A stretch of 64,000 nucleotides of DNA from a virus, in the IMG/VR virus record IMGVR_UViG_3300030450_001823, positions 1 to 64,000 of that record; one strand, 5' to 3'. Of this stretch, positions 1 through 64,000 are shown one piece after another (position 1 is the stretch's first letter; each line of letters opens with the position of its first letter). Below the pieces are notes generated by a model. It was not told where the DNA came from and made no database searches. It saw nothing but the letters and a program-made list of their open reading frames with translations. The translations under genes and the position numbers were made by a program.

Positions 1-180
1 TGGACTGTTATTGACATGGAGAAGCCAACCGATGATGAGTACGAGACATTCATGTACGAGGTAGACGAGGCCGAGGATTACCTCAACGAACACACTGTCC
101 GACCCGACAACACATACTGGGGCTGGGCAGACGGAGACTTCGGCCTATGGCAATACGATGAAGAAGGTGAATTAATATGA
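1..180 (+). CDS. Hypothetical acidic protein, C-terminal part only
   Basis: The frame is open from the first base to a TGA at 178-180, so the 5' end lies outside the window. The visible 59 residues are rich in Asp, Glu, Tyr and Trp (for example TYWGWADGDFGLWQYDEEGE) with no motif I recognise. The next gene starts inside the stop codon (ATGA), as is usual in this genome, which supports this being real coding sequence. Function unknown. Confidence 0.6.
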   Translation, partial: WTVIDMEKPTDDEYETFMYEVDEAEDYLNEHTVRPDNTYWGWADGDFGLWQYDEEGELI

Positions 181-461
181 TACACGGATTTGAAGAAGAC
201 CAAGTAGAGATGCAGAACTTTGGTGCATCACTTTGGAGAAAGTATGCAGAGATAGCGCACCTATTAGATTACTTACCTAAGAGATTAGAAGAACACATAC
301 GAATACAAGAAGAGTCAGGCGGTTACTCTTCTGCATTCGGTAAGCAGTGCGTCAAAGATTTCCGAGACTGCGCTGGTCAAATAACTATGGGGATATATAA
401 CCTCAAGGTACTCGCCGAGTTACTCAACTGGCGTGTAAAAGATTGGGAGGTCATCGAATGA
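177..461 (+). CDS. Hypothetical protein, 94 aa
   Basis: Starts at the ATG overlapping the previous stop and ends with a TGA that overlaps the next ATG. It is probably an alpha-helical soluble protein (helices near residues 10-45 and 58-85) with no cysteine cluster or membrane segment. It belongs to the small-gene unit entering from the left edge. I do not recognise the family. Confidence 0.6.
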   Translation: MIHGFEEDQVEMQNFGASLWRKYAEIAHLLDYLPKRLEEHIRIQEESGGYSSAFGKQCVKDFRDCAGQITMGIYNLKVLAELLNWRVKDWEVIE

Positions 462-589
462 ACTTCTTCAAGCGCACAGTCTATAGAATACTAGACCCAA
501 AGCCTGTTGTTACACGGCATGGTATAGCAACGCCTACTCTAGTCAAGGCTAAGGGTAGACAAATTGAGGTGGTCTTTCTAATCGACTGA
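458..589 (+). CDS. Hypothetical basic microprotein, 43 aa
   Basis: Short ORF starting at an ATG that overlaps the upstream stop and ending at TGA 587-589. The protein is basic (MNFFKRTVYRILDPKP at the start) and ends in a hydrophobic stretch, VVFLID. The ATGA coupling, with GGGAGGTCATCGAATG just upstream giving a good ribosome site, supports translation. Its stop overlaps the first base pairs of the promoter element at 588, so it is the last gene of its unit. Confidence 0.5.
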   Translation: MNFFKRTVYRILDPKPVVTRHGIATPTLVKAKGRQIEVVFLID

Positions 590-620
590 CTGAGGACTAC
601 CCCTTATGAATAAACAAGAG
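588..620 (+). promoter_or_regulatory. Archaeal TATA promoter, copy 1 of 7
   Basis: GACTGAGGAC at 588-597 is followed by a TATA-like TATGAATA at 605-612 and AACAAGAG. The distance from GACT to the ATG at 641 is exactly 53 bases, and TATA to ATG is 36, the same as in the copies at 2541, 5584 and 10806. With archaeal spacing, transcription would start only a few bases before the ATG, giving a nearly leaderless message. This copy has G instead of A inside the TATA box, so it may be weaker. Confidence 0.75.
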
Positions 621-640
621 ATAAATGAGAGTGATTGAAA

Positions 641-1144
641 ATGATAACAAAATGGATAAAGAACAAGATGAGAAAGATGATGAGCGAACTGCTTGACGAG
701 GAGCATGACCGTTTGGTACTAGAAGTAGAGGGTAACATTACCATACCTGATGCAGAAGATGTAGCACAGAACATAGACATTGATGAAATCGTAGGTAACT
801 TAGACTACGAAAATATATCAGGTAACATTAGCACATGGGACATAGTCAATGAGTTAGACATCTCCGAGGTAGCATATGAACTAGACGCAGAGAATATAGC
901 GGGCTACTTAGATATAGACACTGCCGACATCGAGGTAGACTACGATGAACTCGCTGCTTATGTAGTAGAAGAACTCGACCTAGATGACATAGCGCAGCGT
1001 GCTGATGTAGACAAGACAATCTTCTCGCACATACACATGCTTGAGACAAAGGTTGACGCACTCATCGAAGTAGTTCGTGACTCGGCCATGAACACACTTG
1101 ACTTGATGACATTCAACAAGGCACTAGAAGGTGAGGAACAATGA
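641..1144 (+). CDS. Acidic repeat protein (LDxENIAxxLD repeats)
   Basis: 167 residues from ATG 641; an in-frame TTG at 635 is less likely because the promoter-to-ATG distance matches the other copies. After a basic helix (residues 1-20) the protein consists of roughly 11-12-residue imperfect repeats of the type D-x-D-E-I-V-x-N-L-D-Y-E-N-I-S-G-N-I-S, at about residues 28-130, very rich in Asp and Glu. The end looks helical. The spacing suggests a regular solenoid or stacked-helix fold. First gene behind promoter copy 1. Function unknown; an acidic repeat protein could mimic DNA, but that is only inference. Confidence 0.75.
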   Translation: MITKWIKNKMRKMMSELLDEEHDRLVLEVEGNITIPDAEDVAQNIDIDEIVGNLDYENISGNISTWDIVNELDISEVAYELDAENIAGYLDIDTADIEVDYDELAAYVVEELDLDDIAQRADVDKTIFSHIHMLETKVDALIEVVRDSAMNTLDLMTFNKALEGEEQ

Positions 1145-1410
1145 GACACGGATTTAGAACAATGGATGAGATAAGAGATGGCATGTCACACATGCTTGAT
1201 GGTAAAACAATGATGCACCTTACAGGTTACGGTAGTTGGACTTACACTGTTGCGGTAGCACAGGAGTTAGTCGATACAATAGACGACACTGACTACTGCA
1301 AGGAAACTTTACTTTGGGCATTCGACTATGCCTGTGGTGGAACATGGGAGTTTGTAGTAGCGGCTCTCAACATACTGATAGACGCATGGTTAAATGATGA
1401 GGAGGAATGA
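1141..1410 (+). CDS. Hypothetical protein, 89 aa
   Basis: ATG 1141 overlaps the upstream stop, with GAAGGTGAGGAAC just before it as ribosome site. The protein has two Trp/Tyr-rich segments (GYGSWTYTVAVAQ near 30 and FDYACGGTWEFVVAAL near 64) and ends in DEEE because the ribosome site of the next gene is encoded in its tail. No family recognised. Confidence 0.6.
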   Translation: MRHGFRTMDEIRDGMSHMLDGKTMMHLTGYGSWTYTVAVAQELVDTIDDTDYCKETLLWAFDYACGGTWEFVVAALNILIDAWLNDEEE

Positions 1411-1412
1411 AT

Positions 1413-1889
1413 ATGATAAACGAACTAGACCTAATGGAAACACACTGGAATAACTACAAACAAGACTACACAACCGAGGAAATCATACTAGCCTCGCACT
1501 TAGGTGTAGACATAGATGATGCCGAGTCATACATTAACGACGATGACTACTTGGTTCTCACAGACGAAGAGGCTGACGAAGCAGTGCGTGAAGAGATAGA
1601 GCAATTGGTATGGGCATTCAATCCATCCTTCCTATGTGCACACACGAATGTATCAGAAGAGGCAATCAAGAAGATACAGGAATTGCACGAGGATGCAAAC
1701 GATGCACTTGCTGAGATGATAAAGGACTTCGATGAGTTTGTCGAGGATGCTGTAGCATCTGATGGGCGAGGACATTTCCTTGCTGGCTACGACCACGAAG
1801 AGAACGAAGTCCGTTACCTATCAGTGGTGCGTGATGGACTGTGCTACAAGACCAAAGAGACATACTACTACATCTACAGGAGGAACTGA
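1413..1889 (+). CDS. Hypothetical acidic protein, 158 aa
   Basis: GGAGG at 1401-1405 sits seven bases before ATG 1413. The alternative ATG at 1407 would leave one base, so 1413 is preferred. The protein is strongly acidic and mostly helical, with a C-terminal stretch rich in Tyr (KTKETYYYIYRRN). No cysteine cluster or membrane segment. Function unknown. Confidence 0.6.
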   Translation: MINELDLMETHWNNYKQDYTTEEIILASHLGVDIDDAESYINDDDYLVLTDEEADEAVREEIEQLVWAFNPSFLCAHTNVSEEAIKKIQELHEDANDALAEMIKDFDEFVEDAVASDGRGHFLAGYDHEENEVRYLSVVRDGLCYKTKETYYYIYRRN

Positions 1890-1891
1890 AT

Positions 1892-1957
1892 ATGAACGAA
1901 CCGATTATAATTATAGAGACAGACGAATACATTTACTGGGAGTATGATGAAGCATGA
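1892..1957 (+). CDS. Microprotein, 21 aa
   Basis: A complete 21-codon ORF (begins MNEPIIIIETDE, ends WEYDEA) with its own GGAGG at 1879-1883, eight bases before the ATG, and a stop that overlaps the ATG of the next gene (ATGA). The layout is identical to that of the larger neighbours, so it may be a translated microprotein. It could also only serve to couple translation of the gene at 1954. Confidence 0.45.
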   Translation: MNEPIIIIETDEYIYWEYDEA

Positions 1958-2232
1958 ACAGAATAGACTACGAACTAGCCGAAGCACTGAACACACCTCA
2001 ACAGTGGATAGCAGTACAGCAAATGAAAGAAGAAGCCAAGGAAATGCTATGGCGTTACAGAGAAATGATAATTGATTTCATAACCTCAACGAATGCGATG
2101 GACTTACCTCTGTACACACAGGATGAACTCATTGACAAATTGAAGAGCGGTGCGTCATACAATTGGTGGGTAGGCGAGTGCTTACCATCGGACCATGTAA
2201 TCAACACTGGTATTTACGGAGAGGAGGAATGA
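1954..2232 (+). CDS. Hypothetical protein, 92 aa
   Basis: Starts at the ATG overlapping the stop of the 21-aa ORF. Predicted mostly helical in the first 60 residues, then an aromatic stretch (YNWWVGECLP). The last codons, GEEE, carry the GAGGAGG ribosome site of the next gene. Family not recognised. Confidence 0.6.
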   Translation: MNRIDYELAEALNTPQQWIAVQQMKEEAKEMLWRYREMIIDFITSTNAMDLPLYTQDELIDKLKSGASYNWWVGECLPSDHVINTGIYGEEE

Positions 2233-2234
2233 AC

Positions 2235-2375
2235 ATGAATGAAGAAAAGAAATGTGGTATGTGTGAATGCACAAGTGCAGGGCAGTGGATTAAATCATGG
2301 GATGGATGGACTTGCGGTGCATGTATGCAAGAGATGAAAGATATGGTAGACTTCGATTCGCAGAATTGTTGGTGA
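2235..2375 (+). CDS. Small zinc-ribbon protein, 46 aa
   Basis: From ATG 2235 (GAGGAGG at 2221-2227; the ATG at 2229 is too close). The protein has CGMC at residues 7-10 and CGAC at 27-30, a classic pair of knuckles for one zinc ion. The rest is short and charged. It is one of about twenty CxxC mini-proteins in this window. Binding partner unknown. Confidence 0.6.
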   Translation: MNEEKKCGMCECTSAGQWIKSWDGWTCGACMQEMKDMVDFDSQNCW

Positions 2376-2379
2376 TAAT

Positions 2380-2541
2380 ATGAATGAAGATGAAGAACTA
2401 TACAAATACGCAGTGGATGTCATACAGATGCTAGATGCACACGGTCTAGGTAACACTTTGCTAAGAGAAGTTACTGACTTGATATGCAACTACAACTATG
2501 ACATCAAGGCTGCCTATGAAAGAGCGAGGCTTTATAGTTAG
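2380..2541 (+). CDS. Hypothetical helical protein, 53 aa
   Basis: ATG 2380 lies four bases after the previous stop; TTGGTGATAAT before it is a plausible ribosome site. Helical throughout (residues 5-50). The TAG stop at 2539-2541 touches the first base of promoter copy 2, making this the last gene of the first unit. Function unknown. Confidence 0.5.
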   Translation: MNEDEELYKYAVDVIQMLDAHGLGNTLLREVTDLICNYNYDIKAAYERARLYS

Positions 2542-2573
2542 ACTGAGGACTTATGGTTATAAATAAACAAGAG
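2541..2573 (+). promoter_or_regulatory. Archaeal TATA promoter, copy 2 of 7
   Basis: GACTGAGGAC at 2541-2550, TATAAATA at 2558-2565, then AACAAGAG. From GACT to the ATG at 2594 is 53 bases, and the sequence down to the ATG is almost identical to copy 1 (they share the GATAAATGAGAGTGATTGAA stretch). Transcription is expected to start around 2588, leaving a leader of about six bases. Confidence 0.85.
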
Positions 2574-2593
2574 ATAAATGAGAGTGATTGAAA

Positions 2594-2794
2594 ATGAGAC
2601 AGAATAAGAAGAGAGCAGCAAGCGGTAGATACAAAGCAAAGTTTACAGAGAGGATGACAGGTAACAAGGCGTTAGTCAGAGAGGTAGTTAGAAGTGGCTA
2701 CACACTTGAAGATGCAAAGGCATTAGTCAAGCGAGCAACGCATGAAGAAGTAAGAGCATTGTTATCAGCACAAGTAACACAAGAGGAGGAATAA
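2594..2794 (+). CDS. Hypothetical basic protein, 66 aa
   Basis: First gene after promoter copy 2. ATG 2594 is chosen over the in-frame TTG at 2588 because of the fixed promoter-to-ATG distance. The N-terminus is strongly basic (MRQNKKRAASGRYKAKF), followed by two short helices (residues 28-60) that resemble a small UBA- or HTH-like bundle, and an EEE tail that encodes the next ribosome site. A nucleic-acid-binding role is possible but not shown. Confidence 0.6.
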   Translation: MRQNKKRAASGRYKAKFTERMTGNKALVREVVRSGYTLEDAKALVKRATHEEVRALLSAQVTQEEE

Positions 2795-2796
2795 AT

Positions 2797-3423
2797 ATGG
2801 CATTAATAGTAGGAATAAAGAACGGGACAGACAAAGGATTTACAGAAGATGAGGTTAAACTAACCAACTCATTCGGCATGGGTGTACTAGCGATGGTAAC
2901 TGGTGTCGGTAACATTGGTGGCAAAGAGGATGGATGGCGTACTCGCATCTCTGTACAAGAAGTACATGATAGATTTACAGTAGCACTTGAAGCACTTGAA
3001 CTCTTTCAAGACCAAGAACCTGTGAAAGAAGTCATCACACTAGACTTCGTACAGCGTATGGCTGATGCAGACTGGTCTTGTAATGTAAGTAATGAACCAA
3101 AAGAAGAGTTCCTTTACAAGATGGCAGGTCAAGTGATGAGCAAATTACTCAGCGAGACTCGTACAGAAACACTAGGTACGCACTACAACCAAAAGTCTTG
3201 GGATAATTTACACTCACGAAGAGAAAGTGTAAGGATGCTGGTTGGTATGTTACTGTCAGAGGATGAAGACGAGGACTACTACATGACCGATTGCATAGAC
3301 TCAATCGTACACGACTTTGATTTCTACGATGACAAAGAGTTCTATGGTAACAAGTACTTGTACTACAATGAATCAACTAACGCTTACACACTGGTAAACG
3401 AAGTACCAAAGGAGGAGGAATGA
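2797..3423 (+). CDS. Hypothetical protein, 208 aa
   Basis: GAGGAGGAATAAATATGG places a strong ribosome site before ATG 2797. The N-terminal 55 residues are Gly/Val-rich and look like a beta sheet; the middle is helical; the end is very acidic and Tyr-rich (around 150-200). No catalytic motif recognised. The tail KEEE carries the next gene's ribosome site. Confidence 0.6.
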   Translation: MALIVGIKNGTDKGFTEDEVKLTNSFGMGVLAMVTGVGNIGGKEDGWRTRISVQEVHDRFTVALEALELFQDQEPVKEVITLDFVQRMADADWSCNVSNEPKEEFLYKMAGQVMSKLLSETRTETLGTHYNQKSWDNLHSRRESVRMLVGMLLSEDEDEDYYMTDCIDSIVHDFDFYDDKEFYGNKYLYYNESTNAYTLVNEVPKEEE

Positions 3424-3425
3424 AT

Positions 3426-3782
3426 ATGAATAAAGAACAAGCAATAGAGAAACTGAAAGAAGAAATCAAGCCTAACGACATACTGTACACACAACTACAC
3501 CATGTCACGAAGTCAGGTATGACAAGATACATAGGAGTAAGAGTAATCAAAGACGACTACCCTTACGACTACACTTACCTTGTAGCAAAAGCACTGGGCT
3601 GGAAAACCAGTGAGAAGTATAACGGTATCAAAGCCGGAGGCAGTGGAATGGATATGGGATTCCATCTTATCTACAGTCTTGGCATGGCACTGTGGCCTGA
3701 TGGTACACCTGAGCCTCATGGTCAGCGCAACGGTGAACCTGATTCTTGCGGCGGCTACGCACTCACACAGAGGTGGCTTTGA
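3426..3782 (+). CDS. Conserved tailed-virus protein (HVxxSGMxR / GGSGMDMGFH family)
   Basis: 118 residues from ATG 3426 (GGAGGAGG seven bases upstream). The order LYTQLHHVTKSGMTRYI (from about residue 21), then the ALGW stretch and GGSGMDMGFHLIYSLG (near 70-85) matches a small family seen in many bacteriophages, typically LxHVSxSGMSRxI followed by GCGMDMGFHLVYxL. Function unknown there too. The conserved His, Ser and Gly residues hint at a ligand-binding or catalytic role. Its presence links this genome to the wider tailed-virus gene pool. Confidence 0.7.
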   Translation: MNKEQAIEKLKEEIKPNDILYTQLHHVTKSGMTRYIGVRVIKDDYPYDYTYLVAKALGWKTSEKYNGIKAGGSGMDMGFHLIYSLGMALWPDGTPEPHGQRNGEPDSCGGYALTQRWL

Positions 3783-3784
3783 AT

Positions 3785-5128
3785 ATGACAATGAATAATT
3801 TATTACAAAAAGGATTGATGAAGAAGAGAAGCGCAGAGATTGAACAATGTTTCCAAGAATGTATAGGTAAGCATGGTCGCAGTTGGTACAGACAAAAGGA
3901 CCTACCTGTTATGCAGGGTGCTATACTTGACACCCTCTACGATGCGGGCAAAGGTGCGACACTAAGACCGGTCGATATGTTGAACAGTAACACTCGGTTG
4001 GCTTGGTTAGTAGATAATGACATAGTGAAATATCAATCACTACCCAAGAGAGGTAACGAGAGTTGCGGTCACGACGAGTACGATGGTACAAGTTACGCGA
4101 TGTATGAATGTTCTCTGAGAATAGACTGGAGCGGTCGTGCAAGAGTAACTCAAGATGGAGTGAACTCTTACTACAGAGTGGTAGATAGAGAACAGACTGA
4201 GGCAAAGAGAAAGGAATGGGTGGATAGGTCTTGGGAGGAATTGAAATCCAAGTACACACTTGCCAAGATACACGAAGGCGCTGACTTGACGGATGAGCAA
4301 GTGTATGAGAATACCAAGCACCACTTTGTATCAAGAGACAGCAACCCTGTTATTTGGTACGATGTCTTTGCTACATCTAGTTACAAAGGCGAGTGTGCTT
4401 GGAAAGACACCGATAGGTACTGTGACTTTCATCAACAAACTCGACATGAAGCCGTGCTTGTCTATTACACCAAAGGTGAATGTCGGTACATAGATGAACT
4501 AACTGACTTACCACAATGGCTCAGAGACAACACTGATGATGACAAAGTGCTGGCCTTGATTAAGAAGACCATACCTAAGATGAAGACAGAGGCAAGAGAA
4601 TGGTTACAGTCTACCTATGAGAATAGCGAACCTGTCACTGACAGCGAAGGTAACAGGAAATGGGTCACTACCCGTCACGGTAAGCGAGGTCAGTACTCAC
4701 TTACTTGGTGGAATCAAATAGAAAGAAGACTATCTCAAAACGCACAGCGAGCCACTGACAAAGGTAGAGAAGGTACAGAACTAAACGGCTGGTTATTCAC
4801 CTGCGGGCGTAATGGTGATAACGGCGAATGGGAGACTATCGACAGTATTTACAAATACTATGTGGGCGGCACGAGAGGCACGACTTGGACTCAGCCGAAG
4901 GGAGCCTTAGTGTTTAACAGTAAGGAACACGCAGAGCAAGCCGTAGATATAATTTCTAAGATACCGGGTAGAATAATTGCTCATCACGAATCTAGCGACC
5001 TTCTTATAGATAAGAGAAAGGTAAGGATACGGTTGTCAAACAAAGGCGACCCTCTAAAGTATACGCCTAAGCAAGCATGGGATTTGATATGCTCAGGAAA
5101 AATAGTCGATGACATAGGGGGGTATTAA
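3785..5128 (+). CDS. Hypothetical protein, 447 aa
   Basis: ATG 3785 follows the previous stop by two bases; AGAGGTGG at about 3770-3777 is the ribosome site. An upstream in-frame ATG at 3746 would overlap the previous gene by 37 bases and is less likely. The protein mixes charged helices with Trp/Tyr-rich segments (for example GTRGTTWTQPKGALVFNSKE near 370) and ends in a compact alpha/beta segment. It is among the larger unrecognised proteins of the early region. No motif I can assign. Confidence 0.65.
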   Translation: MTMNNLLQKGLMKKRSAEIEQCFQECIGKHGRSWYRQKDLPVMQGAILDTLYDAGKGATLRPVDMLNSNTRLAWLVDNDIVKYQSLPKRGNESCGHDEYDGTSYAMYECSLRIDWSGRARVTQDGVNSYYRVVDREQTEAKRKEWVDRSWEELKSKYTLAKIHEGADLTDEQVYENTKHHFVSRDSNPVIWYDVFATSSYKGECAWKDTDRYCDFHQQTRHEAVLVYYTKGECRYIDELTDLPQWLRDNTDDDKVLALIKKTIPKMKTEAREWLQSTYENSEPVTDSEGNRKWVTTRHGKRGQYSLTWWNQIERRLSQNAQRATDKGREGTELNGWLFTCGRNGDNGEWETIDSIYKYYVGGTRGTTWTQPKGALVFNSKEHAEQAVDIISKIPGRIIAHHESSDLLIDKRKVRIRLSNKGDPLKYTPKQAWDLICSGKIVDDIGGY

Positions 5129-5130
5129 GG

Positions 5131-5634
5131 TTGGTAGAAATATGCAGACGAGCATTCCCTTTGACTCCTTCACCTTGGTTAGCAGAGATGTCTAACCATA
5201 CAGTAGCAGTAAGCAAGATGATGGATGTAGACAGTGCGAAGGCACACTGGCAAATCGTAGAACACAATGGTACTAAGTGGATAGAAGCAAGGAGCCATGA
5301 CAGTAGAGGCGAGGTAACAAAAGCCCATCGTGCCTTAGTTGGTATGGCTACTGCTGTAAGTGAGTACCCTATACTTGATGAGCACGAGTACCTCAGTGAT
5401 GAGTACCGTCTATCAATCGAAGCGATAGCGACTATAGCCAAGCGAACAGGCACTATCATAGATTCATACCATGACTTATTCGTAGAACTCTTTGACACTC
5501 AGATTGAGATAATAGAGGATGAGCCGATGAAATACATTGTGATGATGAGTGATGATGAGTTTGTTGATTTTGTAAAATCGCTGGACTCAGAAGTTCCGGC
5601 TATAAATAAACAAGAGAATATGGAGGTTGATTAA
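5131..5634 (+). CDS. Hypothetical protein, 167 aa
   Basis: Two starts are possible: TTG 5131, with GGGGGGT seven bases upstream, or ATG 5188 (148 residues). The protein is alpha/beta with an acidic C-terminus. Its last codons (AINKQENMEVD) are encoded by promoter copy 3, so the end of this protein is dictated by the promoter of the next unit. Function unknown. Confidence 0.55.
   Translation: MVEICRRAFPLTPSPWLAEMSNHTVAVSKMMDVDSAKAHWQIVEHNGTKWIEARSHDSRGEVTKAHRALVGMATAVSEYPILDEHEYLSDEYRLSIEAIATIAKRTGTIIDSYHDLFVELFDTQIEIIEDEPMKYIVMMSDDEFVDFVKSLDSEVPAINKQENMEVD
5584..5613 (+). promoter_or_regulatory. Archaeal TATA promoter, copy 3 of 7, inside a gene end
   Basis: GACTCAGAAGTTCCGGC at 5584-5600, then TATAAATA at 5601-5608 and AACAAGAG. 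It is 53 bases from GACT to ATG 5637. It lies wholly inside the last codons of the gene at 5131-5634. The GAAGTTCCGG block just upstream of TATA is shared with copies 4, 6 and 7 and is the place where a TFB recognition element would be. Confidence 0.85.
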
Positions 5635-5636
5635 AA

Positions 5637-5927
5637 ATGAGAATGACAAATGAGAACAAAGGATGGATGAGGAGTGCCCTTCAATTAGGCGAAGATAACA
5701 TGATATTGTTCAGTGAGAAATGCTGGCATTGGATTTCCGACTCTTGGATAAACACACCACTACACGAGCAGTGTAACTTCTATCAGAAGTATGTTGAGTT
5801 TGGAGGCGAAGATAACTTGGCATACGATAATGAAGAAGCACTAGAGAAAACGATTGAGTACGCCCATGATAAGATAATGGATTGCTTTAGTGAAATAGAC
5901 AGAAGACTCAACTTAACGGAGGAATAA
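5637..5927 (+). CDS. Hypothetical protein, 96 aa
   Basis: First gene of the third unit; ATG 5637 is 36 bases from the TATA box. GGAGGTTGATT upstream may act as ribosome site. Helical protein with Trp-rich early part (CWHWISDSW near 27-35). No known motif. Confidence 0.6.
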   Translation: MRMTNENKGWMRSALQLGEDNMILFSEKCWHWISDSWINTPLHEQCNFYQKYVEFGGEDNLAYDNEEALEKTIEYAHDKIMDCFSEIDRRLNLTEE

Positions 5928-5929
5928 AT

Positions 5930-6100
5930 ATGACAAAATATACAATAAAATATGAAGCAGAAGACTACTATGTAGAAGACGAATGGCCGGACTTGGATGG
6001 TACAAAGATATTTACCAACAAGGATGCAGTGATAATGCATTTGCTCTTAGTAATAAAGGCGAATTGTCTCTTTGACCCAATATACAAGGTGATAGAATGA
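5930..6100 (+). CDS. Hypothetical protein, 56 aa
   Basis: GGAGGAATAAATATG gives a standard cassette start at 5930, and the TGA at 6098-6100 overlaps the next ATG. Acidic and Tyr-rich N-terminal half, hydrophobic helix near 35-45 (AVIMHLLLVIKA). Function unknown. Confidence 0.5.
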   Translation: MTKYTIKYEAEDYYVEDEWPDLDGTKIFTNKDAVIMHLLLVIKANCLFDPIYKVIE

Positions 6101-6273
6101 ATAGAACATGCGTACAGTGTAACCAAAGTGAAGGTACTACCAACTGCGATAAGTGCGGTCAAATGACATGCCGTACTTGCTGTACCTTCATACCTATGCC
6201 TAAAGGCGAATTACAAATCAAACACACTGGTTGTGTGAGAAAAAGGAACGGAGGGAAAAACAATGCTGTTTGA
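6097..6273 (+). CDS. Small Cys-rich zinc-finger protein, 58 aa
   Basis: ATGA overlap with the previous gene. Cysteines occur as CVQC (5-8), C..C (17, 20), CRTCC (25-29) and a final H..GC (44-47), enough for two zinc sites, as in RING- or B-box-like knuckles. The C-terminus is basic (RKRNGGK). Likely a protein- or nucleic-acid-binding adaptor; the exact fold cannot be named from sequence. Confidence 0.55.
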   Translation: MNRTCVQCNQSEGTTNCDKCGQMTCRTCCTFIPMPKGELQIKHTGCVRKRNGGKNNAV

Positions 6274-6526
6274 ATGCGGGTTCTGCGGAGAGCAAGGTAT
6301 GCAATTAAACGAAGGTAAAATGCTCACACCTTGGCATCCTACACAACGAGATGTCGACATCATTGACATGAAATGTATTCTATGCGGAGTGCATGAGCCT
6401 TGCGAATCTGATGACCTCGCTGGATTTATGATGGAGATTTTAGGCGAGAAAAACTATGGCAAGGCTATGGTAAAGGCACTCAAGATACTATGGAAAAACG
6501 AACACATGAAGGAGATGATTGAATGA
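6263..6526 (+). CDS. Zinc-ribbon-like protein, 87 aa
   Basis: ATG 6263 with GGAGGG upstream, overlapping the previous gene by 11 bases. CGFC at residues 5-9 and CILCG near 38-42 could hold one zinc ion; the second half is helical. It stands directly before the paralogue array, and its final codons (MKEMIE) contain the GATGATTGA ribosome site of the first member. Confidence 0.55.
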   Translation: MLFECGFCGEQGMQLNEGKMLTPWHPTQRDVDIIDMKCILCGVHEPCESDDLAGFMMEILGEKNYGKAMVKALKILWKNEHMKEMIE

Positions 6527-6807
6527 TTGACACAGATAAATACGAAGGACATACAGAAGGCGAATGGAGATGGTACGAAGGAGCGAGACATAAATCGCTC
6601 ACTGGTAGTATGAGGTTACTGATGTTCGCAGAGGATGGAAACAACGAGCATCCAAAGCCAGCAGACGCAGCACTCATAGAAGATGCACCAAAACTTCTAG
6701 CCGAAGTCAAGCGGTTGCGTAAAGGTATCATCGACATTGCTGACAAATGGGAGCGACCATCTATTTTACGGGGCTTTCTCAAGGAGTTAAAGGAGTTGAT
6801 TGAATGA
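6523..6807 (+). CDS. Array paralogue 1 (DTDKYEGH / APxLLAEVKRLR family), 94 aa
   Basis: Starts MIDTDKYEGHTEGEWRW and later has ALIEDAPKLLAEVKRLRKG at about residues 47-65. The same start block and end block recur in the neighbouring genes with unrelated middle parts. Tailed phages often carry single genes with a TPGPW-type start and an NAxLIAxAPxLLxxV motif of unknown function; this looks like the same family in many copies. Coupled to its neighbours by ATGA overlaps. Confidence 0.75.
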   Translation: MIDTDKYEGHTEGEWRWYEGARHKSLTGSMRLLMFAEDGNNEHPKPADAALIEDAPKLLAEVKRLRKGIIDIADKWERPSILRGFLKELKELIE

Positions 6808-7109
6808 TTGACACAGACAAATACGAAGGACACAACCTTGCTAAAGGTAGGGTCGGTAGTAACTACAACATATACGATAGAAAAGGTAACATCATCTTTG
6901 ATGCCGATAATGTGGGTAGTAACATGGCTACACTAAACTTGTTAGCAGACGCACCACTTCTCCTTGAGTTTATTCAAAAGATAGTCAAGGATTGGTGCAA
7001 GCCTAACCAATGCAACCAAGCATTCGGTAAAGATGTAAGGCAACTAATGTATGAGTATGGGCTTATAACATTCAATGAAGAAACAAGAAGATATGAGGTG
7101 AAAGAATGA
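6804..7109 (+). CDS. Array paralogue 2, 101 aa
   Basis: Start block MIDTDKYEGHN, then a distinct beta-rich middle (GRVGSNYNIYDRKGNIIF), then LLADAPLLLEFIQKIVKD. It lacks the EVKRLR part of the end block, so it is one of the more diverged members. The C-terminal 35 residues are unlike any other member. ATGA overlaps on both sides. Confidence 0.75.
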   Translation: MIDTDKYEGHNLAKGRVGSNYNIYDRKGNIIFDADNVGSNMATLNLLADAPLLLEFIQKIVKDWCKPNQCNQAFGKDVRQLMYEYGLITFNEETRRYEVKE

Positions 7110-7450
7110 TTAACACAGACAAATACGAAGGACACACACCTGCGCCGTGGACTATAGCCGAGGACATGCAAAGTGTAATGATACCAGCGAACCATCAAAG
7201 CGTGGATGATATGAGTCCTTACATTGGTAGTGGTGCAAACGCACAACTCATAGCAGACACACCACTTCTCCTTGAAGCATACAAGCGGTTGCGTGAGGAT
7301 AACAAGAAATTACACGATGCAATCAACGGCTGTGCCTACGCCAACATGCAGGGTTCAGCACATGACTTGTATTGCGAGAGCATCGTTGAGCGATGCCCTA
7401 CTTGCTATCAAAACATAGACGACATGGAATGTGGATGTGAGGAAGAATGA
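7106..7450 (+). CDS. Array paralogue 3, 114 aa, with Cys-rich tail
   Basis: Start block MINTDKYEGHTPAPW (the TPxPW form typical of the phage family), middle different from the others, end block LIADTPLLLEAYKRLREDN. A C-terminal extension adds CPTCYQNIDDMECGCEE, a possible zinc knuckle not present in the other copies. ATGA overlaps on both sides. Confidence 0.75.
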   Translation: MINTDKYEGHTPAPWTIAEDMQSVMIPANHQSVDDMSPYIGSGANAQLIADTPLLLEAYKRLREDNKKLHDAINGCAYANMQGSAHDLYCESIVERCPTCYQNIDDMECGCEEE

Positions 7451-7893
7451 TTGACACAGACAAATACGAAGGACACAGCACAGGATGGAAGCACAAGATA
7501 AACCACAGCACATACGGTATCATCAATGATGATGGGCATAAGGTTGCGAGTATAGGTGCTTGTGAAGATTGGCAAAAAGATAAGAGTCACATAGACTCAC
7601 AACTCATAGCAGACGCACCACTTCTCCTTCAAGCACTGATAGATGAGCGAGCAGAAGTCAAGCGGTTGCGTGAAGGTATCGAGCAGTTGGAAGAGCAAAC
7701 TTGGCAAGCCAATGAAGAAGTCGAGCGGTTGCGTGAAGCACTCATCACTGTTCAACGCTCACTTATTTGGTCTGTAGATGCTAGGTCTATGGATGGCGAC
7801 CCTATCACACTTGAAGCACTTGTCGCTCAAGTTGAGCAAGTGCAAAGCGACATAACTTATGTTTGGCTTAGAGGTGAAACCTATGAGTTTTGA
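7447..7893 (+). CDS. Array paralogue 4, 148 aa, with repeated end block
   Basis: Start block MIDTDKYEGHST, end block LIADAPLLLQALIDE followed by AEVKRLREG and, 26 residues on, EVERLREAL. The repeat of the EVxRLRE unit gives a longer predicted coiled coil (about residues 58-110). ATGA start; the next gene begins inside its last codons. Confidence 0.75.
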   Translation: MIDTDKYEGHSTGWKHKINHSTYGIINDDGHKVASIGACEDWQKDKSHIDSQLIADAPLLLQALIDERAEVKRLREGIEQLEEQTWQANEEVERLREALITVQRSLIWSVDARSMDGDPITLEALVAQVEQVQSDITYVWLRGETYEF

Positions 7894-8113
7894 CACAGAC
7901 AAAGAAGTAAAAAACATACTGTTTGATTTAGGCGTAGAAGGAAATGAATATGGAGACTTAGTTGAATACATATCTAACTTACTCGCAGAAGTCAAGCGGT
8001 TGCGTGAAAAGAATGACGAACTCTTGGAATACTTTTACACATACGAAGGGCTGGAGGCTTGGTTAGATGAAAACCACTACCAAGTCCTTACTGATTGGAG
8101 AGATGAACAATGA
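7883..8113 (+). CDS. Array paralogue 5, divergent, 76 aa
   Basis: ATG 7883 is preceded by GAGGTGA with five bases spacing; the earlier in-frame ATG at 7859 lacks a good site. The start MSFDTDKEV keeps only DTDK of the start block, while ISNLLAEVKRLREKNDELLEY keeps the end block and extends it as a coiled coil. It overlaps paralogue 4 by 11 bases. Probably a member that lost most of the N-terminal block. Confidence 0.65.
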   Translation: MSFDTDKEVKNILFDLGVEGNEYGDLVEYISNLLAEVKRLREKNDELLEYFYTYEGLEAWLDENHYQVLTDWRDEQ

Positions 8114-8442
8114 TTGACATAGACAAATACGAAGGACATACAGAAGGGCCTTGGAAACATGTGTATCAGCCTTGGGGTGGAATTGATTACATTATGAGTC
8201 CACATGAGGACTGCGTTGCTAAAATAGACAATGGCGACAAGAGTTCTGCGGAGAACAGAGCCGATGCACTACTTGTAGCAGACGCACCACTTCTTCTTGA
8301 AGAAGTCAAGCGGTTGCGACCAATGGCTGATGAATTGATTGCGATATGGGAGATACTTGAAGAAGATTACCCCCAAGTTGATAGGGCTATTGTAAAGGAA
8401 TTGATTGAAAGAAAAATAGGAGATTATGAGGTGATTGAATGA
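8110..8442 (+). CDS. Array paralogue 6, 110 aa
   Basis: Start block MIDIDKYEGHTEGPWKHV, a middle with YIMSPHEDCVAKIDNGDKSS, and end block LLVADAPLLLEEVKRLRP at about residues 54-72. The TxGPW and ADALLVADAPLLL arrangement is the clearest match to the phage TPGPW...NAxLIAxAPxLL layout. The C-terminal helix differs from the other copies. ATGA overlaps. Confidence 0.75.
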   Translation: MIDIDKYEGHTEGPWKHVYQPWGGIDYIMSPHEDCVAKIDNGDKSSAENRADALLVADAPLLLEEVKRLRPMADELIAIWEILEEDYPQVDRAIVKELIERKIGDYEVIE

Positions 8443-8699
8443 TTGACACAGACAAATACGAAGGACACACACCCGGTCAGTGGTCGGTGACATCAATCCG
8501 TGACGGAAGCATACCTTGGAACACGGCTGACGAGGAACTGTGTGCAGACGCACCACTTCTCCTTGCAGAAGTCAAGCGGTTGTATGAATGGATTGAACGA
8601 GCAGGTTCTATGGTCGCACAAAGCGGTTATTTGCTCAATGCACTTACAGAAAAGCATGAAGCCACCAAGATATTCTTAGAAGAGGTGTTTGAAGAATGA
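8439..8699 (+). CDS. Array paralogue 7, short middle, 86 aa
   Basis: Start block MIDTDKYEGHTPGQWSV is followed after only about 18 residues by CADAPLLLAEVKRLYEWIE, so this is the most compact member. The C-terminal helix resembles none of the others. The gene is coupled on both sides by ATGA and the GTGATTGA ribosome site. Confidence 0.75.
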   Translation: MIDTDKYEGHTPGQWSVTSIRDGSIPWNTADEELCADAPLLLAEVKRLYEWIERAGSMVAQSGYLLNALTEKHEATKIFLEEVFEE

Positions 8700-9145
8700 T
8701 TGACACAGACAAATACGAAGGACATACACCTGTGCCTTGGAATGTATCGAGAGGGCAAAGGAACACAGTTCTGATTGAATCAGAAACATTAGGTTGTAGT
8801 GATTGCGAGAGTGCAGACATATACACATACGCAAACACAGGTGGTAAGGAGATACAATTTCCTAATTCCGTTGAACCTGCTCCCTTTACTTTACAAGAAG
8901 AAAAGGATTGGCGAATGGGCTATCAAATGTATTGCCCTTCATGTGACTTGTTAGATTGGGCAACGCCTATTGATGCTACGCAGAACGACACTGACCTTGA
9001 ACTCATAGCAGACGCACCACTTATCCTTGAAGAAGTCAAGCGATTGCGTGAAGCGATTGCTGATATTGCTACCAACATGGAGGCGGCAGACCCGTCATAT
9101 TTGCAGGGATTCATTAAGGATTTACTAGAGGTGATTGAAAGATGA
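8696..9145 (+). CDS. Array paralogue 8, long middle, 149 aa
   Basis: Start block MIDTDKYEGHTPVPWNV, a long inserted middle of about 80 residues with two cysteine pairs (CSDC near 33-36 and CPSC near 81-84) that may bind zinc, then LIADAPLILEEVKRLREAI. It is the longest member and the last in the array. The contrast with paralogue 7 shows that the middle part is exchanged while the end blocks stay constant. Confidence 0.75.
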   Translation: MIDTDKYEGHTPVPWNVSRGQRNTVLIESETLGCSDCESADIYTYANTGGKEIQFPNSVEPAPFTLQEEKDWRMGYQMYCPSCDLLDWATPIDATQNDTDLELIADAPLILEEVKRLREAIADIATNMEAADPSYLQGFIKDLLEVIER

Positions 9146-9621
9146 TGTACGCTGTGTGCCATGACTGTGGAGTACAGTTTAGAAAGTTTTCAACTAAAGC
9201 GACCGATAGCGTCTGTTACGATTGTAGAAATAGAGGCAAAGGCTCTAGGAGTAACATTTACAATCAGATGGAGAGGGCGCTAGAAAAAGATAAGGAAAGT
9301 GTAATCAACCGTATGGATTTTATAGAAGAGCGTATGGATTCGATAGAAGACTTGTTAAAAGTATTACACGAAGCAATAGGCGCAACTGTAATACCGATTG
9401 TAGAAGAACAGATGGAGAAGGTTGCCAAGGAGACATTTGAGACACTGGCGCATACGATTTCTGAACAGTCAGCAGGTGCTTACTCAAGGTCTAGGTCGGC
9501 TGTTAATTCAGTAGAAGAACTGAGTACGGTTATTAAGAATCTTAAATCACAGGTCACTCGATTTAGAAACCACATAAATAAATCAGTCATACCGATGAAT
9601 AGGAGTTTGGGTAAAAAATGA
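9142..9621 (+). CDS. Zinc-knuckle coiled-coil protein, 159 aa
   Basis: ATG 9142 overlaps the stop of the last array member and uses the same GAGGTGATTGAA ribosome site. CHDC (6-9) and CYDC (25-28) form a zinc knuckle at the N-terminus. Residues 40-110 and 122-150 are long helices with heptad spacing (NRMDFIEERMDSIEDLLKVL), so it probably oligomerises. Last gene of the third unit. Confidence 0.6.
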   Translation: MMYAVCHDCGVQFRKFSTKATDSVCYDCRNRGKGSRSNIYNQMERALEKDKESVINRMDFIEERMDSIEDLLKVLHEAIGATVIPIVEEQMEKVAKETFETLAHTISEQSAGAYSRSRSAVNSVEELSTVIKNLKSQVTRFRNHINKSVIPMNRSLGKK

Positions 9622-9623
9622 AC

Positions 9624-9653
9624 CGAAGAGTTCCGGTTATAAATAAACAAGAG
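9624..9653 (+). promoter_or_regulatory. Archaeal TATA promoter, copy 4 of 7
   Basis: CGAAGAGTTCCGG at 9624-9636, TATAAATA at 9638-9645, AACAAGAG after it. The start codon at 9682 is 44 bases from the TATA box, eight more than in most copies, so this message should have a leader of about 14 bases. The upstream GACTGA part is degenerate here. Confidence 0.85.
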
Positions 9654-9681
9654 AATGTAGAAAACAGTTAGAGTTGATAAG

Positions 9682-10002
9682 ATGAGATGGATTAACACAA
9701 GAGAAGAGATGAAAGAATTACAAAAAGAATTGGGTGTAAGACATGATTGGCACGAACCCGATGAGTCGGGAGTAGAAATTATATTTGTAGGTAGAGAGTT
9801 CGACAATGCTATGCCGACATTTGCTGTATCTACTTACGAGAATGGTAGTCCGAAAGAAGTAGTTGAGCCGACCCACCCGAATTACCTCGACCATGTATGT
9901 GAAAACTCAATAGTGTTTCTCAAACATTCTAAACCGATAGCCGCTATCAATGTAGCAATATGGTGTTGGATAACTTGTCAAGGCGTGGAGGTGACGGCGT
10001 GA
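9682..10002 (+). CDS. Hypothetical protein, 106 aa, GVEVTA tail
   Basis: First gene of the fourth unit. The N-terminal 25 residues are helical and charged, followed by an alpha/beta region. It ends CQGVEVTA because the gene's last codons contain the GGCGTGGAGGTGACGGC cassette that serves the next start. No known motif. Confidence 0.6.
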   Translation: MRWINTREEMKELQKELGVRHDWHEPDESGVEIIFVGREFDNAMPTFAVSTYENGSPKEVVEPTHPNYLDHVCENSIVFLKHSKPIAAINVAIWCWITCQGVEVTA

Positions 10003-10175
10003 AGTGCATACCTAAGAAGAACAGCCGAGCGCATTCTAATACAAGCCAAGTTGATTGGTTGCTGGACATTGACTGTGCTATTTGCAAAAGTCGAACATCA
10101 ATGTGCAGAGTCAAGGTGACAATGGATGAGATGGAAGATTGGATTGCTGAACGAGGCGTGGAGGTGAAGGCGTGA
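9999..10175 (+). CDS. Small Cys-containing protein, 58 aa, GTG start
   Basis: GTG 9999 overlaps the previous stop (GTGA) with GGAGGTGA at 9987-9994. The protein begins MKCIPKKNSRAHS, has CAICKSRTSMC near 30-40 and ends RGVEVKA. Three cysteines plus C3 might bind zinc. It is one of several genes that share the same tail cassette. Confidence 0.55.
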   Translation: MKCIPKKNSRAHSNTSQVDWLLDIDCAICKSRTSMCRVKVTMDEMEDWIAERGVEVKA

Positions 10176-10321
10176 ATATCGGTTTTAATTGGGCTATGCA
10201 CAGGGCGTATTACATTGACCTACTCAAGAAGGGTTGGCCTCTCAAGGCGGCTTACGACGAAGCGGTTAGATATACTAACGAACAAGAAGCGTTGAGCGTT
10301 ACAAGGGAGGTGACGGCATAA
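10172..10321 (+). CDS. Hypothetical protein, 49 aa, GTG start
   Basis: GTG 10172 overlaps the previous stop behind GGAGGTGAAGGC. Helical protein (YYIDLLKKGWPLKAAYDEAV); ends in TREVTA. Its TAA shares one base with the ATG of the next gene. Function unknown. Confidence 0.5.
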   Translation: MNIGFNWAMHRAYYIDLLKKGWPLKAAYDEAVRYTNEQEALSVTREVTA

Positions 10322-10587
10322 TGGGTGCATGGATAGATGAAAAGGCTCGCTTTTGGCATTGGTGTGAAGAGTGTGCTGCCCCGTCATGGTTTCATATGTT
10401 CACCAACAAATACGATGAATACGCCTATTACTTCTGTAATACACAAATTGATGATGAGAGAGTCTGTAACAATGAAAAATACACAATGGAGAATGATGAA
10501 TACTCAGAGGGCAACCATGAGAATGCAGTGCCGTTAGAGATTGAAGGGATTTACGATGATGAAGAAGGCGTGGAGGTGACGGCATGA
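10321..10587 (+). CDS. Cys-containing acidic protein, 88 aa
   Basis: ATG 10321 with GGGAGGTGACGGC upstream. CEEC at residues 15-18 and two later cysteines (about 39 and 49) suggest a zinc site of about 35 residues. The rest is acidic, ending EEGVEVTA. Its aromatic, His/Trp-rich start (RFWHWCEECAAPSWFH) resembles a treble-clef knuckle but cannot be named. Confidence 0.55.
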   Translation: MGAWIDEKARFWHWCEECAAPSWFHMFTNKYDEYAYYFCNTQIDDERVCNNEKYTMENDEYSEGNHENAVPLEIEGIYDDEEGVEVTA

Positions 10588-10799
10588 GTGAACAGAGAAC
10601 ATACGATAGAACATGGGTCGAGATAGAGGACATGCTTGACCGAGCAGAGCGCAAGCAGAACATACACTACACCAAAATGCAGAGGGGCAAGAAGGCCGAG
10701 CGCGTCTTTCATATGAGAAATTACAAGGCACTTGAAGGTGTAGTCAAGACACTGAAATGGGCGCTGGGCGAAAAAGGAATTGAACACCCTTTGGAATAA
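10584..10799 (+). CDS. Hypothetical basic helical protein, 71 aa
   Basis: ATGA overlap behind the GVEVTA cassette. Basic, helical protein (EIEDMLDRAERKQN, then ALEGVVKTLKWALGEKG). Last gene of the fourth unit, ending just before promoter copy 5. Function unknown. Confidence 0.55.
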   Translation: MSEQRTYDRTWVEIEDMLDRAERKQNIHYTKMQRGKKAERVFHMRNYKALEGVVKTLKWALGEKGIEHPLE

Positions 10800-10805
10800 A
10801 GAGTG

Positions 10806-10836
10806 GACTGAAAGGTTCCGTTTATAAATAAACAAG
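10806..10836 (+). promoter_or_regulatory. Archaeal TATA promoter, copy 5 of 7
   Basis: GACTGAAAGGTTCCGTT at 10806-10822, TATAAATA at 10823-10830, then AACAAGAG. The 53-base distance to ATG 10859 and the AGAGTGATTGAA before that ATG are the same as in copies 1 and 2. Confidence 0.85.
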
Positions 10837-10858
10837 AGAAGATAGAGAGTGATTGAAA

Positions 10859-11299
10859 ATGAGCATACTATACTTAGATAAGATGCCCGACCAAGCGGCA
10901 AAGAAGTACCCTACGCACATGCTTGACTCAGCCATACAGTCGGTACTATCATCATTCGATGAGGGCGACTGTCTCTATGACTGGGTGCATGAAAGTAGAG
11001 GTAACTATGCTTGGATGGCTATACATGCACAGTCACTACTAGACACATGGCACAATGTCAACGGGTCACATCATCCACTAAAGGATAGTATCGAGACTAT
11101 CTATTACAGTATAATTCCAGCGAGCATACCTAGCGGTATGTTCTCAGCCGTTCCTTTGGATTTACCATACGAATATCGTGCGGTGGAGTTCAGTAACGGA
11201 GAGGTGCATGCCTTGGAGTATGTACCAATAGATGATGCAGTAGAGTTATCGACACTGTACATAAATGATATGAAAGAAGTGAAGGAGATGAAAATATGA
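10859..11299 (+). CDS. Phage-type protein resembling pyrimidine-dimer glycosylase-like family
   Basis: 146 residues from ATG 10859 (the TTG at 10853 is rejected on promoter spacing). The pattern DCLYDWVHESRGNYAWMAIH followed by HPLKDSIE, then MFSAVPLDLPYEYRA, resembles a widespread phage family with HPCxxWARxSxxNYxWLxxL and later MPxEYK, sometimes linked to the endonuclease V (pyrimidine dimer) fold. This is a pattern match only. Role unknown; a DNA-processing function is possible. Confidence 0.45.
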   Translation: MSILYLDKMPDQAAKKYPTHMLDSAIQSVLSSFDEGDCLYDWVHESRGNYAWMAIHAQSLLDTWHNVNGSHHPLKDSIETIYYSIIPASIPSGMFSAVPLDLPYEYRAVEFSNGEVHALEYVPIDDAVELSTLYINDMKEVKEMKI

Positions 11300-11460
11300 A
11301 ATACGATTTGGAATACTATCTAGCATTTAGGGATGCGACGCAACGCCATGTAAACGATTTACAACAAATGTTTAACCTTGCGAATAGCCAGTTACACATG
11401 GCTAAATTACAACTTAAAGGAATTGAGGACAGAATAATTAAATTGGAGATGAAACTATGA
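11296..11460 (+). CDS. Small coiled-coil protein, 54 aa
   Basis: ATGA overlap with the previous gene, GAAGGAGATG upstream, stop at 11458-11460 overlapping the next ATG. Helical along its whole length with hydrophobic heptads (LQQMFNLANSQLHMAKLQL), so probably an oligomeric helical protein. Function unknown. Confidence 0.55.
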   Translation: MKYDLEYYLAFRDATQRHVNDLQQMFNLANSQLHMAKLQLKGIEDRIIKLEMKL

Positions 11461-11867
11461 ATATGAAAGATTATGAAAAGCAAGCAGAAGAATTGACAAA
11501 ACAAGCACAGAGATTAGAAGCGACCATGCTGACATACAGAATACTACAAGACTGCGTGAAGAATGGATTTGACTTTGAATACTGGCTTGAAGAGGAGACT
11601 AAGACCATTCGTGGTATGTGTGGGAAGAGTGGTATATACTTCAAGGCAGAGAACTACACCATGTGGTTCGATGAGAAAAACGAAGAGGGCTTTGGTGACC
11701 TTGCAGGTCTGAACATTGAGGACATAGACTTGGAAGAACCCGAACCCCCTTCACAAAAAATAAGCGAAACGGATGAGAAACCTAAAGTTCCATTGGAAAA
11801 TGAAGTAGATTCCAGCGGGGCATATCGAGTAGATGTGTCCGGTATTATTGGAAAGAAGGAGGAATGA
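11457..11867 (+). CDS. Hypothetical protein with helical start and acidic linker, 136 aa
   Basis: ATG 11457 (ATGA) or 11463; GGAGATGAAACT is the ribosome site. Residues 1-30 form a coiled coil, residues 40-85 a compact alpha/beta segment, and 95-125 an acidic, Pro-rich linker (LEEPEPPSQKISETDEKP). Function unknown. Confidence 0.6.
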   Translation: MNMKDYEKQAEELTKQAQRLEATMLTYRILQDCVKNGFDFEYWLEEETKTIRGMCGKSGIYFKAENYTMWFDEKNEEGFGDLAGLNIEDIDLEEPEPPSQKISETDEKPKVPLENEVDSSGAYRVDVSGIIGKKEE

Positions 11868-11869
11868 AT

Positions 11870-12040
11870 ATGAAAATAACAAAAGCAGAACTAAGATGGA
11901 GCCAACTGATGACCAATCTTGAAGAGGTTGTTCACGCAGCACACGATATGAAAAGAGCAGGTGAGATGACAGAGGAACAGTATCAACACTTCAACAACAC
12001 AGTAGGTAATTTAGAAATGAGAGCGAGGGATTTGAAATGA
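11870..12040 (+). CDS. Small helical protein, 56 aa
   Basis: Standard GGAGGAATGAATATG cassette start. Two helices (residues 4-30 and 35-54) with heptad spacing. The stop overlaps the next ATG. Size and pattern resemble the 54-aa protein at 11296, but I see no clear sequence identity. Confidence 0.55.
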   Translation: MKITKAELRWSQLMTNLEEVVHAAHDMKRAGEMTEEQYQHFNNTVGNLEMRARDLK

Positions 12041-12459
12041 ATTATAATATGATAGCATTAAAGACAGACAAAGAAGGAAACCAGCACACCGAATACTATG
12101 TCGAGGTTGCTGAGAAGAACAGTCGTACATACGCAGTGCGTGGAGTCAACTCAATGGCCGAAGCAATTGCTTGGGTCGAAGAGAACGGCTACGACGCTTG
12201 GGACCAAGACGGTGTCCGTTGTGAAGAGATGGATGGGTGGTGGAAACATCACCAAGCGTACAAACCTAAACCAGCAGGTGTCAAGAAGTATTCAGCGTGT
12301 GCATTCAAAGGCAGGGTACTCACTAAGCCTAGGAACGAAATTGGTTTTAAGCAGCGACATTATTGTGACAACTACCTAGAAGGTCACGAGGGAGGAGTAT
12401 GCCCTAAGTGCGAAGAAGTGCTTGAGAACGGTTACTCACTAAGCCCAAAGGAGGAATAA
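12037..12459 (+). CDS. Hypothetical protein with C-terminal Cys cluster, 140 aa
   Basis: ATGA start. The first 60 residues form a small beta-alpha domain (YYVEVAEKNSRTYAVRGVNS, then SMAEAIAWVEENG). The second half has C88, C110 and CPKC near 121-124, a possible zinc site. The tail KEE encodes the next ribosome site. Function unknown. Confidence 0.6.
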   Translation: MNYNMIALKTDKEGNQHTEYYVEVAEKNSRTYAVRGVNSMAEAIAWVEENGYDAWDQDGVRCEEMDGWWKHHQAYKPKPAGVKKYSACAFKGRVLTKPRNEIGFKQRHYCDNYLEGHEGGVCPKCEEVLENGYSLSPKEE

Positions 12460-12461
12460 AT

Positions 12462-12638
12462 ATGGCAATGGATAATTACTTACTAAAGGCAGCCCTGAAA
12501 GATAAAGTCAGAGAGGCTTGGATAGACCTATGTATCTCTAACGATATAGATTTCACTAAGCATCATATCTACATGAACGACTACGGTACTAGGTTTGATG
12601 TACAAATGCCTGAGATTATACCCGATGAGGAGGAATGA
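12462..12638 (+). CDS. Hypothetical protein, 58 aa
   Basis: GGAGGAATAAATATG cassette start at 12462. Helix (residues 5-25) followed by a beta segment (HHIYMNDYGTRFDVQMPEII). Ends DEEE with the next ribosome site inside. Function unknown. Confidence 0.5.
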   Translation: MAMDNYLLKAALKDKVREAWIDLCISNDIDFTKHHIYMNDYGTRFDVQMPEIIPDEEE

Positions 12639-12640
12639 GT

Positions 12641-12796
12641 ATGGGTAAGATGGGCCAACTACATACGATGCTTAGTGAAGGTGCTGGTGTTACTACTGTA
12701 GCAGACCAGTTACAAGAATGGAACCGTTCTATAGATAGGCGCACTGCAATTGATAACGCCTATTACTTTATGAAACAATGGAGGGAAACAGCGTGA
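12641..12796 (+). CDS. Hypothetical protein, 51 aa
   Basis: GAGGAGGAATGAGTATG cassette start at 12641. Helical; stop overlaps GTG 12793 of the next gene. Its last codons contain GGAGGGAAACAGCG, the ribosome site for that start. Function unknown. Confidence 0.5.
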   Translation: MGKMGQLHTMLSEGAGVTTVADQLQEWNRSIDRRTAIDNAYYFMKQWRETA

Positions 12797-13104
12797 CACA
12801 CGAAGAGGATAAAGAAGATGAATTAGACAGACAAAATGCTCTAAAATTACCCTTTGTGTGTAGTTCGGTCTGTCCTAACTGTTACGATGAAGACTTGGAA
12901 GAATATGACCAAGAGGGGATGGCGAGGTTTGGTATGAGCGATACGAACCCCTATGTGATGGTGTTTTCATGCGGTTGGTGTGATTTCTCCGCCATTGATG
13001 AATGGCAACCTCATAGGCATGGGTTACCCGATTGGTTCTTTGAAAATACAGTAAGAAAAAAGAGAGGTAGTGATATTTATCGTTGGCGGGAGGTGACAGT
13101 ATGA
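12793..13104 (+). CDS. Zinc-ribbon protein, 103 aa, GTG start
   Basis: GTG 12793 (GTGA overlap, GGAGG at about 12780) is preferred; ATG 12778 is in frame but would overlap the upstream gene more. CPNC near residue 28 and CGWC near 61 give a ribbon with a 30-residue spacer (Cys also at 24). The end IYRWREVTV carries the GGGAGGTGACAGT cassette variant. Confidence 0.55.
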   Translation: MTHEEDKEDELDRQNALKLPFVCSSVCPNCYDEDLEEYDQEGMARFGMSDTNPYVMVFSCGWCDFSAIDEWQPHRHGLPDWFFENTVRKKRGSDIYRWREVTV

Positions 13105-13262
13105 AGTGTTGTAAAGAAATAGACGACGATTGGATAGACGGTGATATGTGGCATGATAACCATACTACATTTGGGTGTAGTCATGGAAAACTCTTGGTGA
13201 CTTACCAATGCCCTCACTGTGGTAAAAGAATTGAAAGAGACTTTGTGGAGGTGACGGCATGA
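13101..13262 (+). CDS. Small zinc-finger protein, 53 aa
   Basis: ATGA start. CC at 3-4, C at 28, and CPHCG at 38-42 suggest a zinc site. Ends FVEVTA through the shared tail cassette. Function unknown. Confidence 0.55.
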   Translation: MKCCKEIDDDWIDGDMWHDNHTTFGCSHGKLLVTYQCPHCGKRIERDFVEVTA

Positions 13263-13453
13263 TTACTTGCTATGGAATTGCATACGGTAAAGATGACTTT
13301 TTGCATGTTGATGTTTCTAAGACTGAAAGAGGGGCGAAGATATATGCAACTCGTAACGGCTACACCAAGGTCACAATTAGGGTAGGTTATCACGCTGAAA
13401 TAATTGCCGAGAAGGTAGATGGTAAGTGGCAAGGCGTGGAGGTGACGGCGTGA
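13259..13453 (+). CDS. Hypothetical small beta protein, 64 aa
   Basis: ATGA start behind GGAGGTGACGGC. Alternating pattern (KIYATRNGYTKVTIRVGYHA) suggests a small beta barrel or sheet. Ends WQGVEVTA. No known family. Confidence 0.5.
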   Translation: MITCYGIAYGKDDFLHVDVSKTERGAKIYATRNGYTKVTIRVGYHAEIIAEKVDGKWQGVEVTA

Positions 13454-13563
13454 CACTTGAAATAACAGGGTGCGAAAATTGTAAGCGGTTTTGGTTGAAG
13501 GGTGAGGATTTTTGTCACGATTGCGGGCATGAGTTTGAAGAAAGCGTGGAGGTGACGGCATGA
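13450..13563 (+). CDS. Zinc-ribbon microprotein, 37 aa, GTG start
   Basis: Complete ORF from GTG 13450 to TGA 13561-13563, with CENC at 8-11 and CHDCG at 23-27: a full two-knuckle zinc ribbon in 37 residues. Ends SVEVTA. Coupled on both sides by the GTGGAGGTGACGGC cassette. Confidence 0.55.
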   Translation: MTLEITGCENCKRFWLKGEDFCHDCGHEFEESVEVTA

Positions 13564-13679
13564 TTTACGAATACTCAAGTGGTATATACTATGACTCGTC
13601 AATCAACATTTTCTTTTTCCTAAACGAACAGGGTGAAGAAGTTGAATGCGACGAACAAGGCGTGGAGGTGACGGCATGA
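13560..13679 (+). CDS. Microprotein, 39 aa
   Basis: Complete ORF between two copies of the cassette, starting MIYEYSSGIYYDSS and ending QGVEVTA. A short hydrophobic run (INIFFFL) is too short for a clear membrane helix. It could be a real peptide or a spacer between cassettes. Confidence 0.45.
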   Translation: MIYEYSSGIYYDSSINIFFFLNEQGEEVECDEQGVEVTA

Positions 13680-13975
13680 GTGAAGAATTAGAAAGATTCA
13701 AAGAACAGGTTAAGAAGTTGAAAGAGGAAATTGAATACTTGAAAAGGCAACATGATTGGGAGCATGAAGTCTTAATGTATATAGACGAAGGTGAAGATTT
13801 CTCATATGATAATTTCCTGTATTATAGGAGTAATGCAGGTTGGTGTAATGAATGTGATTCCGTGTCAGTAAACGAACAGCATTTACAAGGGGGTAGAACC
13901 CTTGAAAACCCTAATGCTGATGGTGAATATGAATGCTATTATTGTTGGGAAAAAAATGAGGATGAGAAAGTATGA
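13676..13975 (+). CDS. Coiled-coil plus zinc-knuckle protein, 99 aa
   Basis: ATG 13676 lies in the cassette. Residues 2-30 are a strong coiled coil (RFKEQVKKLKEEIEYLKRQ). CNEC near 61-64 and CYYC near 87-90 form a zinc site. Its stop overlaps the ATG of the SNF2-type helicase, so it may be a partner of it; that is inference from position. Confidence 0.6.
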   Translation: MSEELERFKEQVKKLKEEIEYLKRQHDWEHEVLMYIDEGEDFSYDNFLYYRSNAGWCNECDSVSVNEQHLQGGRTLENPNADGEYECYYCWEKNEDEKV

Positions 13976-15975
13976 AGCGAATTAGCATAGAGTTGTACAA
14001 TGATGACTACGGCGAGAGGCTCGGCCTCAAGTACAGTTATGACCCTGACACCAATGAACTGCTCAAGTCGACACTGGGTTTCCCTAAGTTCAAGTGGGAT
14101 GCGGATAGAAAATTGTGGAGCATAGAGAACAAGAAGTATGTCATTAACGAGGCATGTCAGGTACTTGAAGAGTTGAACTACGATACAGAGTATATTCACA
14201 AACACAACGGGACCCTCCCCGAAAACCAGCAAAACAAATCAGAGTGTTGGACTGAGGTTAAGCGTACTAGGTTACACTTGCACTGGCCCTACATTGTAGA
14301 CAGCGAACTGCGTGAAACTGTGCGCCTTGCTGTGCGTAGCATAGGCGGTCGTAAGTTTCATGCTGACAAGAAGTGCTGGTCGATACCTGTCGCACAAGCG
14401 CGCACATTACATTCACTTATTGAGGACTCCTACCCACCTTTGGCAAAGGCTATCCTCAGTAACGATGACATCAACACTGATGTCGCAGATAGTATAGAGC
14501 GAGTGGAGATGAGTTCCGCTGCCGAATTAACCGATGAGCGAGTAGAGTCAATATCCTATAGACTGGATGACTGCTTGCCCGAAGACATGGAACTGTACCC
14601 TTTCCAAAAGGTAGCGGTTGCGTTTGCAGAAGCAAGTAATGGTATGTGTTTGATTGGTGATGAGATGGGAATTGGCAAGACAATATCCACCATAGGTTAC
14701 GCTGCGATTAACCCAAAGGACAGGCCGATGCTTGTAGTCAGCCCTGCAAATGTCAAGTTCAACTGGAAAAAAGAAGTAAGTAAGTGGTTACCTACTGAGA
14801 GTGTGACGGTTATTACCAAGGGTAAGGAAACGATAGAAACGGCTGACATTATCATAATCAATTATGACTTGATGGTGAAGAAGCAAGACGAACTAATTGC
14901 ACTAGGTCCTAAGTTGGTTGTACTTGATGAAGTACATTACCTAAAAAACAGTAGAGCAAAACGAACACAGGCGACTCTGTTAGTAGCACAGGATTCACCC
15001 AAGGTGATTGCACTTAGTGGCACTGCTATTAGCAGCCGCCCCTCTGAGTTCTTCAACACTCTGAACTTGATGCGCCCTGAGCAATTCCCTAACTTTTGGA
15101 ACTTCGCACAGCGTTACTGCGACCCTTGGAACAATGGCTTCGGCTGGGATTTCACAGGTGCAAGTCACACTAAGGAACTCAATGAAAGGATTCGTGACTT
15201 ATGTATTCGTAGACTCAAGAGCGAAGTACTACCTGACCTACCACCTAAGACTCGTACCTTCTTACCTATACATTTGTCTAAGTCTGAAAGGGAGCCTTAT
15301 GACATAGCGCAAGAGGAGTGGGACAGAAGAATAGACGACCACTACCTAAACGGAGAGTCGCTACCAAAGGGTATGATGCTGAACATGCTCAATGACCTGA
15401 GACATATATGCGGGAGAATCAAAGTCAAGTATGCCATTGACTGGATAGGGCAGTATCGTGACCAAACAAAAATGCCGCTGGTTGTATTCACTCATCATCG
15501 TGATGTCATGGTAATGATAGGCGAGCAACTGAAAGCACTAGAGCAGTATGGAAATACCAAGCGAATAAATTACATCAATGGTGACACTTCTTCTAAGAGG
15601 AGACAAGAGTTGGTTGATGATTTCCAAGCGGGCCACATAGATGTACTCATCTGCAATACAATTGCAGCCAAGGAGGGCATCACACTTACAGCGGCAGACA
15701 CAGTTCTATTCATCGAGCGCGAATGGGTCCCAACTGATGAAGAACAGGCAGAGGACAGAGTCTATAGAATAGGACAGGAGAGCCAACATGTACACGCTGT
15801 GTACATATCATGCGCCGGTACAATAGACGAACACTTTGACCGTGTGGTTGAACAGAAAAGACAAGTGGTTAAGTCTGTACTAGACGGTGGAGATGTCGAG
15901 GAACGCAAGGGCCTTGTTAAGGAACTGGTTAGAAAACTTAAGCAAGAGCGTGCTTGGAAATACGAGGTGGAATGA
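13972..15975 (+). CDS. SNF2-family (SMARCAL1/HARP-like) DNA translocase
   Basis: 667 residues with the superfamily 2 helicase set: GDEMGIGKT (Walker A, about 229-237), DEVH (about 319-322), SGTAISSRP (motif III), FTHHRDVM (motif IV) and EDRVYRIGQ (motif VI, about 594-602, the SNF2 form QAxDRxxRIGQ). Before the helicase core two similar segments occur, FKWDADRKLWSI (about 43) and FHADKKCWSI (about 127), each with a following helix, resembling HARP-type domains of annealing helicases. Such enzymes reanneal or remodel DNA forks using ATP. It follows a string of small zinc proteins and precedes a winged-helix-like protein. The full motif set suggests an active enzyme. Confidence 0.9.
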   Translation: MKRISIELYNDDYGERLGLKYSYDPDTNELLKSTLGFPKFKWDADRKLWSIENKKYVINEACQVLEELNYDTEYIHKHNGTLPENQQNKSECWTEVKRTRLHLHWPYIVDSELRETVRLAVRSIGGRKFHADKKCWSIPVAQARTLHSLIEDSYPPLAKAILSNDDINTDVADSIERVEMSSAAELTDERVESISYRLDDCLPEDMELYPFQKVAVAFAEASNGMCLIGDEMGIGKTISTIGYAAINPKDRPMLVVSPANVKFNWKKEVSKWLPTESVTVITKGKETIETADIIIINYDLMVKKQDELIALGPKLVVLDEVHYLKNSRAKRTQATLLVAQDSPKVIALSGTAISSRPSEFFNTLNLMRPEQFPNFWNFAQRYCDPWNNGFGWDFTGASHTKELNERIRDLCIRRLKSEVLPDLPPKTRTFLPIHLSKSEREPYDIAQEEWDRRIDDHYLNGESLPKGMMLNMLNDLRHICGRIKVKYAIDWIGQYRDQTKMPLVVFTHHRDVMVMIGEQLKALEQYGNTKRINYINGDTSSKRRQELVDDFQAGHIDVLICNTIAAKEGITLTAADTVLFIEREWVPTDEEQAEDRVYRIGQESQHVHAVYISCAGTIDEHFDRVVEQKRQVVKSVLDGGDVEERKGLVKELVRKLKQERAWKYEVE

Positions 15976-16226
15976 TGGGATTAACTAACAAAGACAGGTT
16001 TAGAAACTATGCAGAGCAAATACTATTGGTGGCTGAATCGCCACTGCCGCACCATGCGATAAAGGACAGGGTGCTTAATTTACTAGAGAGGGAGGGTAAG
16101 AGTATCTACAGCATGGATAACATACCGTCAAGAGCAATCAGCACTTTGTTAAGAACAGATTCGCAGAAGAGATTTTTAAGAGTCAGTCAGAAACCTGACA
16201 AGTGGATATTGAAAGGAGAGGAATAG
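15975..16226 (+). CDS. Winged-helix-like protein, 83 aa
   Basis: ATG 15975 with GAGGTGG just upstream; one base overlaps the helicase stop. The pattern AEQILLVAESPLPHHAIKDR, then IPSRAISTLLRTD, then RFLRVSQKPDKWILK is that of a winged helix (three helices and a beta wing), like the HARE-HTH type. Probably DNA-binding; may be a repressor or a helper of the helicase. Confidence 0.55.
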   Translation: MGLTNKDRFRNYAEQILLVAESPLPHHAIKDRVLNLLEREGKSIYSMDNIPSRAISTLLRTDSQKRFLRVSQKPDKWILKGEE

Positions 16227-16544
16227 ATGGGAATAGAACATTATGAAAACTTTGTAGCACCGGGCACACATAGAGACGCAACTTCGTTGCTAGTTAAATT
16301 AGATGAAATAATTAGGATTCATTCGCTTCGTGAGTGGGACACCTTTGTAAAGAACGAAGAGTCGTTCCGTAAGGCAGTCGGTGACTTCATGATACAAGTA
16401 GTGAAAGAGAACTTAGATGTAGACACCGTTACTAAAGGTAGCGAGTTCAAAGGCAAGGTAGGTAATTTTCCTAAGTGGAAAGGTCAACCCGGAATCACTC
16501 ATATGATTTGGGAAATTAGACCTAGGGAATTGAAAGAAGATTAG
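16227..16544 (+). CDS. Hypothetical protein, 105 aa
   Basis: Starts directly after the previous stop with GGAGAGGAATAG as ribosome site. Mixed helix and strand, ending ITHMIWEIRPRELKED. It is the last gene of the fifth unit; its TAG overlaps the stop of the opposing minus-strand gene. Function unknown. Confidence 0.6.
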   Translation: MGIEHYENFVAPGTHRDATSLLVKLDEIIRIHSLREWDTFVKNEESFRKAVGDFMIQVVKENLDVDTVTKGSEFKGKVGNFPKWKGQPGITHMIWEIRPRELKED

Positions 16545-17329
16545 ATACCAAGCCTGTCCTTTAGCCTCTGTTGCTCCTTTGCCTCCCTCATCATCATGGT
16601 ATCAAAGGACTCCATTTGACTAGGTGTACCTTGTTCGTATACCATGTCGGACCAAGGGTCAGCGAAGTCTTCTACATCAGGTAACTTTCTACCAAACTCA
16701 GCGAGAGTTCTTGGCTCTACTTGTATTTGATTCATAGGTCTGAAAGCCTGTTGCTCTCCCATGAACATAGGGTCCATCAACTTAGCACGAGGGCTGTCGC
16801 TGACTCCTACTAAAGAAGAAGGAACACGGCCCGCCCCTGTCCCTAGCCAGTTCTCCGGCTTTATGTCCCACATTTGTGCTGCTTCGGTAAGAGGGTATGC
16901 GTCTGCGAGAGCATTTTGCAAGCCTATACCTTTTGATTTATTCCACCCTTCTTGGGTATAACCAGCAGGTCTGACTAACGGCTCTCCTAGTTCTTGGGTG
17001 GATGGTAAAGGCATACTGTCAGGTCCAAGTGAGCCGGGAGAAACCACCTGACCTGTTGGTTTCCTCATCAAATAATCAGGTATACCTGTCTCCGGGTACT
17101 GTAGATAAGCGGGCCTCTCGCCCAAGAATGTTTCAGGGTACATCTGACCCATAGTATCTAGCGTAGCCATATTACTAAGGCCGGGTCCGTAACCAAACTT
17201 AGTAGCGTCAGGGTTGCCTTCTTGCCCGTACACTGTTCTGAACATACCAGCGCCGATTTGTTGGTCAGGGTCAGTGGGTACGAACGCAGCCTTGAGAAGC
17301 AACCATGCTTGTTCAAATGCTCCGCCCAT
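16541..17329 (-). CDS. Gly/Pro-rich protein of late-gene type, 262 aa
   Basis: Only minus-strand gene in the left half. ATG 17329 (MGGAFEQAWLLLKAAF) has GGATGGGG five bases upstream on its strand; the in-frame ATG at 17353 has no such site. The N-terminus resembles that of the late-region HD protein (MTPMDKAWRILKMP) and of many small tailed-phage proteins of the form AFERAWxLLKMP. The rest is rich in Gly, Pro, Met and Gln, of low complexity and probably disordered. It may be a virion or scaffold-associated protein. It ends tail-to-tail with the plus-strand gene at 16544. Confidence 0.6.
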   Translation of the reverse strand: MGGAFEQAWLLLKAAFVPTDPDQQIGAGMFRTVYGQEGNPDATKFGYGPGLSNMATLDTMGQMYPETFLGERPAYLQYPETGIPDYLMRKPTGQVVSPGSLGPDSMPLPSTQELGEPLVRPAGYTQEGWNKSKGIGLQNALADAYPLTEAAQMWDIKPENWLGTGAGRVPSSLVGVSDSPRAKLMDPMFMGEQQAFRPMNQIQVEPRTLAEFGRKLPDVEDFADPWSDMVYEQGTPSQMESFDTMMMREAKEQQRLKDRLGI

Positions 17330-17375
17330 GTTAACCCCATCCCTTTCTGTCATTTAGTGATTGCTTGAAAAAGGC

Positions 17376-17406
17376 CACTGAGAAGTTCCGGTTATAAATA
17401 AACAAG
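17376..17406 (+). promoter_or_regulatory. Archaeal TATA promoter, copy 6 of 7, between divergent genes
   Basis: CACTGAGAAGTTCCGGT at 17376-17392, TATAAATA at 17393-17400, AACAAG after it. The next plus-strand ATG used (17468) is 75 bases from the TATA box, so this unit has a real leader of about 45 bases with AAGGAGA before the start. The minus-strand gene begins at 17329 on the other side; on that strand the box reads TATTTATA, so two-way use is conceivable. Confidence 0.85.
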
Positions 17407-17467
17407 AAAAGATAGTAAATACCTTTTTAGGAAACCAGCAAAACGGATGAGACAAGGAGACATATAT

Positions 17468-18967
17468 ATGGATGACATAGTAGTAATAGGAAAAGTAACG
17501 AGCAGTAGTGCTAGTACTGTGGAGATGGAGTACCCATCTACACACGGTGTAACTAGCGTAATAGTACCAAGAACTTGCGTAGCACGCCTTGACAAGATAA
17601 GCAACGGGCGAATAGCAGTACTGGTACGGACAGACGAAAGTGAACTTGGTGAAAAACTTAGTAATACACTTATGCACAACGCACCTCTGCACATAACAGA
17701 AGAACAAATAGGAATAGTGAATGCAATGGAAAACAATGAAAAATTACCAATAGACGAGCAAGATGAATTAGATGACGAAGTACCCATGTGGGTTAGTGCA
17801 GATGCACCTTCGATTACAGTAGATGGCGTGACCGTCAATGAAGCCGCAGGTCCATTCGACGGTATGTTGTATGCAGGTGGTCGTAAGGAAAAGGCAAGTA
17901 TAGACTGGGACTTTGACCCAGTGCGTAAGCCAGCCTTCGTGATGCACTCTGACTCAGATGACGGTAGGCAAGCGACTATAGCGAGAGTTAACAATGAAAA
18001 GGGTGAGCCTACTGCTTATCATATATTCAACCCACTTTACAAAAGTGAGAAAAGACCTATGGGCGCACACCTCGGTACCTTTAGTGCTGCTTATTATCCG
18101 ATGCCTTATCGTAAGGGATTCGGACCTGTACTTGACTTAGCCGCAAAGAATGGATGGCCCGCTCAAGTATTAGCATGGAACGAGGGCAAAGCAGCCGCTT
18201 GTTTCTGCGATGTCAGTAATAGTGTAGATTGGGAAGAGGCAGGTAGAAGCCTTGGGGAGAAATGGCAAAGGCGAGGTTTCAGAAACAACGGTGAATACCG
18301 AGTAGGTATCACCATCATGAATAGTTTAGACGGCTCATCTGCATTTAAGGTACAGGCCGTAGCCGAGCGACTAGTGTGTACGAACGGGCAAGTCATGGGA
18401 GACCGTGCTACCTTAGTTAACCTCAAACACACTAATGGCGTACTCGGTCAATATGACTTTGAAGGACTGGGTGATAAGATAAACGAAGTTATGGAAATGG
18501 CTGCAAAGGAAATCATTGTGGCAGAAACCATGAAAGATGTCGGAGTTAACAGAAATACATTTGAGAAACTAATGACGATTTGCGAGCGTGCAGGGTTGAT
18601 TACAAAGCCTACACTTAAGCGCAACGACGCTGGCGAAGTCACTTCAATTACTCGTGGTCACATGTGGAGACTCATGGGACAGGGCTGGACTCAGCCTAGC
18701 GAACCTTGGGTAGCAGTCAACAGAGAAGACGCTGGTTCTCTTTACCATGTCTACAATGTCTTGACCGGTGCAATCACACACAAGCCTGAGTGGACTGACG
18801 GTACTGTATCACCAATCAAAGGTTCCGTACTCAACTTCAACACTTTCACTGACCGCTTGCAAAAGGTGCATAAGATACTCGGAGACATTACAACCAAGTC
18901 GGTCGACGGCGTATCTATCGAAGACCAACTAGAGAAAGTACCTCTGTTTTCAGAGGTGCTTCATTGA
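17468..18967 (+). CDS. DUF932-like protein
   Basis: 499 residues from ATG 17468 (AAGGAGA eight bases upstream; ATG 17447 has no site). The central part, GEYRVGITIMNSLDGSSAFK followed by RLVCTNGQVMGD, is typical of the DUF932 (phage/plasmid-like) family, which has ITNSHDGSxA and RxVCxNG. That family is common on plasmids and phages; its role is unknown, although it often sits near replication or anti-restriction genes. The first 130 residues are a separate beta and acidic region. First gene of the sixth unit. Confidence 0.7.
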   Translation: MDDIVVIGKVTSSSASTVEMEYPSTHGVTSVIVPRTCVARLDKISNGRIAVLVRTDESELGEKLSNTLMHNAPLHITEEQIGIVNAMENNEKLPIDEQDELDDEVPMWVSADAPSITVDGVTVNEAAGPFDGMLYAGGRKEKASIDWDFDPVRKPAFVMHSDSDDGRQATIARVNNEKGEPTAYHIFNPLYKSEKRPMGAHLGTFSAAYYPMPYRKGFGPVLDLAAKNGWPAQVLAWNEGKAAACFCDVSNSVDWEEAGRSLGEKWQRRGFRNNGEYRVGITIMNSLDGSSAFKVQAVAERLVCTNGQVMGDRATLVNLKHTNGVLGQYDFEGLGDKINEVMEMAAKEIIVAETMKDVGVNRNTFEKLMTICERAGLITKPTLKRNDAGEVTSITRGHMWRLMGQGWTQPSEPWVAVNREDAGSLYHVYNVLTGAITHKPEWTDGTVSPIKGSVLNFNTFTDRLQKVHKILGDITTKSVDGVSIEDQLEKVPLFSEVLH

Positions 18968-19299
18968 GCAGAGATTTTACAGGAGAGTGGATGAAGCCGG
19001 AGGACATTGACAGCGAAGGTAATTGGTTGCGTAAAGGAGAGCGCATACCTTTGCTCGGCTCCACTATACCTGTACCTGAGCATGTGAGGAAAGAGAGCGG
19101 GGGAGATGAGTACCAAGAGGTAATCATGATAACCCCTGCTAACAATCACTTTGATAAGTGCCCCCAATGTCACGAGACATTACCGGAGAGCACTGTCGTG
19201 CTCGTGACTAACTATGCCATGTTGATGGCTACGAAATGTTGCGATTGGATGCTTTGGATGAAAAATGAGAGGGAGAACTATGGAAACGAATACGCCTGA
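18964..19299 (+). CDS. Hypothetical protein with zinc knuckle, 111 aa
   Basis: TTG 18964 overlaps the previous stop (TTGA) with AGAGGTG upstream; ATG 18991 after GGAGAGTGG is the alternative. CPQCHETLP near residue 65 and TKCCDWM near 90 may form a zinc site. Function unknown. Confidence 0.5.
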   Translation: MSRDFTGEWMKPEDIDSEGNWLRKGERIPLLGSTIPVPEHVRKESGGDEYQEVIMITPANNHFDKCPQCHETLPESTVVLVTNYAMLMATKCCDWMLWMKNERENYGNEYA

Positions 19300-19981
19300 A
19301 AATGTAGCACAAGATATACTGAACAAACTGAGGATGAATGCCTTATGGGAGCCAGCGGGCTTAGGCTTATCCTACATGAAAGTAGGAGAAAGTCAACTCA
19401 AACTAATAGAGCAACACAACACACCTATTGCTGCACAAGCAAAGGTAAGGATGCAGCACTTACTAGACGGTATAGGCTGGGATATAGACGACAGCGAAGT
19501 GAGTATAATTGATGTACAGAACCTAACACCACAGCAGCAGCATATGAAGGAGATGCAACTACGAGTCGAGGCTGCTCAGAAGTGGCCTTGCCCTGAGTGC
19601 GAAACACCTCTGTCTGCATTTCCCTTGGAAAAGGGACTATGGAACTTTGACGGGCATCAAGATATGATGCTACCTGATGGTGAAGTTGAAAAAGATGTAG
19701 AGCAGTGGAGCGTTATTATACAGTGCCCGGTATGTGATACACAAGTACCGATGGAACCTTACGACTATACCCTACTAGCAGGTGATGACTTACTCATGTC
19801 CTACAGAAGCGGTAATGTCAATTACACGGCACTGAGCCGTTTGCAGATTATAGAAATGGTGGATGCTGGACTCGGCAATGTGTTAGTACTAGGTACATTT
19901 TGCCCTACGACTGGCCTTTTGTTACCACCGCATGTAAGAGGGTCAGTAGTTATCTACGCACCTGTAGGAGAGGAGGAATAA
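19280..19981 (+). CDS. Hypothetical zinc-binding protein, 233 aa
   Basis: ATG 19280 follows GAGGGAGAACT and overlaps the upstream gene by 20 bases. A helical first third is followed by CPECETPL (about 110) and CPVCDTQVP (about 155), a zinc ribbon with a 40-residue insert, then a beta-rich end (VLVLGTFCPTTGLLLP). Tail GEEE carries the next ribosome site. Family not recognised. Confidence 0.6.
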   Translation: METNTPENVAQDILNKLRMNALWEPAGLGLSYMKVGESQLKLIEQHNTPIAAQAKVRMQHLLDGIGWDIDDSEVSIIDVQNLTPQQQHMKEMQLRVEAAQKWPCPECETPLSAFPLEKGLWNFDGHQDMMLPDGEVEKDVEQWSVIIQCPVCDTQVPMEPYDYTLLAGDDLLMSYRSGNVNYTALSRLQIIEMVDAGLGNVLVLGTFCPTTGLLLPPHVRGSVVIYAPVGEEE

Positions 19982-19983
19982 AT

Positions 19984-20325
19984 ATGAGAAAAAGAACAGA
20001 ACAAGAGATATTAAGATTAGTGCTTGAATATGAAGTGGAACGAATGAACGGTGACGGCGGTGACAAAACTATGTCTTTATACGACATCATAGTTAGTTAT
20101 AGCCTTGAAGGTGATGAACAGCCCAAACATGTGTGCCAATATGGAAACCATTGGTATTATGATTACAAGGATGCTAGTATAACAGAAGAAGAGTTTTATG
20201 AAGAACTATACGCACCCGTAGAAAACCTAGTTCGTGAAAGAAATGGAAACCGACAGACAAGGCTTTTCAGAATAACTGACCGACTGATGGAGAAGCGAAA
20301 ACAACTGAGGGAAACAGATGTCTGA
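19984..20325 (+). CDS. Hypothetical protein, 113 aa
   Basis: GGAGGAATAAATATG cassette start at 19984; longer readings upstream would run through the previous gene. Helical start and end, acidic middle. Ends KQLRETDV, where the codons contain ACTGAGGGAAACAGATG, the start signal of the next gene. Function unknown. Confidence 0.6.
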   Translation: MRKRTEQEILRLVLEYEVERMNGDGGDKTMSLYDIIVSYSLEGDEQPKHVCQYGNHWYYDYKDASITEEEFYEELYAPVENLVRERNGNRQTRLFRITDRLMEKRKQLRETDV

Positions 20326-20563
20326 AAAATTAAACGAGATAGTAGAACACTGTGGTTACGGTAGTGCGTTTGCACTATTGCGTGACAACATGACACCCGA
20401 TGATTTGCTCGACTTGCTAGAGAGTTACATACATAATTATCCAACAGAAATTGAAGATGATGTAGAAGAGATTGCCACTGACAAGTACGAGTGGTTCGAC
20501 CACGAAAGAGCCAAAGCAGATGCAGAAGAAGAAGCGTACCAAAGATACAGGGATGGGGATTAA
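20318..20563 (+). CDS. Hypothetical acidic helical protein, 81 aa
   Basis: ATG 20318 directly after GAGGGAAACAG. Helical, acidic protein (TPDDLLDLLESYIHNYPTEI, then a charged helix to the end). No motif recognised. Confidence 0.55.
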   Translation: MSEKLNEIVEHCGYGSAFALLRDNMTPDDLLDLLESYIHNYPTEIEDDVEEIATDKYEWFDHERAKADAEEEAYQRYRDGD

Positions 20564-20750
20564 GTTGTCAAATGTAGAGTGGGCTTATGGTGAGAAAAAA
20601 ATTACTCCCAAGGTAATTCACATCAGGAGAGGGGATAAGATACTGTGCGGATACGACAACGAAGGTATCAGTTGGCCTAACACTAAGATGAGCAACGAGT
20701 TTGCTGACACATTACCGACATGCCCTGAGTGTTTGGAGGCTAGGACATGA
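20553..20750 (+). CDS. Small protein with zinc knuckle, 65 aa
   Basis: ATG 20553, overlapping the upstream gene by 11 bases; TTG 20565 after GGGGAT is the alternative. ILCGYDNEG near 31 and CPECLEA near 57 suggest one zinc site. Ends in the ATGA overlap with the next gene. Confidence 0.5.
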   Translation: MGIKLSNVEWAYGEKKITPKVIHIRRGDKILCGYDNEGISWPNTKMSNEFADTLPTCPECLEART

Positions 20751-20944
20751 GTGAAGAGGTCAAGGCCAAAGAGTGCAAGAGATGCGGCGCTATCGAACTT
20801 TCTATAGAGGATACGGTACGAAAAAATATAGGCAGTATATTCTTTGACGAGGTACAATACCCAGCAGATGAAATATGCAAGGATTGCTCTTCTTATCTAA
20901 TTAAGCAGTTGACTGAAAGGGCTTGGAAAAAAAGGTACGATTAA
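20747..20944 (+). CDS. Small zinc-ribbon protein, 65 aa
   Basis: ATGA start behind TTGGAGGCTAGGAC. CKRCG at 10-14 and CKDC at 44-47 form a ribbon around a beta and helical insert. Basic C-terminus (ERAWKKRYD). Function unknown. Confidence 0.6.
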   Translation: MSEEVKAKECKRCGAIELSIEDTVRKNIGSIFFDEVQYPADEICKDCSSYLIKQLTERAWKKRYD

Positions 20945-20962
20945 GTACAGAGGGGATTAGTT

Positions 20963-21088
20963 ATGGCTAGATTCACAGTGAGATATTGTATAGTACGCAA
21001 GTGTGATAATTACACATTGGCAGGGTTTAGGAAATGCCCCCAGTGCATGGGAGGCATGACTCCTGACAAGCGTGGTGAAGAAGAGTGA
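20963..21088 (+). CDS. Zinc-knuckle microprotein, 41 aa
   Basis: Complete ORF from ATG 20963 with GAGGGGAT upstream to TGA 21086-21088. Cysteines at 9 and 14, then CPQC near 26-29. Ends GEEE, and the AGAGTGA at its end provides the GTGA start of the next gene. Confidence 0.5.
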   Translation: MARFTVRYCIVRKCDNYTLAGFRKCPQCMGGMTPDKRGEEE

Positions 21089-21354
21089 GAGGCTTTGAAC
21101 AAACTATCAAGTGGCGTGTCCCTGCTACCTCTGCCAAGTGGCGAGGTAAAGCAGAAGTCGTCATGAGCGTAGCCGACCCGAAGGGAGACTACCCTGCAAC
21201 TATAGACATCAGAATCAGAAGAACAGAAGAGCATCCTAGCGGAGCAGGTTTCACAAGAGAGGGTGTGAGACTAAGTCAAGAGGATGCTTCGTCGCTATGC
21301 AAAGCAATTCAACATGCCCTCTCAGAACTGAGGGAAACGGATGAGTCCAAATGA
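21085..21354 (+). CDS. Hypothetical protein, possible PC4-like fold, 89 aa
   Basis: GTG 21085 overlaps the upstream stop. A run of beta strands (KAEVVMSVAD, then ATIDIRIRRTEE) is followed by EGVRLSQEDASSLCKAIQHA, reminiscent of the KGISLSxEQWExLxxxI ending of PC4-type single-strand DNA-binding proteins. The match is weak. The tail contains ACTGAGGGAAACGG, the next start signal. Confidence 0.45.
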   Translation: MRGFEQTIKWRVPATSAKWRGKAEVVMSVADPKGDYPATIDIRIRRTEEHPSGAGFTREGVRLSQEDASSLCKAIQHALSELRETDESK

Positions 21355-21583
21355 ACTCTCACGGATTTTACAAATGGTAGACCACTACGGTATACCTCTT
21401 AGTCGTGCGAAGCGATTCGCCAAGTATAATGATTGGAAAAAGAGAGCAGGTGTGTGGCAAAGAACACATGACCCTGTTAAACCGACCAGTATATACTCGT
21501 CAAAGATGCCTAAGAAAAAATACTCGTCAAAGATGCCTTTGCAGACCTTGGTGCGGTTAATTTGGTTTGGTGAAGAGGAATAA
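21341..21583 (+). CDS. Hypothetical basic protein with internal repeat, 80 aa
   Basis: ATG 21341 behind ACTGAGGGAAACGG. First half is helical (LQMVDHYGIPLSRAKRFAKY), basic and possibly HTH-like. The second half has YSSKMPKKK then YSSKMPL, a duplicated nonapeptide. Ends FGEEE with the next ribosome site. Probably DNA- or RNA-binding on charge alone. Confidence 0.5.
   Translation: MSPNELSRILQMVDHYGIPLSRAKRFAKYNDWKKRAGVWQRTHDPVKPTSIYSSKMPKKKYSSKMPLQTLVRLIWFGEEE
21493..21538 (+). repeat. Two-copy tandem repeat, 27-base period
   Basis: ATACTCGTCAAAGATGCCT occurs at 21493-21511 and again at 21520-21538, exact over 19 bases, separated by AAGAAAAA. The period of 27 bases keeps the reading frame and duplicates nine codons of the host gene. 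A slipped-strand duplication is the simplest cause. Confidence 0.85.
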
Positions 21584-21585
21584 TC

Positions 21586-23046
21586 ATGTTACTAGCAGAA
21601 GCGGCTGACATCTCTGAAAATCTCAGGCGGCTGTATCGCAAGATGCTGACCGACCGTGAGAATCGCTCGATGTATTTTTCACAGGCACTCACTGTTATTC
21701 AACAGGCTACAAGGGATGTAGGAGATGAGATGGAGTCGCTGATAGATATTTTCTATCCTAAGTATTCCCGATACCAAAGGCAGTTCACTACTATACATTG
21801 GGTCAGAGGAGACCTATGTAAAAAATTATCAATATCCCCATTGGTGTGGGATGAGTCACTGGCAGGTAAGCCTATCATTCCTCTACTATCGTTAGAGTCA
21901 CCTGAGTATGGGGGTGAAGGGATGACAGTCAAACAAGCCCTTACTCTCATGCCTCGCATACAAGACCTAGGGTTCCTAGCGGTTGCCAACAAAATGAATG
22001 AGAAAGAGGCGTTGTTATTTTGGTCAAGGGCACTTGATGAAAGTCCGATGATGCCTGTTGATAGATTCCTCCAAATGGTATCTTACCTAGGAGACGGACA
22101 CTCTCAGAGTCTAACGGCCATCAGAAGGATGCTTGAGACTATGAGTCCAGCAGAAGTGCTAAACAAACTATTCGCAGAGGAAAAGGTAGACCTCGATATA
22201 AGGACCATGCAACCCGGAATCGCTTTCAAGGGTCCTATCTATAGAGCGTGGAATAAACTGGTGACGCCTACAGAAGTATACGCCGAGGTTGTATCAAAGC
22301 CAAGGAGATACCTGCACATAACTGAGTTTCCAATCGGAGTGTTTAAGGGTGTCTTGTACAATAGAGACCGTCAGGTTGTGGGAAAGTTGTCAGAGTCAGT
22401 ATTACCTTACAAGCAAGAGGCTATCTTTGAAGTAGAGGCAGACATAACTAATGTCAAATGTATAACCGATGTCTTGTCAATAGGTGATGATTGGAATATA
22501 CATAAGTTAGATTATGTCGACCGTATTTCCTACCTAAATAGATTAGAATTAAAGTGCCCTGTTAAAACTGGCAAGCCCTTGTCAGCCTCTACAGATTTGA
22601 GCCATTTGCTTGAGTCCCTTGGAGAGCAAGAGCGATTGAGATTAACCAACAAGGGTGCGTTTAAGATAGGAGGAGAAGGCGGCTGGCTGATACTCAAAGA
22701 CGCATTCCATATCCATTTACTAGTGAGTGCTATTAGAAAGGATGAGGAGTTCAATACGCATGTAAGGCTCGCTGCTATGGATGGCTACGAGATGTATGAA
22801 GTAGGTGAGATGGAGATACCTGTAGGGCCAGCGCAGCAGATGAGGCAGCGGCTCGCTAGAGACGGAGTACTGGCAGGTACTGGCTGGCTACCTGTAGACG
22901 AATACGCTATGGTGGTGCTGTTAGAAATAAGCGCCTTTGACTTAGATTCACTTACGCTCAAGCAAGGTAAATTAGAATACCTAGATGAGAGCATGGGCTA
23001 CAGTGATGTTTCCCAATTGACTGATTTGATAGAAACGATAGACTGA
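21586..23046 (+). CDS. DNA ligase-like protein, probably without catalytic lysine
   Basis: 486 residues. The order of segments resembles ATP-dependent DNA ligases: a helical N-terminal domain; TEVYAEVVSKPRRYLHI (about 224-240), where ligases have YAExKxDGxRxQIH (motif I); CITDVLSIGDDW (about 296), like the FDVLYLDG motif; and GEGGWLILKDA (about 363), like EGxVxKDP (motif IV). The position of the adenylated lysine appears to be Val. If the alignment is right, it is an inactive or altered ligase. If wrong, it is an unknown protein. It lies just before the clamp loader. Start ATG 21586 follows GAGGAATAATC. Confidence 0.4.
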   Translation: MLLAEAADISENLRRLYRKMLTDRENRSMYFSQALTVIQQATRDVGDEMESLIDIFYPKYSRYQRQFTTIHWVRGDLCKKLSISPLVWDESLAGKPIIPLLSLESPEYGGEGMTVKQALTLMPRIQDLGFLAVANKMNEKEALLFWSRALDESPMMPVDRFLQMVSYLGDGHSQSLTAIRRMLETMSPAEVLNKLFAEEKVDLDIRTMQPGIAFKGPIYRAWNKLVTPTEVYAEVVSKPRRYLHITEFPIGVFKGVLYNRDRQVVGKLSESVLPYKQEAIFEVEADITNVKCITDVLSIGDDWNIHKLDYVDRISYLNRLELKCPVKTGKPLSASTDLSHLLESLGEQERLRLTNKGAFKIGGEGGWLILKDAFHIHLLVSAIRKDEEFNTHVRLAAMDGYEMYEVGEMEIPVGPAQQMRQRLARDGVLAGTGWLPVDEYAMVVLLEISAFDLDSLTLKQGKLEYLDESMGYSDVSQLTDLIETID

Positions 23047-23071
23047 GAAGTTCCGGTTATAAATAAACAAG
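23041..23071 (+). promoter_or_regulatory. Archaeal TATA promoter, copy 7 of 7, replication unit
   Basis: GACTGAGAAGTTCCGGT at 23041-23057, TATAAATA at 23058-23065, AACAAG after it. Its first six bases include the stop codon of the ligase-like gene. The start ATG 23088 is 30 bases from the TATA box, so transcription should begin at or within a base or two of the start codon, giving a leaderless message. It heads about 15 kb of replication genes. Confidence 0.85.
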
Positions 23072-23087
23072 AAAGGATAGTGAAGTG

Positions 23088-24017
23088 ATGAATTGGAGAG
23101 AGAAGTACCGACCTACTACCCTGAGTGAGTTAGTAGGCCATAGTGACTTTGTAGCATCTGCTACTAACTGGGCACTAGAGTCCTGTCCTCCTAACCTACT
23201 GATTGTGGGTCCACCGGGTGTCGGTAAAAGCAGTGCGGTATATGCATTAGCAAAGGATATACTGGGAGAGTTCTTCGACCCAATGAACTTCATCGTAACC
23301 AATGCAAGTGACGATAGAGGCATTGATTACATTAGGCAACTCAAGCGGATAAGTAAGAAGAAAGGACTTGGCGTTAGTCGCATAATTATATTTTTAGACG
23401 AGGCAGACAACCTCACATCAGCAGCACAGAAGGCTCTTCGCCAAATCATGGAAGAGAGTCACGAGTCTGCTATATTCATACTTACAGCAAATGACATCAG
23501 CCCTATACACGCTGCGATTAGGGATAGGTGCTTGACATACGAGTTCAAGCCTATACACCATGCCGACACAGGTAGACTGGGTACTATCATCAATGCGGAG
23601 GGCAGACCCGCAGAATGGAACAATCATCTATCTATGCTTTTACAGAACTGTAACGGTAGTCTTAGAAAAGCAATTGATGTAATCGAGAGTATACGCAATG
23701 AACCGGATGCACTTGTAAATTACCTCAAGCGAGACACTAACTCACTTAACAAAGCGGCCCTAAATCTAATGGGTTCTGATTTCCCGCAGGTTACCGCCCT
23801 GCTCGTCAATTCGATGGAAAGCGGTTACAGTCGTCTAGGTGTGCTCAAGGGCCTTAGACAGCGTGCCAAGCCTCTCATGGAGAGTGAGAGTGACTGGCAC
23901 ACATTCATGCTCACATATGGCGAGTTCGTCATGCTGGCTACACAGTGGCCGGATGATGACTTGGCGTTTGTTGAGTATTTTGTAGCAAAACTAAAGAGAA
24001 ATATGGAGGAGAAATAG
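23088..24017 (+). CDS. rfcS: Replication factor C small subunit (clamp loader)
   Basis: 309 residues starting MNWREKYRPTTLSELVG, the standard RFC box near the N-terminus. GPPGVGKS (41-48) is Walker A; FLDEAD with D104 is Walker B; ALRQIMEE follows and IRDRCLTYEF (about 143) carries the SRC-type arginine finger in the form DRC. The C-terminal helical collar is shorter and more diverged. It loads the sliding clamp onto primed DNA using ATP. First gene of the seventh unit. No large subunit is visible in this window, so it may work as a homo-oligomer or with the host large subunit. Confidence 0.95.
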   Translation: MNWREKYRPTTLSELVGHSDFVASATNWALESCPPNLLIVGPPGVGKSSAVYALAKDILGEFFDPMNFIVTNASDDRGIDYIRQLKRISKKKGLGVSRIIIFLDEADNLTSAAQKALRQIMEESHESAIFILTANDISPIHAAIRDRCLTYEFKPIHHADTGRLGTIINAEGRPAEWNNHLSMLLQNCNGSLRKAIDVIESIRNEPDALVNYLKRDTNSLNKAALNLMGSDFPQVTALLVNSMESGYSRLGVLKGLRQRAKPLMESESDWHTFMLTYGEFVMLATQWPDDDLAFVEYFVAKLKRNMEEK

Positions 24018-24019
24018 AT

Positions 24020-25312
24020 ATGACAGAAGATAAAAAATGGCCTGACGCTTCGATAGAGCGCTTACAGGCATATGCAGATAGAACAGGAGTAAAGGTAGGA
24101 GAGGCCGTCAATGAGTTCAAGAAGTGGCTCAAGGCGGAGTTTTCTGTAGACAATCCGTTGGATGAAGACGAATACCTATTGGTAGAATGGACTGAAATGT
24201 TCGTAATTGAAACACGAAACTTAGGTGGTAGCGGCGGCAGTAGCCGAGCGACTTCTACTTATGTGGGTCACCTTGTAGGTATAGAAGACACCTCTCGTGA
24301 CATGAGAAAGAGTGCTAGAGAAAATGCACTTAATATGTTCCGTGCTAATAGCGACAGAGCGATTAGTGAGAAATTAATCGGTATAGTTACCGCTAAAGAA
24401 GGCGTATGGCACATCAATGGAGAGGCAACTACAGAGCGAGTCGATGGTAGCAACTTACCTTGGTTCGCTCTTGAAGAAGGGGATACGATTTTATGTCTAC
24501 TCAACACCAATGCTGCGAGTGCAAGTGTAGGTAAGCCTATGGCACCTACTAGTTTCACACGCACTTTGTACTTACTAGGCTCCGAGGAAAAGAGCAACAA
24601 GATTGGCCTTTGGAGAGTTACACTCAATGGTAAGTCAATGGATGCTGAATACAATTACCACGAACCGTGTAAGGTACAAGTCATACCACCTAAAGACATC
24701 ACTAGGGACACGCTGTACACTAACAGGGATTTCCATACAACCATTGAATACACGGATTCATTCGTACCTGACAACCTTCGTCAAGAATTACAGGCACAAA
24801 GATTCTTACTCAACGAGAACATGCACGACGCATCAGTTGACTTGAGCGAACTAGCAGAAGCACACGCTGACCGTAAGATTAAGTTACCTAGCGGGGTTAC
24901 ACTAAACCCTACTATCATTGTGAAAGGGAATGTCAGTCGTTTGAATAAACAAGCGATGGATAGCGAGTATGATGCGACAGGTCGCTCTTACCGTATGAAT
25001 ATCACCAGCCTATCTCTACAATCTCGTAACGGTAGAGACAGCGCTCAATCAGAAGTGACCGTATGGATTCCGGGTCGACTACATGACGAACACCACCCGT
25101 TTGAATACGAACTAGATGGGATAAAGGATAACTGGACTGCTTATGCAGAGAAAACACCGGTGATTGTATTCGGTCGACTTAAGATGCGCCCATACCAAGA
25201 TGATATGTTACCAAGTATCACTGCACTGGGTATCTATGTACCGCCACGCACCGCTCGCCCAGCAGGTGGTAGCGGCAGTACAGACCTCAACCAATTCGGA
25301 GGTGATGAGTGA
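24020..25312 (+). CDS. RPA-like single-stranded DNA-binding protein
   Basis: 430 residues. Several beta-rich, OB-fold-like segments occur (about 40-140, 150-225 and 285-420), and the C-terminus is a Gly/Ser linker plus acidic tip (GGSGSTDLNQFGGDE), the usual partner-binding tail of SSB and RPA proteins. Between clamp loader and RecA-type ATPase, this is where a single-strand-binding protein is expected. GGAGGAGAAATAGAT precedes ATG 24020. The assignment rests on layout and context rather than on a signature motif. Confidence 0.6.
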   Translation: MTEDKKWPDASIERLQAYADRTGVKVGEAVNEFKKWLKAEFSVDNPLDEDEYLLVEWTEMFVIETRNLGGSGGSSRATSTYVGHLVGIEDTSRDMRKSARENALNMFRANSDRAISEKLIGIVTAKEGVWHINGEATTERVDGSNLPWFALEEGDTILCLLNTNAASASVGKPMAPTSFTRTLYLLGSEEKSNKIGLWRVTLNGKSMDAEYNYHEPCKVQVIPPKDITRDTLYTNRDFHTTIEYTDSFVPDNLRQELQAQRFLLNENMHDASVDLSELAEAHADRKIKLPSGVTLNPTIIVKGNVSRLNKQAMDSEYDATGRSYRMNITSLSLQSRNGRDSAQSEVTVWIPGRLHDEHHPFEYELDGIKDNWTAYAEKTPVIVFGRLKMRPYQDDMLPSITALGIYVPPRTARPAGGSGSTDLNQFGGDE

Positions 25313-26319
25313 TGGGAGGCTGGGATGCATTAGCAGCAGCACCTGTTGAAGAGGAGGCTCCGGTAGTTAAAGAGGTGAAAGAAGAGAAGGTGAAAGAAGA
25401 ATCAAAGGCACCAATCACTTCAACTGCCTTTGTCAGCAAGTTTCCTAGCATAGACGAAGAGATGCTTAGTTTGGCAAATCCACCTAAGTTTCCACCGTCT
25501 AACATAATGTGCGGTATAGTAGGTCACGAAGGTGGCGGTAAGACAGGTATAGCGATGGATGGGCACATGCATAGATACACCGATGGCGAACTCATGTATG
25601 TTATCGACTTCGACAACGGAGCAATGGCTTGTCATCAGGCTCACTACAACGGTGACCCTCGTATCCGTATATTCAGACCTTGGGTCATGCAGGTAGAAGA
25701 CCGCACTGCTTACAATTACCTCGCTACATATCAGCGTGTCATGGACTTAGCCAAATACGCTGTAGAATACGCTGAGAAACAACAAGAAGAAGGCTTCGAC
25801 GAACCTATACTCAAGTCATTCTTAGTCACTGGCGTAGACCAATTCGATAGTGTCTGTATCAACAACATGAAGATATACGACTTAGAGATGAATGCAACGG
25901 ATGCTATCGAGGCATCTGCTGCTAAACTTAACTCAGAAATCGGTTGGAACTGGAACATACGCTCTACTAGATTCAAGCAACTGACTGCTATCTGTCAGAA
26001 ACTAAACGCACTTGGTGTAGATGTGTACTGGGAAACCCACCTCAAAGAAGACAAAGAAGGCAAAGTCGGCTTCGATGGTTGGAAGTTCGCATGGGAAAAG
26101 AGTGCTAACAACGATTTGTTTCAGATAATTTGGTGCAAGTCAAAGGTAATTCGTAACAATGACGGCTCTGAAACTGGAGAGGTGCGGCACTACGCTGACT
26201 TCTTCAAACAGAAGACCAATTCTAATCTCAAAGGGCAAGAACGCACTTACTTCGTAACGAAAAAGGGCGAGGATGCTGAATGGTTCGGGCTATCTGAACT
26301 GCGTGATGGGGTACTTTGA
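25312..26319 (+). CDS. RecA-fold ATPase (Sak4/RadA-like)
   Basis: 335 residues. After a Pro/Glu/Lys-rich N-terminal linker (about 8-40) comes GHEGGGKTG (from G71, Walker A) and later FLVTGVDQFDSV (Walker B). YVIDFDNGAMACHQ fits the P-loop NTPase fold seen in phage Sak4 and RadA-type recombinases. Likely role: strand annealing or recombination linked to replication, acting with the upstream RPA-like protein. One base overlaps the upstream stop (TGATG). Confidence 0.75.
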   Translation: MGGWDALAAAPVEEEAPVVKEVKEEKVKEESKAPITSTAFVSKFPSIDEEMLSLANPPKFPPSNIMCGIVGHEGGGKTGIAMDGHMHRYTDGELMYVIDFDNGAMACHQAHYNGDPRIRIFRPWVMQVEDRTAYNYLATYQRVMDLAKYAVEYAEKQQEEGFDEPILKSFLVTGVDQFDSVCINNMKIYDLEMNATDAIEASAAKLNSEIGWNWNIRSTRFKQLTAICQKLNALGVDVYWETHLKEDKEGKVGFDGWKFAWEKSANNDLFQIIWCKSKVIRNNDGSETGEVRHYADFFKQKTNSNLKGQERTYFVTKKGEDAEWFGLSELRDGVL

Positions 26320-26390
26320 GATACACATATGGGGTTCTTGATAAGGTAATTGGAGTGCAGCCCTCCCCCGGCCTGTGTATAGGAGATGAT
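26320..26390 (+). other. 71-base leader between ATPase and clamp genes
   Basis: Longest gap inside the replication unit. It contains a pyrimidine block CCCTCCCCC at about 26361-26369, complementary to the AGGAGA ribosome site at 26381, and GGAG at 26352 that could pair with it instead. The reading frame of the next gene is open through it from TTG 26316, so a longer protein is also formally possible. Confidence 0.35.
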
Positions 26391-27155
26391 ATGATGACTA
26401 ATTTTACTATAAAAACCGATAATTTACAGAACTTTCTAAACAGCCTTGGTAAAGACTTGGCAGATGTTGTTATCAATGTGAATGACAATGGTATATCTGC
26501 GGAGGTTGGCAGGGACACTCATTACATAAAGCGGAGTATGGACTGCGGTGTTACCAAAACCGGCAGTATCAATATCAGCGACCTACCTAAGTGTAAGTCA
26601 TTTCTGAACACATGTAAAAAGGTAGAAGTGTCAGTGACTCAGAACAGTCGCACAGGTACTTTGCACATTAGAACAGATGGGACTTCTTTACAACTCCCGA
26701 CCTCTTCTTACATACAGTCGCAAGATAAGGTCGGCTTAATATCGAAGTTGATAAAGCAGTCTCAGGAAAACATGTGGCAAACATGGCACAGTCAGAAACT
26801 AAACTACCATGCAAAGGTCTCAGGCGATTCCCTCAAACCTGCTACTAACTTTAGTAAGGTACTAGGGGGTAAGTTTGCGTGCAAGACTGAGTTCGACCCA
26901 CAAGGTAAGGAATTGGTGATTAGAGGCGGTACTAAGAGCAAGGGTACTATGTTCGTAAAGGCACCTTTGTTCGACATCGCCTCTCCTTCAATATCTGCTA
27001 AGTCTGCTTTTGATTCTTGGTTACCTGAGTTACTAAACAACCTACCACGAGGCGACTTATACATATACACAGGTGATGAAACAGTATTGGTATTGGAGCA
27101 ACCTGAGACTAATTTCCTAATGGTGGTTATTGACCAAGAATACGAGGAGGACTGA
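26391..27155 (+). CDS. Sliding clamp (PCNA-like)
   Basis: 254 residues from ATG 26391 (or 26394) after AGGAGATGAT. The length equals a PCNA subunit. The N-terminal NFTIKTDNLQNFLNSLGKDL is a typical clamp start, ISAEVGRDTHYIKRSM fits the first beta strands, and the final GDLYIYTGDETVLVLEQPE and FLMVVIDQEYEED resemble the C-terminal PCNA strands with acidic tail. Identity is low and no PIP-binding loop could be pinned down. Context (RFC, PolB) supports it. It would form the ring that tethers the polymerase. Confidence 0.65.
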   Translation: MMTNFTIKTDNLQNFLNSLGKDLADVVINVNDNGISAEVGRDTHYIKRSMDCGVTKTGSINISDLPKCKSFLNTCKKVEVSVTQNSRTGTLHIRTDGTSLQLPTSSYIQSQDKVGLISKLIKQSQENMWQTWHSQKLNYHAKVSGDSLKPATNFSKVLGGKFACKTEFDPQGKELVIRGGTKSKGTMFVKAPLFDIASPSISAKSAFDSWLPELLNNLPRGDLYIYTGDETVLVLEQPETNFLMVVIDQEYEED

Positions 27156-27157
27156 AT

Positions 27158-27667
27158 ATGATAAGACAAGGCACTAAACGGACAGGCGTTGTTTCAATGG
27201 GTAACTGCATTGTCAATGCTATGTATAATCGAATGGTAATTTTAGAAGAGCATTTGCATAGAGTAAAGGATAAAGACCCTGCGAATGTGAAAATATGCGT
27301 AGGCTCAATGGGGTTCAAATCGGATGACGGTTTGATACATTGGGAATATGGTGACCCATCGCGTACTGGTAATGATGGTTGGGACAACTTAGGAGGTATA
27401 GATGCTCACGCATGGCTTACTTACACTGATACCAAAGGCAATGAGATAATCATTGACCCTTGGTTTAGGGGATATGAGCGTATCTGTAACCTATGGAATG
27501 TTCGTGCCAAAGACAGGCGTAATTGCAGAACATATTTTCAGATTGAAAGCGCAGATACGCACGAAGTTATTTACATGACAATGGCTATTATGGCAGAAAT
27601 GAAAAAGAAGGTCCCTAGGGACTTGAGCAAATGGCTCAGGGAAAGAAGGCTCGGTGAGGAGGAATGA
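27158..27667 (+). CDS. Cys-His-Asp protein, transglutaminase-like candidate
   Basis: 169 residues. GNCIVNAMY (C17), GGIDAHAWLTYTD (H84) and NEIIIDPWF (D100) give the order and spacing of a transglutaminase-like or papain-like Cys-His-Asp triad, in which AHxWxxY and IDP are characteristic. It could be a protease, amidase or acyl transferase. The position between clamp and polymerase is unusual for such a fold. GAGGAGGACTGAATATG is the start cassette. Confidence 0.55.
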   Translation: MIRQGTKRTGVVSMGNCIVNAMYNRMVILEEHLHRVKDKDPANVKICVGSMGFKSDDGLIHWEYGDPSRTGNDGWDNLGGIDAHAWLTYTDTKGNEIIIDPWFRGYERICNLWNVRAKDRRNCRTYFQIESADTHEVIYMTMAIMAEMKKKVPRDLSKWLRERRLGEEE

Positions 27668-28035
27668 TAATCAATTTAACACCTCATGAAATAAACTTAG
27701 TTTCTCACGGCGAGAATGTAACGATACCAAAAGGAATATCAGTAGCAAGAGTGACTAATGCAAAATCGAGCGTTAAGCACATTAAGTACGATGGTCATTC
27801 AATACCAGTAGTTCAACTCACCGGCTCTAAAATCATAGTAAGAACTGGGCTTAGTGAAGAAGATTGGGATAATTTTGTTAAGTTTGAAGAAAAATTACAT
27901 GGAGATTGTCTCTTCATAGTGAGCCACATTACTAGGATGTACATGTCGACTCATACAGACAAAGTCCTCACAATCAACTCAAACTTAACCGGTCTAATAT
28001 CTCACGAAGGTGCGTACATGGAGATGAAAGAGTGA
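27664..28035 (+). CDS. Conserved phage-type NLTPH protein
   Basis: Begins MIINLTPHEINLVSHGENVT and continues IPKGISVARVT; later IPVVQLTG and CLFIVSHITRMYMSTH. The same series (NLTPHxV, IPPSGxVARV, GIPVV, YIVSxLVA, DVxxPxTG) marks a small protein family of unknown function found in many phages and bacteria. Possibly a nucleotide- or NAD-related binding protein, but no role is established. ATGA start. Confidence 0.65.
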   Translation: MIINLTPHEINLVSHGENVTIPKGISVARVTNAKSSVKHIKYDGHSIPVVQLTGSKIIVRTGLSEEDWDNFVKFEEKLHGDCLFIVSHITRMYMSTHTDKVLTINSNLTGLISHEGAYMEMKE

Positions 28036-29351
28036 TAATCGACACATACAGACCTGACCCCGAAGGTCCTGACCATATCTACAAGAGATGGCGAGACTCA
28101 GAGGGCGCTCTCATAGAAGAGCACATCTCTGACTTCAAGCCCTATTTTTGGATTAAAGAATCTACTCCACCTCGTGTTGTTAATCGCATACTAGGTCGCT
28201 ACCCCGGTTCAGAAATAGACTGGAATGATACAGCAGTAGCACTGCGTACTGATGAAAAGTTAGTCAAAGTGTATGCGTTTAGAACTAGCGACATTAGGCA
28301 GATGTGCCATGAGTTCAGAGTGACTTGGGAGGGCGACTTTAGCCTAGCAGATAGGTACCTTATAGATGAGATAGAGGAGATGCCTCAATGGAAACCAAGG
28401 GTATGGCACTTCGATTTAGAATGGGACCCCAAGACTGACGAGACTACAGTTATGGCAGTAATCGACAATTACAACAACCGTAACATAGCATTTTGCTGGC
28501 AAGATAATGACCCAAAGGGACTAGCGAATAAGTGGGAGACAACAGAGCGTGAGGTTGAATATGAAGTCAACGAAGTTCCTGTTAAGTTCACTTATGAGCG
28601 GTACGAATATGGCTCAGAGAGGGAAATGCATCAGGCTTTTATGAACTATATGGATGAATGTAATCCTGACATATTCGTGGCACATGCAATAATGTGGGCG
28701 GACCTCCCGCATCTTATCAGGCGTTTGCCTGAGTTTAGGCAACTAAGTCCTCTAAACCGTGTACTGCGACCACCTAACAAATCTGACTCAAAGGGCTATG
28801 ACTATGTGGCCCAACCGATTATAGGTAGGCTATGCTTTGACACAGCCGCCCCTATCAGAAGCGGTAGTGGATTTGAGCGCGTATGGAAAGATAGCGGTCA
28901 GCCTCAGTTGAAGAATAGAAAACTAGACACCATAGCCAAAGCCTGTAACATGGGAGGTAAGTTCGACATGGATGTATTCACTGGATGGGCCGAGCGCTTT
29001 GATGACTATGTCGACTACTGTATGCAAGATACAATTCTACTCAAACGAATAGATGAAGACAACCATGTTCTAAACTTCTTCTTATCCTTACAAAGATTAT
29101 GCGGTGTACGCTTCTCTTCATGTCACAATGTAACGAGGTTCGCTCGTGGCCTACTTAGTAGACGCACTCACTTGAAAGCCCCGACTAAGTCTAATCAGGA
29201 GAAAAGGGAGTACGAAGGTGCATTCATACCTCCGCCCTCACCGGGTCGATACGAGAGTGTAGCCTGTGTAGATTACAAGGGGCTGTACCCCTCACTAATC
29301 CTCTCGCATAACCTCTGCTGGACTACACAAGTAAAAGGTGATGCCCGATGA
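28032..29351 (+). CDS. polB-N: DNA polymerase B, N-terminal half (exonuclease and motif A)
   Basis: 439 residues from GTG 28032 (GTGA overlap). Exo I is FDLE (D128, E130), Exo II lies in VAHAIMWADLPHL (D224), Exo III is YCMQD (Y329, D333), so proofreading should be intact. Motif A is VDYKGLYPSLI (D414). The ORF stops 25 residues after that Asp, right before the fingers region. The rest of the enzyme is in the next ORF. Together they copy viral DNA with the clamp and clamp loader. Confidence 0.93.
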   Translation: MIIDTYRPDPEGPDHIYKRWRDSEGALIEEHISDFKPYFWIKESTPPRVVNRILGRYPGSEIDWNDTAVALRTDEKLVKVYAFRTSDIRQMCHEFRVTWEGDFSLADRYLIDEIEEMPQWKPRVWHFDLEWDPKTDETTVMAVIDNYNNRNIAFCWQDNDPKGLANKWETTEREVEYEVNEVPVKFTYERYEYGSEREMHQAFMNYMDECNPDIFVAHAIMWADLPHLIRRLPEFRQLSPLNRVLRPPNKSDSKGYDYVAQPIIGRLCFDTAAPIRSGSGFERVWKDSGQPQLKNRKLDTIAKACNMGGKFDMDVFTGWAERFDDYVDYCMQDTILLKRIDEDNHVLNFFLSLQRLCGVRFSSCHNVTRFARGLLSRRTHLKAPTKSNQEKREYEGAFIPPPSPGRYESVACVDYKGLYPSLILSHNLCWTTQVKGDAR

Positions 29352-30391
29352 CTATACACACACTACCTGACGGCTCTCGTTGGGACCAATCTAAGAAGGG
29401 ACTTTTGCCTCAGATTGTAGAGGAAATGTTTGAACTTCGTGATGAGTACAAGCAGAAGATGAAAGAAGCAACAGACCCTATAGAAAAGGCCGGTTGGAAT
29501 ACAATGCAACTTGCTACCAAGCGCGTCATGGCGAGTCTATATGGCTGCGTTGCGAGTCCTTATTGGGGATGGTGTGACTTTGACATAGCGAACGCTATTA
29601 CTTCTTGTGGCAGAGAGGCTATCAAGTTTCTAATGGAGGAGTCCCAAGCACAGGGTTACGAAGCCTTGTACGGTCACACTGATTCAGCATTCGTAAGCGT
29701 ACCATTTGATGAGGCACCGGCACTAGCCAAGCACTTGACTGAAAAAGCCCAAAGCACTCTGAACGCCAGTCATTTGGCTGTAGAGTTTGAAGCATACATG
29801 CCCTACTGGATTGTAGGCGGTAAGAACCTGTACTATGGTATATGCTCATGGCCTCCCGAAGACGAGGGTAAAGTCAAGAGCGCACGGTGGGGTAAAATCA
29901 GCACGCTGGCTCCCATTTCTAAAAACTTAGAGAATGATGTACTGTTGGCTATTTGTACAGGTGCAGACGAAGATACTGTGACTGATATAGTTAGACCATT
30001 AGCCAAAAGAATAGACAAGGGTACAGTCGAAATAGAAGAAGTCGCTGGCACCACTCGTATTCAAAAAGCACTCAATGCGTATGCCAAAAACGCAGGTGTG
30101 CCCGGAGTAAAGGGTGCAAGGTATTACAACGCACATATTGCTAAGAGTAGGACTGATTACTTCGGAGAGGGAGATAGTGTAAACTGGGTATATGTCACTA
30201 GTGTGCCCCAAGGCTTACCGCCCGCTGACATAGTCGCCTATAGAAACGAGGCTGATTTAGAAGGGTTTGAATTAGATTATGAAAAGATGGTCGACAAATT
30301 GGTTAAATCTAAAATGAAAAATATATTCAAAGCGATGAATTGGAACCTTGAGTTCGCATCAGGCGCTGCGAGACCTAAGAGGTATTGGTGA
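29348..30391 (+). CDS. polB-C: DNA polymerase B, C-terminal half (fingers, motifs B and C, thumb)
   Basis: 347 residues from ATG 29348. KGLLPQIVEEMFELRDEYK begins the fingers; motif B is KRVMASLYG (K58, Y65, G66; the usual Asn is Ala); motif C is YGHTDS (D112 kept, the first Asp of YxDTDS replaced by His). The start has its own Shine-Dalgarno AGGTGAT at 29336-29342 and overlaps the first half's stop (ATGA), so the two parts look made as separate, coupled chains rather than by a sequencing error. The thumb completes the polymerase. Confidence 0.9.
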   Translation: MTIHTLPDGSRWDQSKKGLLPQIVEEMFELRDEYKQKMKEATDPIEKAGWNTMQLATKRVMASLYGCVASPYWGWCDFDIANAITSCGREAIKFLMEESQAQGYEALYGHTDSAFVSVPFDEAPALAKHLTEKAQSTLNASHLAVEFEAYMPYWIVGGKNLYYGICSWPPEDEGKVKSARWGKISTLAPISKNLENDVLLAICTGADEDTVTDIVRPLAKRIDKGTVEIEEVAGTTRIQKALNAYAKNAGVPGVKGARYYNAHIAKSRTDYFGEGDSVNWVYVTSVPQGLPPADIVAYRNEADLEGFELDYEKMVDKLVKSKMKNIFKAMNWNLEFASGAARPKRYW

Positions 30392-30395
30392 TAAA

Positions 30396-30578
30396 ATGAG
30401 TAGAATAGAAGATGATGTTTGTAAGAAGATTAAGGCCCGCTCAGAAGTAGGCAAAGAGAAGTATGGCGTGACTATGGAACAAGAGGTTCTATCTATACGC
30501 GAGTGGCTTGTACACCTACAAGAAGAGTTGATGGATGCAGCAGTGTATGTTGAGAAGTTATTGGGGATGGTAGAATGA
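30396..30578 (+). CDS. MazG-like small protein, 60 aa
   Basis: ATG 30396 lies four bases after the polymerase stop. The pattern GKEKYGVTMEQEVLSIREWL, then HLQEELMDAAVYVEKLL, matches small phage proteins related to all-alpha NTP pyrophosphatases, with EELxDAxxY as core. It is shorter than a full MazG (which has two more metal-binding acids), so catalysis is uncertain. Confidence 0.55.
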   Translation: MSRIEDDVCKKIKARSEVGKEKYGVTMEQEVLSIREWLVHLQEELMDAAVYVEKLLGMVE

Positions 30579-30727
30579 ATAAACCGACATCTGAAAGAGA
30601 ATGTACTTGCGGGCGCGTAGTCAAGGCTGATAATTGGTACAGGATGGCAAGTGGTCGCCAAGCGTGGGGCTTTTGCAGCACCTGTGGGACATCTCATGCT
30701 TTTAATGAATGGAGGGATAGGAGATGA
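30575..30727 (+). CDS. Small zinc-ribbon protein, 50 aa
   Basis: ATGA overlap. CTCG at 10-13 and CSTCG at 33-37 form a ribbon. The rest is short and basic (EWRDRR at the end). Part of a run of three small Cys proteins between polymerase and Cas4-like nuclease. Confidence 0.55.
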   Translation: MNKPTSERECTCGRVVKADNWYRMASGRQAWGFCSTCGTSHAFNEWRDRR

Positions 30728-30939
30728 GTTTGTTTGGTCAAAAGCCGTTTATTCAAGAAGCAGATATGGATTATCCCAAGTGTTGCTTTGGGTGTGGATT
30801 ACACCGACCATTGTTTACTATTTACGGGCAATGGACTTGGGACCTTTGTTATGATTGTAAAACTGAAATGCGTAATATAGGCATAGAGGAATGGTATATG
30901 TTCCATGGAAAAAACATATTGAAGGAGGAGAGCGAATGA
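30724..30939 (+). CDS. Zinc-knuckle protein, 71 aa
   Basis: ATGA start. CCFGCG near 20-25 and CYDCK near 42-46, then a helix. It ends LKEESE because the tail holds AAGGAGGAGAGCGA, the start signal of the next gene. Function unknown. Confidence 0.55.
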   Translation: MSLFGQKPFIQEADMDYPKCCFGCGLHRPLFTIYGQWTWDLCYDCKTEMRNIGIEEWYMFHGKNILKEESE

Positions 30940-31073
30940 GTGACCGTTCTCATTGGACTCCTCTTGATTGGGCGAGCCTTAGATACCATCCATCAATCAC
31001 CTGCGCTTGTTGTAATGAGCGATTTGCAAAGAATATACCCAAGCCTGTAAAATTAAAGGAGGAAAGCGAATGA
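30936..31073 (+). CDS. Microprotein with CACC motif, 45 aa
   Basis: Begins MSDRSHW and ends LKEESE; both ends match those of its neighbours through the repeated AAGGAGGARAGCGAATGAGTGA signal at 30921-30945 and 31055-31080. CACC near 24-27 is one knuckle only, so zinc binding would need a dimer or partner. Confidence 0.5.
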   Translation: MSDRSHWTPLDWASLRYHPSITCACCNERFAKNIPKPVKLKEESE

Positions 31074-32068
31074 GTGATAGAGATTGGAGCGCATACGCCA
31101 AGTCCACATATCAGTGGGAGCCGGGACATAAGTTACACCTGCGTATGACAAAGTCTAGCCTAACCAGTGACTTTGACTACTGCCCTAAGTCGTATGAGTA
31201 CAAGCGTATTCATAGATTACCTGAGCCAAGCACAGATGACATGACAAGAGGTACGAATGTTCACGATGCAATCGAACAGTATTACATCAACTTAGCACCT
31301 CTTATACAAAAAGCAGCAGCAGCCCTCCCTGAAAAACCAGCAAAAGCGATGGCAATTTTACAAGAGGCGTTACCGGTACCTGATGAGCCATACACACTAG
31401 GTGAAGAGCCTATTATTCAGAAAAGACTTGACTGGGACCTTGCTCGTCTACAATCAGATGGGGTGAAGAACTTCTTGCCTATTATCAATGAGTTAGAAGT
31501 ACACGCCTACGCAGAGGAGACTATCGAGTTCAATGGTGAGGAAATTACAATTCCAATTCATTACGCTGGTTCGATTGACCGAGGTTTTAGGACAGATGAA
31601 GATACAATTGCGATTATGGAATTGAAGACCGGTAAGTTTGTACAGAAACTCAAGAAGGATAAATGGGAAACCGACCGCTACAAGGTACAATCTATGAGAA
31701 CTGAGATGGCATTTTACAAGTATTTGCTTGAGAAAGCGAACCACAATTTACAGGATGTTACGCACTGGGGCTGGGTGTATCCAGCGGGTTCTACCAAGGT
31801 GCTAGATAAACTAGACAAATATGGTTATGAACAAAGGTCGATTGACAACATTACATACGAATCTTGCCTAGGTAGAAACGGCAACACCTACAAGAAGAAG
31901 ATAATTAGAATGAGGGATGCACTGTTAACCGCGTATCTAACCAGTAACTTTCCACCAAAGGCGAGTGTAGGTAAATGTGCTTGGTGTAGTTTCAAGAGCA
32001 TATGCCCCGAATGGGGTGGTAGTGATAATCCACAAGAATACTTAGAAAATTATGAGGAGGAGAAATAA
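31070..32068 (+). CDS. Cas4/RecB-like PD-(D/E)XK nuclease
   Basis: 332 residues. Hallmarks in order: C38 in SDFDYCPKSYEYKR, RGTNVHDAIEQYY (H65), GSIDRG (D170), IMELKTGK (E184, K186), and near the end GKCAWCSFKSICPEWGG with three cysteines. C38 and the three late cysteines would hold a 4Fe-4S cluster, as in Cas4 and AddB-type nucleases (PDDEXK_1). Probable role: DNA end processing in replication or recombination. No CRISPR genes accompany it. Confidence 0.9.
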   Translation: MSDRDWSAYAKSTYQWEPGHKLHLRMTKSSLTSDFDYCPKSYEYKRIHRLPEPSTDDMTRGTNVHDAIEQYYINLAPLIQKAAAALPEKPAKAMAILQEALPVPDEPYTLGEEPIIQKRLDWDLARLQSDGVKNFLPIINELEVHAYAEETIEFNGEEITIPIHYAGSIDRGFRTDEDTIAIMELKTGKFVQKLKKDKWETDRYKVQSMRTEMAFYKYLLEKANHNLQDVTHWGWVYPAGSTKVLDKLDKYGYEQRSIDNITYESCLGRNGNTYKKKIIRMRDALLTAYLTSNFPPKASVGKCAWCSFKSICPEWGGSDNPQEYLENYEEEK

Positions 32069-32329
32069 ATGAATAAAAATATGATGAAGAGAACTATAGA
32101 AACACTGATGACTGAAATTGTGAAAAGACCAGTTGTAGTAGACTTTGGGCACTTGGGCCAAGACAGACCCTACACGGTTGCTATACAGAAGAGCCTGTAT
32201 GAGTTTGACCCCGAAGGTGGGCCTAAAGGACCTATGTACCTTAGTCTAAACAATAACCTGTTACAAGATACGGGTAAACTGACAAAGGTACTTGCTTCGT
32301 TCTGCCCTGACCATTCTCATGGTGAGTGA
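32069..32329 (+). CDS. Hypothetical protein, 86 aa
   Basis: Starts directly after the nuclease stop; GAGGAGGAGAAATAA is the ribosome site. Helical start and a beta-rich middle (KRPVVVDFGHLGQDRPYTVAI). The location between nuclease and primase suggests a replication link, nothing more. Not recognised. Confidence 0.55.
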   Translation: MNKNMMKRTIETLMTEIVKRPVVVDFGHLGQDRPYTVAIQKSLYEFDPEGGPKGPMYLSLNNNLLQDTGKLTKVLASFCPDHSHGE

Positions 32330-32333
32330 TTCC

Positions 32334-33428
32334 ATGAAAATAGTATTTGATTTCCCAAGGGAGGTAATGGAACTCAGTACTGAGAAAGGCAAAGGCTTTA
32401 GAAAAATAGTCCGTAACAGTGAAGATTTAGAGACATACTGGGCTGGTAAAAACGGCGTATCCAATGCGTATATGACAGTGTACGGGTATAGAGCGACACA
32501 GCAGCCTTACAACAAAAGAGTAGATTTGACTACACCGATTATACGACACTTCGTATTGGACTTTGATGCTAAGAACTTTAGAGACAGGAGGAGACCCGAT
32601 GTGGAGATAGAAGTAGCGCTATCTCAGACTCTCAAATTACATCACTATCTACTGGATAGAAAGGTATCACATGCAGTTTGGTACAGCGGGGGCGGATTCC
32701 ATGTATGGGTACAGTTAGACAAAGCATATACTCCCGGTAGCGGAGGTCACTTGTCTTCTATCCAAGAAGCAGGTATGCAGTTAGTGAATGACTGGATTAA
32801 AGATTTAGATTTGTTTTGCTCAGACCCCGCAGTGCCTTTCAATACCAGTGGCATGATTCGTATTCCTAACTCCTATAATGCCAAGCGCGGCTATTGGAGT
32901 ATACCCCTCAACACAAATGACATGGAGAGGGGAATAGAACACATTATGGAAATAGCAGAGCAACCGAAGGCGGGGCTTATGTCATATGGAGAATCAGGTA
33001 TAGCACTGGATGTGAAAAAGCCTAGCGAGCGCACTCAGATTTTTGACCCAGCCGCCAAGCCTCTTGACCTAGATACTGTCTCGATGGATGGTATAATCAT
33101 ATTACCCTGCTTGAACTCTGCCGCTTGTCAGGTCGGTAGTAACCCTAGCCATGACGCTCGTGTACAGTTAGTCAAGTACTTATCACAGCGCCTTAGAAAC
33201 TTCAACAAAACGAATCAAATATCTGCCGAAGATATAGAAAAACACAGTGATATGATTGTAGATTACATACGCTCTTTGCAATGGGCTGACTTTGACGAAG
33301 GTACTACTCGTTATCAAGTTGGTACAATTGTAGGTACAGACTACCCTCAGACATGTAAAATGTTATGGAGTAAAGGTCTCTGCCTTGGAAAGTGCCGTTA
33401 CTGGGACAAGACGGGGGCGATAATTTGA
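32334..33428 (+). CDS. AEP primase fused to PriL-type Fe-S domain
   Basis: 364 residues from ATG 32334 (GTG 32322 is in frame). The catalytic PriS-type part has VLDFDAK (D76, D78), YSGGGFHVWVQ (S118 to H123) and GMIRIPNSYNAKRG (about 176). The C-terminal part has cysteines C259 and C265 (ILPCLNSAAC), C341, C350 and C354 (GLCLGKC), the layout of the PriL 4Fe-4S domain. So both primase functions appear to sit in one chain. It makes primers for the split polymerase. Confidence 0.85.
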   Translation: MKIVFDFPREVMELSTEKGKGFRKIVRNSEDLETYWAGKNGVSNAYMTVYGYRATQQPYNKRVDLTTPIIRHFVLDFDAKNFRDRRRPDVEIEVALSQTLKLHHYLLDRKVSHAVWYSGGGFHVWVQLDKAYTPGSGGHLSSIQEAGMQLVNDWIKDLDLFCSDPAVPFNTSGMIRIPNSYNAKRGYWSIPLNTNDMERGIEHIMEIAEQPKAGLMSYGESGIALDVKKPSERTQIFDPAAKPLDLDTVSMDGIIILPCLNSAACQVGSNPSHDARVQLVKYLSQRLRNFNKTNQISAEDIEKHSDMIVDYIRSLQWADFDEGTTRYQVGTIVGTDYPQTCKMLWSKGLCLGKCRYWDKTGAII

Positions 33429-33652
33429 AGCAACACTCATTTCATGGCGCTGAGTGCGCCATATGCAAAAAGGGCATCAAAGTGAACAATAGGACCAAGC
33501 GCAGCATATGCTTTCAATGTAACAACAAATACCCGCCGCCTCAAGAATACAGGTGTAAAGGGATTAATGCTAAAGGTGAACAGTGCGGCCAATGGGCTAA
33601 AGTTGAACTCGATTGGTGCGGCCTCCATATACCAAAGGAGGGTAATAAATGA
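33425..33652 (+). CDS. Zinc-finger protein, 75 aa, TTG start
   Basis: TTG 33425 overlaps the primase stop (TTGA), with GGGGGCG upstream. CAICKKG near 11-17 and CFQCN near 30-34 form one site; YRCKGINAKGEQC and DWCGLHIP (three Cys and a His, about 44-70) form a second one. Such C3H units occur in phage DNA- or RNA-binding proteins. Role unknown. Confidence 0.6.
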   Translation: MKQHSFHGAECAICKKGIKVNNRTKRSICFQCNNKYPPPQEYRCKGINAKGEQCGQWAKVELDWCGLHIPKEGNK

Positions 33653-33765
33653 AAGACAATGTGTGGGTACAGACCGCAGAGGCTATACTAATAATAGCCA
33701 TTCTACTACCTATTGTAGTGGTACTATACCCTATTTACTGGTTAAAAGAGAAGGTGTTTGGATGA
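33649..33765 (+). CDS. Single-pass membrane microprotein, 38 aa
   Basis: ATGA start after AAGGAGGGTAATAA and ATGA end. Residues 11-32 (AILIIAILLPIVVVLYPIYW) are a clear transmembrane helix, followed by a short basic tail (LKEKVFG). It is the only obvious membrane protein in the replication unit. A holin-like, membrane-anchor or superinfection role could be imagined; none is shown. Confidence 0.6.
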   Translation: MKDNVWVQTAEAILIIAILLPIVVVLYPIYWLKEKVFG

Positions 33766-34487
33766 AGATACCTAACCTAATCATAGACTCTAACGAGCGG
33801 GGGCCTCTACGAGACTCTGTCATCCGTTTGTCTGAAAAACAAGGCTTTGCAGTTAGTCAAGAGCATTTACAAGGACTAGGCGATTACAAGGTAGGCGCGG
33901 GTCATGTTGAGTGCAAGAGCCTAAGTGACTTTTTCCAGTCAAGTCACAGTGGTCATCTTATGAGACAAATGGAAAACCTTGACTCTAATTGCGAGCGAGT
34001 TTTCCTAGTGGTACACGGCGACCTCGCTAAGTATGTAGCCATGAGTAAAAAACAAGGTCGCAACATTTCCTATTCCAAAGTAATGAATGAACTACTAGGT
34101 ACATTCGCAAGAATCATGGCAGACTTCGATTGCCATATCTATAGAGCGAAGGACCACTCAGAAGCGGGTATGTTCATCACTAAGTTACATTCCAAACTAC
34201 ACAAGCCCGCAAGTAGGCACGGTGCAAGGGCAGTTACTCGTGTAAGTACAAACGATGTCCGAGCAGACATGCTTTTAACGGTGCCCGGATTCGGACCTGA
34301 GTTAGTCGAGCGGACACTTGAGAAATGCGGGTCGATAGAAGAGATGTTATTCCAAGAATCACTAAAGCAAGTAAAGGGTATGGGGGCTACATTGAGGAAA
34401 AGATTACTAGATGTACTGACATCAGAAGAGCCGGTTAAGATTCAGAGGAAATACAATAAGAGAGGGAATTACAATGATGGAACATAG
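33762..34487 (+). CDS. XPF/ERCC4-type nuclease with helix-hairpin-helix
   Basis: 241 residues from ATG 33762; a longer reading frame upstream overlaps other genes. LIIDSNERGP (D9, E12, R13), GLGDYKVG (D41) and VECKSLSDF (E50, K52, D56) form the ERCC4 nuclease core, with E-C-K for the usual ERK. LLTVPGFGPELVERTLEKCG (about 178) and VKGMGATLRKRLLDVL (about 207) are tandem helix-hairpin-helix motifs. Cuts branched or flap DNA in repair and replication. The Arg to Cys change in ERK should be noted. Confidence 0.88.
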   Translation: MKIPNLIIDSNERGPLRDSVIRLSEKQGFAVSQEHLQGLGDYKVGAGHVECKSLSDFFQSSHSGHLMRQMENLDSNCERVFLVVHGDLAKYVAMSKKQGRNISYSKVMNELLGTFARIMADFDCHIYRAKDHSEAGMFITKLHSKLHKPASRHGARAVTRVSTNDVRADMLLTVPGFGPELVERTLEKCGSIEEMLFQESLKQVKGMGATLRKRLLDVLTSEEPVKIQRKYNKRGNYNDGT

Positions 34488-35898
34488 AGCAGATAACTAC
34501 GAATGCGTGCATAGATACCCAATTCTAAAGGGTTACTTAGAACACTTTAACCAAGTGTCAAAAAATAATGAAATACCGGGGCTACTGTCCTTCTTTTTCA
34601 TACAAGGTCAGGCGGCCATACCTTATGTCCGCATCCCTGTGGGTGGTAGTAACCTTGACCCTCGTGTGAGTATGTTTTGGATTCAAGGTACTCGTACCGG
34701 TAAATCAGCAGCATACCAAGTGATAGAGCAGGTACTGAAAGGCGCTGGCTTACAGTCCACTGACTATGCGTCGGGTAACGATGCTGCACTTGTCGGTACG
34801 CTTGTAGACGACCCCGAATCAGAAGATAGGAGAAACCCTGACCAAATAGTAAGAGCAGGTCTACTGGCAGGTAGAAAGGGACTTAACTTTGACGAAGGGT
34901 CCATTTTGCTGAAAACCGGCCAGCACAATGAGAATACAACACTGTTCCTTCAAACGGCGCTGAACTCATCAGGTACAGGTCGTAACATACTGGTCAAACA
35001 CATGGCTAGAGACACATTTGAAATCAAATCCGAAGTATCTCTTTGGATTACCACATACCCGCCTAACGGTATCAAAGAGCATGTACTTGACAAAGGTATT
35101 TTCCAAAGAGTACTGACCTACTGGCGACATTGGACTCTTGAAATGAAAAGAGAAATCGCCCACGAATTAGCAGACGCTGTGCACAGTAAGCCCGACTTCA
35201 CTATGTCATTTGAAAAGGTCATAGAACATTTCATCAACATTCAGAAGAACCTCAAGCAGAGGGTATTCAAGTTGACTGGATTGAACGATATGGAGTGGAA
35301 TGACATGAATGAAGAAGACCAAGACTCTACGGTTTTGGCAATAATGGATGATTTGTTCACAGTACACCCCTCTTTCCACCCAGCGCTACACTTGGCAATA
35401 GACGACTACTATGATTCAATAGAAGACATGGACCCGCAAAAACAAGGCGTATGTGCTTCTTTCATCATGGGTCTACAGAATTACACAAATGTATTGGCGC
35501 ATCACATGGCTATGATAGAAGGCGTTTGGGTAGTCACTGGTGAACATGTAGACATGGCTAAGGAAATCCTTTACGACCTATATCAGAACTTGATACACTG
35601 GCTAGAATCAGAAGTGAAAGTCGGTATGGTTGGTAAGGAAAAGCAGAAATTAGAAGGTGCTTGGAAAGAGGCATTCAAGCGATGTGAAAAGTTTGACTTT
35701 GACGATAACAGAGGAGTAGGCTGGGTCAGAAAGAGTTCGATGATGAAGCAATTCGGAGTCATTGCTAACTTGAGTTCAGATAGCGCTATCAACAACAAGT
35801 ACAATTCATTCGGTGCCAAGGTGTTTGAAGAGACAAACGAAGGCGTCAGAAAATACGCTAGACTAAGGGCTGATTACAGAGACAATAAGAAAGCGTGA
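34474..35898 (+). CDS. AAA+/P-loop ATPase, candidate replicative helicase (DUF3987-like)
   Basis: 474 residues. WIQGTRTGKSAAYQVIEQV (G72 to S78) is Walker A, GLNFDEGSILL (D140, E141) Walker B, SLWITTYPP a sensor-1 type strand and GIFQRVLTYWR a likely arginine finger. LQTALNSSGTGR resembles the DUF3987 family of phage and plasmid primase-helicases. The C-terminal helical part (about 350-470) looks like a winged-helix end. It is too short and too different for a full MCM. In this unit it is the best candidate to unwind DNA. Confidence 0.65.
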   Translation: MMEHRADNYECVHRYPILKGYLEHFNQVSKNNEIPGLLSFFFIQGQAAIPYVRIPVGGSNLDPRVSMFWIQGTRTGKSAAYQVIEQVLKGAGLQSTDYASGNDAALVGTLVDDPESEDRRNPDQIVRAGLLAGRKGLNFDEGSILLKTGQHNENTTLFLQTALNSSGTGRNILVKHMARDTFEIKSEVSLWITTYPPNGIKEHVLDKGIFQRVLTYWRHWTLEMKREIAHELADAVHSKPDFTMSFEKVIEHFINIQKNLKQRVFKLTGLNDMEWNDMNEEDQDSTVLAIMDDLFTVHPSFHPALHLAIDDYYDSIEDMDPQKQGVCASFIMGLQNYTNVLAHHMAMIEGVWVVTGEHVDMAKEILYDLYQNLIHWLESEVKVGMVGKEKQKLEGAWKEAFKRCEKFDFDDNRGVGWVRKSSMMKQFGVIANLSSDSAINNKYNSFGAKVFEETNEGVRKYARLRADYRDNKKA

Positions 35899-35936
35899 TA
35901 GGTGTCTACTTACTGGGAATACAATAGAGGGATGAT

Positions 35937-36545
35937 ATGAATAAGATGCTGGCACTTGATATAGAGACTGCAAATTACTCTCATGAAATAGGAGGCTGGG
36001 GTCAAACTCACTTGTTTGAACCTAGCGTAGTCGCTACATGGGATGGTAACGAGGGTGTAGTTTACGCGAATGAAAATGTAGAAAAATATCTACCCGAAGG
36101 TACTATCATCAAGTCACTCCATCCTAAAACACTCGGAGAGGACCTTGCCAAGCATGTATCTGATGGAGGAATGGTACTCGGTCATAACTTGAAAATGTTT
36201 GACCTACCTATACTCCGAGACGCTTTGGATTGCTGGACTGCAAGAGACATTATGAACAAATCAGCCGAGCAAGTTTTTGACACATCTGCTTTGCTCAAAG
36301 GTATAGTCGGTCACGCTGTCCCATTGTCAGATGCCTGTTACCATACTCTTGGTAAAGGTAAACTCATGACTAGTCACGACGCCCCAATAGAGTGGAGAAA
36401 GGGTAATCACAGCAAAGTTGCTGAGTATTGCCTCAAAGATGCGGAATTAGTTTATGAACTATGGCGTCACGGCGTAGACGAGGGACTCATAAAAGCCCGG
36501 TGCAGGTCATCGGGCGAAGTCAAAGAATACGAAGTAGATTGGTGA
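35937..36545 (+). CDS. DEDDy 3'-5' exonuclease (RNase H-like fold)
   Basis: 202 residues. LALDIETA (D8, E10), [13 protein letters not shown] (D89) and [15 protein letters not shown] (Y164, D168) are the three Exo motifs of the DEDDy class. No polymerase part. It may proofread or trim alongside the Cas4-like and XPF-like nucleases. GAGGGATGAT precedes ATG 35937. The 38 bases before it show no promoter. Confidence 0.88.
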
Positions 36546-36573
36546 TTCAAATAACAAAAAGAGAGGGAAATAT

Positions 36574-38070
36574 ATGCAAGATAATGATACGAGCGCAAGT
36601 GCAGTAGTGCACAATATAAGAGCAGCGAAACGAACAGTTGACACCGTGAAAACAACCCTTGGTCCTATGGGAATGGATAAGATGATGGTTGACGGAGGTG
36701 GCAATGTCATTGTAACAAATGACGGGGCTACTATCCTACAGCAATTAGACATCGGCCACCCAGCGGCCAAGATGGTGGTAGAGGCCGCTAACACTCAAGA
36801 GAATATGTGTTATGACGGTACGACAAGTACAGTCGTATTAGCAGGGGAATTGCTAGGAAATAGCGAACTTCTGTTCAACAAGGGTCTACACGCTAATGTG
36901 ATATGCAGAGGTTATAGAAAGGCCAGTAGATGGGCTATTGAGCACCTTGAATCACTAAAAGTGAAGTCCAAGGATAACCTACTACATGTGGCGACCACTT
37001 CAATTACAGGCAAAGCGCTGGAATCTAGTATGCATCATGTAGGTGAACTGTGCGTCGACGCTGTCGAGAATGCCAAGGGTGACTACGAGCGAATCCGTGT
37101 ACTATGTCAGCCGGGAGGAGCGCTGGATGACTCTTCTTGCTTTTCAGGTGTAGTGCTACACAAGGAGTTCATGTTACCCGCAATGCCGCTCAAGCCTAAC
37201 GGCGATACTATCCTAATCAACACCGGTATGAGCGACATTAAGTCCGATGATAATGTACAGTTAAACTTAGGCTCTGCTGCCGAATATCAGCAATATAAGC
37301 GACAATCTTCAAGGGATAACTGGGTCGACAAGGCACAGCAAATCGCCTCACTTTTACCCAAAGGTGGAACTGTACTCGTTAGAGACAGTGTAAATGAGGT
37401 AATTGCTGCTACTCTTGCTAAACAAGGTATTTCTGTAGTACAGCGTATCCCTCAAAGCGACATGACTGCTCTATGTAAACTACTGGGTGCTACTATCGCA
37501 CATACCCCCGATGACTTGATTGAAGCAGTAGATGCAGACATCGAATGTACCACTATTGGTGACATGAAGTACATTGTAGTAAAGGGCGCTGGAGAGGTAA
37601 CCACGCTCATTCTAAGAGGTGCTACTAAGCAGACATTGGATGAAACCGAGCGTGGATTTGAAGACGCATTGGGAGTAGTTTGCCTCGCTTATCAGACCAA
37701 GGGAGTGGTACCCGGCGGAGGCTCTTCATATCAGAACATTGCACTTCATTTGCGCTCTCGTGCAGCAGAAGCGGGCGGTCGTGAACAGATGGCAATTGAT
37801 GCATTTGCCGACTCACTGGAGTCTATACCCGCTACTATCGCAGAGAATGCCGGTCACGATGCATTAGACACTGTATTGATGCTAAGGAATGAACATCAGC
37901 AAGGTAACTCTGATGCAGGTCCTGATATTGAGAATGGCGGCGCTTGCTCTATGTCTAAGGCGAATGTATGGGAGCCGCTGGCTCTTGTTCGTCAGGCTAT
38001 ACAATCTGCTAGTGAAGTTACAATCAGTATCCTACGAATAGATGACATAATCGGCAAGAAGAGTGAATGA
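36574..38070 (+). CDS. thsA: Thermosome subunit (group II chaperonin)
   Basis: 498 residues. [13 protein letters not shown] (from 28), VTNDGATIL (D50), YDGTTST (D81; the usual Gly before it is Tyr) and [15 protein letters not shown], then [10 protein letters not shown] and [10 protein letters not shown] at the end are thermosome landmarks. It is about 45 residues shorter than cellular subunits and lacks the Gly-Met tail. Forms double-ring folding chambers; here it may fold large virion proteins. GAGAGGGAAATAT precedes ATG 36574. Last gene of the seventh unit, ending flush against the minus-strand late genes. Confidence 0.95.
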
Positions 38071-38322
38071 TTACAACTTCTTAGCCATTTCCCTGAGATA
38101 TTGGGATAATCTACCGTTAGCCCGTTTAGCAACCCTTTTGCTCTTACGCTTGCGTAAACCCAGTAAACCTAATTGGCCGTGAAATCGTAGGTAACCGCAA
38201 TGAGAGCACTCGTGCAGTACAGCGGTTTCTCCTGAAATATATCTCCCTGAAATTGAGCGAGGCAGTGCAACTTTAGTGCAACTTTCACACTTTTGCTTGA
38301 GCATGTCAATGAGTCTACCCAT
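38071..38322 (-). CDS. Zinc-ribbon protein, 83 aa, end of late unit
   Basis: ATG 38322 (overlapping the stop of the upstream late gene). CESCTK near 13 and CSHCGYLRFHGQ near 40 hold one zinc ion; the C-terminus is basic (LRKRKSKRVAKRANGR), so nucleic-acid binding is likely. Last gene of the minus-strand unit, with its TAA next to the thermosome TGA. Confidence 0.6.
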   Translation of the reverse strand: MGRLIDMLKQKCESCTKVALPRSISGRYISGETAVLHECSHCGYLRFHGQLGLLGLRKRKSKRVAKRANGRLSQYLREMAKKL

Positions 38323-39521
38323 CAACTACTCACCGTGTTTAAGTTCACTTTATGCCAATCTGCACCATCGTACACGAACTTGCCGCATTCTCCATTAGCG
38401 ACATCTTGGTTAATCTTAGTGTTAGTACTATGCCCTCCACTCGTAGAATCGAAGTGGAGAGTATGCGCCCCAGCCTTATGGTAAATCTCGACAGTATGAC
38501 CTGCTGGGAATGTACCAGTTGGATTGAGTTTGCGAGCAGCGTCAGTAGTAATAATCCAAATGTTAGGCTCATCGAACTTGAATGTAACATCTGCTCCTGA
38601 CATTGTTAGTACTTTTACTTCATCAGGCCCTAGTCTATGGGTATGCATGGCCTTAGTGCCCCCTAGAGTACGAGAGGCGGCGTAATAGAGCATAGAATGA
38701 GAATCAGGCGTATGGCTCTGCCAAACTGCGCCAAACTCACTATTAGTCAAATCTCCACCTTCATTACTAGCATAAAGTGCATTCAAATCAGTGTGTAACC
38801 TCACTGCATTAGCAGCCGTATGAAAACTAGTACCGGTGGTTATTCCACCCTTTGTCATGTGCTGTATATACATGGGGCTATTTCTGATAAACACACGCCT
38901 GTCATGCAAAACAGGAGTGTCATTGAGTGCGTCTATTAAGTTACCAGCGGTTTGGTCTAAACTGTACCTAAGTATACCCAATACAATAGATTGGTGATTG
39001 CTACGAGTATTGTCTATCGAAGGGTCAGCGAGGAAACTAGACGGGATTAGGGGAGTACCTACAGCGGGCGCTACAGGTGTACCAACTTCGTATCTAATCC
39101 TACCAGTTAGGGTATCGTCGGAGCATATGTAAACTACGACATAGACATCGCTTGCTGCGGTGGGTACCGCCGGTAATTCGCCATTGAAATTAGCAGTACC
39201 AGTGGTACCTACAACTATCGCTTGGCTTGAACCCGGACCACCTGCGAACTTGTACAGAACTCCATCTAATACGCACCATCCACCGTGTATTGTCAGCGCA
39301 CCCGAAGCACCTACTTCGATGTAACCCGGAGTACTTGCGACTAGGCTATTTCTAAGACTAGTCCCAATAGCGGTGTCAGACATACGGATTATACCATTAC
39401 CATGTAGACCTTCGTATAAGTTAGTCAAACTTGGAGAAGACAAGCCATCTCCGTCTCTTAGTCCTTCGGCACTAGTGCCCATTCCGGTTGCGTTTGTATG
39501 CCCTGCTATAGGATTCGTCAT
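38322..39521 (-). CDS. Tail fibre or tail-tip protein candidate, 399 aa
   Basis: Begins MTNPIAGHTNATGMGTSAEG and is rich in Gly, Thr and Ser with beta-type alternation. IEVGASGALTIHGGWCVLDG followed by LYKFAGG resembles the beta-strand head of phage fibre and baseplate-attached proteins, which often have a GG-rich N-terminus. A repeat of hydrophobic strands extends to the end. No catalytic motif. Near the end of the late unit, as fibre genes often are. Confidence 0.5.
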   Translation of the reverse strand: MTNPIAGHTNATGMGTSAEGLRDGDGLSSPSLTNLYEGLHGNGIIRMSDTAIGTSLRNSLVASTPGYIEVGASGALTIHGGWCVLDGVLYKFAGGPGSSQAIVVGTTGTANFNGELPAVPTAASDVYVVVYICSDDTLTGRIRYEVGTPVAPAVGTPLIPSSFLADPSIDNTRSNHQSIVLGILRYSLDQTAGNLIDALNDTPVLHDRRVFIRNSPMYIQHMTKGGITTGTSFHTAANAVRLHTDLNALYASNEGGDLTNSEFGAVWQSHTPDSHSMLYYAASRTLGGTKAMHTHRLGPDEVKVLTMSGADVTFKFDEPNIWIITTDAARKLNPTGTFPAGHTVEIYHKAGAHTLHFDSTSGGHSTNTKINQDVANGECGKFVYDGADWHKVNLNTVSS

Positions 39522-39874
39522 GCGTTCACCTCAATAATTGCTGAGAAAATAACTTCATTGTCGTTAGTCTTAGTAATTGAGTCGTATGTATACCTAAGTA
39601 AAGCGGTAGTATCGGTGGCATCGCTTGGATTCTTATACTGCACAACTACTTCCCTCAAAGGACTCGTAAAAGAACTATCTAATGACAATTTGGCTTCAAT
39701 TGCCAAACTATGGTCGTCAATTACCTTAACTGTGGGCGTAACAACGATTGCTGGCTGCGATGCGCCCGTATCGTCTTGGCTGGCAAGATTGCCACCGAAT
39801 CCGAATATAACTTCGTTAATTCTACCTTTTAGCGTGTCTATCATGTATCTAGTTCCTTGGTTTAATAATGGCAT
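39518..39874 (-). CDS. Small tail-region protein, 118 aa
   Basis: ATG 39874 has GGAGAGG on its strand, five bases upstream. NEVIFGFGGNLASQDDTGAS and later strands resemble short virion proteins of tailed viruses. The stop overlaps the next ATG. Probably a tail connector or fibre base; assignment by context only. Confidence 0.45.
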   Translation of the reverse strand: MPLLNQGTRYMIDTLKGRINEVIFGFGGNLASQDDTGASQPAIVVTPTVKVIDDHSLAIEAKLSLDSSFTSPLREVVVQYKNPSDATDTTALLRYTYDSITKTNDNEVIFSAIIEVNA

Positions 39875-39875
39875 A

Positions 39876-41579
39876 TCAGCCTCTCCTTCTACTTGAGTAT
39901 GTTCCTTTGTTCAGCCCTATAGTTAAGTGGTTATTGTAAGATTCGGGCAAACTATCTATGGATATTTGGAATAACTCTTCATTATCCTTGACTAAATCAG
40001 GTGATTTTTTAGTAATTACGACTTGGTTAGCACTAGCAGAACTGAGTTTACCTAACAAGTTACCATTGGACCTGTAGACAAAGGCATCTGCCTTACCTGC
40101 GCTAATTATACTTGATGTGAATATATCGTCAGCATCCGTACCATCAGTTGCAAATGTAGTAGTATTAACTGCATAACCTCCTCCGTTGTTAATCAAAATA
40201 CCTGTACTTTTCAAATGCCTACCGCCGTGTATGGTAGATTTACTAGGTATACCTATTGCCATACCTTTTGTTGGATTCCTGATACTGCGCTCTTCTACTT
40301 GCCAAGACACCTTGATATTGAAACCAAACGATGTAAAGAAGTCTTCTTTGCCAAATTGTCGGTTACGCTCTTCGTTATCCTTTGTACTAGAACTGATGTC
40401 TACTTCTTGGAATCTTTGTAAAATATCCTCTAAAGAGCCATCTACTGAGTTGATATTGATTTCAGACTTAGCGTTTATCAAGTCGTGTTTAGTAGAAAGT
40501 ACTACTTGTCTTTGTGAATCGGTCAATGTGTCGTATGAAATCACATCTCCGGGCTGAACATTAGAAGCGTGAACTACTCCCATCAATTTTTCACCACCAG
40601 TCGCTCTTTTAGACATAGAAAGCACCCTACGACCGATATTTCTAGCACTTGCTTTGGTAACAGCAGTAGGTGCGTATATACCGCCCGGTATTTCATTGAC
40701 ACCATCTACTTGAGGGCCTAAGTCATCTATTTGTACCGTATTGTCATCGTTATTAGCCCTTGATTTGCCCCTTACTATGACACGATTAGGTGTGTTTTTA
40801 CTGGCATTTTTAACAGAGCCTTCTGTCACCATAGATTGGGTAACATAGTGCTCCCTGTTGTGCTTCTTTTGGTGAGAATAATGCAAGTTTCCAAACTGGT
40901 CGGTAGTAGTGTTATACCCGTCGTGTTTAGACAAGAACCTCATAGCAGTTATGCCATCTACGCCGTAGAAATCCTGTGCTACGAATGTGCCACTTGGGTT
41001 ATTTATGCTCAATCCGTTGAGCGAGTTGGTAGTACCCTTGGCAAGCCTAGCAACGAGGTCAGTTGTACGCAATCCGACATTGACTTTCTGACCTATGTGA
41101 ACCGTTTTGCTAGTAAATCCAACCTGTTTCAATTCTTTACCTTTCATATTACCAATTCGATAACGAGTACCGTCGGTGGCACTCAACACATCGTCTAACT
41201 CGGTTTGAGGTGAAACTAATGCCGAGACAACAAGTGACTGTGAAGGGTCATCTCCGCCGATTAACAAAGGAGGCAAGGTGTAACGATTGAGTGAAACTTC
41301 GTCGCTATCAAAGAATATACTACCCGTATACTTATGACCGTCGCTTACCTTATGAGTCAAACGGATAGTATCTTCTTCTTCTACAAGTGTGTACTTACGG
41401 TCATGCGTCGGTACAAAGTCCGTTGCAGTGGGTGCTTTTACAGAAAACCCACTTTGTACCTTGTTATATTCAGCATGGCGCATACCGTTATCCACAAACT
41501 TAGGCTTACGCACGCGCTTCATGACGGGTGTTTGGCTCGCATTGGAACGACCAGTGATTGTGTTCTTACCTAGTGCCAT
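39876..41579 (-). CDS. Tail hub-like protein with shared beta module, 567 aa
   Basis: ATG 41579 with GGGGAG upstream is preferred to GTG 41585. The middle (NTPNRVIVRGKSRANNDDN, then ARNIGRRVLSMSKRATGGEK, and DVISYD) resembles late-control D or gp27-type tail hub proteins, where xRVxVxGxS and Ax...G are common. The C-terminal part (39965-40206) holds the NNGxGY...DNEEL module shared with the giant protein and the gene at 59187. Confidence 0.5.
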   Translation of the reverse strand: MALGKNTITGRSNASQTPVMKRVRKPKFVDNGMRHAEYNKVQSGFSVKAPTATDFVPTHDRKYTLVEEEDTIRLTHKVSDGHKYTGSIFFDSDEVSLNRYTLPPLLIGGDDPSQSLVVSALVSPQTELDDVLSATDGTRYRIGNMKGKELKQVGFTSKTVHIGQKVNVGLRTTDLVARLAKGTTNSLNGLSINNPSGTFVAQDFYGVDGITAMRFLSKHDGYNTTTDQFGNLHYSHQKKHNREHYVTQSMVTEGSVKNASKNTPNRVIVRGKSRANNDDNTVQIDDLGPQVDGVNEIPGGIYAPTAVTKASARNIGRRVLSMSKRATGGEKLMGVVHASNVQPGDVISYDTLTDSQRQVVLSTKHDLINAKSEININSVDGSLEDILQRFQEVDISSSTKDNEERNRQFGKEDFFTSFGFNIKVSWQVEERSIRNPTKGMAIGIPSKSTIHGGRHLKSTGILINNGGGYAVNTTTFATDGTDADDIFTSSIISAGKADAFVYRSNGNLLGKLSSASANQVVITKKSPDLVKDNEELFQISIDSLPESYNNHLTIGLNKGTYSSRRRG

Positions 41580-41581
41580 AC

Positions 41582-42007
41582 TCACTCTCCCCTTAACATA
41601 CCAATGGCCTTGTTGTATCTCCGAGCGAGACTCTCATGTGGTTGCCTCTTTAGATTAGCATGTAAGTCGGCCAATTTCACTTGCCTTGCTTCGGGGTGTT
41701 CGTTGGCTCGTTGAATGAAATCAAAGTATTGTTCTCCTTCACGACGAGTCAAAGCATCAATTGCTGAGCCTACTTCGGGACCAAAGCGTTCATGGATTTC
41801 GTCTAAACTCACTCCCGTATCTTCTACCACATCATGTAAGTAAGCGATGCGCTGTAGGTACGGGTCAGTGAAACCACTGGCAACATCCTCTACATGCGTC
41901 ATGTAAGGTTGGTCTCCGTATAGTTGGTCACCGTGTGCTTGAGTAGCAAACTCGCGGGCTTCTTGGGGCATTTTCAGAATCCTCCAAGCCTTATCCATTG
42001 GTGTCAT
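41582..42007 (-). CDS. HD-domain hydrolase, MESH1/SpoT-like
   Basis: 141 residues from ATG 42007 (GGGGAG eight bases upstream; GTG 42016 overlaps the giant gene's stop). AREFATQAHGDQLYG, then YMTHVEDV (H38), YLHDVVEDTGVS (H58, D59, E62, D63) and VKLADLHANL (D114) give the HDxxED signature of (p)ppGpp hydrolases such as MESH1 and the hydrolase half of SpoT. The first 13 residues (MTPMDKAWRILKM) are an added segment also seen at the gene ending at 17329. It sits in the late unit, beside tail genes. Substrate in archaea unknown. Confidence 0.85.
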   Translation of the reverse strand: MTPMDKAWRILKMPQEAREFATQAHGDQLYGDQPYMTHVEDVASGFTDPYLQRIAYLHDVVEDTGVSLDEIHERFGPEVGSAIDALTRREGEQYFDFIQRANEHPEARQVKLADLHANLKRQPHESLARRYNKAIGMLRGE

Positions 42008-42012
42008 GCCAC

Positions 42013-45000
42013 TCACTCCCCGCTATGGTCTCCTGTATTATAAGATGCATCACCGTCACTACCCTTTGGATGCAATGTTTGACTGTACCTTGGCTGTACG
42101 CTGTAATCGCCTTCTTCATCATCAGGTGATTTACGACTTGCATCTGCTCTAAAGTGTTCAAGTGTATTTTCAGTCATAACTACTCTCGCCACAGGTGAGC
42201 GTATGTCAGCCTTGTTATATCCTGTTACATCTACACCCTGAATCTTAGGACCTTGGCTTGTAGGTACAGTTGTACTGGAAGTAGGGGTAATTGAGTAAAC
42301 AGGTGCATACGGCGGGCTACTCGGAGTACCCGTTAACGCACCCGGAGCATCACTTGTGAATAGCCCGTATTTACCTCCGGCTGTCGCTCTGTAAAAGTTA
42401 GAGCCGCCCTGTATAGTGTCATCCCCGTCAGTATCGTCAGCACTTATCACAGGCGCTGGTCTGAATAGTTGTACATGCTTGTTATCCAGCACTTGAGCAG
42501 GGCGATAAAGGAAATCAATTGTAGAATCAGTAGCATTTGTATTTTGGAGAGTAGAGTCGTGGGCGGCGTTTTGATAAGGATTAGATGATGAAGAGGCCCC
42601 TGCTTGCCCCCAGCCCTTGACATCAAGTACACCTGCGTATCTGCTCCATTCCATAGCATATGTACCGCCCAAAGGCCAATAGGCATGCGCGTTGGAAATC
42701 CTAGTTATACCTGCCTTTGGATTAGATGAAAAGTTAAGGGCAGTTAAGTCAAAGTCAGTCAAAGTTCTACTTGCACCATCCATAGCCCCTCTTACGGTAG
42801 TTCTCTGACCTATTTCCCTGTCAGTGTGTAAACTCACAGCCTCAGTTGACATAATTACATACTCTCTACTAACGCCTTCGTTCAGTTCTCCTATTGTATC
42901 TACATCAAGTCCTATTCTAACATCGTCTCTGCCAACAGGCTCGGCCAAACGAGTATCAGCAGTGATAGTTTCAGTACCTTCTGCAACAGAAGCGCTTGGC
43001 TTGAGCAACCCATCTTCGCTAGCGACATCTAATCTAGCACTGATTCCTCTTTCAATCTCACCTGACTGCAAAGCCAAGTTACTTGGCCTCACCAAACCTT
43101 GGCCGAAGGCTGGCTCTGCTGTGCTATGAGACAATACTAGTCCGGTAGCCTCATGTGTTTCGCTGACATCCATTAGCATACTTTCATTGAATACTGTAGG
43201 CCAGCGGACCCCTCTACCATCTCCTCTGTCACCTACTCTGAGAGCGCTGGCTGGGTTGAACCAATCCGCTACTCCCATGTTACTAGCGTCATTATTAGCG
43301 GTGTTAGCATTTCCACTTTGACGGTCGTTACCATCCCCTCCAAACAACGCATTAGCAGCAGGTCGGTGAGCGATATTAGTATCTGTATAAGCGTCTTCGG
43401 GGTCCCAAGCAGGGCGTATACCAAACCCTCTTACAGGGAAGCGCCTGACATCTTCTCCACGAGTATTGCCCCACCAGTCGACCATATAGTAGCGATGAGC
43501 ATTAGCCAATTCGGATATATCTTTACCGGCATTGTCACCCGGATATTCTCTTCTGACAGTAGATGCATTTCTGATAGTTCTAACAGCACAGCCAAACGGT
43601 TGAGTCATTCTGCGACCATCGCTGTACCTTACTTGGCGACCAATTTGGTCTTGGTTGAGTAATGCACTAACTTGTGTTAACCTTTCCAAGATGCCGACAT
43701 AAGAAGCGACAAAACTGACATCGCCCAAAGCAGTATCGCTACCTACATAGTCCCAGCCGTTAGTCTTGTTATCTTGCTGTATAAGCGGGCCGTGATAATA
43801 GCCTAGTAGAGCGTTAGAATTAGCGACTTCTAACCAACCTCGGACATATTGCCCCCATCGTGGTCTATTATACGCCTGTCTAACTCCGAATCTATAACCA
43901 AAGCAATGGTTACGAGCATAAGGTGAAGCCACAGTAGCCTCATTGTATGTGCGGGTTCTGATACCTGTATTGTCATCAAATGTACCACAGTCCATACCGT
44001 ATGTCTCCCCGCCCCAACCAATCAAAGAATCTCCATATGCCTCTAATCGACTGACTGCTCCTCCTCCATGAGAGCCGCCCGGCCAAAAGCCAGCGAAGTT
44101 ATATTTTTCACTAAGATAGAGTGCTTCGTTGTTTGTCAAAACCACTAATGTTCCGCCACCAAATGTGACTCCGTATGGAGCACTGCCGTCAACAGCCGTA
44201 AGTACACCGACTAAGATTCCAGCGGAATTGTATACGCTATCACCTACTTGGAACTTAGTAGTAGGGTCAACTGCGTCTACAGGAATAGCGCTAGTAGTGT
44301 TAACGCTGTAGGTATTACTGGCACCTGACGGGTGATTAATCAAAACACCACTACTTTCTGTACTACTTTCTACTCCACCTTGGTGTTTCAGATTAGTATC
44401 GAGGTCAATGACTGCGGCTGTATGAACTATGCCGTCAGCAGCGTTTGTAGGACTGGTGCCCCCTCCGGGTGGCGCTATCCAACTCATAGCGAATCCAAAT
44501 GGACCTTTGCTCGCTACATAATTGAAATCTTGATAATGAATTGTCTCAAAGTGCTCAGGTAGCATATTGTAAGGCTTCTTATCCAAAGGTGTATCTGCTG
44601 CTCCAGCCTTGGTATAGAAATTACGAGTACCACCGTCAGCAGTGTCACTATACCAAGTGAATGGTCTGCCGAGATTCGGATGCCACATGCATAAATATGC
44701 ATCAGGTACATGTAGGCTGTTTGTATCTCTACTGCCGTTAGATATTTGAGGCAAAGCCCTTGTAATTATACTAGATAACGAATTAGTGAATACTTTGTCA
44801 GAGGAATGGTTGTCATAAGGTCTAGTCAGTTTTATGATAGTGCCTGTTGCAATGTTAGCCCAAAACTCACCACTACCGCTGACAGTTGAGAATGTAACAG
44901 ATGCACCTAATGTTGCATAAGCAAGAGTACCTGTTCTGTTTCCATAAGTAGCAGTGTACCGTACACCATCTTTGGTGTATTCTAACTTTTCACCATAATA

Positions 45001-48000
45001 AGGTACTACTGGGAATAAAGAGTTATCATCGACTGTTATTGTAGAGGAGCCGTTGTTAGATATTACTACACAAGTAGGATTTAGACTTCTGTTGCGCTTA
45101 TGGACTTCGTAAATGTCTAGGAAAGAAGTTGGATAACCACCTAGGGTTAACTGTGCGCCTACGCAACCGTATGATGCTCTGCAAAGTTCGTAGTAATTAT
45201 CAGGCTTATGCCATTCTAGGTGTCTAAACTTGTCAGCACCACTTGCACCTGCTCCATCTTTGTGCAATATACCCCACCAAGGTACAGTAAGTGTATATCC
45301 GGGCGTAGCACTGCTAAACATACCCGGTCTGTAAGGTAGGCTTCTACGAGTAAGCGAAGGTGAACTAGTCTCTTGAACTCCAAGTGGGTTGTAAAGTGCC
45401 AAAGTAGGTAAATTAGTGAAATGGCTACCCGAATCAGGTTCAATGTCAAGTATAACTTCGTTTATTATTACTTCACAACCTCTGACATCTGCCATTATTG
45501 CATCTGCTAAAATCAGACTGTATGCGCCGTTTGTGTCAACATCTTGCTCAATGGCAATTACAGTATTCACTTGCTGCCCTGTTAATTCTACAACTTTAGT
45601 GCCGCTTTCAGAAGGTGCTTTGTTCTCAGTACTATGGTTTAAGTGGAAACCTTTGATTTGCTGAGCAAATACATTCGGCTGTATCACAATCTGATAGGCC
45701 CCGACCTCCATAGGGTCAGGGAAATGGTTGTTGAGAGTATAAGTCCCACCTGCTTCTAATACAAGTTCGTGCCCACCTGCTGCGTTAGTAGTACCAGCAG
45801 CACCTAGAGACGCAGCAACTCCGTAACCTTCGTATTTGATTTTAGTCTCAGTCAATAGAGTGAATGCCCCGCCGTGTATATCAGATGGTGAGAATGCAGC
45901 GGTTGGACCGGAGAAGTAAATGTAAGGGTCACGGCCCGATTCATGAGTGGTGGATGTAGCAGTTGTACTGGTTCTAGTACCTTCGTTGGTACCAATGAGG
46001 CTGTCAATCAAAGGTGCATTGTTAGAAGTTCTACAACTTTGGTTTAACTCGTACAAGCGTTGGTAGGCCGGGTGAGCATAATGTCCGGGCATGAGTGCCA
46101 TTGTCGGGCTAATGTAATGGTGACCCATACGAGGTATAGGCATAGGTGTCATCTTAGGAGTCATTATGTGATTATAAGGTATAGAAGGATTAGTAGTCGC
46201 ACCTGTATTCGCAGGTAAAGCAGCATATAGCGCGTACCAATCAATTATCTTCATATCAGGACTAGCACCGCTGTACTCACTATGGTCCCTTAGTCGTCTT
46301 GCGCCAAAGAACCTAGTGCTACCCGCTGGCATATAGTAAGAAGGTACTATTTTCAGCAATGTACCCTCTGATATTTCCTTTTCTACAAATGTAGTAAAGT
46401 CAGGGCTATACACGACGCCTGTAAACTTACCACTACCTATACCTGTATAAGAAACCAATACTCCTTCGTTAGTGGTATCATTGTACACTCTTAGGAAATA
46501 TCTACCACCGCTTAATTCACTACTGTCAGTCCACACACCTGTTTCAGGTGTAGCACTTACTGTTATTTCTGTACCACTATGACTTTGGTAATTTAACAAC
46601 TGCGATGTCTCACGGTTAGTCATAGATACACCCATACGGGTGACATGGAAATACAAGTTTCTATCATGAGGCTCGTATGCTGTCTTAAGAGGAGAATTAC
46701 TAGTATGGTCTTGCCACCCTTCTACAGTTGAAGCCGGGAACTTCAAGCGATTATCGCTCTTGGCCAAAGATACATCTACTCCGTCTTGACTTAAATGCTC
46801 CCAGCCGTTATTTTCCCAAGTAGGCCATAGTCTAGGACCTGAATACTTGTTATCGAACATGTCAGTAATATGCTGCACAGGCTGTGACGGGTGCTGTAGA
46901 CCTCCTGAGCCTATAGTTTCACTTTGATACGCTTGTATACGGTCGAATCCGGGCCTAACGATAATGTTACCCGGTATTTCATCAGGGTTAGGTAATCTGA
47001 TTTTCATATTAGGTGAAACACCTGTACCAGCAAGTGCAGGTGCCAGCCCCTCTATTTCCCTGTCACTTACATGTCTGAAATCCATGATAACGGTACCTAG
47101 AGGAGAGCCACCCTCAAGTCGGTGCTCTTGACCAGTATCGTCTATCACCATCATGCTTTGGAATTGCTTTTCCTCATTTGGTAACATTAGTGCGTTGCGG
47201 ATTTCCATAGGGTGCTGCTCTGCTAATTGAGGGTGGGATAGTTCTTGGGCCTGTATGATTGGAAACATCGCTGCGTTAGTTGATTCAAAACTAAACCTAA
47301 CATTACCAAGTACTTTTTCACCTTCAAGTAAGTATTGCCCAGTAGAGGCTTTTCTCCTAACCCAAGGTATAGCACCGAGTCCTCTTGCATTAGCGGCTGG
47401 CATAGTTAGACTACCGCCATCCATTCGTTTCCAAACCACATGTTCTGCTGAGAAATTACGAGCAGCAGAGCGAGTATTGTAATAGCCGAATAATCCATTA
47501 TGCGGCATAGCAGTGCTCGACGCACCGGGGTTCAAGTAATCATCACTACCACTTACCCCTATACATTCTTTGCCATAAGTACCAAAGTCTTCATGGAAAT
47601 TAGAGCCTTTAACAACGCTCTCATCCCAAAATAAATCACCAGTAGGATTTAGACAGGCGTTGGCTTGTACCATTTTGCCCGACGCTATTGTATCGTGCCA
47701 CTTATTGGCTGCTACGGCTGCGCTAGTGGCGGGATAATCCCCTGCAACAGTTGGTCTCACAAAGTCCGAATGCACTTGTGCTTCTACACGAGGACCACCA
47801 GTTGCAGGGCCTAAGTAACGAGATTTGTTGTGAACTTTAGAAGTGTCCCATTGTATTGTACCTGCATTGATAATGTTACTAGTCTCCTTCGTCATCAACC
47901 AGTCACCTGCACAAGTTACTCCGTCTCTGTCAGCCTTAGCGATAAGAGGCAATTCACTTTCGTGAGTAATCGCAATCAAGTGTCGAGAAGACAAGCCGTT

Positions 48001-51000
48001 TACGCAATAATCTGAAAATGTAGCAGTAGCAGTATCACCTGTTCCGACTGGAGATGATGCCGCTAAACAAGTTTCAGCAGCACCGTATGGATTGAAACCA
48101 AGGGATGGGTGCCAAGCACCTAATCCAGCAGGGTAAACACCTGAGCCGACTTGTGTACCTGTATAGGAGTTCATGTAAGAGTAGGCTTCTCCAGCCCAGC
48201 CTACTGCTCCTACAGGCTTGGTACGGTCTATTGCATCAATTAACCCATTGTAGTGAACTTGGGTAATATGGTCTCTTGTTGTAACCGTGTTATCATTATT
48301 CAATCGGTGTGTACCGGATTTAGCCCAAACATACGCCTTGAAATCACTGGTGGCGGTAACTTCTCTATCATTGGTAGGATTGATGAAAGAAGTACTTTTT
48401 GCACAGTCTACTAGAAGTATTCTTGCAGCACCGTCACCACCTGCCGGTATCACCAACTCTCCGGGCTGATAACCTGAACCGGCGGTAGCAATACTAATTC
48501 CAGTTATTTCACCGGAGCCTCCGACTGTGAGAGCCAGCGTTAGCCCAGTACCACTACCGCCGCTTGTAGAAACAGTTGCTGCACTATAACCTGCACCGGG
48601 CACTGCGACAGCAGCCACTGACGGTACGGTTGAGTTAACACTTTTTCCTAAAAAGATTGAGCCAGTATTCCCATTAAACCCGGCAATCGTAAGGTTTGCG
48701 ACATCTTCTGTAATCGTAGTATTGCCTGAAATACCAGCAACTGCGTTGGTTAAAGTAAAAATACTCGTACTTGTTTCAGTTACTGTAATTTTACCAGCAT
48801 GCCCGTTAGCGTGCTCTATTGCAGCCTTGATTTGCTCCAAATACTGATGCTGAGTAGCACTTGAAAAGTTGATACCAACCGCTATGCCTCCTGTTAGACT
48901 ATCTCCGGCTGTACCTGCACCTGTGTCTGAATTAGAAACTAATACTGTTCCAGTAGCAACCCCTCCAGCGTTAGTATCTGTCAATACATATACTCTTACC
49001 GTGCCATCTGCTGCGGTAATAGTCACCTTTTGTTTCTCAGTCATACCGTGTGCGCTACCTTGAGCCGCAACCGTAAGTGTAGCAGTAGTAGTTATGTCAG
49101 TATAAGGTGCATATCCAGCGGTATTGCCGTCACTAATGCGAATCCAACCATATTTAGGTAAAGTTTCAAGGGATGCATTGTTAGTGACAACCAGTTTATT
49201 CGCTGGCTCAAAAGAAGCAATATCCAACTGTACCCAGCCGTACCTATCTTGTTTGTGAGCATTCTGCATTGAAGGCAAAAAGGTACCACCTATTGCCTTG
49301 AGTGGGTCTTTACCGGGGAATGTGTTGATAGACGCACTGATGACTGCTCCTAATTCTTCTGCGTTTTGTACACGAGTAGCGTCTATCAATACTACATTGT
49401 CATCATTCGCTTGATTATCAGGTGAACCTCCATACTGAGTTAAATATGCTTTAGCCAAAAGTCCACAAGGTCTGAAAGCAGATACATTATGCTTATTGGT
49501 ACCACCTGTAGCAAGTCTACCACCTTCTACAGCGTGTTTAGGATTTATGTTAACATGGTTATCAAGGAAATGTCCGCCGGGATGATAGCCTCCATCCATG
49601 TGCCAAATTACAGAAGACTTCTTTGTAGCAGGGTGACTACTTGATTCAAGAGCGTTACCACTTGAGTCAGTAAATATATGACTAAATGGATGAGCGCTTG
49701 GTGGTAACGCTACTCCAAATGTAAAGGGAGAGCCTTCGTAATAAAATGCCCTATCGTAAGTTTGTGCAAATGTAGTACTACCACTTACAGCAACGCTTGG
49801 GAATCCTTTAGTAGGCTCCCAGTTCATATCGTAATTAAAGGCTGAAAGTTTATTGATTTGGAAAAATGTAGTTCTAGGTAAATGTCCGATAACGGCACCA
49901 CTAGCATGGTTTATCAAACCGGCAACGGTGCTATCTCCATTAGTCAATGAGTTAGGTAAAAATGTTTCAAGACTGACAGTGCTACCATCAGTATAAATTG
50001 GCACTGCACTGTAACCATTACCGCTCGTAACTATATTGGCACCCTGTGGCTCAAAAGCAGCAGAATTGTGCGGGAATGCTTGGCCGGGACCAAATACCAT
50101 GTAGATAGTTTGGTCAGCAGTATTACCCGTAGCACTATATCTAGCGTGAGGGTGAGCAAATCTAAGTACAATTGGACTAGGTAAATTAGCGTGGACTGCG
50201 TTGCTACCATCTGTATAAGTAAGTCCAGTGAACTTAGTATTAGCACCCTTCGCCATGTCAAATGGTAATAGGCTATCTTGATTAAACAAAGGAGGATTAT
50301 TTTTACCTTTATGGTCGTCTAAGTAAGGTGTACCGGGAAACATAGCCAGCATAGCGTTAGTATCGAGTAACGCGTAGGAGCCAGCGATTTCTCCTACATT
50401 TTGAAGACCAGCAGAACCTGTAGGGCCACCTGCGTATGGGTGCGTGTAAAAATCACCATAGTCGTTTTGAGTACCGTCGTTAATATCCATAACAACGCCA
50501 CTGAAACCACCACCGAAGTAAAGTGGTACCCAATGGTCGGGACTATCTCTACCTCCTCTAAAGTAGAGGAACGGACTAGACATTTTGCTACCAGCCCTAC
50601 GAATACCATCTGTTTTCATGCCATTCTTGACATCACCGTTTCGCATAAGAACTTCATCGTCGCTGTCGTGACAGAAAGAAGCAAAGTTGGCACTAACACC
50701 TGTACCTGCCCCGTAAGTAAGTTTAGTTTCAACTGCTGCTCCGGGCGTACTAGCAACCTCTGCGTATTCTTCTGAACCCCACCAAATTGTAAATCGCTCG
50801 CCCCAAGCCTGTGCATGGTCTGAACCCGGTACACATATCGAATACAAGTAAGTGCTACTTGCGGTTGTTATTAGAGTACCACTATCAGTGGTTTTCAAAA
50901 TCATAGGGCTGTCTACCTTTGGTATAATGTGGTCGCCCGCTACACTTGTGTAATTGTCACCACGAAGGTTCCTCTGCCATGTAGATATGTCAACAGGGTT

Positions 51001-54000
51001 ATTCTGATTATCAACTAGAATAGGAGTAGCGGTGTTAGCATTAGTACCCTTGTAACGGGTAGTAATGTGCAACACTGTTTCAGGAATATAACCTACATCT
51101 AACCTTGTACCTGCGTCTCTTTCAACATCGCTTAACCCACCAGTGTGTTTAGAAGATACAACGGCGTCACTACTTGCACCTTCGACCAACCCCCAATCTT
51201 TGTTCCTTGATACTTGGAATAATTTACTTAGAGGCGTTTTGCTCTTACTACTGGCTTTAACTCGTATTGCAGTAGGGCTAACTCCCCATTCTCCCAATGT
51301 TTTACCATCAGGTGCAAACATACCTGTGCAATCAAAACTAGTCGCTGCTATACTATCGTCTGTCGGGTCAGGCATAGCCATCGCAAACTCAACTGCTGCT
51401 GCAATCACTTCGTCAGTGAGTACGCTTGTGAAGTTGATTCTTGGGCTAATTAGCATACCTTCGTTAGTAGTTAGTGCACGACCACCTGTGCAGCCATAGA
51501 AGTAATGCTTGTTAGATGCACCAGTGTCACCGTCGTGGTCGTAATGAGAACGACTGGTATAATGAATAGTAATCCCTTGGTCACCACTAGTACCTGCATC
51601 ATCTGTCAATTGTAATACTCCCGACTCAGGGAATCCGAGATAACCTAGTACATCAGGGTGGGTTAGCGTGTCTCCTGTACTGTAAGGTGCAGTGAAAGTT
51701 ACATCCATAGTTACTCCGGTATCAGTAGCCTTGTTACCAGTCACATGTATTCCTACAGCAGGTGAAGGGTAATTGTTCCAAAGATTACCTTTGTATGGCT
51801 TAGCAGTACCTCCACTCTTTTCACCGCAGACTTCTCCTGTACCTACCATGTGCTTACCAATTGTGAATCCACCTTGTGCTACATCTCTATCGTCAAAGTG
51901 AATAACAATCTCTTCGTCAATCGTAGGAGGTACTATTGTCAAATCATTTGCAAAAGACTTACCATACTGCTTGTATATCATCCTAACAGTATGATTATCA
52001 CCTCGATGGTCTACTAAACGAATACCATAAATGTTACCGTCACCTATATTACGGGGCTTCATATCATCTTTAGGAATATAACCAACTTTGTTATCGGTAT
52101 CGTATATTGTACTATTTAGCATAGCAGTAGCGGCGTTAGAAGCGTTACCGTATACTGATTGGTAACGAGAGTCTTCTCCGTCTCTGCCCATCCCCCATTT
52201 ACCAGCATCAGGAGACCAGCCGGGTATACCTGCTTGAGTCATACCGCCGAAGTTAATACGAGACTTAGCAGAAGTACCTGTTCTCAACCCATCGACAAGT
52301 GTAGATGATGGACTCTTGGTTTCAAACGATTCATCTATAACTGTATTACTATTCCTACCCGAAGCGTTTTCTCTAAAGGTATCAGCAGACTGTGTTGAAC
52401 CAATCACTATTTCAGGACCTATACTCAGATTATTACTAAAAGAAGCAAGAGTCTCTTCGGGAGGTAAGTATTCTTTCAAAGTTGTAATTGGTGCGAACGG
52501 TCTACCGAATCTATTGATAGGCATAGGTGCAGGGTGCATGTTTTCACCAGTCATTTCATCAGGTTGGCACCAATAATTACGGAATCTACCACCGTGCCCA
52601 ATGAGGTACTGAGGGCGATAAGGTGTTTGAGCACGGCTGTTATCTAACCAAGTACAGAAGTTTCTACCTTCTGCGCCCGGTATTGTAGAATGTATAACGA
52701 TAGAGTAACCCTTGTTACCGTCAGAATCAAGGACTACTCTACCAAGATGAGCACGGACATACCCCATATGCGTACCTCTGTCGTGACTTGAGAATCCTCT
52801 TTTAATGTCCCAAAACGGAGCCGGGTCGTGTGTAGAACCGGTTGCTGCAAAGTCAGCGTTGATGTGAGCAGCACTTGGGTCAAAGCCCATACTGAATCCG
52901 CCAGCCTTTACGCCGGGTGAAGATAAATCAAACTTTTCACTTTCGCCTAAATACTGGTCAGCAGGTCTTCTAGCGTGAGTACGACCATTCTTTGCACCCG
53001 CTTGGTTAACTAAGCGAACAACTTCTCTTGCCGCTGCTTCTATGTCTGTTACACCGTCTCTAAGTGCTACCTCTCCAAAGTCTACTGTTAACCGGCGCAC
53101 GAAGTCCATCTGAGTCCAATGGTCTAGTTCATTCAATCTTGCCTCTTCATGCCCACTTAAGTCAGCAGTACTGCTTCTAATCCCTTTCAGTGCAAGGAAT
53201 GCTGGTATCGCTCTTGTACCATCGGGAGTATCAAAGAATGTCGAGGCTTCTCTTGAGTCTTTGTCAATCTGCTTATGCTTTAGAACAGCGTCGTCAGAAT
53301 TGATAACAGCATCATTAGTCCTTGGCATAGCGCCATTTGTTGCATACTTTGTACCTACATCGGGTGCATGTGGTGAAAGTATAGTACCTGTACTAGCATT
53401 CCATGTACTCTTATGAGAATAAGCAGCCTCCATAAAATCGGAGCCATTAGTTGCTGCTAGATATTTACTTTCGCTTGGGAAACCGGCGGCTACATCTATC
53501 CAAGAACCTGAATTGTCATCATCGTGCACAATTGCACCGGCAGTGTGGGCTGGTGCAGCCCCTATCTTGGTGGCATCAGCGCTACTCTGTACCTGCATCC
53601 ATAGGTCTTGGAAAGCGATAAACTCACGGTCATGGGCCACATCATAAAGTAATACACGAGCGTGCTCTTCTGTAGATTGATAAGGGTCTAGGTAAGCGAC
53701 AGTCGGTGCAGGTGTATTAGATGTAAATGTCAAAGTTTGACTAGACTTAGAGCCGCCAGTGGTAGCCTCAGATAACTCAAAGTGAGTAGCGTCGGTTACT
53801 GTAGCCACAGTAGCGCCGTCAGGTATACCACTACCACTTACTCCCATACCTACCACAATTGCAGTAGAAGAAGTGTGAGTAATTGTCGGGTCGTTATTAT
53901 ACGAAGCGCCACCTACTGTGAACTCGGCGTATAATCCAAGTGCTTCGTAATTTAACTCAATCGTTTTGTTAACATGTTGAACAAAGTTCTGAGCCGTTTC

Positions 54001-57000
54001 TGTACAACTATTGCCTATCAAGAAGTTCTCCATAGGTATACTGTTCCTTGGATTAGCAGCAAACGCTCCCTCCCCTCCATTAAACCCAGTCCATACTTCG
54101 CCTTCGTTGAGTGTGCCTCTGCTCTTAGCAAACAGTCCCTCAATCGCATGAGGGTTGGTGTAATGCATGTTCATCCAAACGGTGTCACCGTCACGCAATC
54201 CACCCGGAGCATACGGATAAGCCCAAGATTTGTTTAAGAATACACCTTCTTTGACTTCGGGATATATCGTAGTAGGACTTGCATGCATATCTACTAGTGT
54301 AACTTCGTCACCGGATGCTGGTTGAAAAGCGTCATCTCGCTGAGTCAAAGTTAGCAAATTGTCAGATTTTATATCATAATGAGCATGAGTTATAACTCCG
54401 TTTGAAGTAATTGTCAAAGTCTTACTACTCAAAGAGCCGCCGGTTGTAGCGACCGATAAATCAAAAGTAGTATTACTGATAACTGCTTCAACTGTTGCTC
54501 CAACAGGTATACCATCTCCACTCACAGCCATACCGACTGCGACCAAGGTAGACGACGAATGTGTTATGAGTTTAGCATTGTTATAGGAACAACCAGTCAA
54601 ACTAAAGTCACTTGGTGCCCAAGCAAGACGGTAGCGATAATTGCTATAGCCATCTACTCCGGCTATGTTATCAGGAAATAAACTGGCATCTTTCATATAC
54701 AAAAGGGTCGGAGCACCACTAGCCCAAGCCTGTACTACCCCTTTGGCTCTACCGCTTTGTATTCTATCGAGATGAGGGTTAACACGAGGCCCTGCTCTAA
54801 ACTCTACTGCACTAACATATTGCCTCATACCATAGTCTACATTACCACCTTGTGTCATTACATTGGAGCGGTCATAGTAGAAAGAGCGCCTACCTTCATA
54901 TCCAGCACTCTTAAGCAGAGGGTTGTCAGCAATAGGAGTGTAATTCATATCTTGGTAGCCCGGAGCCGGAGTAAGTTGTGCACCAACTGCAAACTCCTTG
55001 ACGAAGTTCTTACTCATTGCCCAGTTGCCACCAGCAGTAGACGCAGAGGCCGCTGTAATTGTGTTAGCACTTGTGTCTCTAGCAGTGTAGAGCACCCATT
55101 CTCCGCTCGGCAAGAATGCCCTACGATACCTTGCACTGCCGTCAACACCAGCAACGGTGACAGGGGCAGCATCAGGTATAGGGAATATACTAGCATCTTC
55201 TACAGAGATTGTAGTACCAGTAAAAGGCTTGGTAATCTTAGTTCCTGACCTGTGACTGTCACTAGATATACTGTAGGAAAATGCACCAAAGATTTCAGGG
55301 TCTTGTGTTGCAATTTCGTCATGTCTTCTACCTACTGGGTTTGGTGCCCAGTTACTTGCAGTATGTGTAGCGTCGACATGTATTTTCATACTGTTATCAG
55401 GGCCGGGGAATATACCCTTGTCAGGGTTGTCAAAGAAGAACTCTTCAAACAAAGGTATCTCTACTAAAGCACGAGTACTGGCGTACTGTGTACCCAATTG
55501 GTAATCGTGCTGTACGCTGTCTAATGTTTGGAATAGTCTATCATTGACAGTAGTACCGTCGTTACACATGGATTCCTCAAGGAACTTATCATCAACATGT
55601 AATTTATGACCTGTGCTTATTCCAGTAGCACTGGCCCAAGCAGCAAAGCCTACTGCTTCACTACCGTCGGCCAATACAAACTTACCTGAACCTAAGTGAG
55701 TAGTGCCTGATGCAAAGTTAAACAAAACCCCTGTCTTTGAAGAATACTCTGCCGAAGCAAATCTAATCGGCTCGTTTACATCAGTCCTTGGTAATTCAAG
55801 ATATATTCTACCGACTTTAGGGAAACAGTATGTACCCCAAGATTGTAAATCAGTAGAGCGGTTGTTAAGAGGTAAAGTCGTTACAGTGCGACTACTTGTG
55901 TCGACTGCGCTTACTTCGGTAACACAATCACGCCTTGTATTCCAAGCAAGGCGAGCGGTAGGGCTAGGCTCCCAAGTCTCTTTCGTGTTGATTGCACCTT
56001 GACCCGGACCACCTAGCATCATTGTTACGACAGGTGCACCGGGCATTATTTCCTTAACAATGTGAGAATCAGGAGCGCCGTCACCTTTTGCACTGACACT
56101 AGCACCCGCTATATCGGATATAATACCATAAGCGAGTAGGTTTGAGTTACCGTTATCATCTTCATTGAATGAAAGTACACGGCCCCTTGACATCAAGTAT
56201 TCTACTGACAAATGGTTAGATGAATCTTCATCTATCTTTAGTCTAGCCAGTTGTGTAAATCTTCTACGGTCGCTTGGTTGAACAGTTAAAGTTACTATAT
56301 CTCCACTCATCTGATGCTCAATGATGTCAAATATCTCATGAACAGAAGTAGATTGGTTAGTAGTACCTGTACCTATGTTAATAGACTGGTTGTAGAGTTC
56401 TTCATTGTCTACCAAAGACGCAGTAATTCCAGCAGACACTCCGATGGCTGTTTCTGCAACAGAAGTAATTGTACCTAATACGGTCCCATCAATCTTATAC
56501 AAACTCTGACCTGTTGAGAACTTAGTACGAGCGTCTACTGCATCAACGGTGATACTGGTAGCAGTTGCTGAATAACCACTGCCATTATTTACCAACACAC
56601 CAGTTCTTTGCCGGTCATACTGAGAACTTTGTCTAATTATATCTGCTGTCTCTTCTAAAGTGTCTTCATAAGTAGCGGTTTTAATTATTATTTTACTAAA
56701 CTGTGAACTCTTAGTAGATAAGTTAGAATCAGATACCGCTATACCTTGAGGTGTAGTTTGCGGTGGGTCAGTAGATGCCAAAGGTAAGTAATTATCAGGG
56801 CACAGCGTTGTGTCTAAAGTTGTCTCTGCAACAGTGCCTTCTTCTGTATCTCCTTCTAAGTCTCCGCTTTTGAAAGGAAACATACCGGGTGCTTTGAACT
56901 CTACTATACCACCGGGAGAAAGTATATCCAAGTCTGCACTAGCCATATCAGTGTGTATCAAATCAAGTATAGATGTACTACCAGTCACTATTGTACTGAC

Positions 57001-59184
57001 ATCAGGTAATGTCTTACTAACCATTAGGCAAGGCCCATCCATCGCTAGTTTAACAATCGCTCCTGTAGTATCGACTGCTTGAAAACCGGAGTCTGTATTC
57101 GCACTAAATGTAATCTTATTGTCACTATGGTTTAGAGTAGCAGTAATGTCAGGGTTAGTAGTTGCAACTACTCCTCCTATTGAAATAGAGGTTGCTGGCA
57201 AAACTGCTCCGGTTTTGCCAAAAGACTTGATACTTTGTAATTTAATAATAGTAGCGGTACTGGTAAATGAAGAGTCTATCCTAGATACAGCCGCAGTAGG
57301 GAAATCTACAGAGTTGTGACAAATTGCATTGTAGTGAATCTGTACAAAGGGAGCATAGTCGTAACTAGCCAAAGAAGGTACGCTCAGTATAGCAATCCTA
57401 GACTCGTCAGAAGGCACCAGTTGTGCCTTTGAGTTTTCAGCAACAGTATCGGCACCCAATGCTTTCAATGCAAATGCACTAGGGTCAAATGAAGTCCCAC
57501 CTATCGCAAGTAGACCTCTCTGAGTATCAGAAATGTCACTCATTCCATTTTCTACGATTGTGTTAACTTTGGTCGAATAAAAAGTATTTTCTAACTTGAC
57601 AGGTTCGTGAGAATCAAATGCAGATATTTTAGAGTTTAGAGGCACAGTTCCTCTTATATCAGAATACTGTGATGAAAAAGATGCGGATATTACATCAGCC
57701 GAAGCATCTAACTTCTTATCAACTACTAAGTCAGATGCGGGAGGCAAATAGCCCATGAAAGGATGGCTCTTTACATGATTGAGAATGTGTCTACCGCTAT
57801 GTCCTAAGTAAAAACCAGCACCGGGGTTAGTAGTAAATGCAGCAAACTTGTTGTGAACCGTGTTGTCAACGGCCATGCTCATTGAAAACATAATCCCATG
57901 ATTTTCAAAATTACTTTCATCTATACACACTTGGCCCTGCCTGTGTGAAAATTGAGTACCGCTACCTTGTGGCTGATACACATTACCGTTACCCCCGTCA
58001 ACTAGGCAATCGCCTGTTACTACTACGAAGCGACCAGCATCATGTGCCTGTAATGCACCTCTACGACCAGTAGAAGCATTCGATGCAAAGTCAAGGTGAA
58101 TTGACTCAACCGTGATAGTGCCAGCATCACCGTCAACTGCCATGAGTCTTAGTCGTTCAGGGGCTTTATTGGTAGGCTTACCAGTAGTAGAGACATAGCC
58201 TAGTGGGTTAACGATTATATTGTAAGGGACTTTTGGTATAGTTGCATCACTAGAAGATGTAGCACCGTGCACTTTTATTTTGTAAGAGCCTTGAGAACTC
58301 CAAGGGCTTTGAGTTGCAAAATTGATAGTATTACCGATTACAACTGAGATTCCGTTCTTAAACCGATTAACCAAAGCAGTAGCGGCTGCTACGCCTATAT
58401 TGATACTTGAACTAGCGCTAGTAGAAGCAGATATAGAAGGCGTAGTAGTTATTAGAGAAATAGGCTCAATAGGCTCTTCAAATCTCCAAAGTCCGATTGT
58501 GTCATCGCTTTTGACAGGAGCAAACTCACTCCTACCTGATTTCTTTTCACCTCTTGACAGATGGATAGCCTCAATTGTACCTCTGTACTCTCCACCTTTG
58601 CCTCCTAAGTACATATTTGAAGGAGACAAAACTATCTGCTGATTCTCTTCAAACTCCTTAGTAACGACCAAGTCACCATTGATGTGCATTGATAGATAGC
58701 GGCGATTAAATGTAACAGTTACATTGAGTAACTCTCTATGCCCGTCGTTCAGTGCAGTAGAGTCATTTACAGCAGCGTCTGTCGCAATGTAAGAATTGTG
58801 CATATTGAGCGCAGGTTGTGGGAATAGTATACCATCCCAGTAAGCAAAATCTCCGTTAATCTTGTTAACAGGCTTTGCACTACTGATTGTATGTACGCTT
58901 TTTGTTCCAGCCGCTACATTTTCTAAATTAATCTCAAAAGTAGCAGGGGCGGGACTAGAAGGACTACCTACCGTTAGTCGCATCATATTTTCATACTCAT
59001 AGACAATACCACCACAGTCAGGCATAATCCATGTTTCAAGTGTAAATGAATGCAAGGCGGCAGGTAAAGACTTTCTACCTTCGTCACTTTTACCATGTAT
59101 CACATTTTGATTACTAGGTACCAAGACACCGTCAGTTACCCCATTGAAGGAAAGGGCGTATCCGGGGTCAATTACTATACTCAT
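42013..59184 (-). CDS. Giant tail-region protein, 5,723 aa, with N-terminal LamG-like domain
   Basis: One uninterrupted frame of 17.2 kb from ATG 59184 to TGA 42013-42015. Residues about 10-240 look like a LamG/concanavalin-type lectin (SFTLETWIMPDCGG, TVTFNRRYLSMHINGDLV, IGLWRFEEP). The rest is rich in Gly, Ser, Thr, Asn and Asp with beta alternation and few Cys. It contains two copies of an about 68-residue repeat (residues 1527-1596 and 1755-1823) and two copies of a module also found in other late genes. Between the paralogous tail genes and the HD gene, it is likely a host-contact fibre, adhesin or giant baseplate protein. A tape measure is less likely as it lacks long helices. Production of so large a chain may explain the thermosome. 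Confidence 0.85.
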   Translation of the reverse strand: MSIVIDPGYALSFNGVTDGVLVPSNQNVIHGKSDEGRKSLPAALHSFTLETWIMPDCGGIVYEYENMMRLTVGSPSSPAPATFEINLENVAAGTKSVHTISSAKPVNKINGDFAYWDGILFPQPALNMHNSYIATDAAVNDSTALNDGHRELLNVTVTFNRRYLSMHINGDLVVTKEFEENQQIVLSPSNMYLGGKGGEYRGTIEAIHLSRGEKKSGRSEFAPVKSDDTIGLWRFEEPIEPISLITTTPSISASTSASSSINIGVAAATALVNRFKNGISVVIGNTINFATQSPWSSQGSYKIKVHGATSSSDATIPKVPYNIIVNPLGYVSTTGKPTNKAPERLRLMAVDGDAGTITVESIHLDFASNASTGRRGALQAHDAGRFVVVTGDCLVDGGNGNVYQPQGSGTQFSHRQGQVCIDESNFENHGIMFSMSMAVDNTVHNKFAAFTTNPGAGFYLGHSGRHILNHVKSHPFMGYLPPASDLVVDKKLDASADVISASFSSQYSDIRGTVPLNSKISAFDSHEPVKLENTFYSTKVNTIVENGMSDISDTQRGLLAIGGTSFDPSAFALKALGADTVAENSKAQLVPSDESRIAILSVPSLASYDYAPFVQIHYNAICHNSVDFPTAAVSRIDSSFTSTATIIKLQSIKSFGKTGAVLPATSISIGGVVATTNPDITATLNHSDNKITFSANTDSGFQAVDTTGAIVKLAMDGPCLMVSKTLPDVSTIVTGSTSILDLIHTDMASADLDILSPGGIVEFKAPGMFPFKSGDLEGDTEEGTVAETTLDTTLCPDNYLPLASTDPPQTTPQGIAVSDSNLSTKSSQFSKIIIKTATYEDTLEETADIIRQSSQYDRQRTGVLVNNGSGYSATATSITVDAVDARTKFSTGQSLYKIDGTVLGTITSVAETAIGVSAGITASLVDNEELYNQSINIGTGTTNQSTSVHEIFDIIEHQMSGDIVTLTVQPSDRRRFTQLARLKIDEDSSNHLSVEYLMSRGRVLSFNEDDNGNSNLLAYGIISDIAGASVSAKGDGAPDSHIVKEIMPGAPVVTMMLGGPGQGAINTKETWEPSPTARLAWNTRRDCVTEVSAVDTSSRTVTTLPLNNRSTDLQSWGTYCFPKVGRIYLELPRTDVNEPIRFASAEYSSKTGVLFNFASGTTHLGSGKFVLADGSEAVGFAAWASATGISTGHKLHVDDKFLEESMCNDGTTVNDRLFQTLDSVQHDYQLGTQYASTRALVEIPLFEEFFFDNPDKGIFPGPDNSMKIHVDATHTASNWAPNPVGRRHDEIATQDPEIFGAFSYSISSDSHRSGTKITKPFTGTTISVEDASIFPIPDAAPVTVAGVDGSARYRRAFLPSGEWVLYTARDTSANTITAASASTAGGNWAMSKNFVKEFAVGAQLTPAPGYQDMNYTPIADNPLLKSAGYEGRRSFYYDRSNVMTQGGNVDYGMRQYVSAVEFRAGPRVNPHLDRIQSGRAKGVVQAWASGAPTLLYMKDASLFPDNIAGVDGYSNYRYRLAWAPSDFSLTGCSYNNAKLITHSSSTLVAVGMAVSGDGIPVGATVEAVISNTTFDLSVATTGGSLSSKTLTITSNGVITHAHYDIKSDNLLTLTQRDDAFQPASGDEVTLVDMHASPTTIYPEVKEGVFLNKSWAYPYAPGGLRDGDTVWMNMHYTNPHAIEGLFAKSRGTLNEGEVWTGFNGGEGAFAANPRNSIPMENFLIGNSCTETAQNFVQHVNKTIELNYEALGLYAEFTVGGASYNNDPTITHTSSTAIVVGMGVSGSGIPDGATVATVTDATHFELSEATTGGSKSSQTLTFTSNTPAPTVAYLDPYQSTEEHARVLLYDVAHDREFIAFQDLWMQVQSSADATKIGAAPAHTAGAIVHDDDNSGSWIDVAAGFPSESKYLAATNGSDFMEAAYSHKSTWNASTGTILSPHAPDVGTKYATNGAMPRTNDAVINSDDAVLKHKQIDKDSREASTFFDTPDGTRAIPAFLALKGIRSSTADLSGHEEARLNELDHWTQMDFVRRLTVDFGEVALRDGVTDIEAAAREVVRLVNQAGAKNGRTHARRPADQYLGESEKFDLSSPGVKAGGFSMGFDPSAAHINADFAATGSTHDPAPFWDIKRGFSSHDRGTHMGYVRAHLGRVVLDSDGNKGYSIVIHSTIPGAEGRNFCTWLDNSRAQTPYRPQYLIGHGGRFRNYWCQPDEMTGENMHPAPMPINRFGRPFAPITTLKEYLPPEETLASFSNNLSIGPEIVIGSTQSADTFRENASGRNSNTVIDESFETKSPSSTLVDGLRTGTSAKSRINFGGMTQAGIPGWSPDAGKWGMGRDGEDSRYQSVYGNASNAATAMLNSTIYDTDNKVGYIPKDDMKPRNIGDGNIYGIRLVDHRGDNHTVRMIYKQYGKSFANDLTIVPPTIDEEIVIHFDDRDVAQGGFTIGKHMVGTGEVCGEKSGGTAKPYKGNLWNNYPSPAVGIHVTGNKATDTGVTMDVTFTAPYSTGDTLTHPDVLGYLGFPESGVLQLTDDAGTSGDQGITIHYTSRSHYDHDGDTGASNKHYFYGCTGGRALTTNEGMLISPRINFTSVLTDEVIAAAVEFAMAMPDPTDDSIAATSFDCTGMFAPDGKTLGEWGVSPTAIRVKASSKSKTPLSKLFQVSRNKDWGLVEGASSDAVVSSKHTGGLSDVERDAGTRLDVGYIPETVLHITTRYKGTNANTATPILVDNQNNPVDISTWQRNLRGDNYTSVAGDHIIPKVDSPMILKTTDSGTLITTASSTYLYSICVPGSDHAQAWGERFTIWWGSEEYAEVASTPGAAVETKLTYGAGTGVSANFASFCHDSDDEVLMRNGDVKNGMKTDGIRRAGSKMSSPFLYFRGGRDSPDHWVPLYFGGGFSGVVMDINDGTQNDYGDFYTHPYAGGPTGSAGLQNVGEIAGSYALLDTNAMLAMFPGTPYLDDHKGKNNPPLFNQDSLLPFDMAKGANTKFTGLTYTDGSNAVHANLPSPIVLRFAHPHARYSATGNTADQTIYMVFGPGQAFPHNSAAFEPQGANIVTSGNGYSAVPIYTDGSTVSLETFLPNSLTNGDSTVAGLINHASGAVIGHLPRTTFFQINKLSAFNYDMNWEPTKGFPSVAVSGSTTFAQTYDRAFYYEGSPFTFGVALPPSAHPFSHIFTDSSGNALESSSHPATKKSSVIWHMDGGYHPGGHFLDNHVNINPKHAVEGGRLATGGTNKHNVSAFRPCGLLAKAYLTQYGGSPDNQANDDNVVLIDATRVQNAEELGAVISASINTFPGKDPLKAIGGTFLPSMQNAHKQDRYGWVQLDIASFEPANKLVVTNNASLETLPKYGWIRISDGNTAGYAPYTDITTTATLTVAAQGSAHGMTEKQKVTITAADGTVRVYVLTDTNAGGVATGTVLVSNSDTGAGTAGDSLTGGIAVGINFSSATQHQYLEQIKAAIEHANGHAGKITVTETSTSIFTLTNAVAGISGNTTITEDVANLTIAGFNGNTGSIFLGKSVNSTVPSVAAVAVPGAGYSAATVSTSGGSGTGLTLALTVGGSGEITGISIATAGSGYQPGELVIPAGGDGAARILLVDCAKSTSFINPTNDREVTATSDFKAYVWAKSGTHRLNNDNTVTTRDHITQVHYNGLIDAIDRTKPVGAVGWAGEAYSYMNSYTGTQVGSGVYPAGLGAWHPSLGFNPYGAAETCLAASSPVGTGDTATATFSDYCVNGLSSRHLIAITHESELPLIAKADRDGVTCAGDWLMTKETSNIINAGTIQWDTSKVHNKSRYLGPATGGPRVEAQVHSDFVRPTVAGDYPATSAAVAANKWHDTIASGKMVQANACLNPTGDLFWDESVVKGSNFHEDFGTYGKECIGVSGSDDYLNPGASSTAMPHNGLFGYYNTRSAARNFSAEHVVWKRMDGGSLTMPAANARGLGAIPWVRRKASTGQYLLEGEKVLGNVRFSFESTNAAMFPIIQAQELSHPQLAEQHPMEIRNALMLPNEEKQFQSMMVIDDTGQEHRLEGGSPLGTVIMDFRHVSDREIEGLAPALAGTGVSPNMKIRLPNPDEIPGNIIVRPGFDRIQAYQSETIGSGGLQHPSQPVQHITDMFDNKYSGPRLWPTWENNGWEHLSQDGVDVSLAKSDNRLKFPASTVEGWQDHTSNSPLKTAYEPHDRNLYFHVTRMGVSMTNRETSQLLNYQSHSGTEITVSATPETGVWTDSSELSGGRYFLRVYNDTTNEGVLVSYTGIGSGKFTGVVYSPDFTTFVEKEISEGTLLKIVPSYYMPAGSTRFFGARRLRDHSEYSGASPDMKIIDWYALYAALPANTGATTNPSIPYNHIMTPKMTPMPIPRMGHHYISPTMALMPGHYAHPAYQRLYELNQSCRTSNNAPLIDSLIGTNEGTRTSTTATSTTHESGRDPYIYFSGPTAAFSPSDIHGGAFTLLTETKIKYEGYGVAASLGAAGTTNAAGGHELVLEAGGTYTLNNHFPDPMEVGAYQIVIQPNVFAQQIKGFHLNHSTENKAPSESGTKVVELTGQQVNTVIAIEQDVDTNGAYSLILADAIMADVRGCEVIINEVILDIEPDSGSHFTNLPTLALYNPLGVQETSSPSLTRRSLPYRPGMFSSATPGYTLTVPWWGILHKDGAGASGADKFRHLEWHKPDNYYELCRASYGCVGAQLTLGGYPTSFLDIYEVHKRNRSLNPTCVVISNNGSSTITVDDNSLFPVVPYYGEKLEYTKDGVRYTATYGNRTGTLAYATLGASVTFSTVSGSGEFWANIATGTIIKLTRPYDNHSSDKVFTNSLSSIITRALPQISNGSRDTNSLHVPDAYLCMWHPNLGRPFTWYSDTADGGTRNFYTKAGAADTPLDKKPYNMLPEHFETIHYQDFNYVASKGPFGFAMSWIAPPGGGTSPTNAADGIVHTAAVIDLDTNLKHQGGVESSTESSGVLINHPSGASNTYSVNTTSAIPVDAVDPTTKFQVGDSVYNSAGILVGVLTAVDGSAPYGVTFGGGTLVVLTNNEALYLSEKYNFAGFWPGGSHGGGAVSRLEAYGDSLIGWGGETYGMDCGTFDDNTGIRTRTYNEATVASPYARNHCFGYRFGVRQAYNRPRWGQYVRGWLEVANSNALLGYYHGPLIQQDNKTNGWDYVGSDTALGDVSFVASYVGILERLTQVSALLNQDQIGRQVRYSDGRRMTQPFGCAVRTIRNASTVRREYPGDNAGKDISELANAHRYYMVDWWGNTRGEDVRRFPVRGFGIRPAWDPEDAYTDTNIAHRPAANALFGGDGNDRQSGNANTANNDASNMGVADWFNPASALRVGDRGDGRGVRWPTVFNESMLMDVSETHEATGLVLSHSTAEPAFGQGLVRPSNLALQSGEIERGISARLDVASEDGLLKPSASVAEGTETITADTRLAEPVGRDDVRIGLDVDTIGELNEGVSREYVIMSTEAVSLHTDREIGQRTTVRGAMDGASRTLTDFDLTALNFSSNPKAGITRISNAHAYWPLGGTYAMEWSRYAGVLDVKGWGQAGASSSSNPYQNAAHDSTLQNTNATDSTIDFLYRPAQVLDNKHVQLFRPAPVISADDTDGDDTIQGGSNFYRATAGGKYGLFTSDAPGALTGTPSSPPYAPVYSITPTSSTTVPTSQGPKIQGVDVTGYNKADIRSPVARVVMTENTLEHFRADASRKSPDDEEGDYSVQPRYSQTLHPKGSDGDASYNTGDHSGE
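44107..44352 (-). repeat. Shared late-protein beta module, copy near the giant protein's C-terminal part
   Basis: Encodes GVLINHPSGASNTYSVNTTS, then VDAVDPTTKFQVGDSVYNS and a tail with VLTNNEALYLSE. It matches the other copies in the giant gene (56388-56604), in the gene at 39876 and in that at 59187. The core series is NNGSG, DAVD, KF..GD..Y...G..LG.....D.E.L. Confidence 0.7.
53718..54606 (-). repeat. Two copies of an about 68-residue repeat in the giant gene
   Basis: Copy 1 spans 54399-54606 and copy 2 spans 53718-53922. Shared residues run from SYNN...ITHSSS through VGMxVSGxGIPxGATV and ATTGGSxSSxTLTxTSN. The copies are about 450 bases apart and differ in about a third of positions. This looks like a beta-rich domain duplicated within the protein. 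Confidence 0.8.
56388..56604 (-). repeat. Shared late-protein beta module, copy near the giant protein's N-terminal part
   Basis: Encodes VLVNNGSGYSATATSITVDA, then TKFSTGQSLYKIDGTVLGTI and LVDNEELYNQS. This is the clearest copy of the module shared by at least three late genes. The constant N-G-S-G start and the acidic D-N-E-E-L end suggest a complete small beta domain. Confidence 0.75.
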
Positions 59185-59186
59185 AT

Positions 59187-61172
59187 CTATACCCCAATCA
59201 CAAAGTCAGAAGCCATTAATTTAAGATTAAAGGCGTAGTAGTTGTTGCCAGCATCATACCGTACATGTAGTTTTTCAGGTATAATCCTAATACCACCGTC
59301 ATTACCATGACCTACTGTTTGTAAAGTTACTAATGTATCACCGATAAGATTGCCTACAAAGTTAGTCAAAGTGCCAACAGCGCTTGCTAATTCTCCTAAA
59401 AAGAACTTTTCTGACCAATCTTCATCTGTTTCGTCAACAGGGTCACCACCAAGGTCATAGGGTAGCAAAGAAGGAACCATCTTTTTAGATGCGCTGATAG
59501 TATTAGCCAACGAACCTTTGTCGTCAATTGACTGCGCTCCAAATGTAAGGAAAAAGTTTCTCGCAACTCCGGTCACACCTGAACTCTGAATGAGGCTGTC
59601 GTAAGGTATCTGTATACCTCTTATCAAATCTTTATTCTTTTTGGCATTAGAAACAAGCCCTAGTAAGTCTTGTACTTTGTCACCAGCAGATTTACTTTTG
59701 TTACTAATTGACAGGTTTTCAGCATCTGCTCCAAAGTATTCAAACCTAGCCTTGTTTGAACTTAAATTAGAATTAAAAGGATTACAAGGTCGCTTAGTCT
59801 GAGTATAACCATCTAGCGCTTTGTCTTTTTGAGTGACTGAAATCAAAGGTCCACTTACGGTTGTATCAAATGCAGATAAAATACTATTACCGTTTGTAGA
59901 AGTTATGTAATCGTTACTATTTACCATTGCATTATCGGAGATTTCCAAAGCATCCTGTACCATAAGTGCTAATTGTGCAGCAGGGTTACCACCAGCCGCT
60001 TTGGTACTAAGGTCCTTGATGGGTAATTCTACAATTATATCTTGTTTATTAACCGCCATACCTAGGTTAAAGATACCGCTTTGTATAATCCTTGGTTCTT
60101 CTCCATCGGTACTTGCTGTAGTATAGGTATTGTGTGCTACTTCGTTAGCATTAAATCGAAGTATTACATTAAGAGGAGTGCGAGTTATGTTACTAAGATA
60201 ACCGCTTGTATACGCACGGCAAAAGTTAGGAAAAAAGTGCAATTCTTTATCGTGCAATGTTGCTTCAAAGATACTCATACCGAATGCGTCAATGAAGTAT
60301 CTTTCTGAGTCATTTATAGGCACATCTATTGTATCTAAAGTAATAGTCGTAACTTTACTTGAATCGCTATTCAGAGTAATGTCAGTTATGTGACCCACTA
60401 ATTGACCTTGTCTAGTAAAAAGTGCTGCTCTGAAACACAATATATTTTCATCATCTGCAAGTGTAACTCTAGCACTATCTACTGTAATGACATTTGTAGT
60501 TAAGTTAGTTACTGTTCCAATCAACGCACCTGAACTTTTGTGTATCCTATCGCCTATTCTAATTAATGTATCACCGTTGCTGTTTAGTAAATTACCATTA
60601 GATATAGAATGAGAAGATAAACCATCATATGCAATTGCCGTGGCTCCTACCGAGATACCTGAGCCATTGTTAACTTGTGCGCCAATATAAGAGCCTGTTC
60701 CGACCAACGGGGCGGAAAAGGTAACTGCTTGTTCTAAATTACCAACATTCGGAGTATCAAAGTCTATTATATCTACAACTGTGCTAGAACTAGTTGTTCC
60801 AAATTGTGCATTTACTGAACTCCTTAACTTGATGTTATCATAAAAGCCAATAATACCTTGAGTGTTACGAATGACTTCGTCACCAAACTTAGAAACAGTT
60901 GTTGGAAAATTAGAAGCAAAGTTAATCATAACTGAGCCGCCTAAATTAGAAGAAGTAGTAGATTCCGATTCAAAAGAAGGCTCGTCGTCTTGTAAAATAC
61001 CTGCAATTTCAATCTCAATCGAAGGTGTATTTGTATCAATTGCGAATCTTTCCATATTAGGAGTAGGAATAGTACTTGCCTTTCTATCAACTGCAATGTC
61101 AATAGATTGCGCCTCCAATGGTATTTCTATCCCCCCTTTGGGACCTACCAGTAATCTAATTGGTAACGCCAT
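59187..61172 (-). CDS. Tail protein, paralogue A, 661 aa
   Basis: Starts MALPIRLLVGPKGGIEIPLE behind GAGGTGA on its strand. Its N-terminus (PIRL, SIDIAVDR, IEIEIAGILQDDE) and C-terminus (SAGDKVQDLLGL, IRGIQIPYDS, NFFLTFGAQ, NLKLMASDFVIG) match those of the neighbour at 61182-63668, while the middles differ. The middle has the NNGSG...DDEN module (60427-60684). Probably a baseplate or tail-tube component; the exact role is unknown. Confidence 0.65.
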   Translation of the reverse strand: MALPIRLLVGPKGGIEIPLEAQSIDIAVDRKASTIPTPNMERFAIDTNTPSIEIEIAGILQDDEPSFESESTTSSNLGGSVMINFASNFPTTVSKFGDEVIRNTQGIIGFYDNIKLRSSVNAQFGTTSSSTVVDIIDFDTPNVGNLEQAVTFSAPLVGTGSYIGAQVNNGSGISVGATAIAYDGLSSHSISNGNLLNSNGDTLIRIGDRIHKSSGALIGTVTNLTTNVITVDSARVTLADDENILCFRAALFTRQGQLVGHITDITLNSDSSKVTTITLDTIDVPINDSERYFIDAFGMSIFEATLHDKELHFFPNFCRAYTSGYLSNITRTPLNVILRFNANEVAHNTYTTASTDGEEPRIIQSGIFNLGMAVNKQDIIVELPIKDLSTKAAGGNPAAQLALMVQDALEISDNAMVNSNDYITSTNGNSILSAFDTTVSGPLISVTQKDKALDGYTQTKRPCNPFNSNLSSNKARFEYFGADAENLSISNKSKSAGDKVQDLLGLVSNAKKNKDLIRGIQIPYDSLIQSSGVTGVARNFFLTFGAQSIDDKGSLANTISASKKMVPSLLPYDLGGDPVDETDEDWSEKFFLGELASAVGTLTNFVGNLIGDTLVTLQTVGHGNDGGIRIIPEKLHVRYDAGNNYYAFNLKLMASDFVIGV

Positions 61173-61181
61173 TTTTTCACC

Positions 61182-63668
61182 TCATATTGTTATATCAGCC
61201 GCTACAAACTTTAGAGAAAACTCATACGCTTTCATCTCCGCATCTCTATGCACATTGAAGTCAGTCACTATGCCGCTTATTCCATTCATACGGCTACCTG
61301 TAGCCCAAGGTGCAAATAAATTAGACGCATGGGTATTGTTAGACATTGCTAATTTACTAGCAGTTAAAGTGGTACCTGTTGTCAAAAAGTGGTTACGCTG
61401 CGCTACTTGAGAATCAAGACCACTTTCACCTTTGGTAACTTTGCTATTGTAAGGTATTTGTATGCCACGGATATAATCGCCTGATTCTACTTCACTGTAA
61501 AGGCTCTCTTGTATATAGTCTACAAAGTTTCCAACAAAACTACCCAATCCACTTGTGTTTGCTGTTCTAAAGTTATTACTATTGGCAAGTATACCTAATA
61601 TATCTTGTACCTTGTCACCAGCAGACTTTACCTTTTTACCGGACTTGCCGCCAGTAAAGCCTTGTACTAAGGGCATGTTACCGGGACTCAAAGTATAATT
61701 TATTGTCTCGTTAACACGACCAAGAGAAGTAGCATATAGTTGAGTTATAGTTAGTCTTGTTTGGTGACCGTGGCTAGATTCTCCAATGTCTATGCTGAAA
61801 ACTTTATCTAAAGTAAAACTACCCAACGCATCTACAGGTCTGTCTCCTAATTTGAGCGTAGATGTTAACAAGTTCTTTACTAAAAAAGCAATGTACTCGT
61901 CGCTTCTTTCGTATACAGTTGACCCCGCTCTTGCAGTAGAGCCGTCTTGGTGAGTAGTGAACTCAGGACCACCATAACTAGCACCAGCGTCTGTACCAGC
62001 ACCTATGTTCTTTATCGTAGCCATTAGACATGGACCTGCGTAACTAGAACTTTGAAGGTCGCCTGATAAATTATCACTGGCTGCTATCCAAACCTTATCA
62101 TTAGTAGCAGGTAAAGTCCCACTAAATGTACAAGTTATTGTACTGCTATTAACTGCGATTACTGTTGCTATTGTATTAGTGCCGTTACTGCCAACAAAGC
62201 CGTTGCTATTTCTAAATATAATTTTATATGTAGAAGAACTACTAAGTTCAAAGTAATGTTGTGGATTTGCACCTGAAACTGTTAACACCCCAGTGCTACT
62301 ATTGACATTTGTAATCGTCATGTCTGTTTCTCTGTTTCTATTCACATAGCCATAAGGTTCCTTAATAGACCCTAACTTCGTAGTATCAAATCCTAATCTA
62401 ATTCTATTACTGTCGTCTGTATAACTAAAGTGAGCGTAAGGATGCGCTCCTCCACTTGAACCTGTTACTGGAATGTTATATTTTTTAGAAAGATAGCCTT
62501 CTACTTGCTGTCTTTCTACTTGAGTTAATACTCTGCTATAGAGTAAGATTTCGTAAATACCTCCAATGAACTTTTGAGCATTATTAAAGGCCCCAATTTG
62601 AGATGCACCACTACTAGGTACAGGGGCGTAACCATCTCCAGTATCTGTGTCTTCTAAAACACCTTTATTGTAAGTCTTAGTAGTATAGTCACTGCCAGTG
62701 AAGTCCACTGTATGAGCGTGTAACTGTAATGCATTTGCTGCTAAAGCACTGGTAGTGAAGGAATAATCTTTTGCACTACCGGCTTCGTACAAAGTTAACA
62801 CAATGTCATCATTGGTAGAATGACGGTAGCGTAGGTTCCAACCGTTGTTATAAGGAGAAGGAGAAGTGTTGATTATATATTGAGTGGCATTAGTAGTACT
62901 GGTGCTTGTTGCAACTACAAACAAAGTAAACTCACTAGGATTTAATGCAGCATTAAAGGGAATATCAAACTTAGCAGAGCCGTCAAGGTAGACATAAGGC
63001 TGCCCATTAGCACCTGCTGTTCTATATCGAGGAGAGCCGGACTTTGTGCCTGTTATCCCATTTCCACTAGAGTCGACCCAAGTATTTACAACTGAATTGA
63101 ATGAAAGAGTACTAGTATCGACATTGTCAGCAGTGATAGCATCTGCCTTGAACCAAGTACTAATTCCCGAAGTAACTGGGTTATTATCAGTTGTAGCAGT
63201 TTTTTCAGTCCAATATCCTACTGGTAAGTCAATGTACTTGTCTTTCCAATTTCCATAATTCAATATAGAAGGGGCGACAGAAACCATGCCTCCAAAGTTA
63301 GTACCTGTATTAGTGCCAAAGCCAACTGTGTTGAACAAACCAAAACCGGGTTGAGTTAACCCGTCACCATCAGTAGGTCCACCTTCGTCATCGGGCAAAG
63401 TAAGGTCTTGTGGTTGATAAAAGTCTATTACGGCCTGTGCTTGTGAAGAAGTCTCTTGACCTTCATCGTCAGTGAATACCCCTTGTATTTCAAAAGCAAC
63501 TGCGGCTTGGTTTAGGTCAATCCCCATCTTTTTAGCCTGTAGTAAAGGGATAGCAAAGTTAGATTGTATACGCTCAACAACCATGTCTATGCTAGTCGCA
63601 TCTAAGGAAAGTGTATCTCCGTTCTCTTGTACAAGACGGATTGGTACTCTTTCCCCTGCTTCTGCCAA
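61182..63668 (-). CDS. Tail protein, paralogue B, 828 aa, with LamG-like insert
   Basis: TTG 63668 has GGAGTGG about six bases upstream. N- and C-terminal parts match paralogue A (VPIRLVQ, SIDMVVER, FEIQGVFTDDE; SAGDKVQDILGI, IRGIQIPYNS, NHFLTTG). Residues about 168-400 are an inserted concanavalin-like domain: TWFKADAI, VNTWVDSSGNGITG, YVYLDGSAKFD, FTLFVVA and EILLYSRVLTQVERQQVEGY, a standard ending of this domain type. It probably binds sugars on the host surface. The domain is absent in paralogue A. Confidence 0.75.
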   Translation of the reverse strand: MAEAGERVPIRLVQENGDTLSLDATSIDMVVERIQSNFAIPLLQAKKMGIDLNQAAVAFEIQGVFTDDEGQETSSQAQAVIDFYQPQDLTLPDDEGGPTDGDGLTQPGFGLFNTVGFGTNTGTNFGGMVSVAPSILNYGNWKDKYIDLPVGYWTEKTATTDNNPVTSGISTWFKADAITADNVDTSTLSFNSVVNTWVDSSGNGITGTKSGSPRYRTAGANGQPYVYLDGSAKFDIPFNAALNPSEFTLFVVATSTSTTNATQYIINTSPSPYNNGWNLRYRHSTNDDIVLTLYEAGSAKDYSFTTSALAANALQLHAHTVDFTGSDYTTKTYNKGVLEDTDTGDGYAPVPSSGASQIGAFNNAQKFIGGIYEILLYSRVLTQVERQQVEGYLSKKYNIPVTGSSGGAHPYAHFSYTDDSNRIRLGFDTTKLGSIKEPYGYVNRNRETDMTITNVNSSTGVLTVSGANPQHYFELSSSSTYKIIFRNSNGFVGSNGTNTIATVIAVNSSTITCTFSGTLPATNDKVWIAASDNLSGDLQSSSYAGPCLMATIKNIGAGTDAGASYGGPEFTTHQDGSTARAGSTVYERSDEYIAFLVKNLLTSTLKLGDRPVDALGSFTLDKVFSIDIGESSHGHQTRLTITQLYATSLGRVNETINYTLSPGNMPLVQGFTGGKSGKKVKSAGDKVQDILGILANSNNFRTANTSGLGSFVGNFVDYIQESLYSEVESGDYIRGIQIPYNSKVTKGESGLDSQVAQRNHFLTTGTTLTASKLAMSNNTHASNLFAPWATGSRMNGISGIVTDFNVHRDAEMKAYEFSLKFVAADITI

Positions 63669-63670
63669 AC

Positions 63671-64000
63671 TTAACCACTCCTACTAAATCCGCTACTACT
63701 AAGCGGTCCACCGATTTTAGAACGAAGTTCTTTAGTTACCATAGCGCTAATTTCCTTGGCTAATGCTCGCTTATCTGTTCTGTCAGTTATTCCGCTGACA
63801 TCTATCTTTAGATTAACTGTAACATTATTTTGCTCTTCTTGTGCGCCCGCCTTAGTTGGTAATCGTCTTTCTGCACTAGGTGCCTGTGGCGCTTGCCGAG
63901 CAGTCATAGTTTTTTCAAGACCTTCTTGGACTCCTTTGATAGATTCCTCCATTTGCTTGAAAGGCTCTATACCACCCATCTGTCTAAGTGATTCTCTAAG
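63671..64000 (-). CDS. Probable tape-measure protein, C-terminal part only
   Basis: The frame is open to the right edge, so the 5' end lies outside. Visible: a helical stretch (QMEESIKGVQEGLEKTMTAR), a Pro/Ala linker, then NNVTVNLKIDVSGITDRTDK and a helix, ending SSSGFSRSG. This linker plus VxLxIDVSG plus helix ending is common at the C-termini of tape-measure proteins. Position before the tail proteins agrees. Confidence 0.6.
   Translation of the reverse strand, partial: LRESLRQMGGIEPFKQMEESIKGVQEGLEKTMTARQAPQAPSAERRLPTKAGAQEEQNNVTVNLKIDVSGITDRTDKRALAKEISAMVTKELRSKIGGPLSSSGFSRSG

Follow-up and report, generated by a model that had tools for sequence, protein, structure and literature searches.

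The internal proteins of bacteriophage T4 are a diverse set acting on host defences and sharing only a capsid targeting sequence (PMC3012670), and in phage P1 the N-terminal residues of DarB direct this anti-restriction protein into the head (PMC9024508). A literature search returned no description of a capsid targeting sequence for archaeal viruses, nor of the motif reported below in magroviruses; an earlier mention is possible. The window analyzed here comprises the first 64,000 nt of a 97,235-base virus record, the remainder of which was read as stretches L084 and L085. Its gene layout matches the ICTV description of the Magrovirales (PMC12999244): an HK97-type major capsid protein (MCP) near those of the Druskaviridae haloviruses, opposed head and replication modules, and a length of ~97 kb, within the range of 90–110 kb. 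The nearest relatives of the MCP are those of the haloviruses HVTV-1, HCTV-1, and HCTV-5. The hosts of magroviruses, the Poseidoniales, are very abundant marine archaea.

Within this virus, a small hydrolase gene begins with a 12-residue tag that recurs on many unrelated proteins. Like the T4 capsid targeting sequence, the tag is a short N-terminal segment on diverse bearers; it differs in belonging to viruses of an archaeal host, in occurring also at C-termini and between modules, and in having no clear cleavage site. In P1, the signal described sits on a single, very large protein, DarB, whereas magroviruses use a common helix on many small ones. The likeness to T4 drawn here concerns this arrangement. 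We hypothesize, with a probability of about 0.6, that the tag is a docking helix that would load proteins into the particle for delivery, and that the hydrolase would be cargo acting on entry.

The HD hydrolase and its relatives

The HD hydrolase gene occupies 41582..42007 on the minus strand (ATG at 42007, TGA ending at 41582, 141 aa). A GGGGAG ribosome site lies upstream of the ATG, and the plus strand of the same interval is interrupted by stops. The gene adjoins a giant 5723-aa gene of the structural block (42013..59184, minus strand) and overlaps the start of a 569-aa gene (39876..41585, minus strand) that has no Pfam or PHROG match. A model's earlier sequence-only reading had called the latter gene hub-like and had described the hydrolase gene as coupled to both neighbours.

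The predicted protein matches only HD families in Pfam (HD_4, 29.9 bits, cut-off 27.2), PHROG 990 'metal-dependent phosphohydrolase' (E 2.9e-35), and structures of SpoT/RelA, MESH1, and (p)ppApp hydrolases, the best PDB chain being 7smg (phmmer, E 4.8e-12). Across 25 aligned relatives, H25, H38, H58-D59, E62-D63, K111, and D114 are invariant and N118 is nearly so. The metal-binding H...HD...D and the catalytic ED pair are thus all present, as the sequence-only reading had stated, and loss of HDxxED in relatives was looked for and not found. Because the metal and catalytic residues do not vary in these 25 relatives, the reality of the gene is far beyond chance. The AlphaFold2 model (pLDDT 94.8) was most similar in Foldseek to 7smg (TM 0.82), with MESH1, P. 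aeruginosa SAH, and SpoT next in order. Model, structure search, and Pfam agree on an all-helical HD fold without a synthetase domain. Given the invariant active-site residues and the fold matches, we predict an active hydrolase, very probably of the small alarmone hydrolase/(p)ppApp-hydrolase group, in agreement with the MESH1/SpoT-type assignment made from the letters. The best match in both sequence and fold, the (p)ppApp hydrolase of Bacteroides caccae (7smg), has the same HD/ED and K-L-x-D motifs but lacks the N-terminal tag. MESH1, the small alarmone hydrolases, and PHROG 990 likewise combine the HD fold and HDxxED in a single domain without synthetase; compared with MESH1, the viral enzyme is ~40 aa shorter and carries the tag in addition. 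The enzyme itself is a new member of an already known type.

A partner viral alarmone synthetase for this enzyme was considered and rejected, the RelA_SpoT domain being found in 0 of 22 magroviruses. A RelA/SpoT synthetase domain occurred in only 7 of 293 sampled Thermoplasmatota genomes, a count in which the Poseidoniales share is not set apart. The product of a sporadically occurring host defence synthetase, or another 3'-phosphorylated nucleotide, would fit better as substrate than routine (p)ppGpp.

Homologues of the HD protein are present in 420 phage records. In the two bacterial phages examined they are untagged and lie among early-type genes, in one case next to DNA and RNA ligase genes. 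This distribution would suit an ordinary late-expressed enzyme of nucleotide metabolism on which the tag is incidental, but every magrovirus HD copy is tagged, whether in the position seen here, in another gene cluster, or even within a fusion (locus L010) in which the HD protein follows another tagged protein and retains its own tag. We consider an incidental tag improbable. Outside the lineage, HD homologues begin at the HD domain itself, which marks the tag as a separable add-on, and none of 46 HD-bearing viral records from outside the lineage matches the tag.

An exchangeable slot beside the giant gene

The giant gene and the 569-aa gene flank an exchangeable slot. The sister virus G029, 97–99% identical in nucleotide sequence to the window virus over most of the genome, has no gene there, and its junction reads ...GCGGGGAGTGAGTATGGCACTAGG. 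The HD gene of the window virus occupies exactly this junction, with GGGGAG(AG)TGAGT at both ends: the left boundary, GGGGAGTGAGT (42011..42021, minus strand), is the end of the giant gene and a direct repeat of the right boundary, GGGGAGAGTGAGT (41580..41592, minus strand), where the HD gene ends and the next gene starts. In relatives, the slot holds HD by itself, HD with a tagged ADP-ribosyltransferase (ART)-like gene, a tagged gene with HD, or other tagged genes, one or two in number. The tags of two slot genes are degenerate, and in two relatives besides G029 the slot has no gene. The sequence-only reading had placed the hydrolase among tail genes. This stands for the window virus insofar as the gene lies in the structural (late) block; it does not describe a fixed place, since the gene is absent from the ~98% identical G029 and located in a different tagged cluster in G005 and G006.

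The near-identical flanks and the precise indel relative to G029 raise another explanation, in which the shared segment is a recombination and translation cassette: a ribosome site with its start region, repeated so that genes can be shuffled, and without a role in the protein. Codon sharing among tags within a locus (0.58, against 0.39 predicted from body usage) is compatible with such a cassette, and this excess suggests that some copies are recent duplicates. The tag codons nevertheless vary at synonymous positions whereas the residues W, A, K, and D/E are conserved, and tag copies also occur at C-termini and between modules, remote from start codons. A cassette without a protein role is therefore very improbable in our judgement.

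A short helix on unrelated proteins

The tag of the HD protein, MTPMDKAWRILK (41972..42007, minus strand), is short and amphipathic and stands at the start of a predicted helix spanning residues 3–25; as it extends into the HD domain's first helix, part of its role could lie in folding. A query of the HD protein's first 27 residues gave a second match near the end of the same virus, and a motif scan turned up more copies in unrelated ORFs, both here and in related viruses. The consensus is M-[TNS]-[AP]-[FM]-[DE]-x-A-W-x-[LVI]-[LV]-K, where the W is imposed by the search expression; little is conserved downstream. A degenerate nucleotide pattern encoding M-x-[PA]-[FMIL]-[DE]-x-A-W-x-h-h-K matches at least 118 viral-contig stretches, and many of these hold multiple tagged ORFs (as many as 11 per locus among the matches listed). 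The ORFs of seven near-complete genomes contain 62 matches, compared with 0.9 in residue shuffles. All 18 near-complete magroviruses carry 3–16 copies per genome, counts biased upward by the discovery of most of these genomes through the tag, and a reversed control pattern gave 0. The window virus genome, chosen independently of the tag, has five to six. The suggestion of the sequence-only reading, that the N-terminus resembles short segments of phage proteins and might act in targeting, is thus borne out as to recurrence, and a targeting role fits.

Clustering of the 291 non-redundant tagged ORFs by body sequence gives 141 unrelated clusters, of which 99 are singletons. Pfam identified Nudix (4e-22), Dam methylase (3e-17), GP88, DUF6321, HD, helix-turn-helix, and zinc-ribbon proteins, with a weak GNAT signal. 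A large tagged family with a YHGT motif models as ART-like: its top Foldseek matches listed are consistently of the ART fold, and with a model pLDDT of 79 and a best Foldseek E of 8.6e-3 the assignment is kept at ART-like. Many tagged proteins are short, disordered-looking, or zinc ribbons, and not all are effector-like.

Tag copies also lie at C-termini (at the extreme C-terminus of, among others, a 147-aa gene that lies close to the window virus's capsid gene) and between modules of polyprotein-like ORFs. Two or three copies were found in 16 non-redundant ORFs with one regular expression. Multi-module ORFs place a helix copy before each module, often as [GS]-E-P-M-[DEN]-x-A-[WFM]-x-L-L-K. 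A head maturation protease is encoded; [GS]-E-P precedes many internal copies, and no conserved protease site was found after N-terminal ones. The idea of an RNA or DNA start element was discarded, as C-terminal and internal copies exist. An 839-aa ORF of G029 (L239:4968-7484, plus strand) has five tag helices separating ParB-like, GNAT-like, and DUF5872-like modules, assigned by eye except for a weak GNAT match, and looks like a cargo polyprotein.

On sequence grounds, the tagged proteins all belong to a single lineage, that of the magroviruses of the Poseidoniales. The MCP of the window virus is present in 36 of 45 tagged records (mostly 62–98% identity); 28 of the 45 have the chaperonin, and only two short fragments lack both. 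This lineage marker, a thermosome-type gene at 36574..38070 (plus strand), encodes a group II chaperonin (Cpn60_TCP1, 437 bits) that occurs across tagged magroviruses. The tag was not found within the structural half of the halovirus relative HVTV-1, and a general cellular motif was rejected, because the 34 matches in 257 Gb of cellular genomes are PurH-internal or noise.

In seven genomes, 57 of 58 terminally tagged ORFs share the strand of MCP, TerL, and portal, opposite to polB, helicase, and chaperonin; by strand, tagged genes thus belong to the head/packaging block. The second tagged gene in the window (MGGAFEQAWLLLK; 16541..17353, minus strand), seen in the motif scan and the strand survey, is a lone minus-strand gene within the plus-strand replication block. 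Also in the window, the family B DNA polymerase is split into two overlapping plus-strand ORFs, the first (28032-29351) with the exonuclease and the start of the polymerase domain and the second (29348-30391) with the remainder.

Strand also bears on where the tag might dock. Instead of the particle, its partner could be the viral chaperonin, a virus factory, or a host protein, with the tagged proteins acting late in the producing cell. The tag-carrying records are indeed a chaperonin-encoding lineage, an amphipathic helix could serve as a client signal, and the tagged set is known here from genes and not from virions. The chaperonin gene, however, is on the replication strand and the tagged genes are on the head strand, and the cargo (ART-like, Nudix, methylase, HD) is similar to protein types that phages inject. 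T4 also packages Alt, an ADP-ribosyltransferase. Docking outside the particle is, in our view, unlikely.

Proposed delivery with the genome, and further genes of the record

A virion cargo signal fits a helix that sits on unrelated proteins, at either end, in one lineage, in the head block, and on defence-type enzymes. The magrovirus tag shows several features of a T4/P1-type capsid targeting system: many unrelated bearers (the 141 clusters and 3–16 copies per genome), a head strand (57/58), and a separable add-on. Packaging, injection, a receptor for the tag, and the kind of substrate are inferred. As we picture it, the HD hydrolase is fused to a docking helix that also marks otherwise unrelated late magrovirus proteins and that would bring them into the head during assembly, or attach them elsewhere on the particle. 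Tagged proteins would then reach the host together with the viral genome, in the manner of T4 internal proteins and P1 DarB, and the HD enzyme could act immediately. It would remove a 3'-(pyro)phosphorylated nucleotide or RNA end that a host stress or defence enzyme had produced, and our leading guess for this target is a toxSAS-like product.

Packaging would account for a 'late' gene with an early function, because its product would be carried over to the next infection. The sequence-only reading had offered packaging or action at the end of infection. Delivery at the next infection is the part we favour; end-of-infection action is a possible answer to the early/late paradox, but a less economical one. 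We would give about even odds to the broader proposal that magroviruses carry the first known archaeal virion-cargo system, in which a single docking helix, usable at either terminus or between the modules of a cargo polyprotein, would load a rapidly changing enzyme repertoire (HD nucleotide hydrolase, ADP-ribosyltransferase-like, Nudix, methylase, ParB-like, and GNAT-like) for delivery with the genome. If so, the puzzle of an alarmone-type hydrolase among late genes would be solved, and any magrovirus ORF with the helix would be predicted cargo, so that a large dark part of these genomes could be read as a list of effectors that are probably injected. It would also become possible to test directly by what means viruses of uncultured marine archaea disarm or take over their hosts, and the tag would suggest a compact, portable protein-loading signal.

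Three further minus-strand genes in the part of the record read as L085 merit mention. A 435-aa ORF between TerL and portal (L085:2697-4004, genome 82697-84004) contains a LAGLIDADG-like segment, AAGFLDADGYI, recognized by eye, and is perhaps a homing endonuclease or an intein remnant. Near TerL, a 535-aa disordered-looking protein (L085:8685-10292, genome 88685-90292) has three internal tag-like repeats, TGEP[MI][DE][ND]AWSSL[MI]K. A tagged copy of phrog_6437, a small basic protein common in cyanophages and Flavobacterium phages, lies at L085:16508-16774 (genome 96508-96774).
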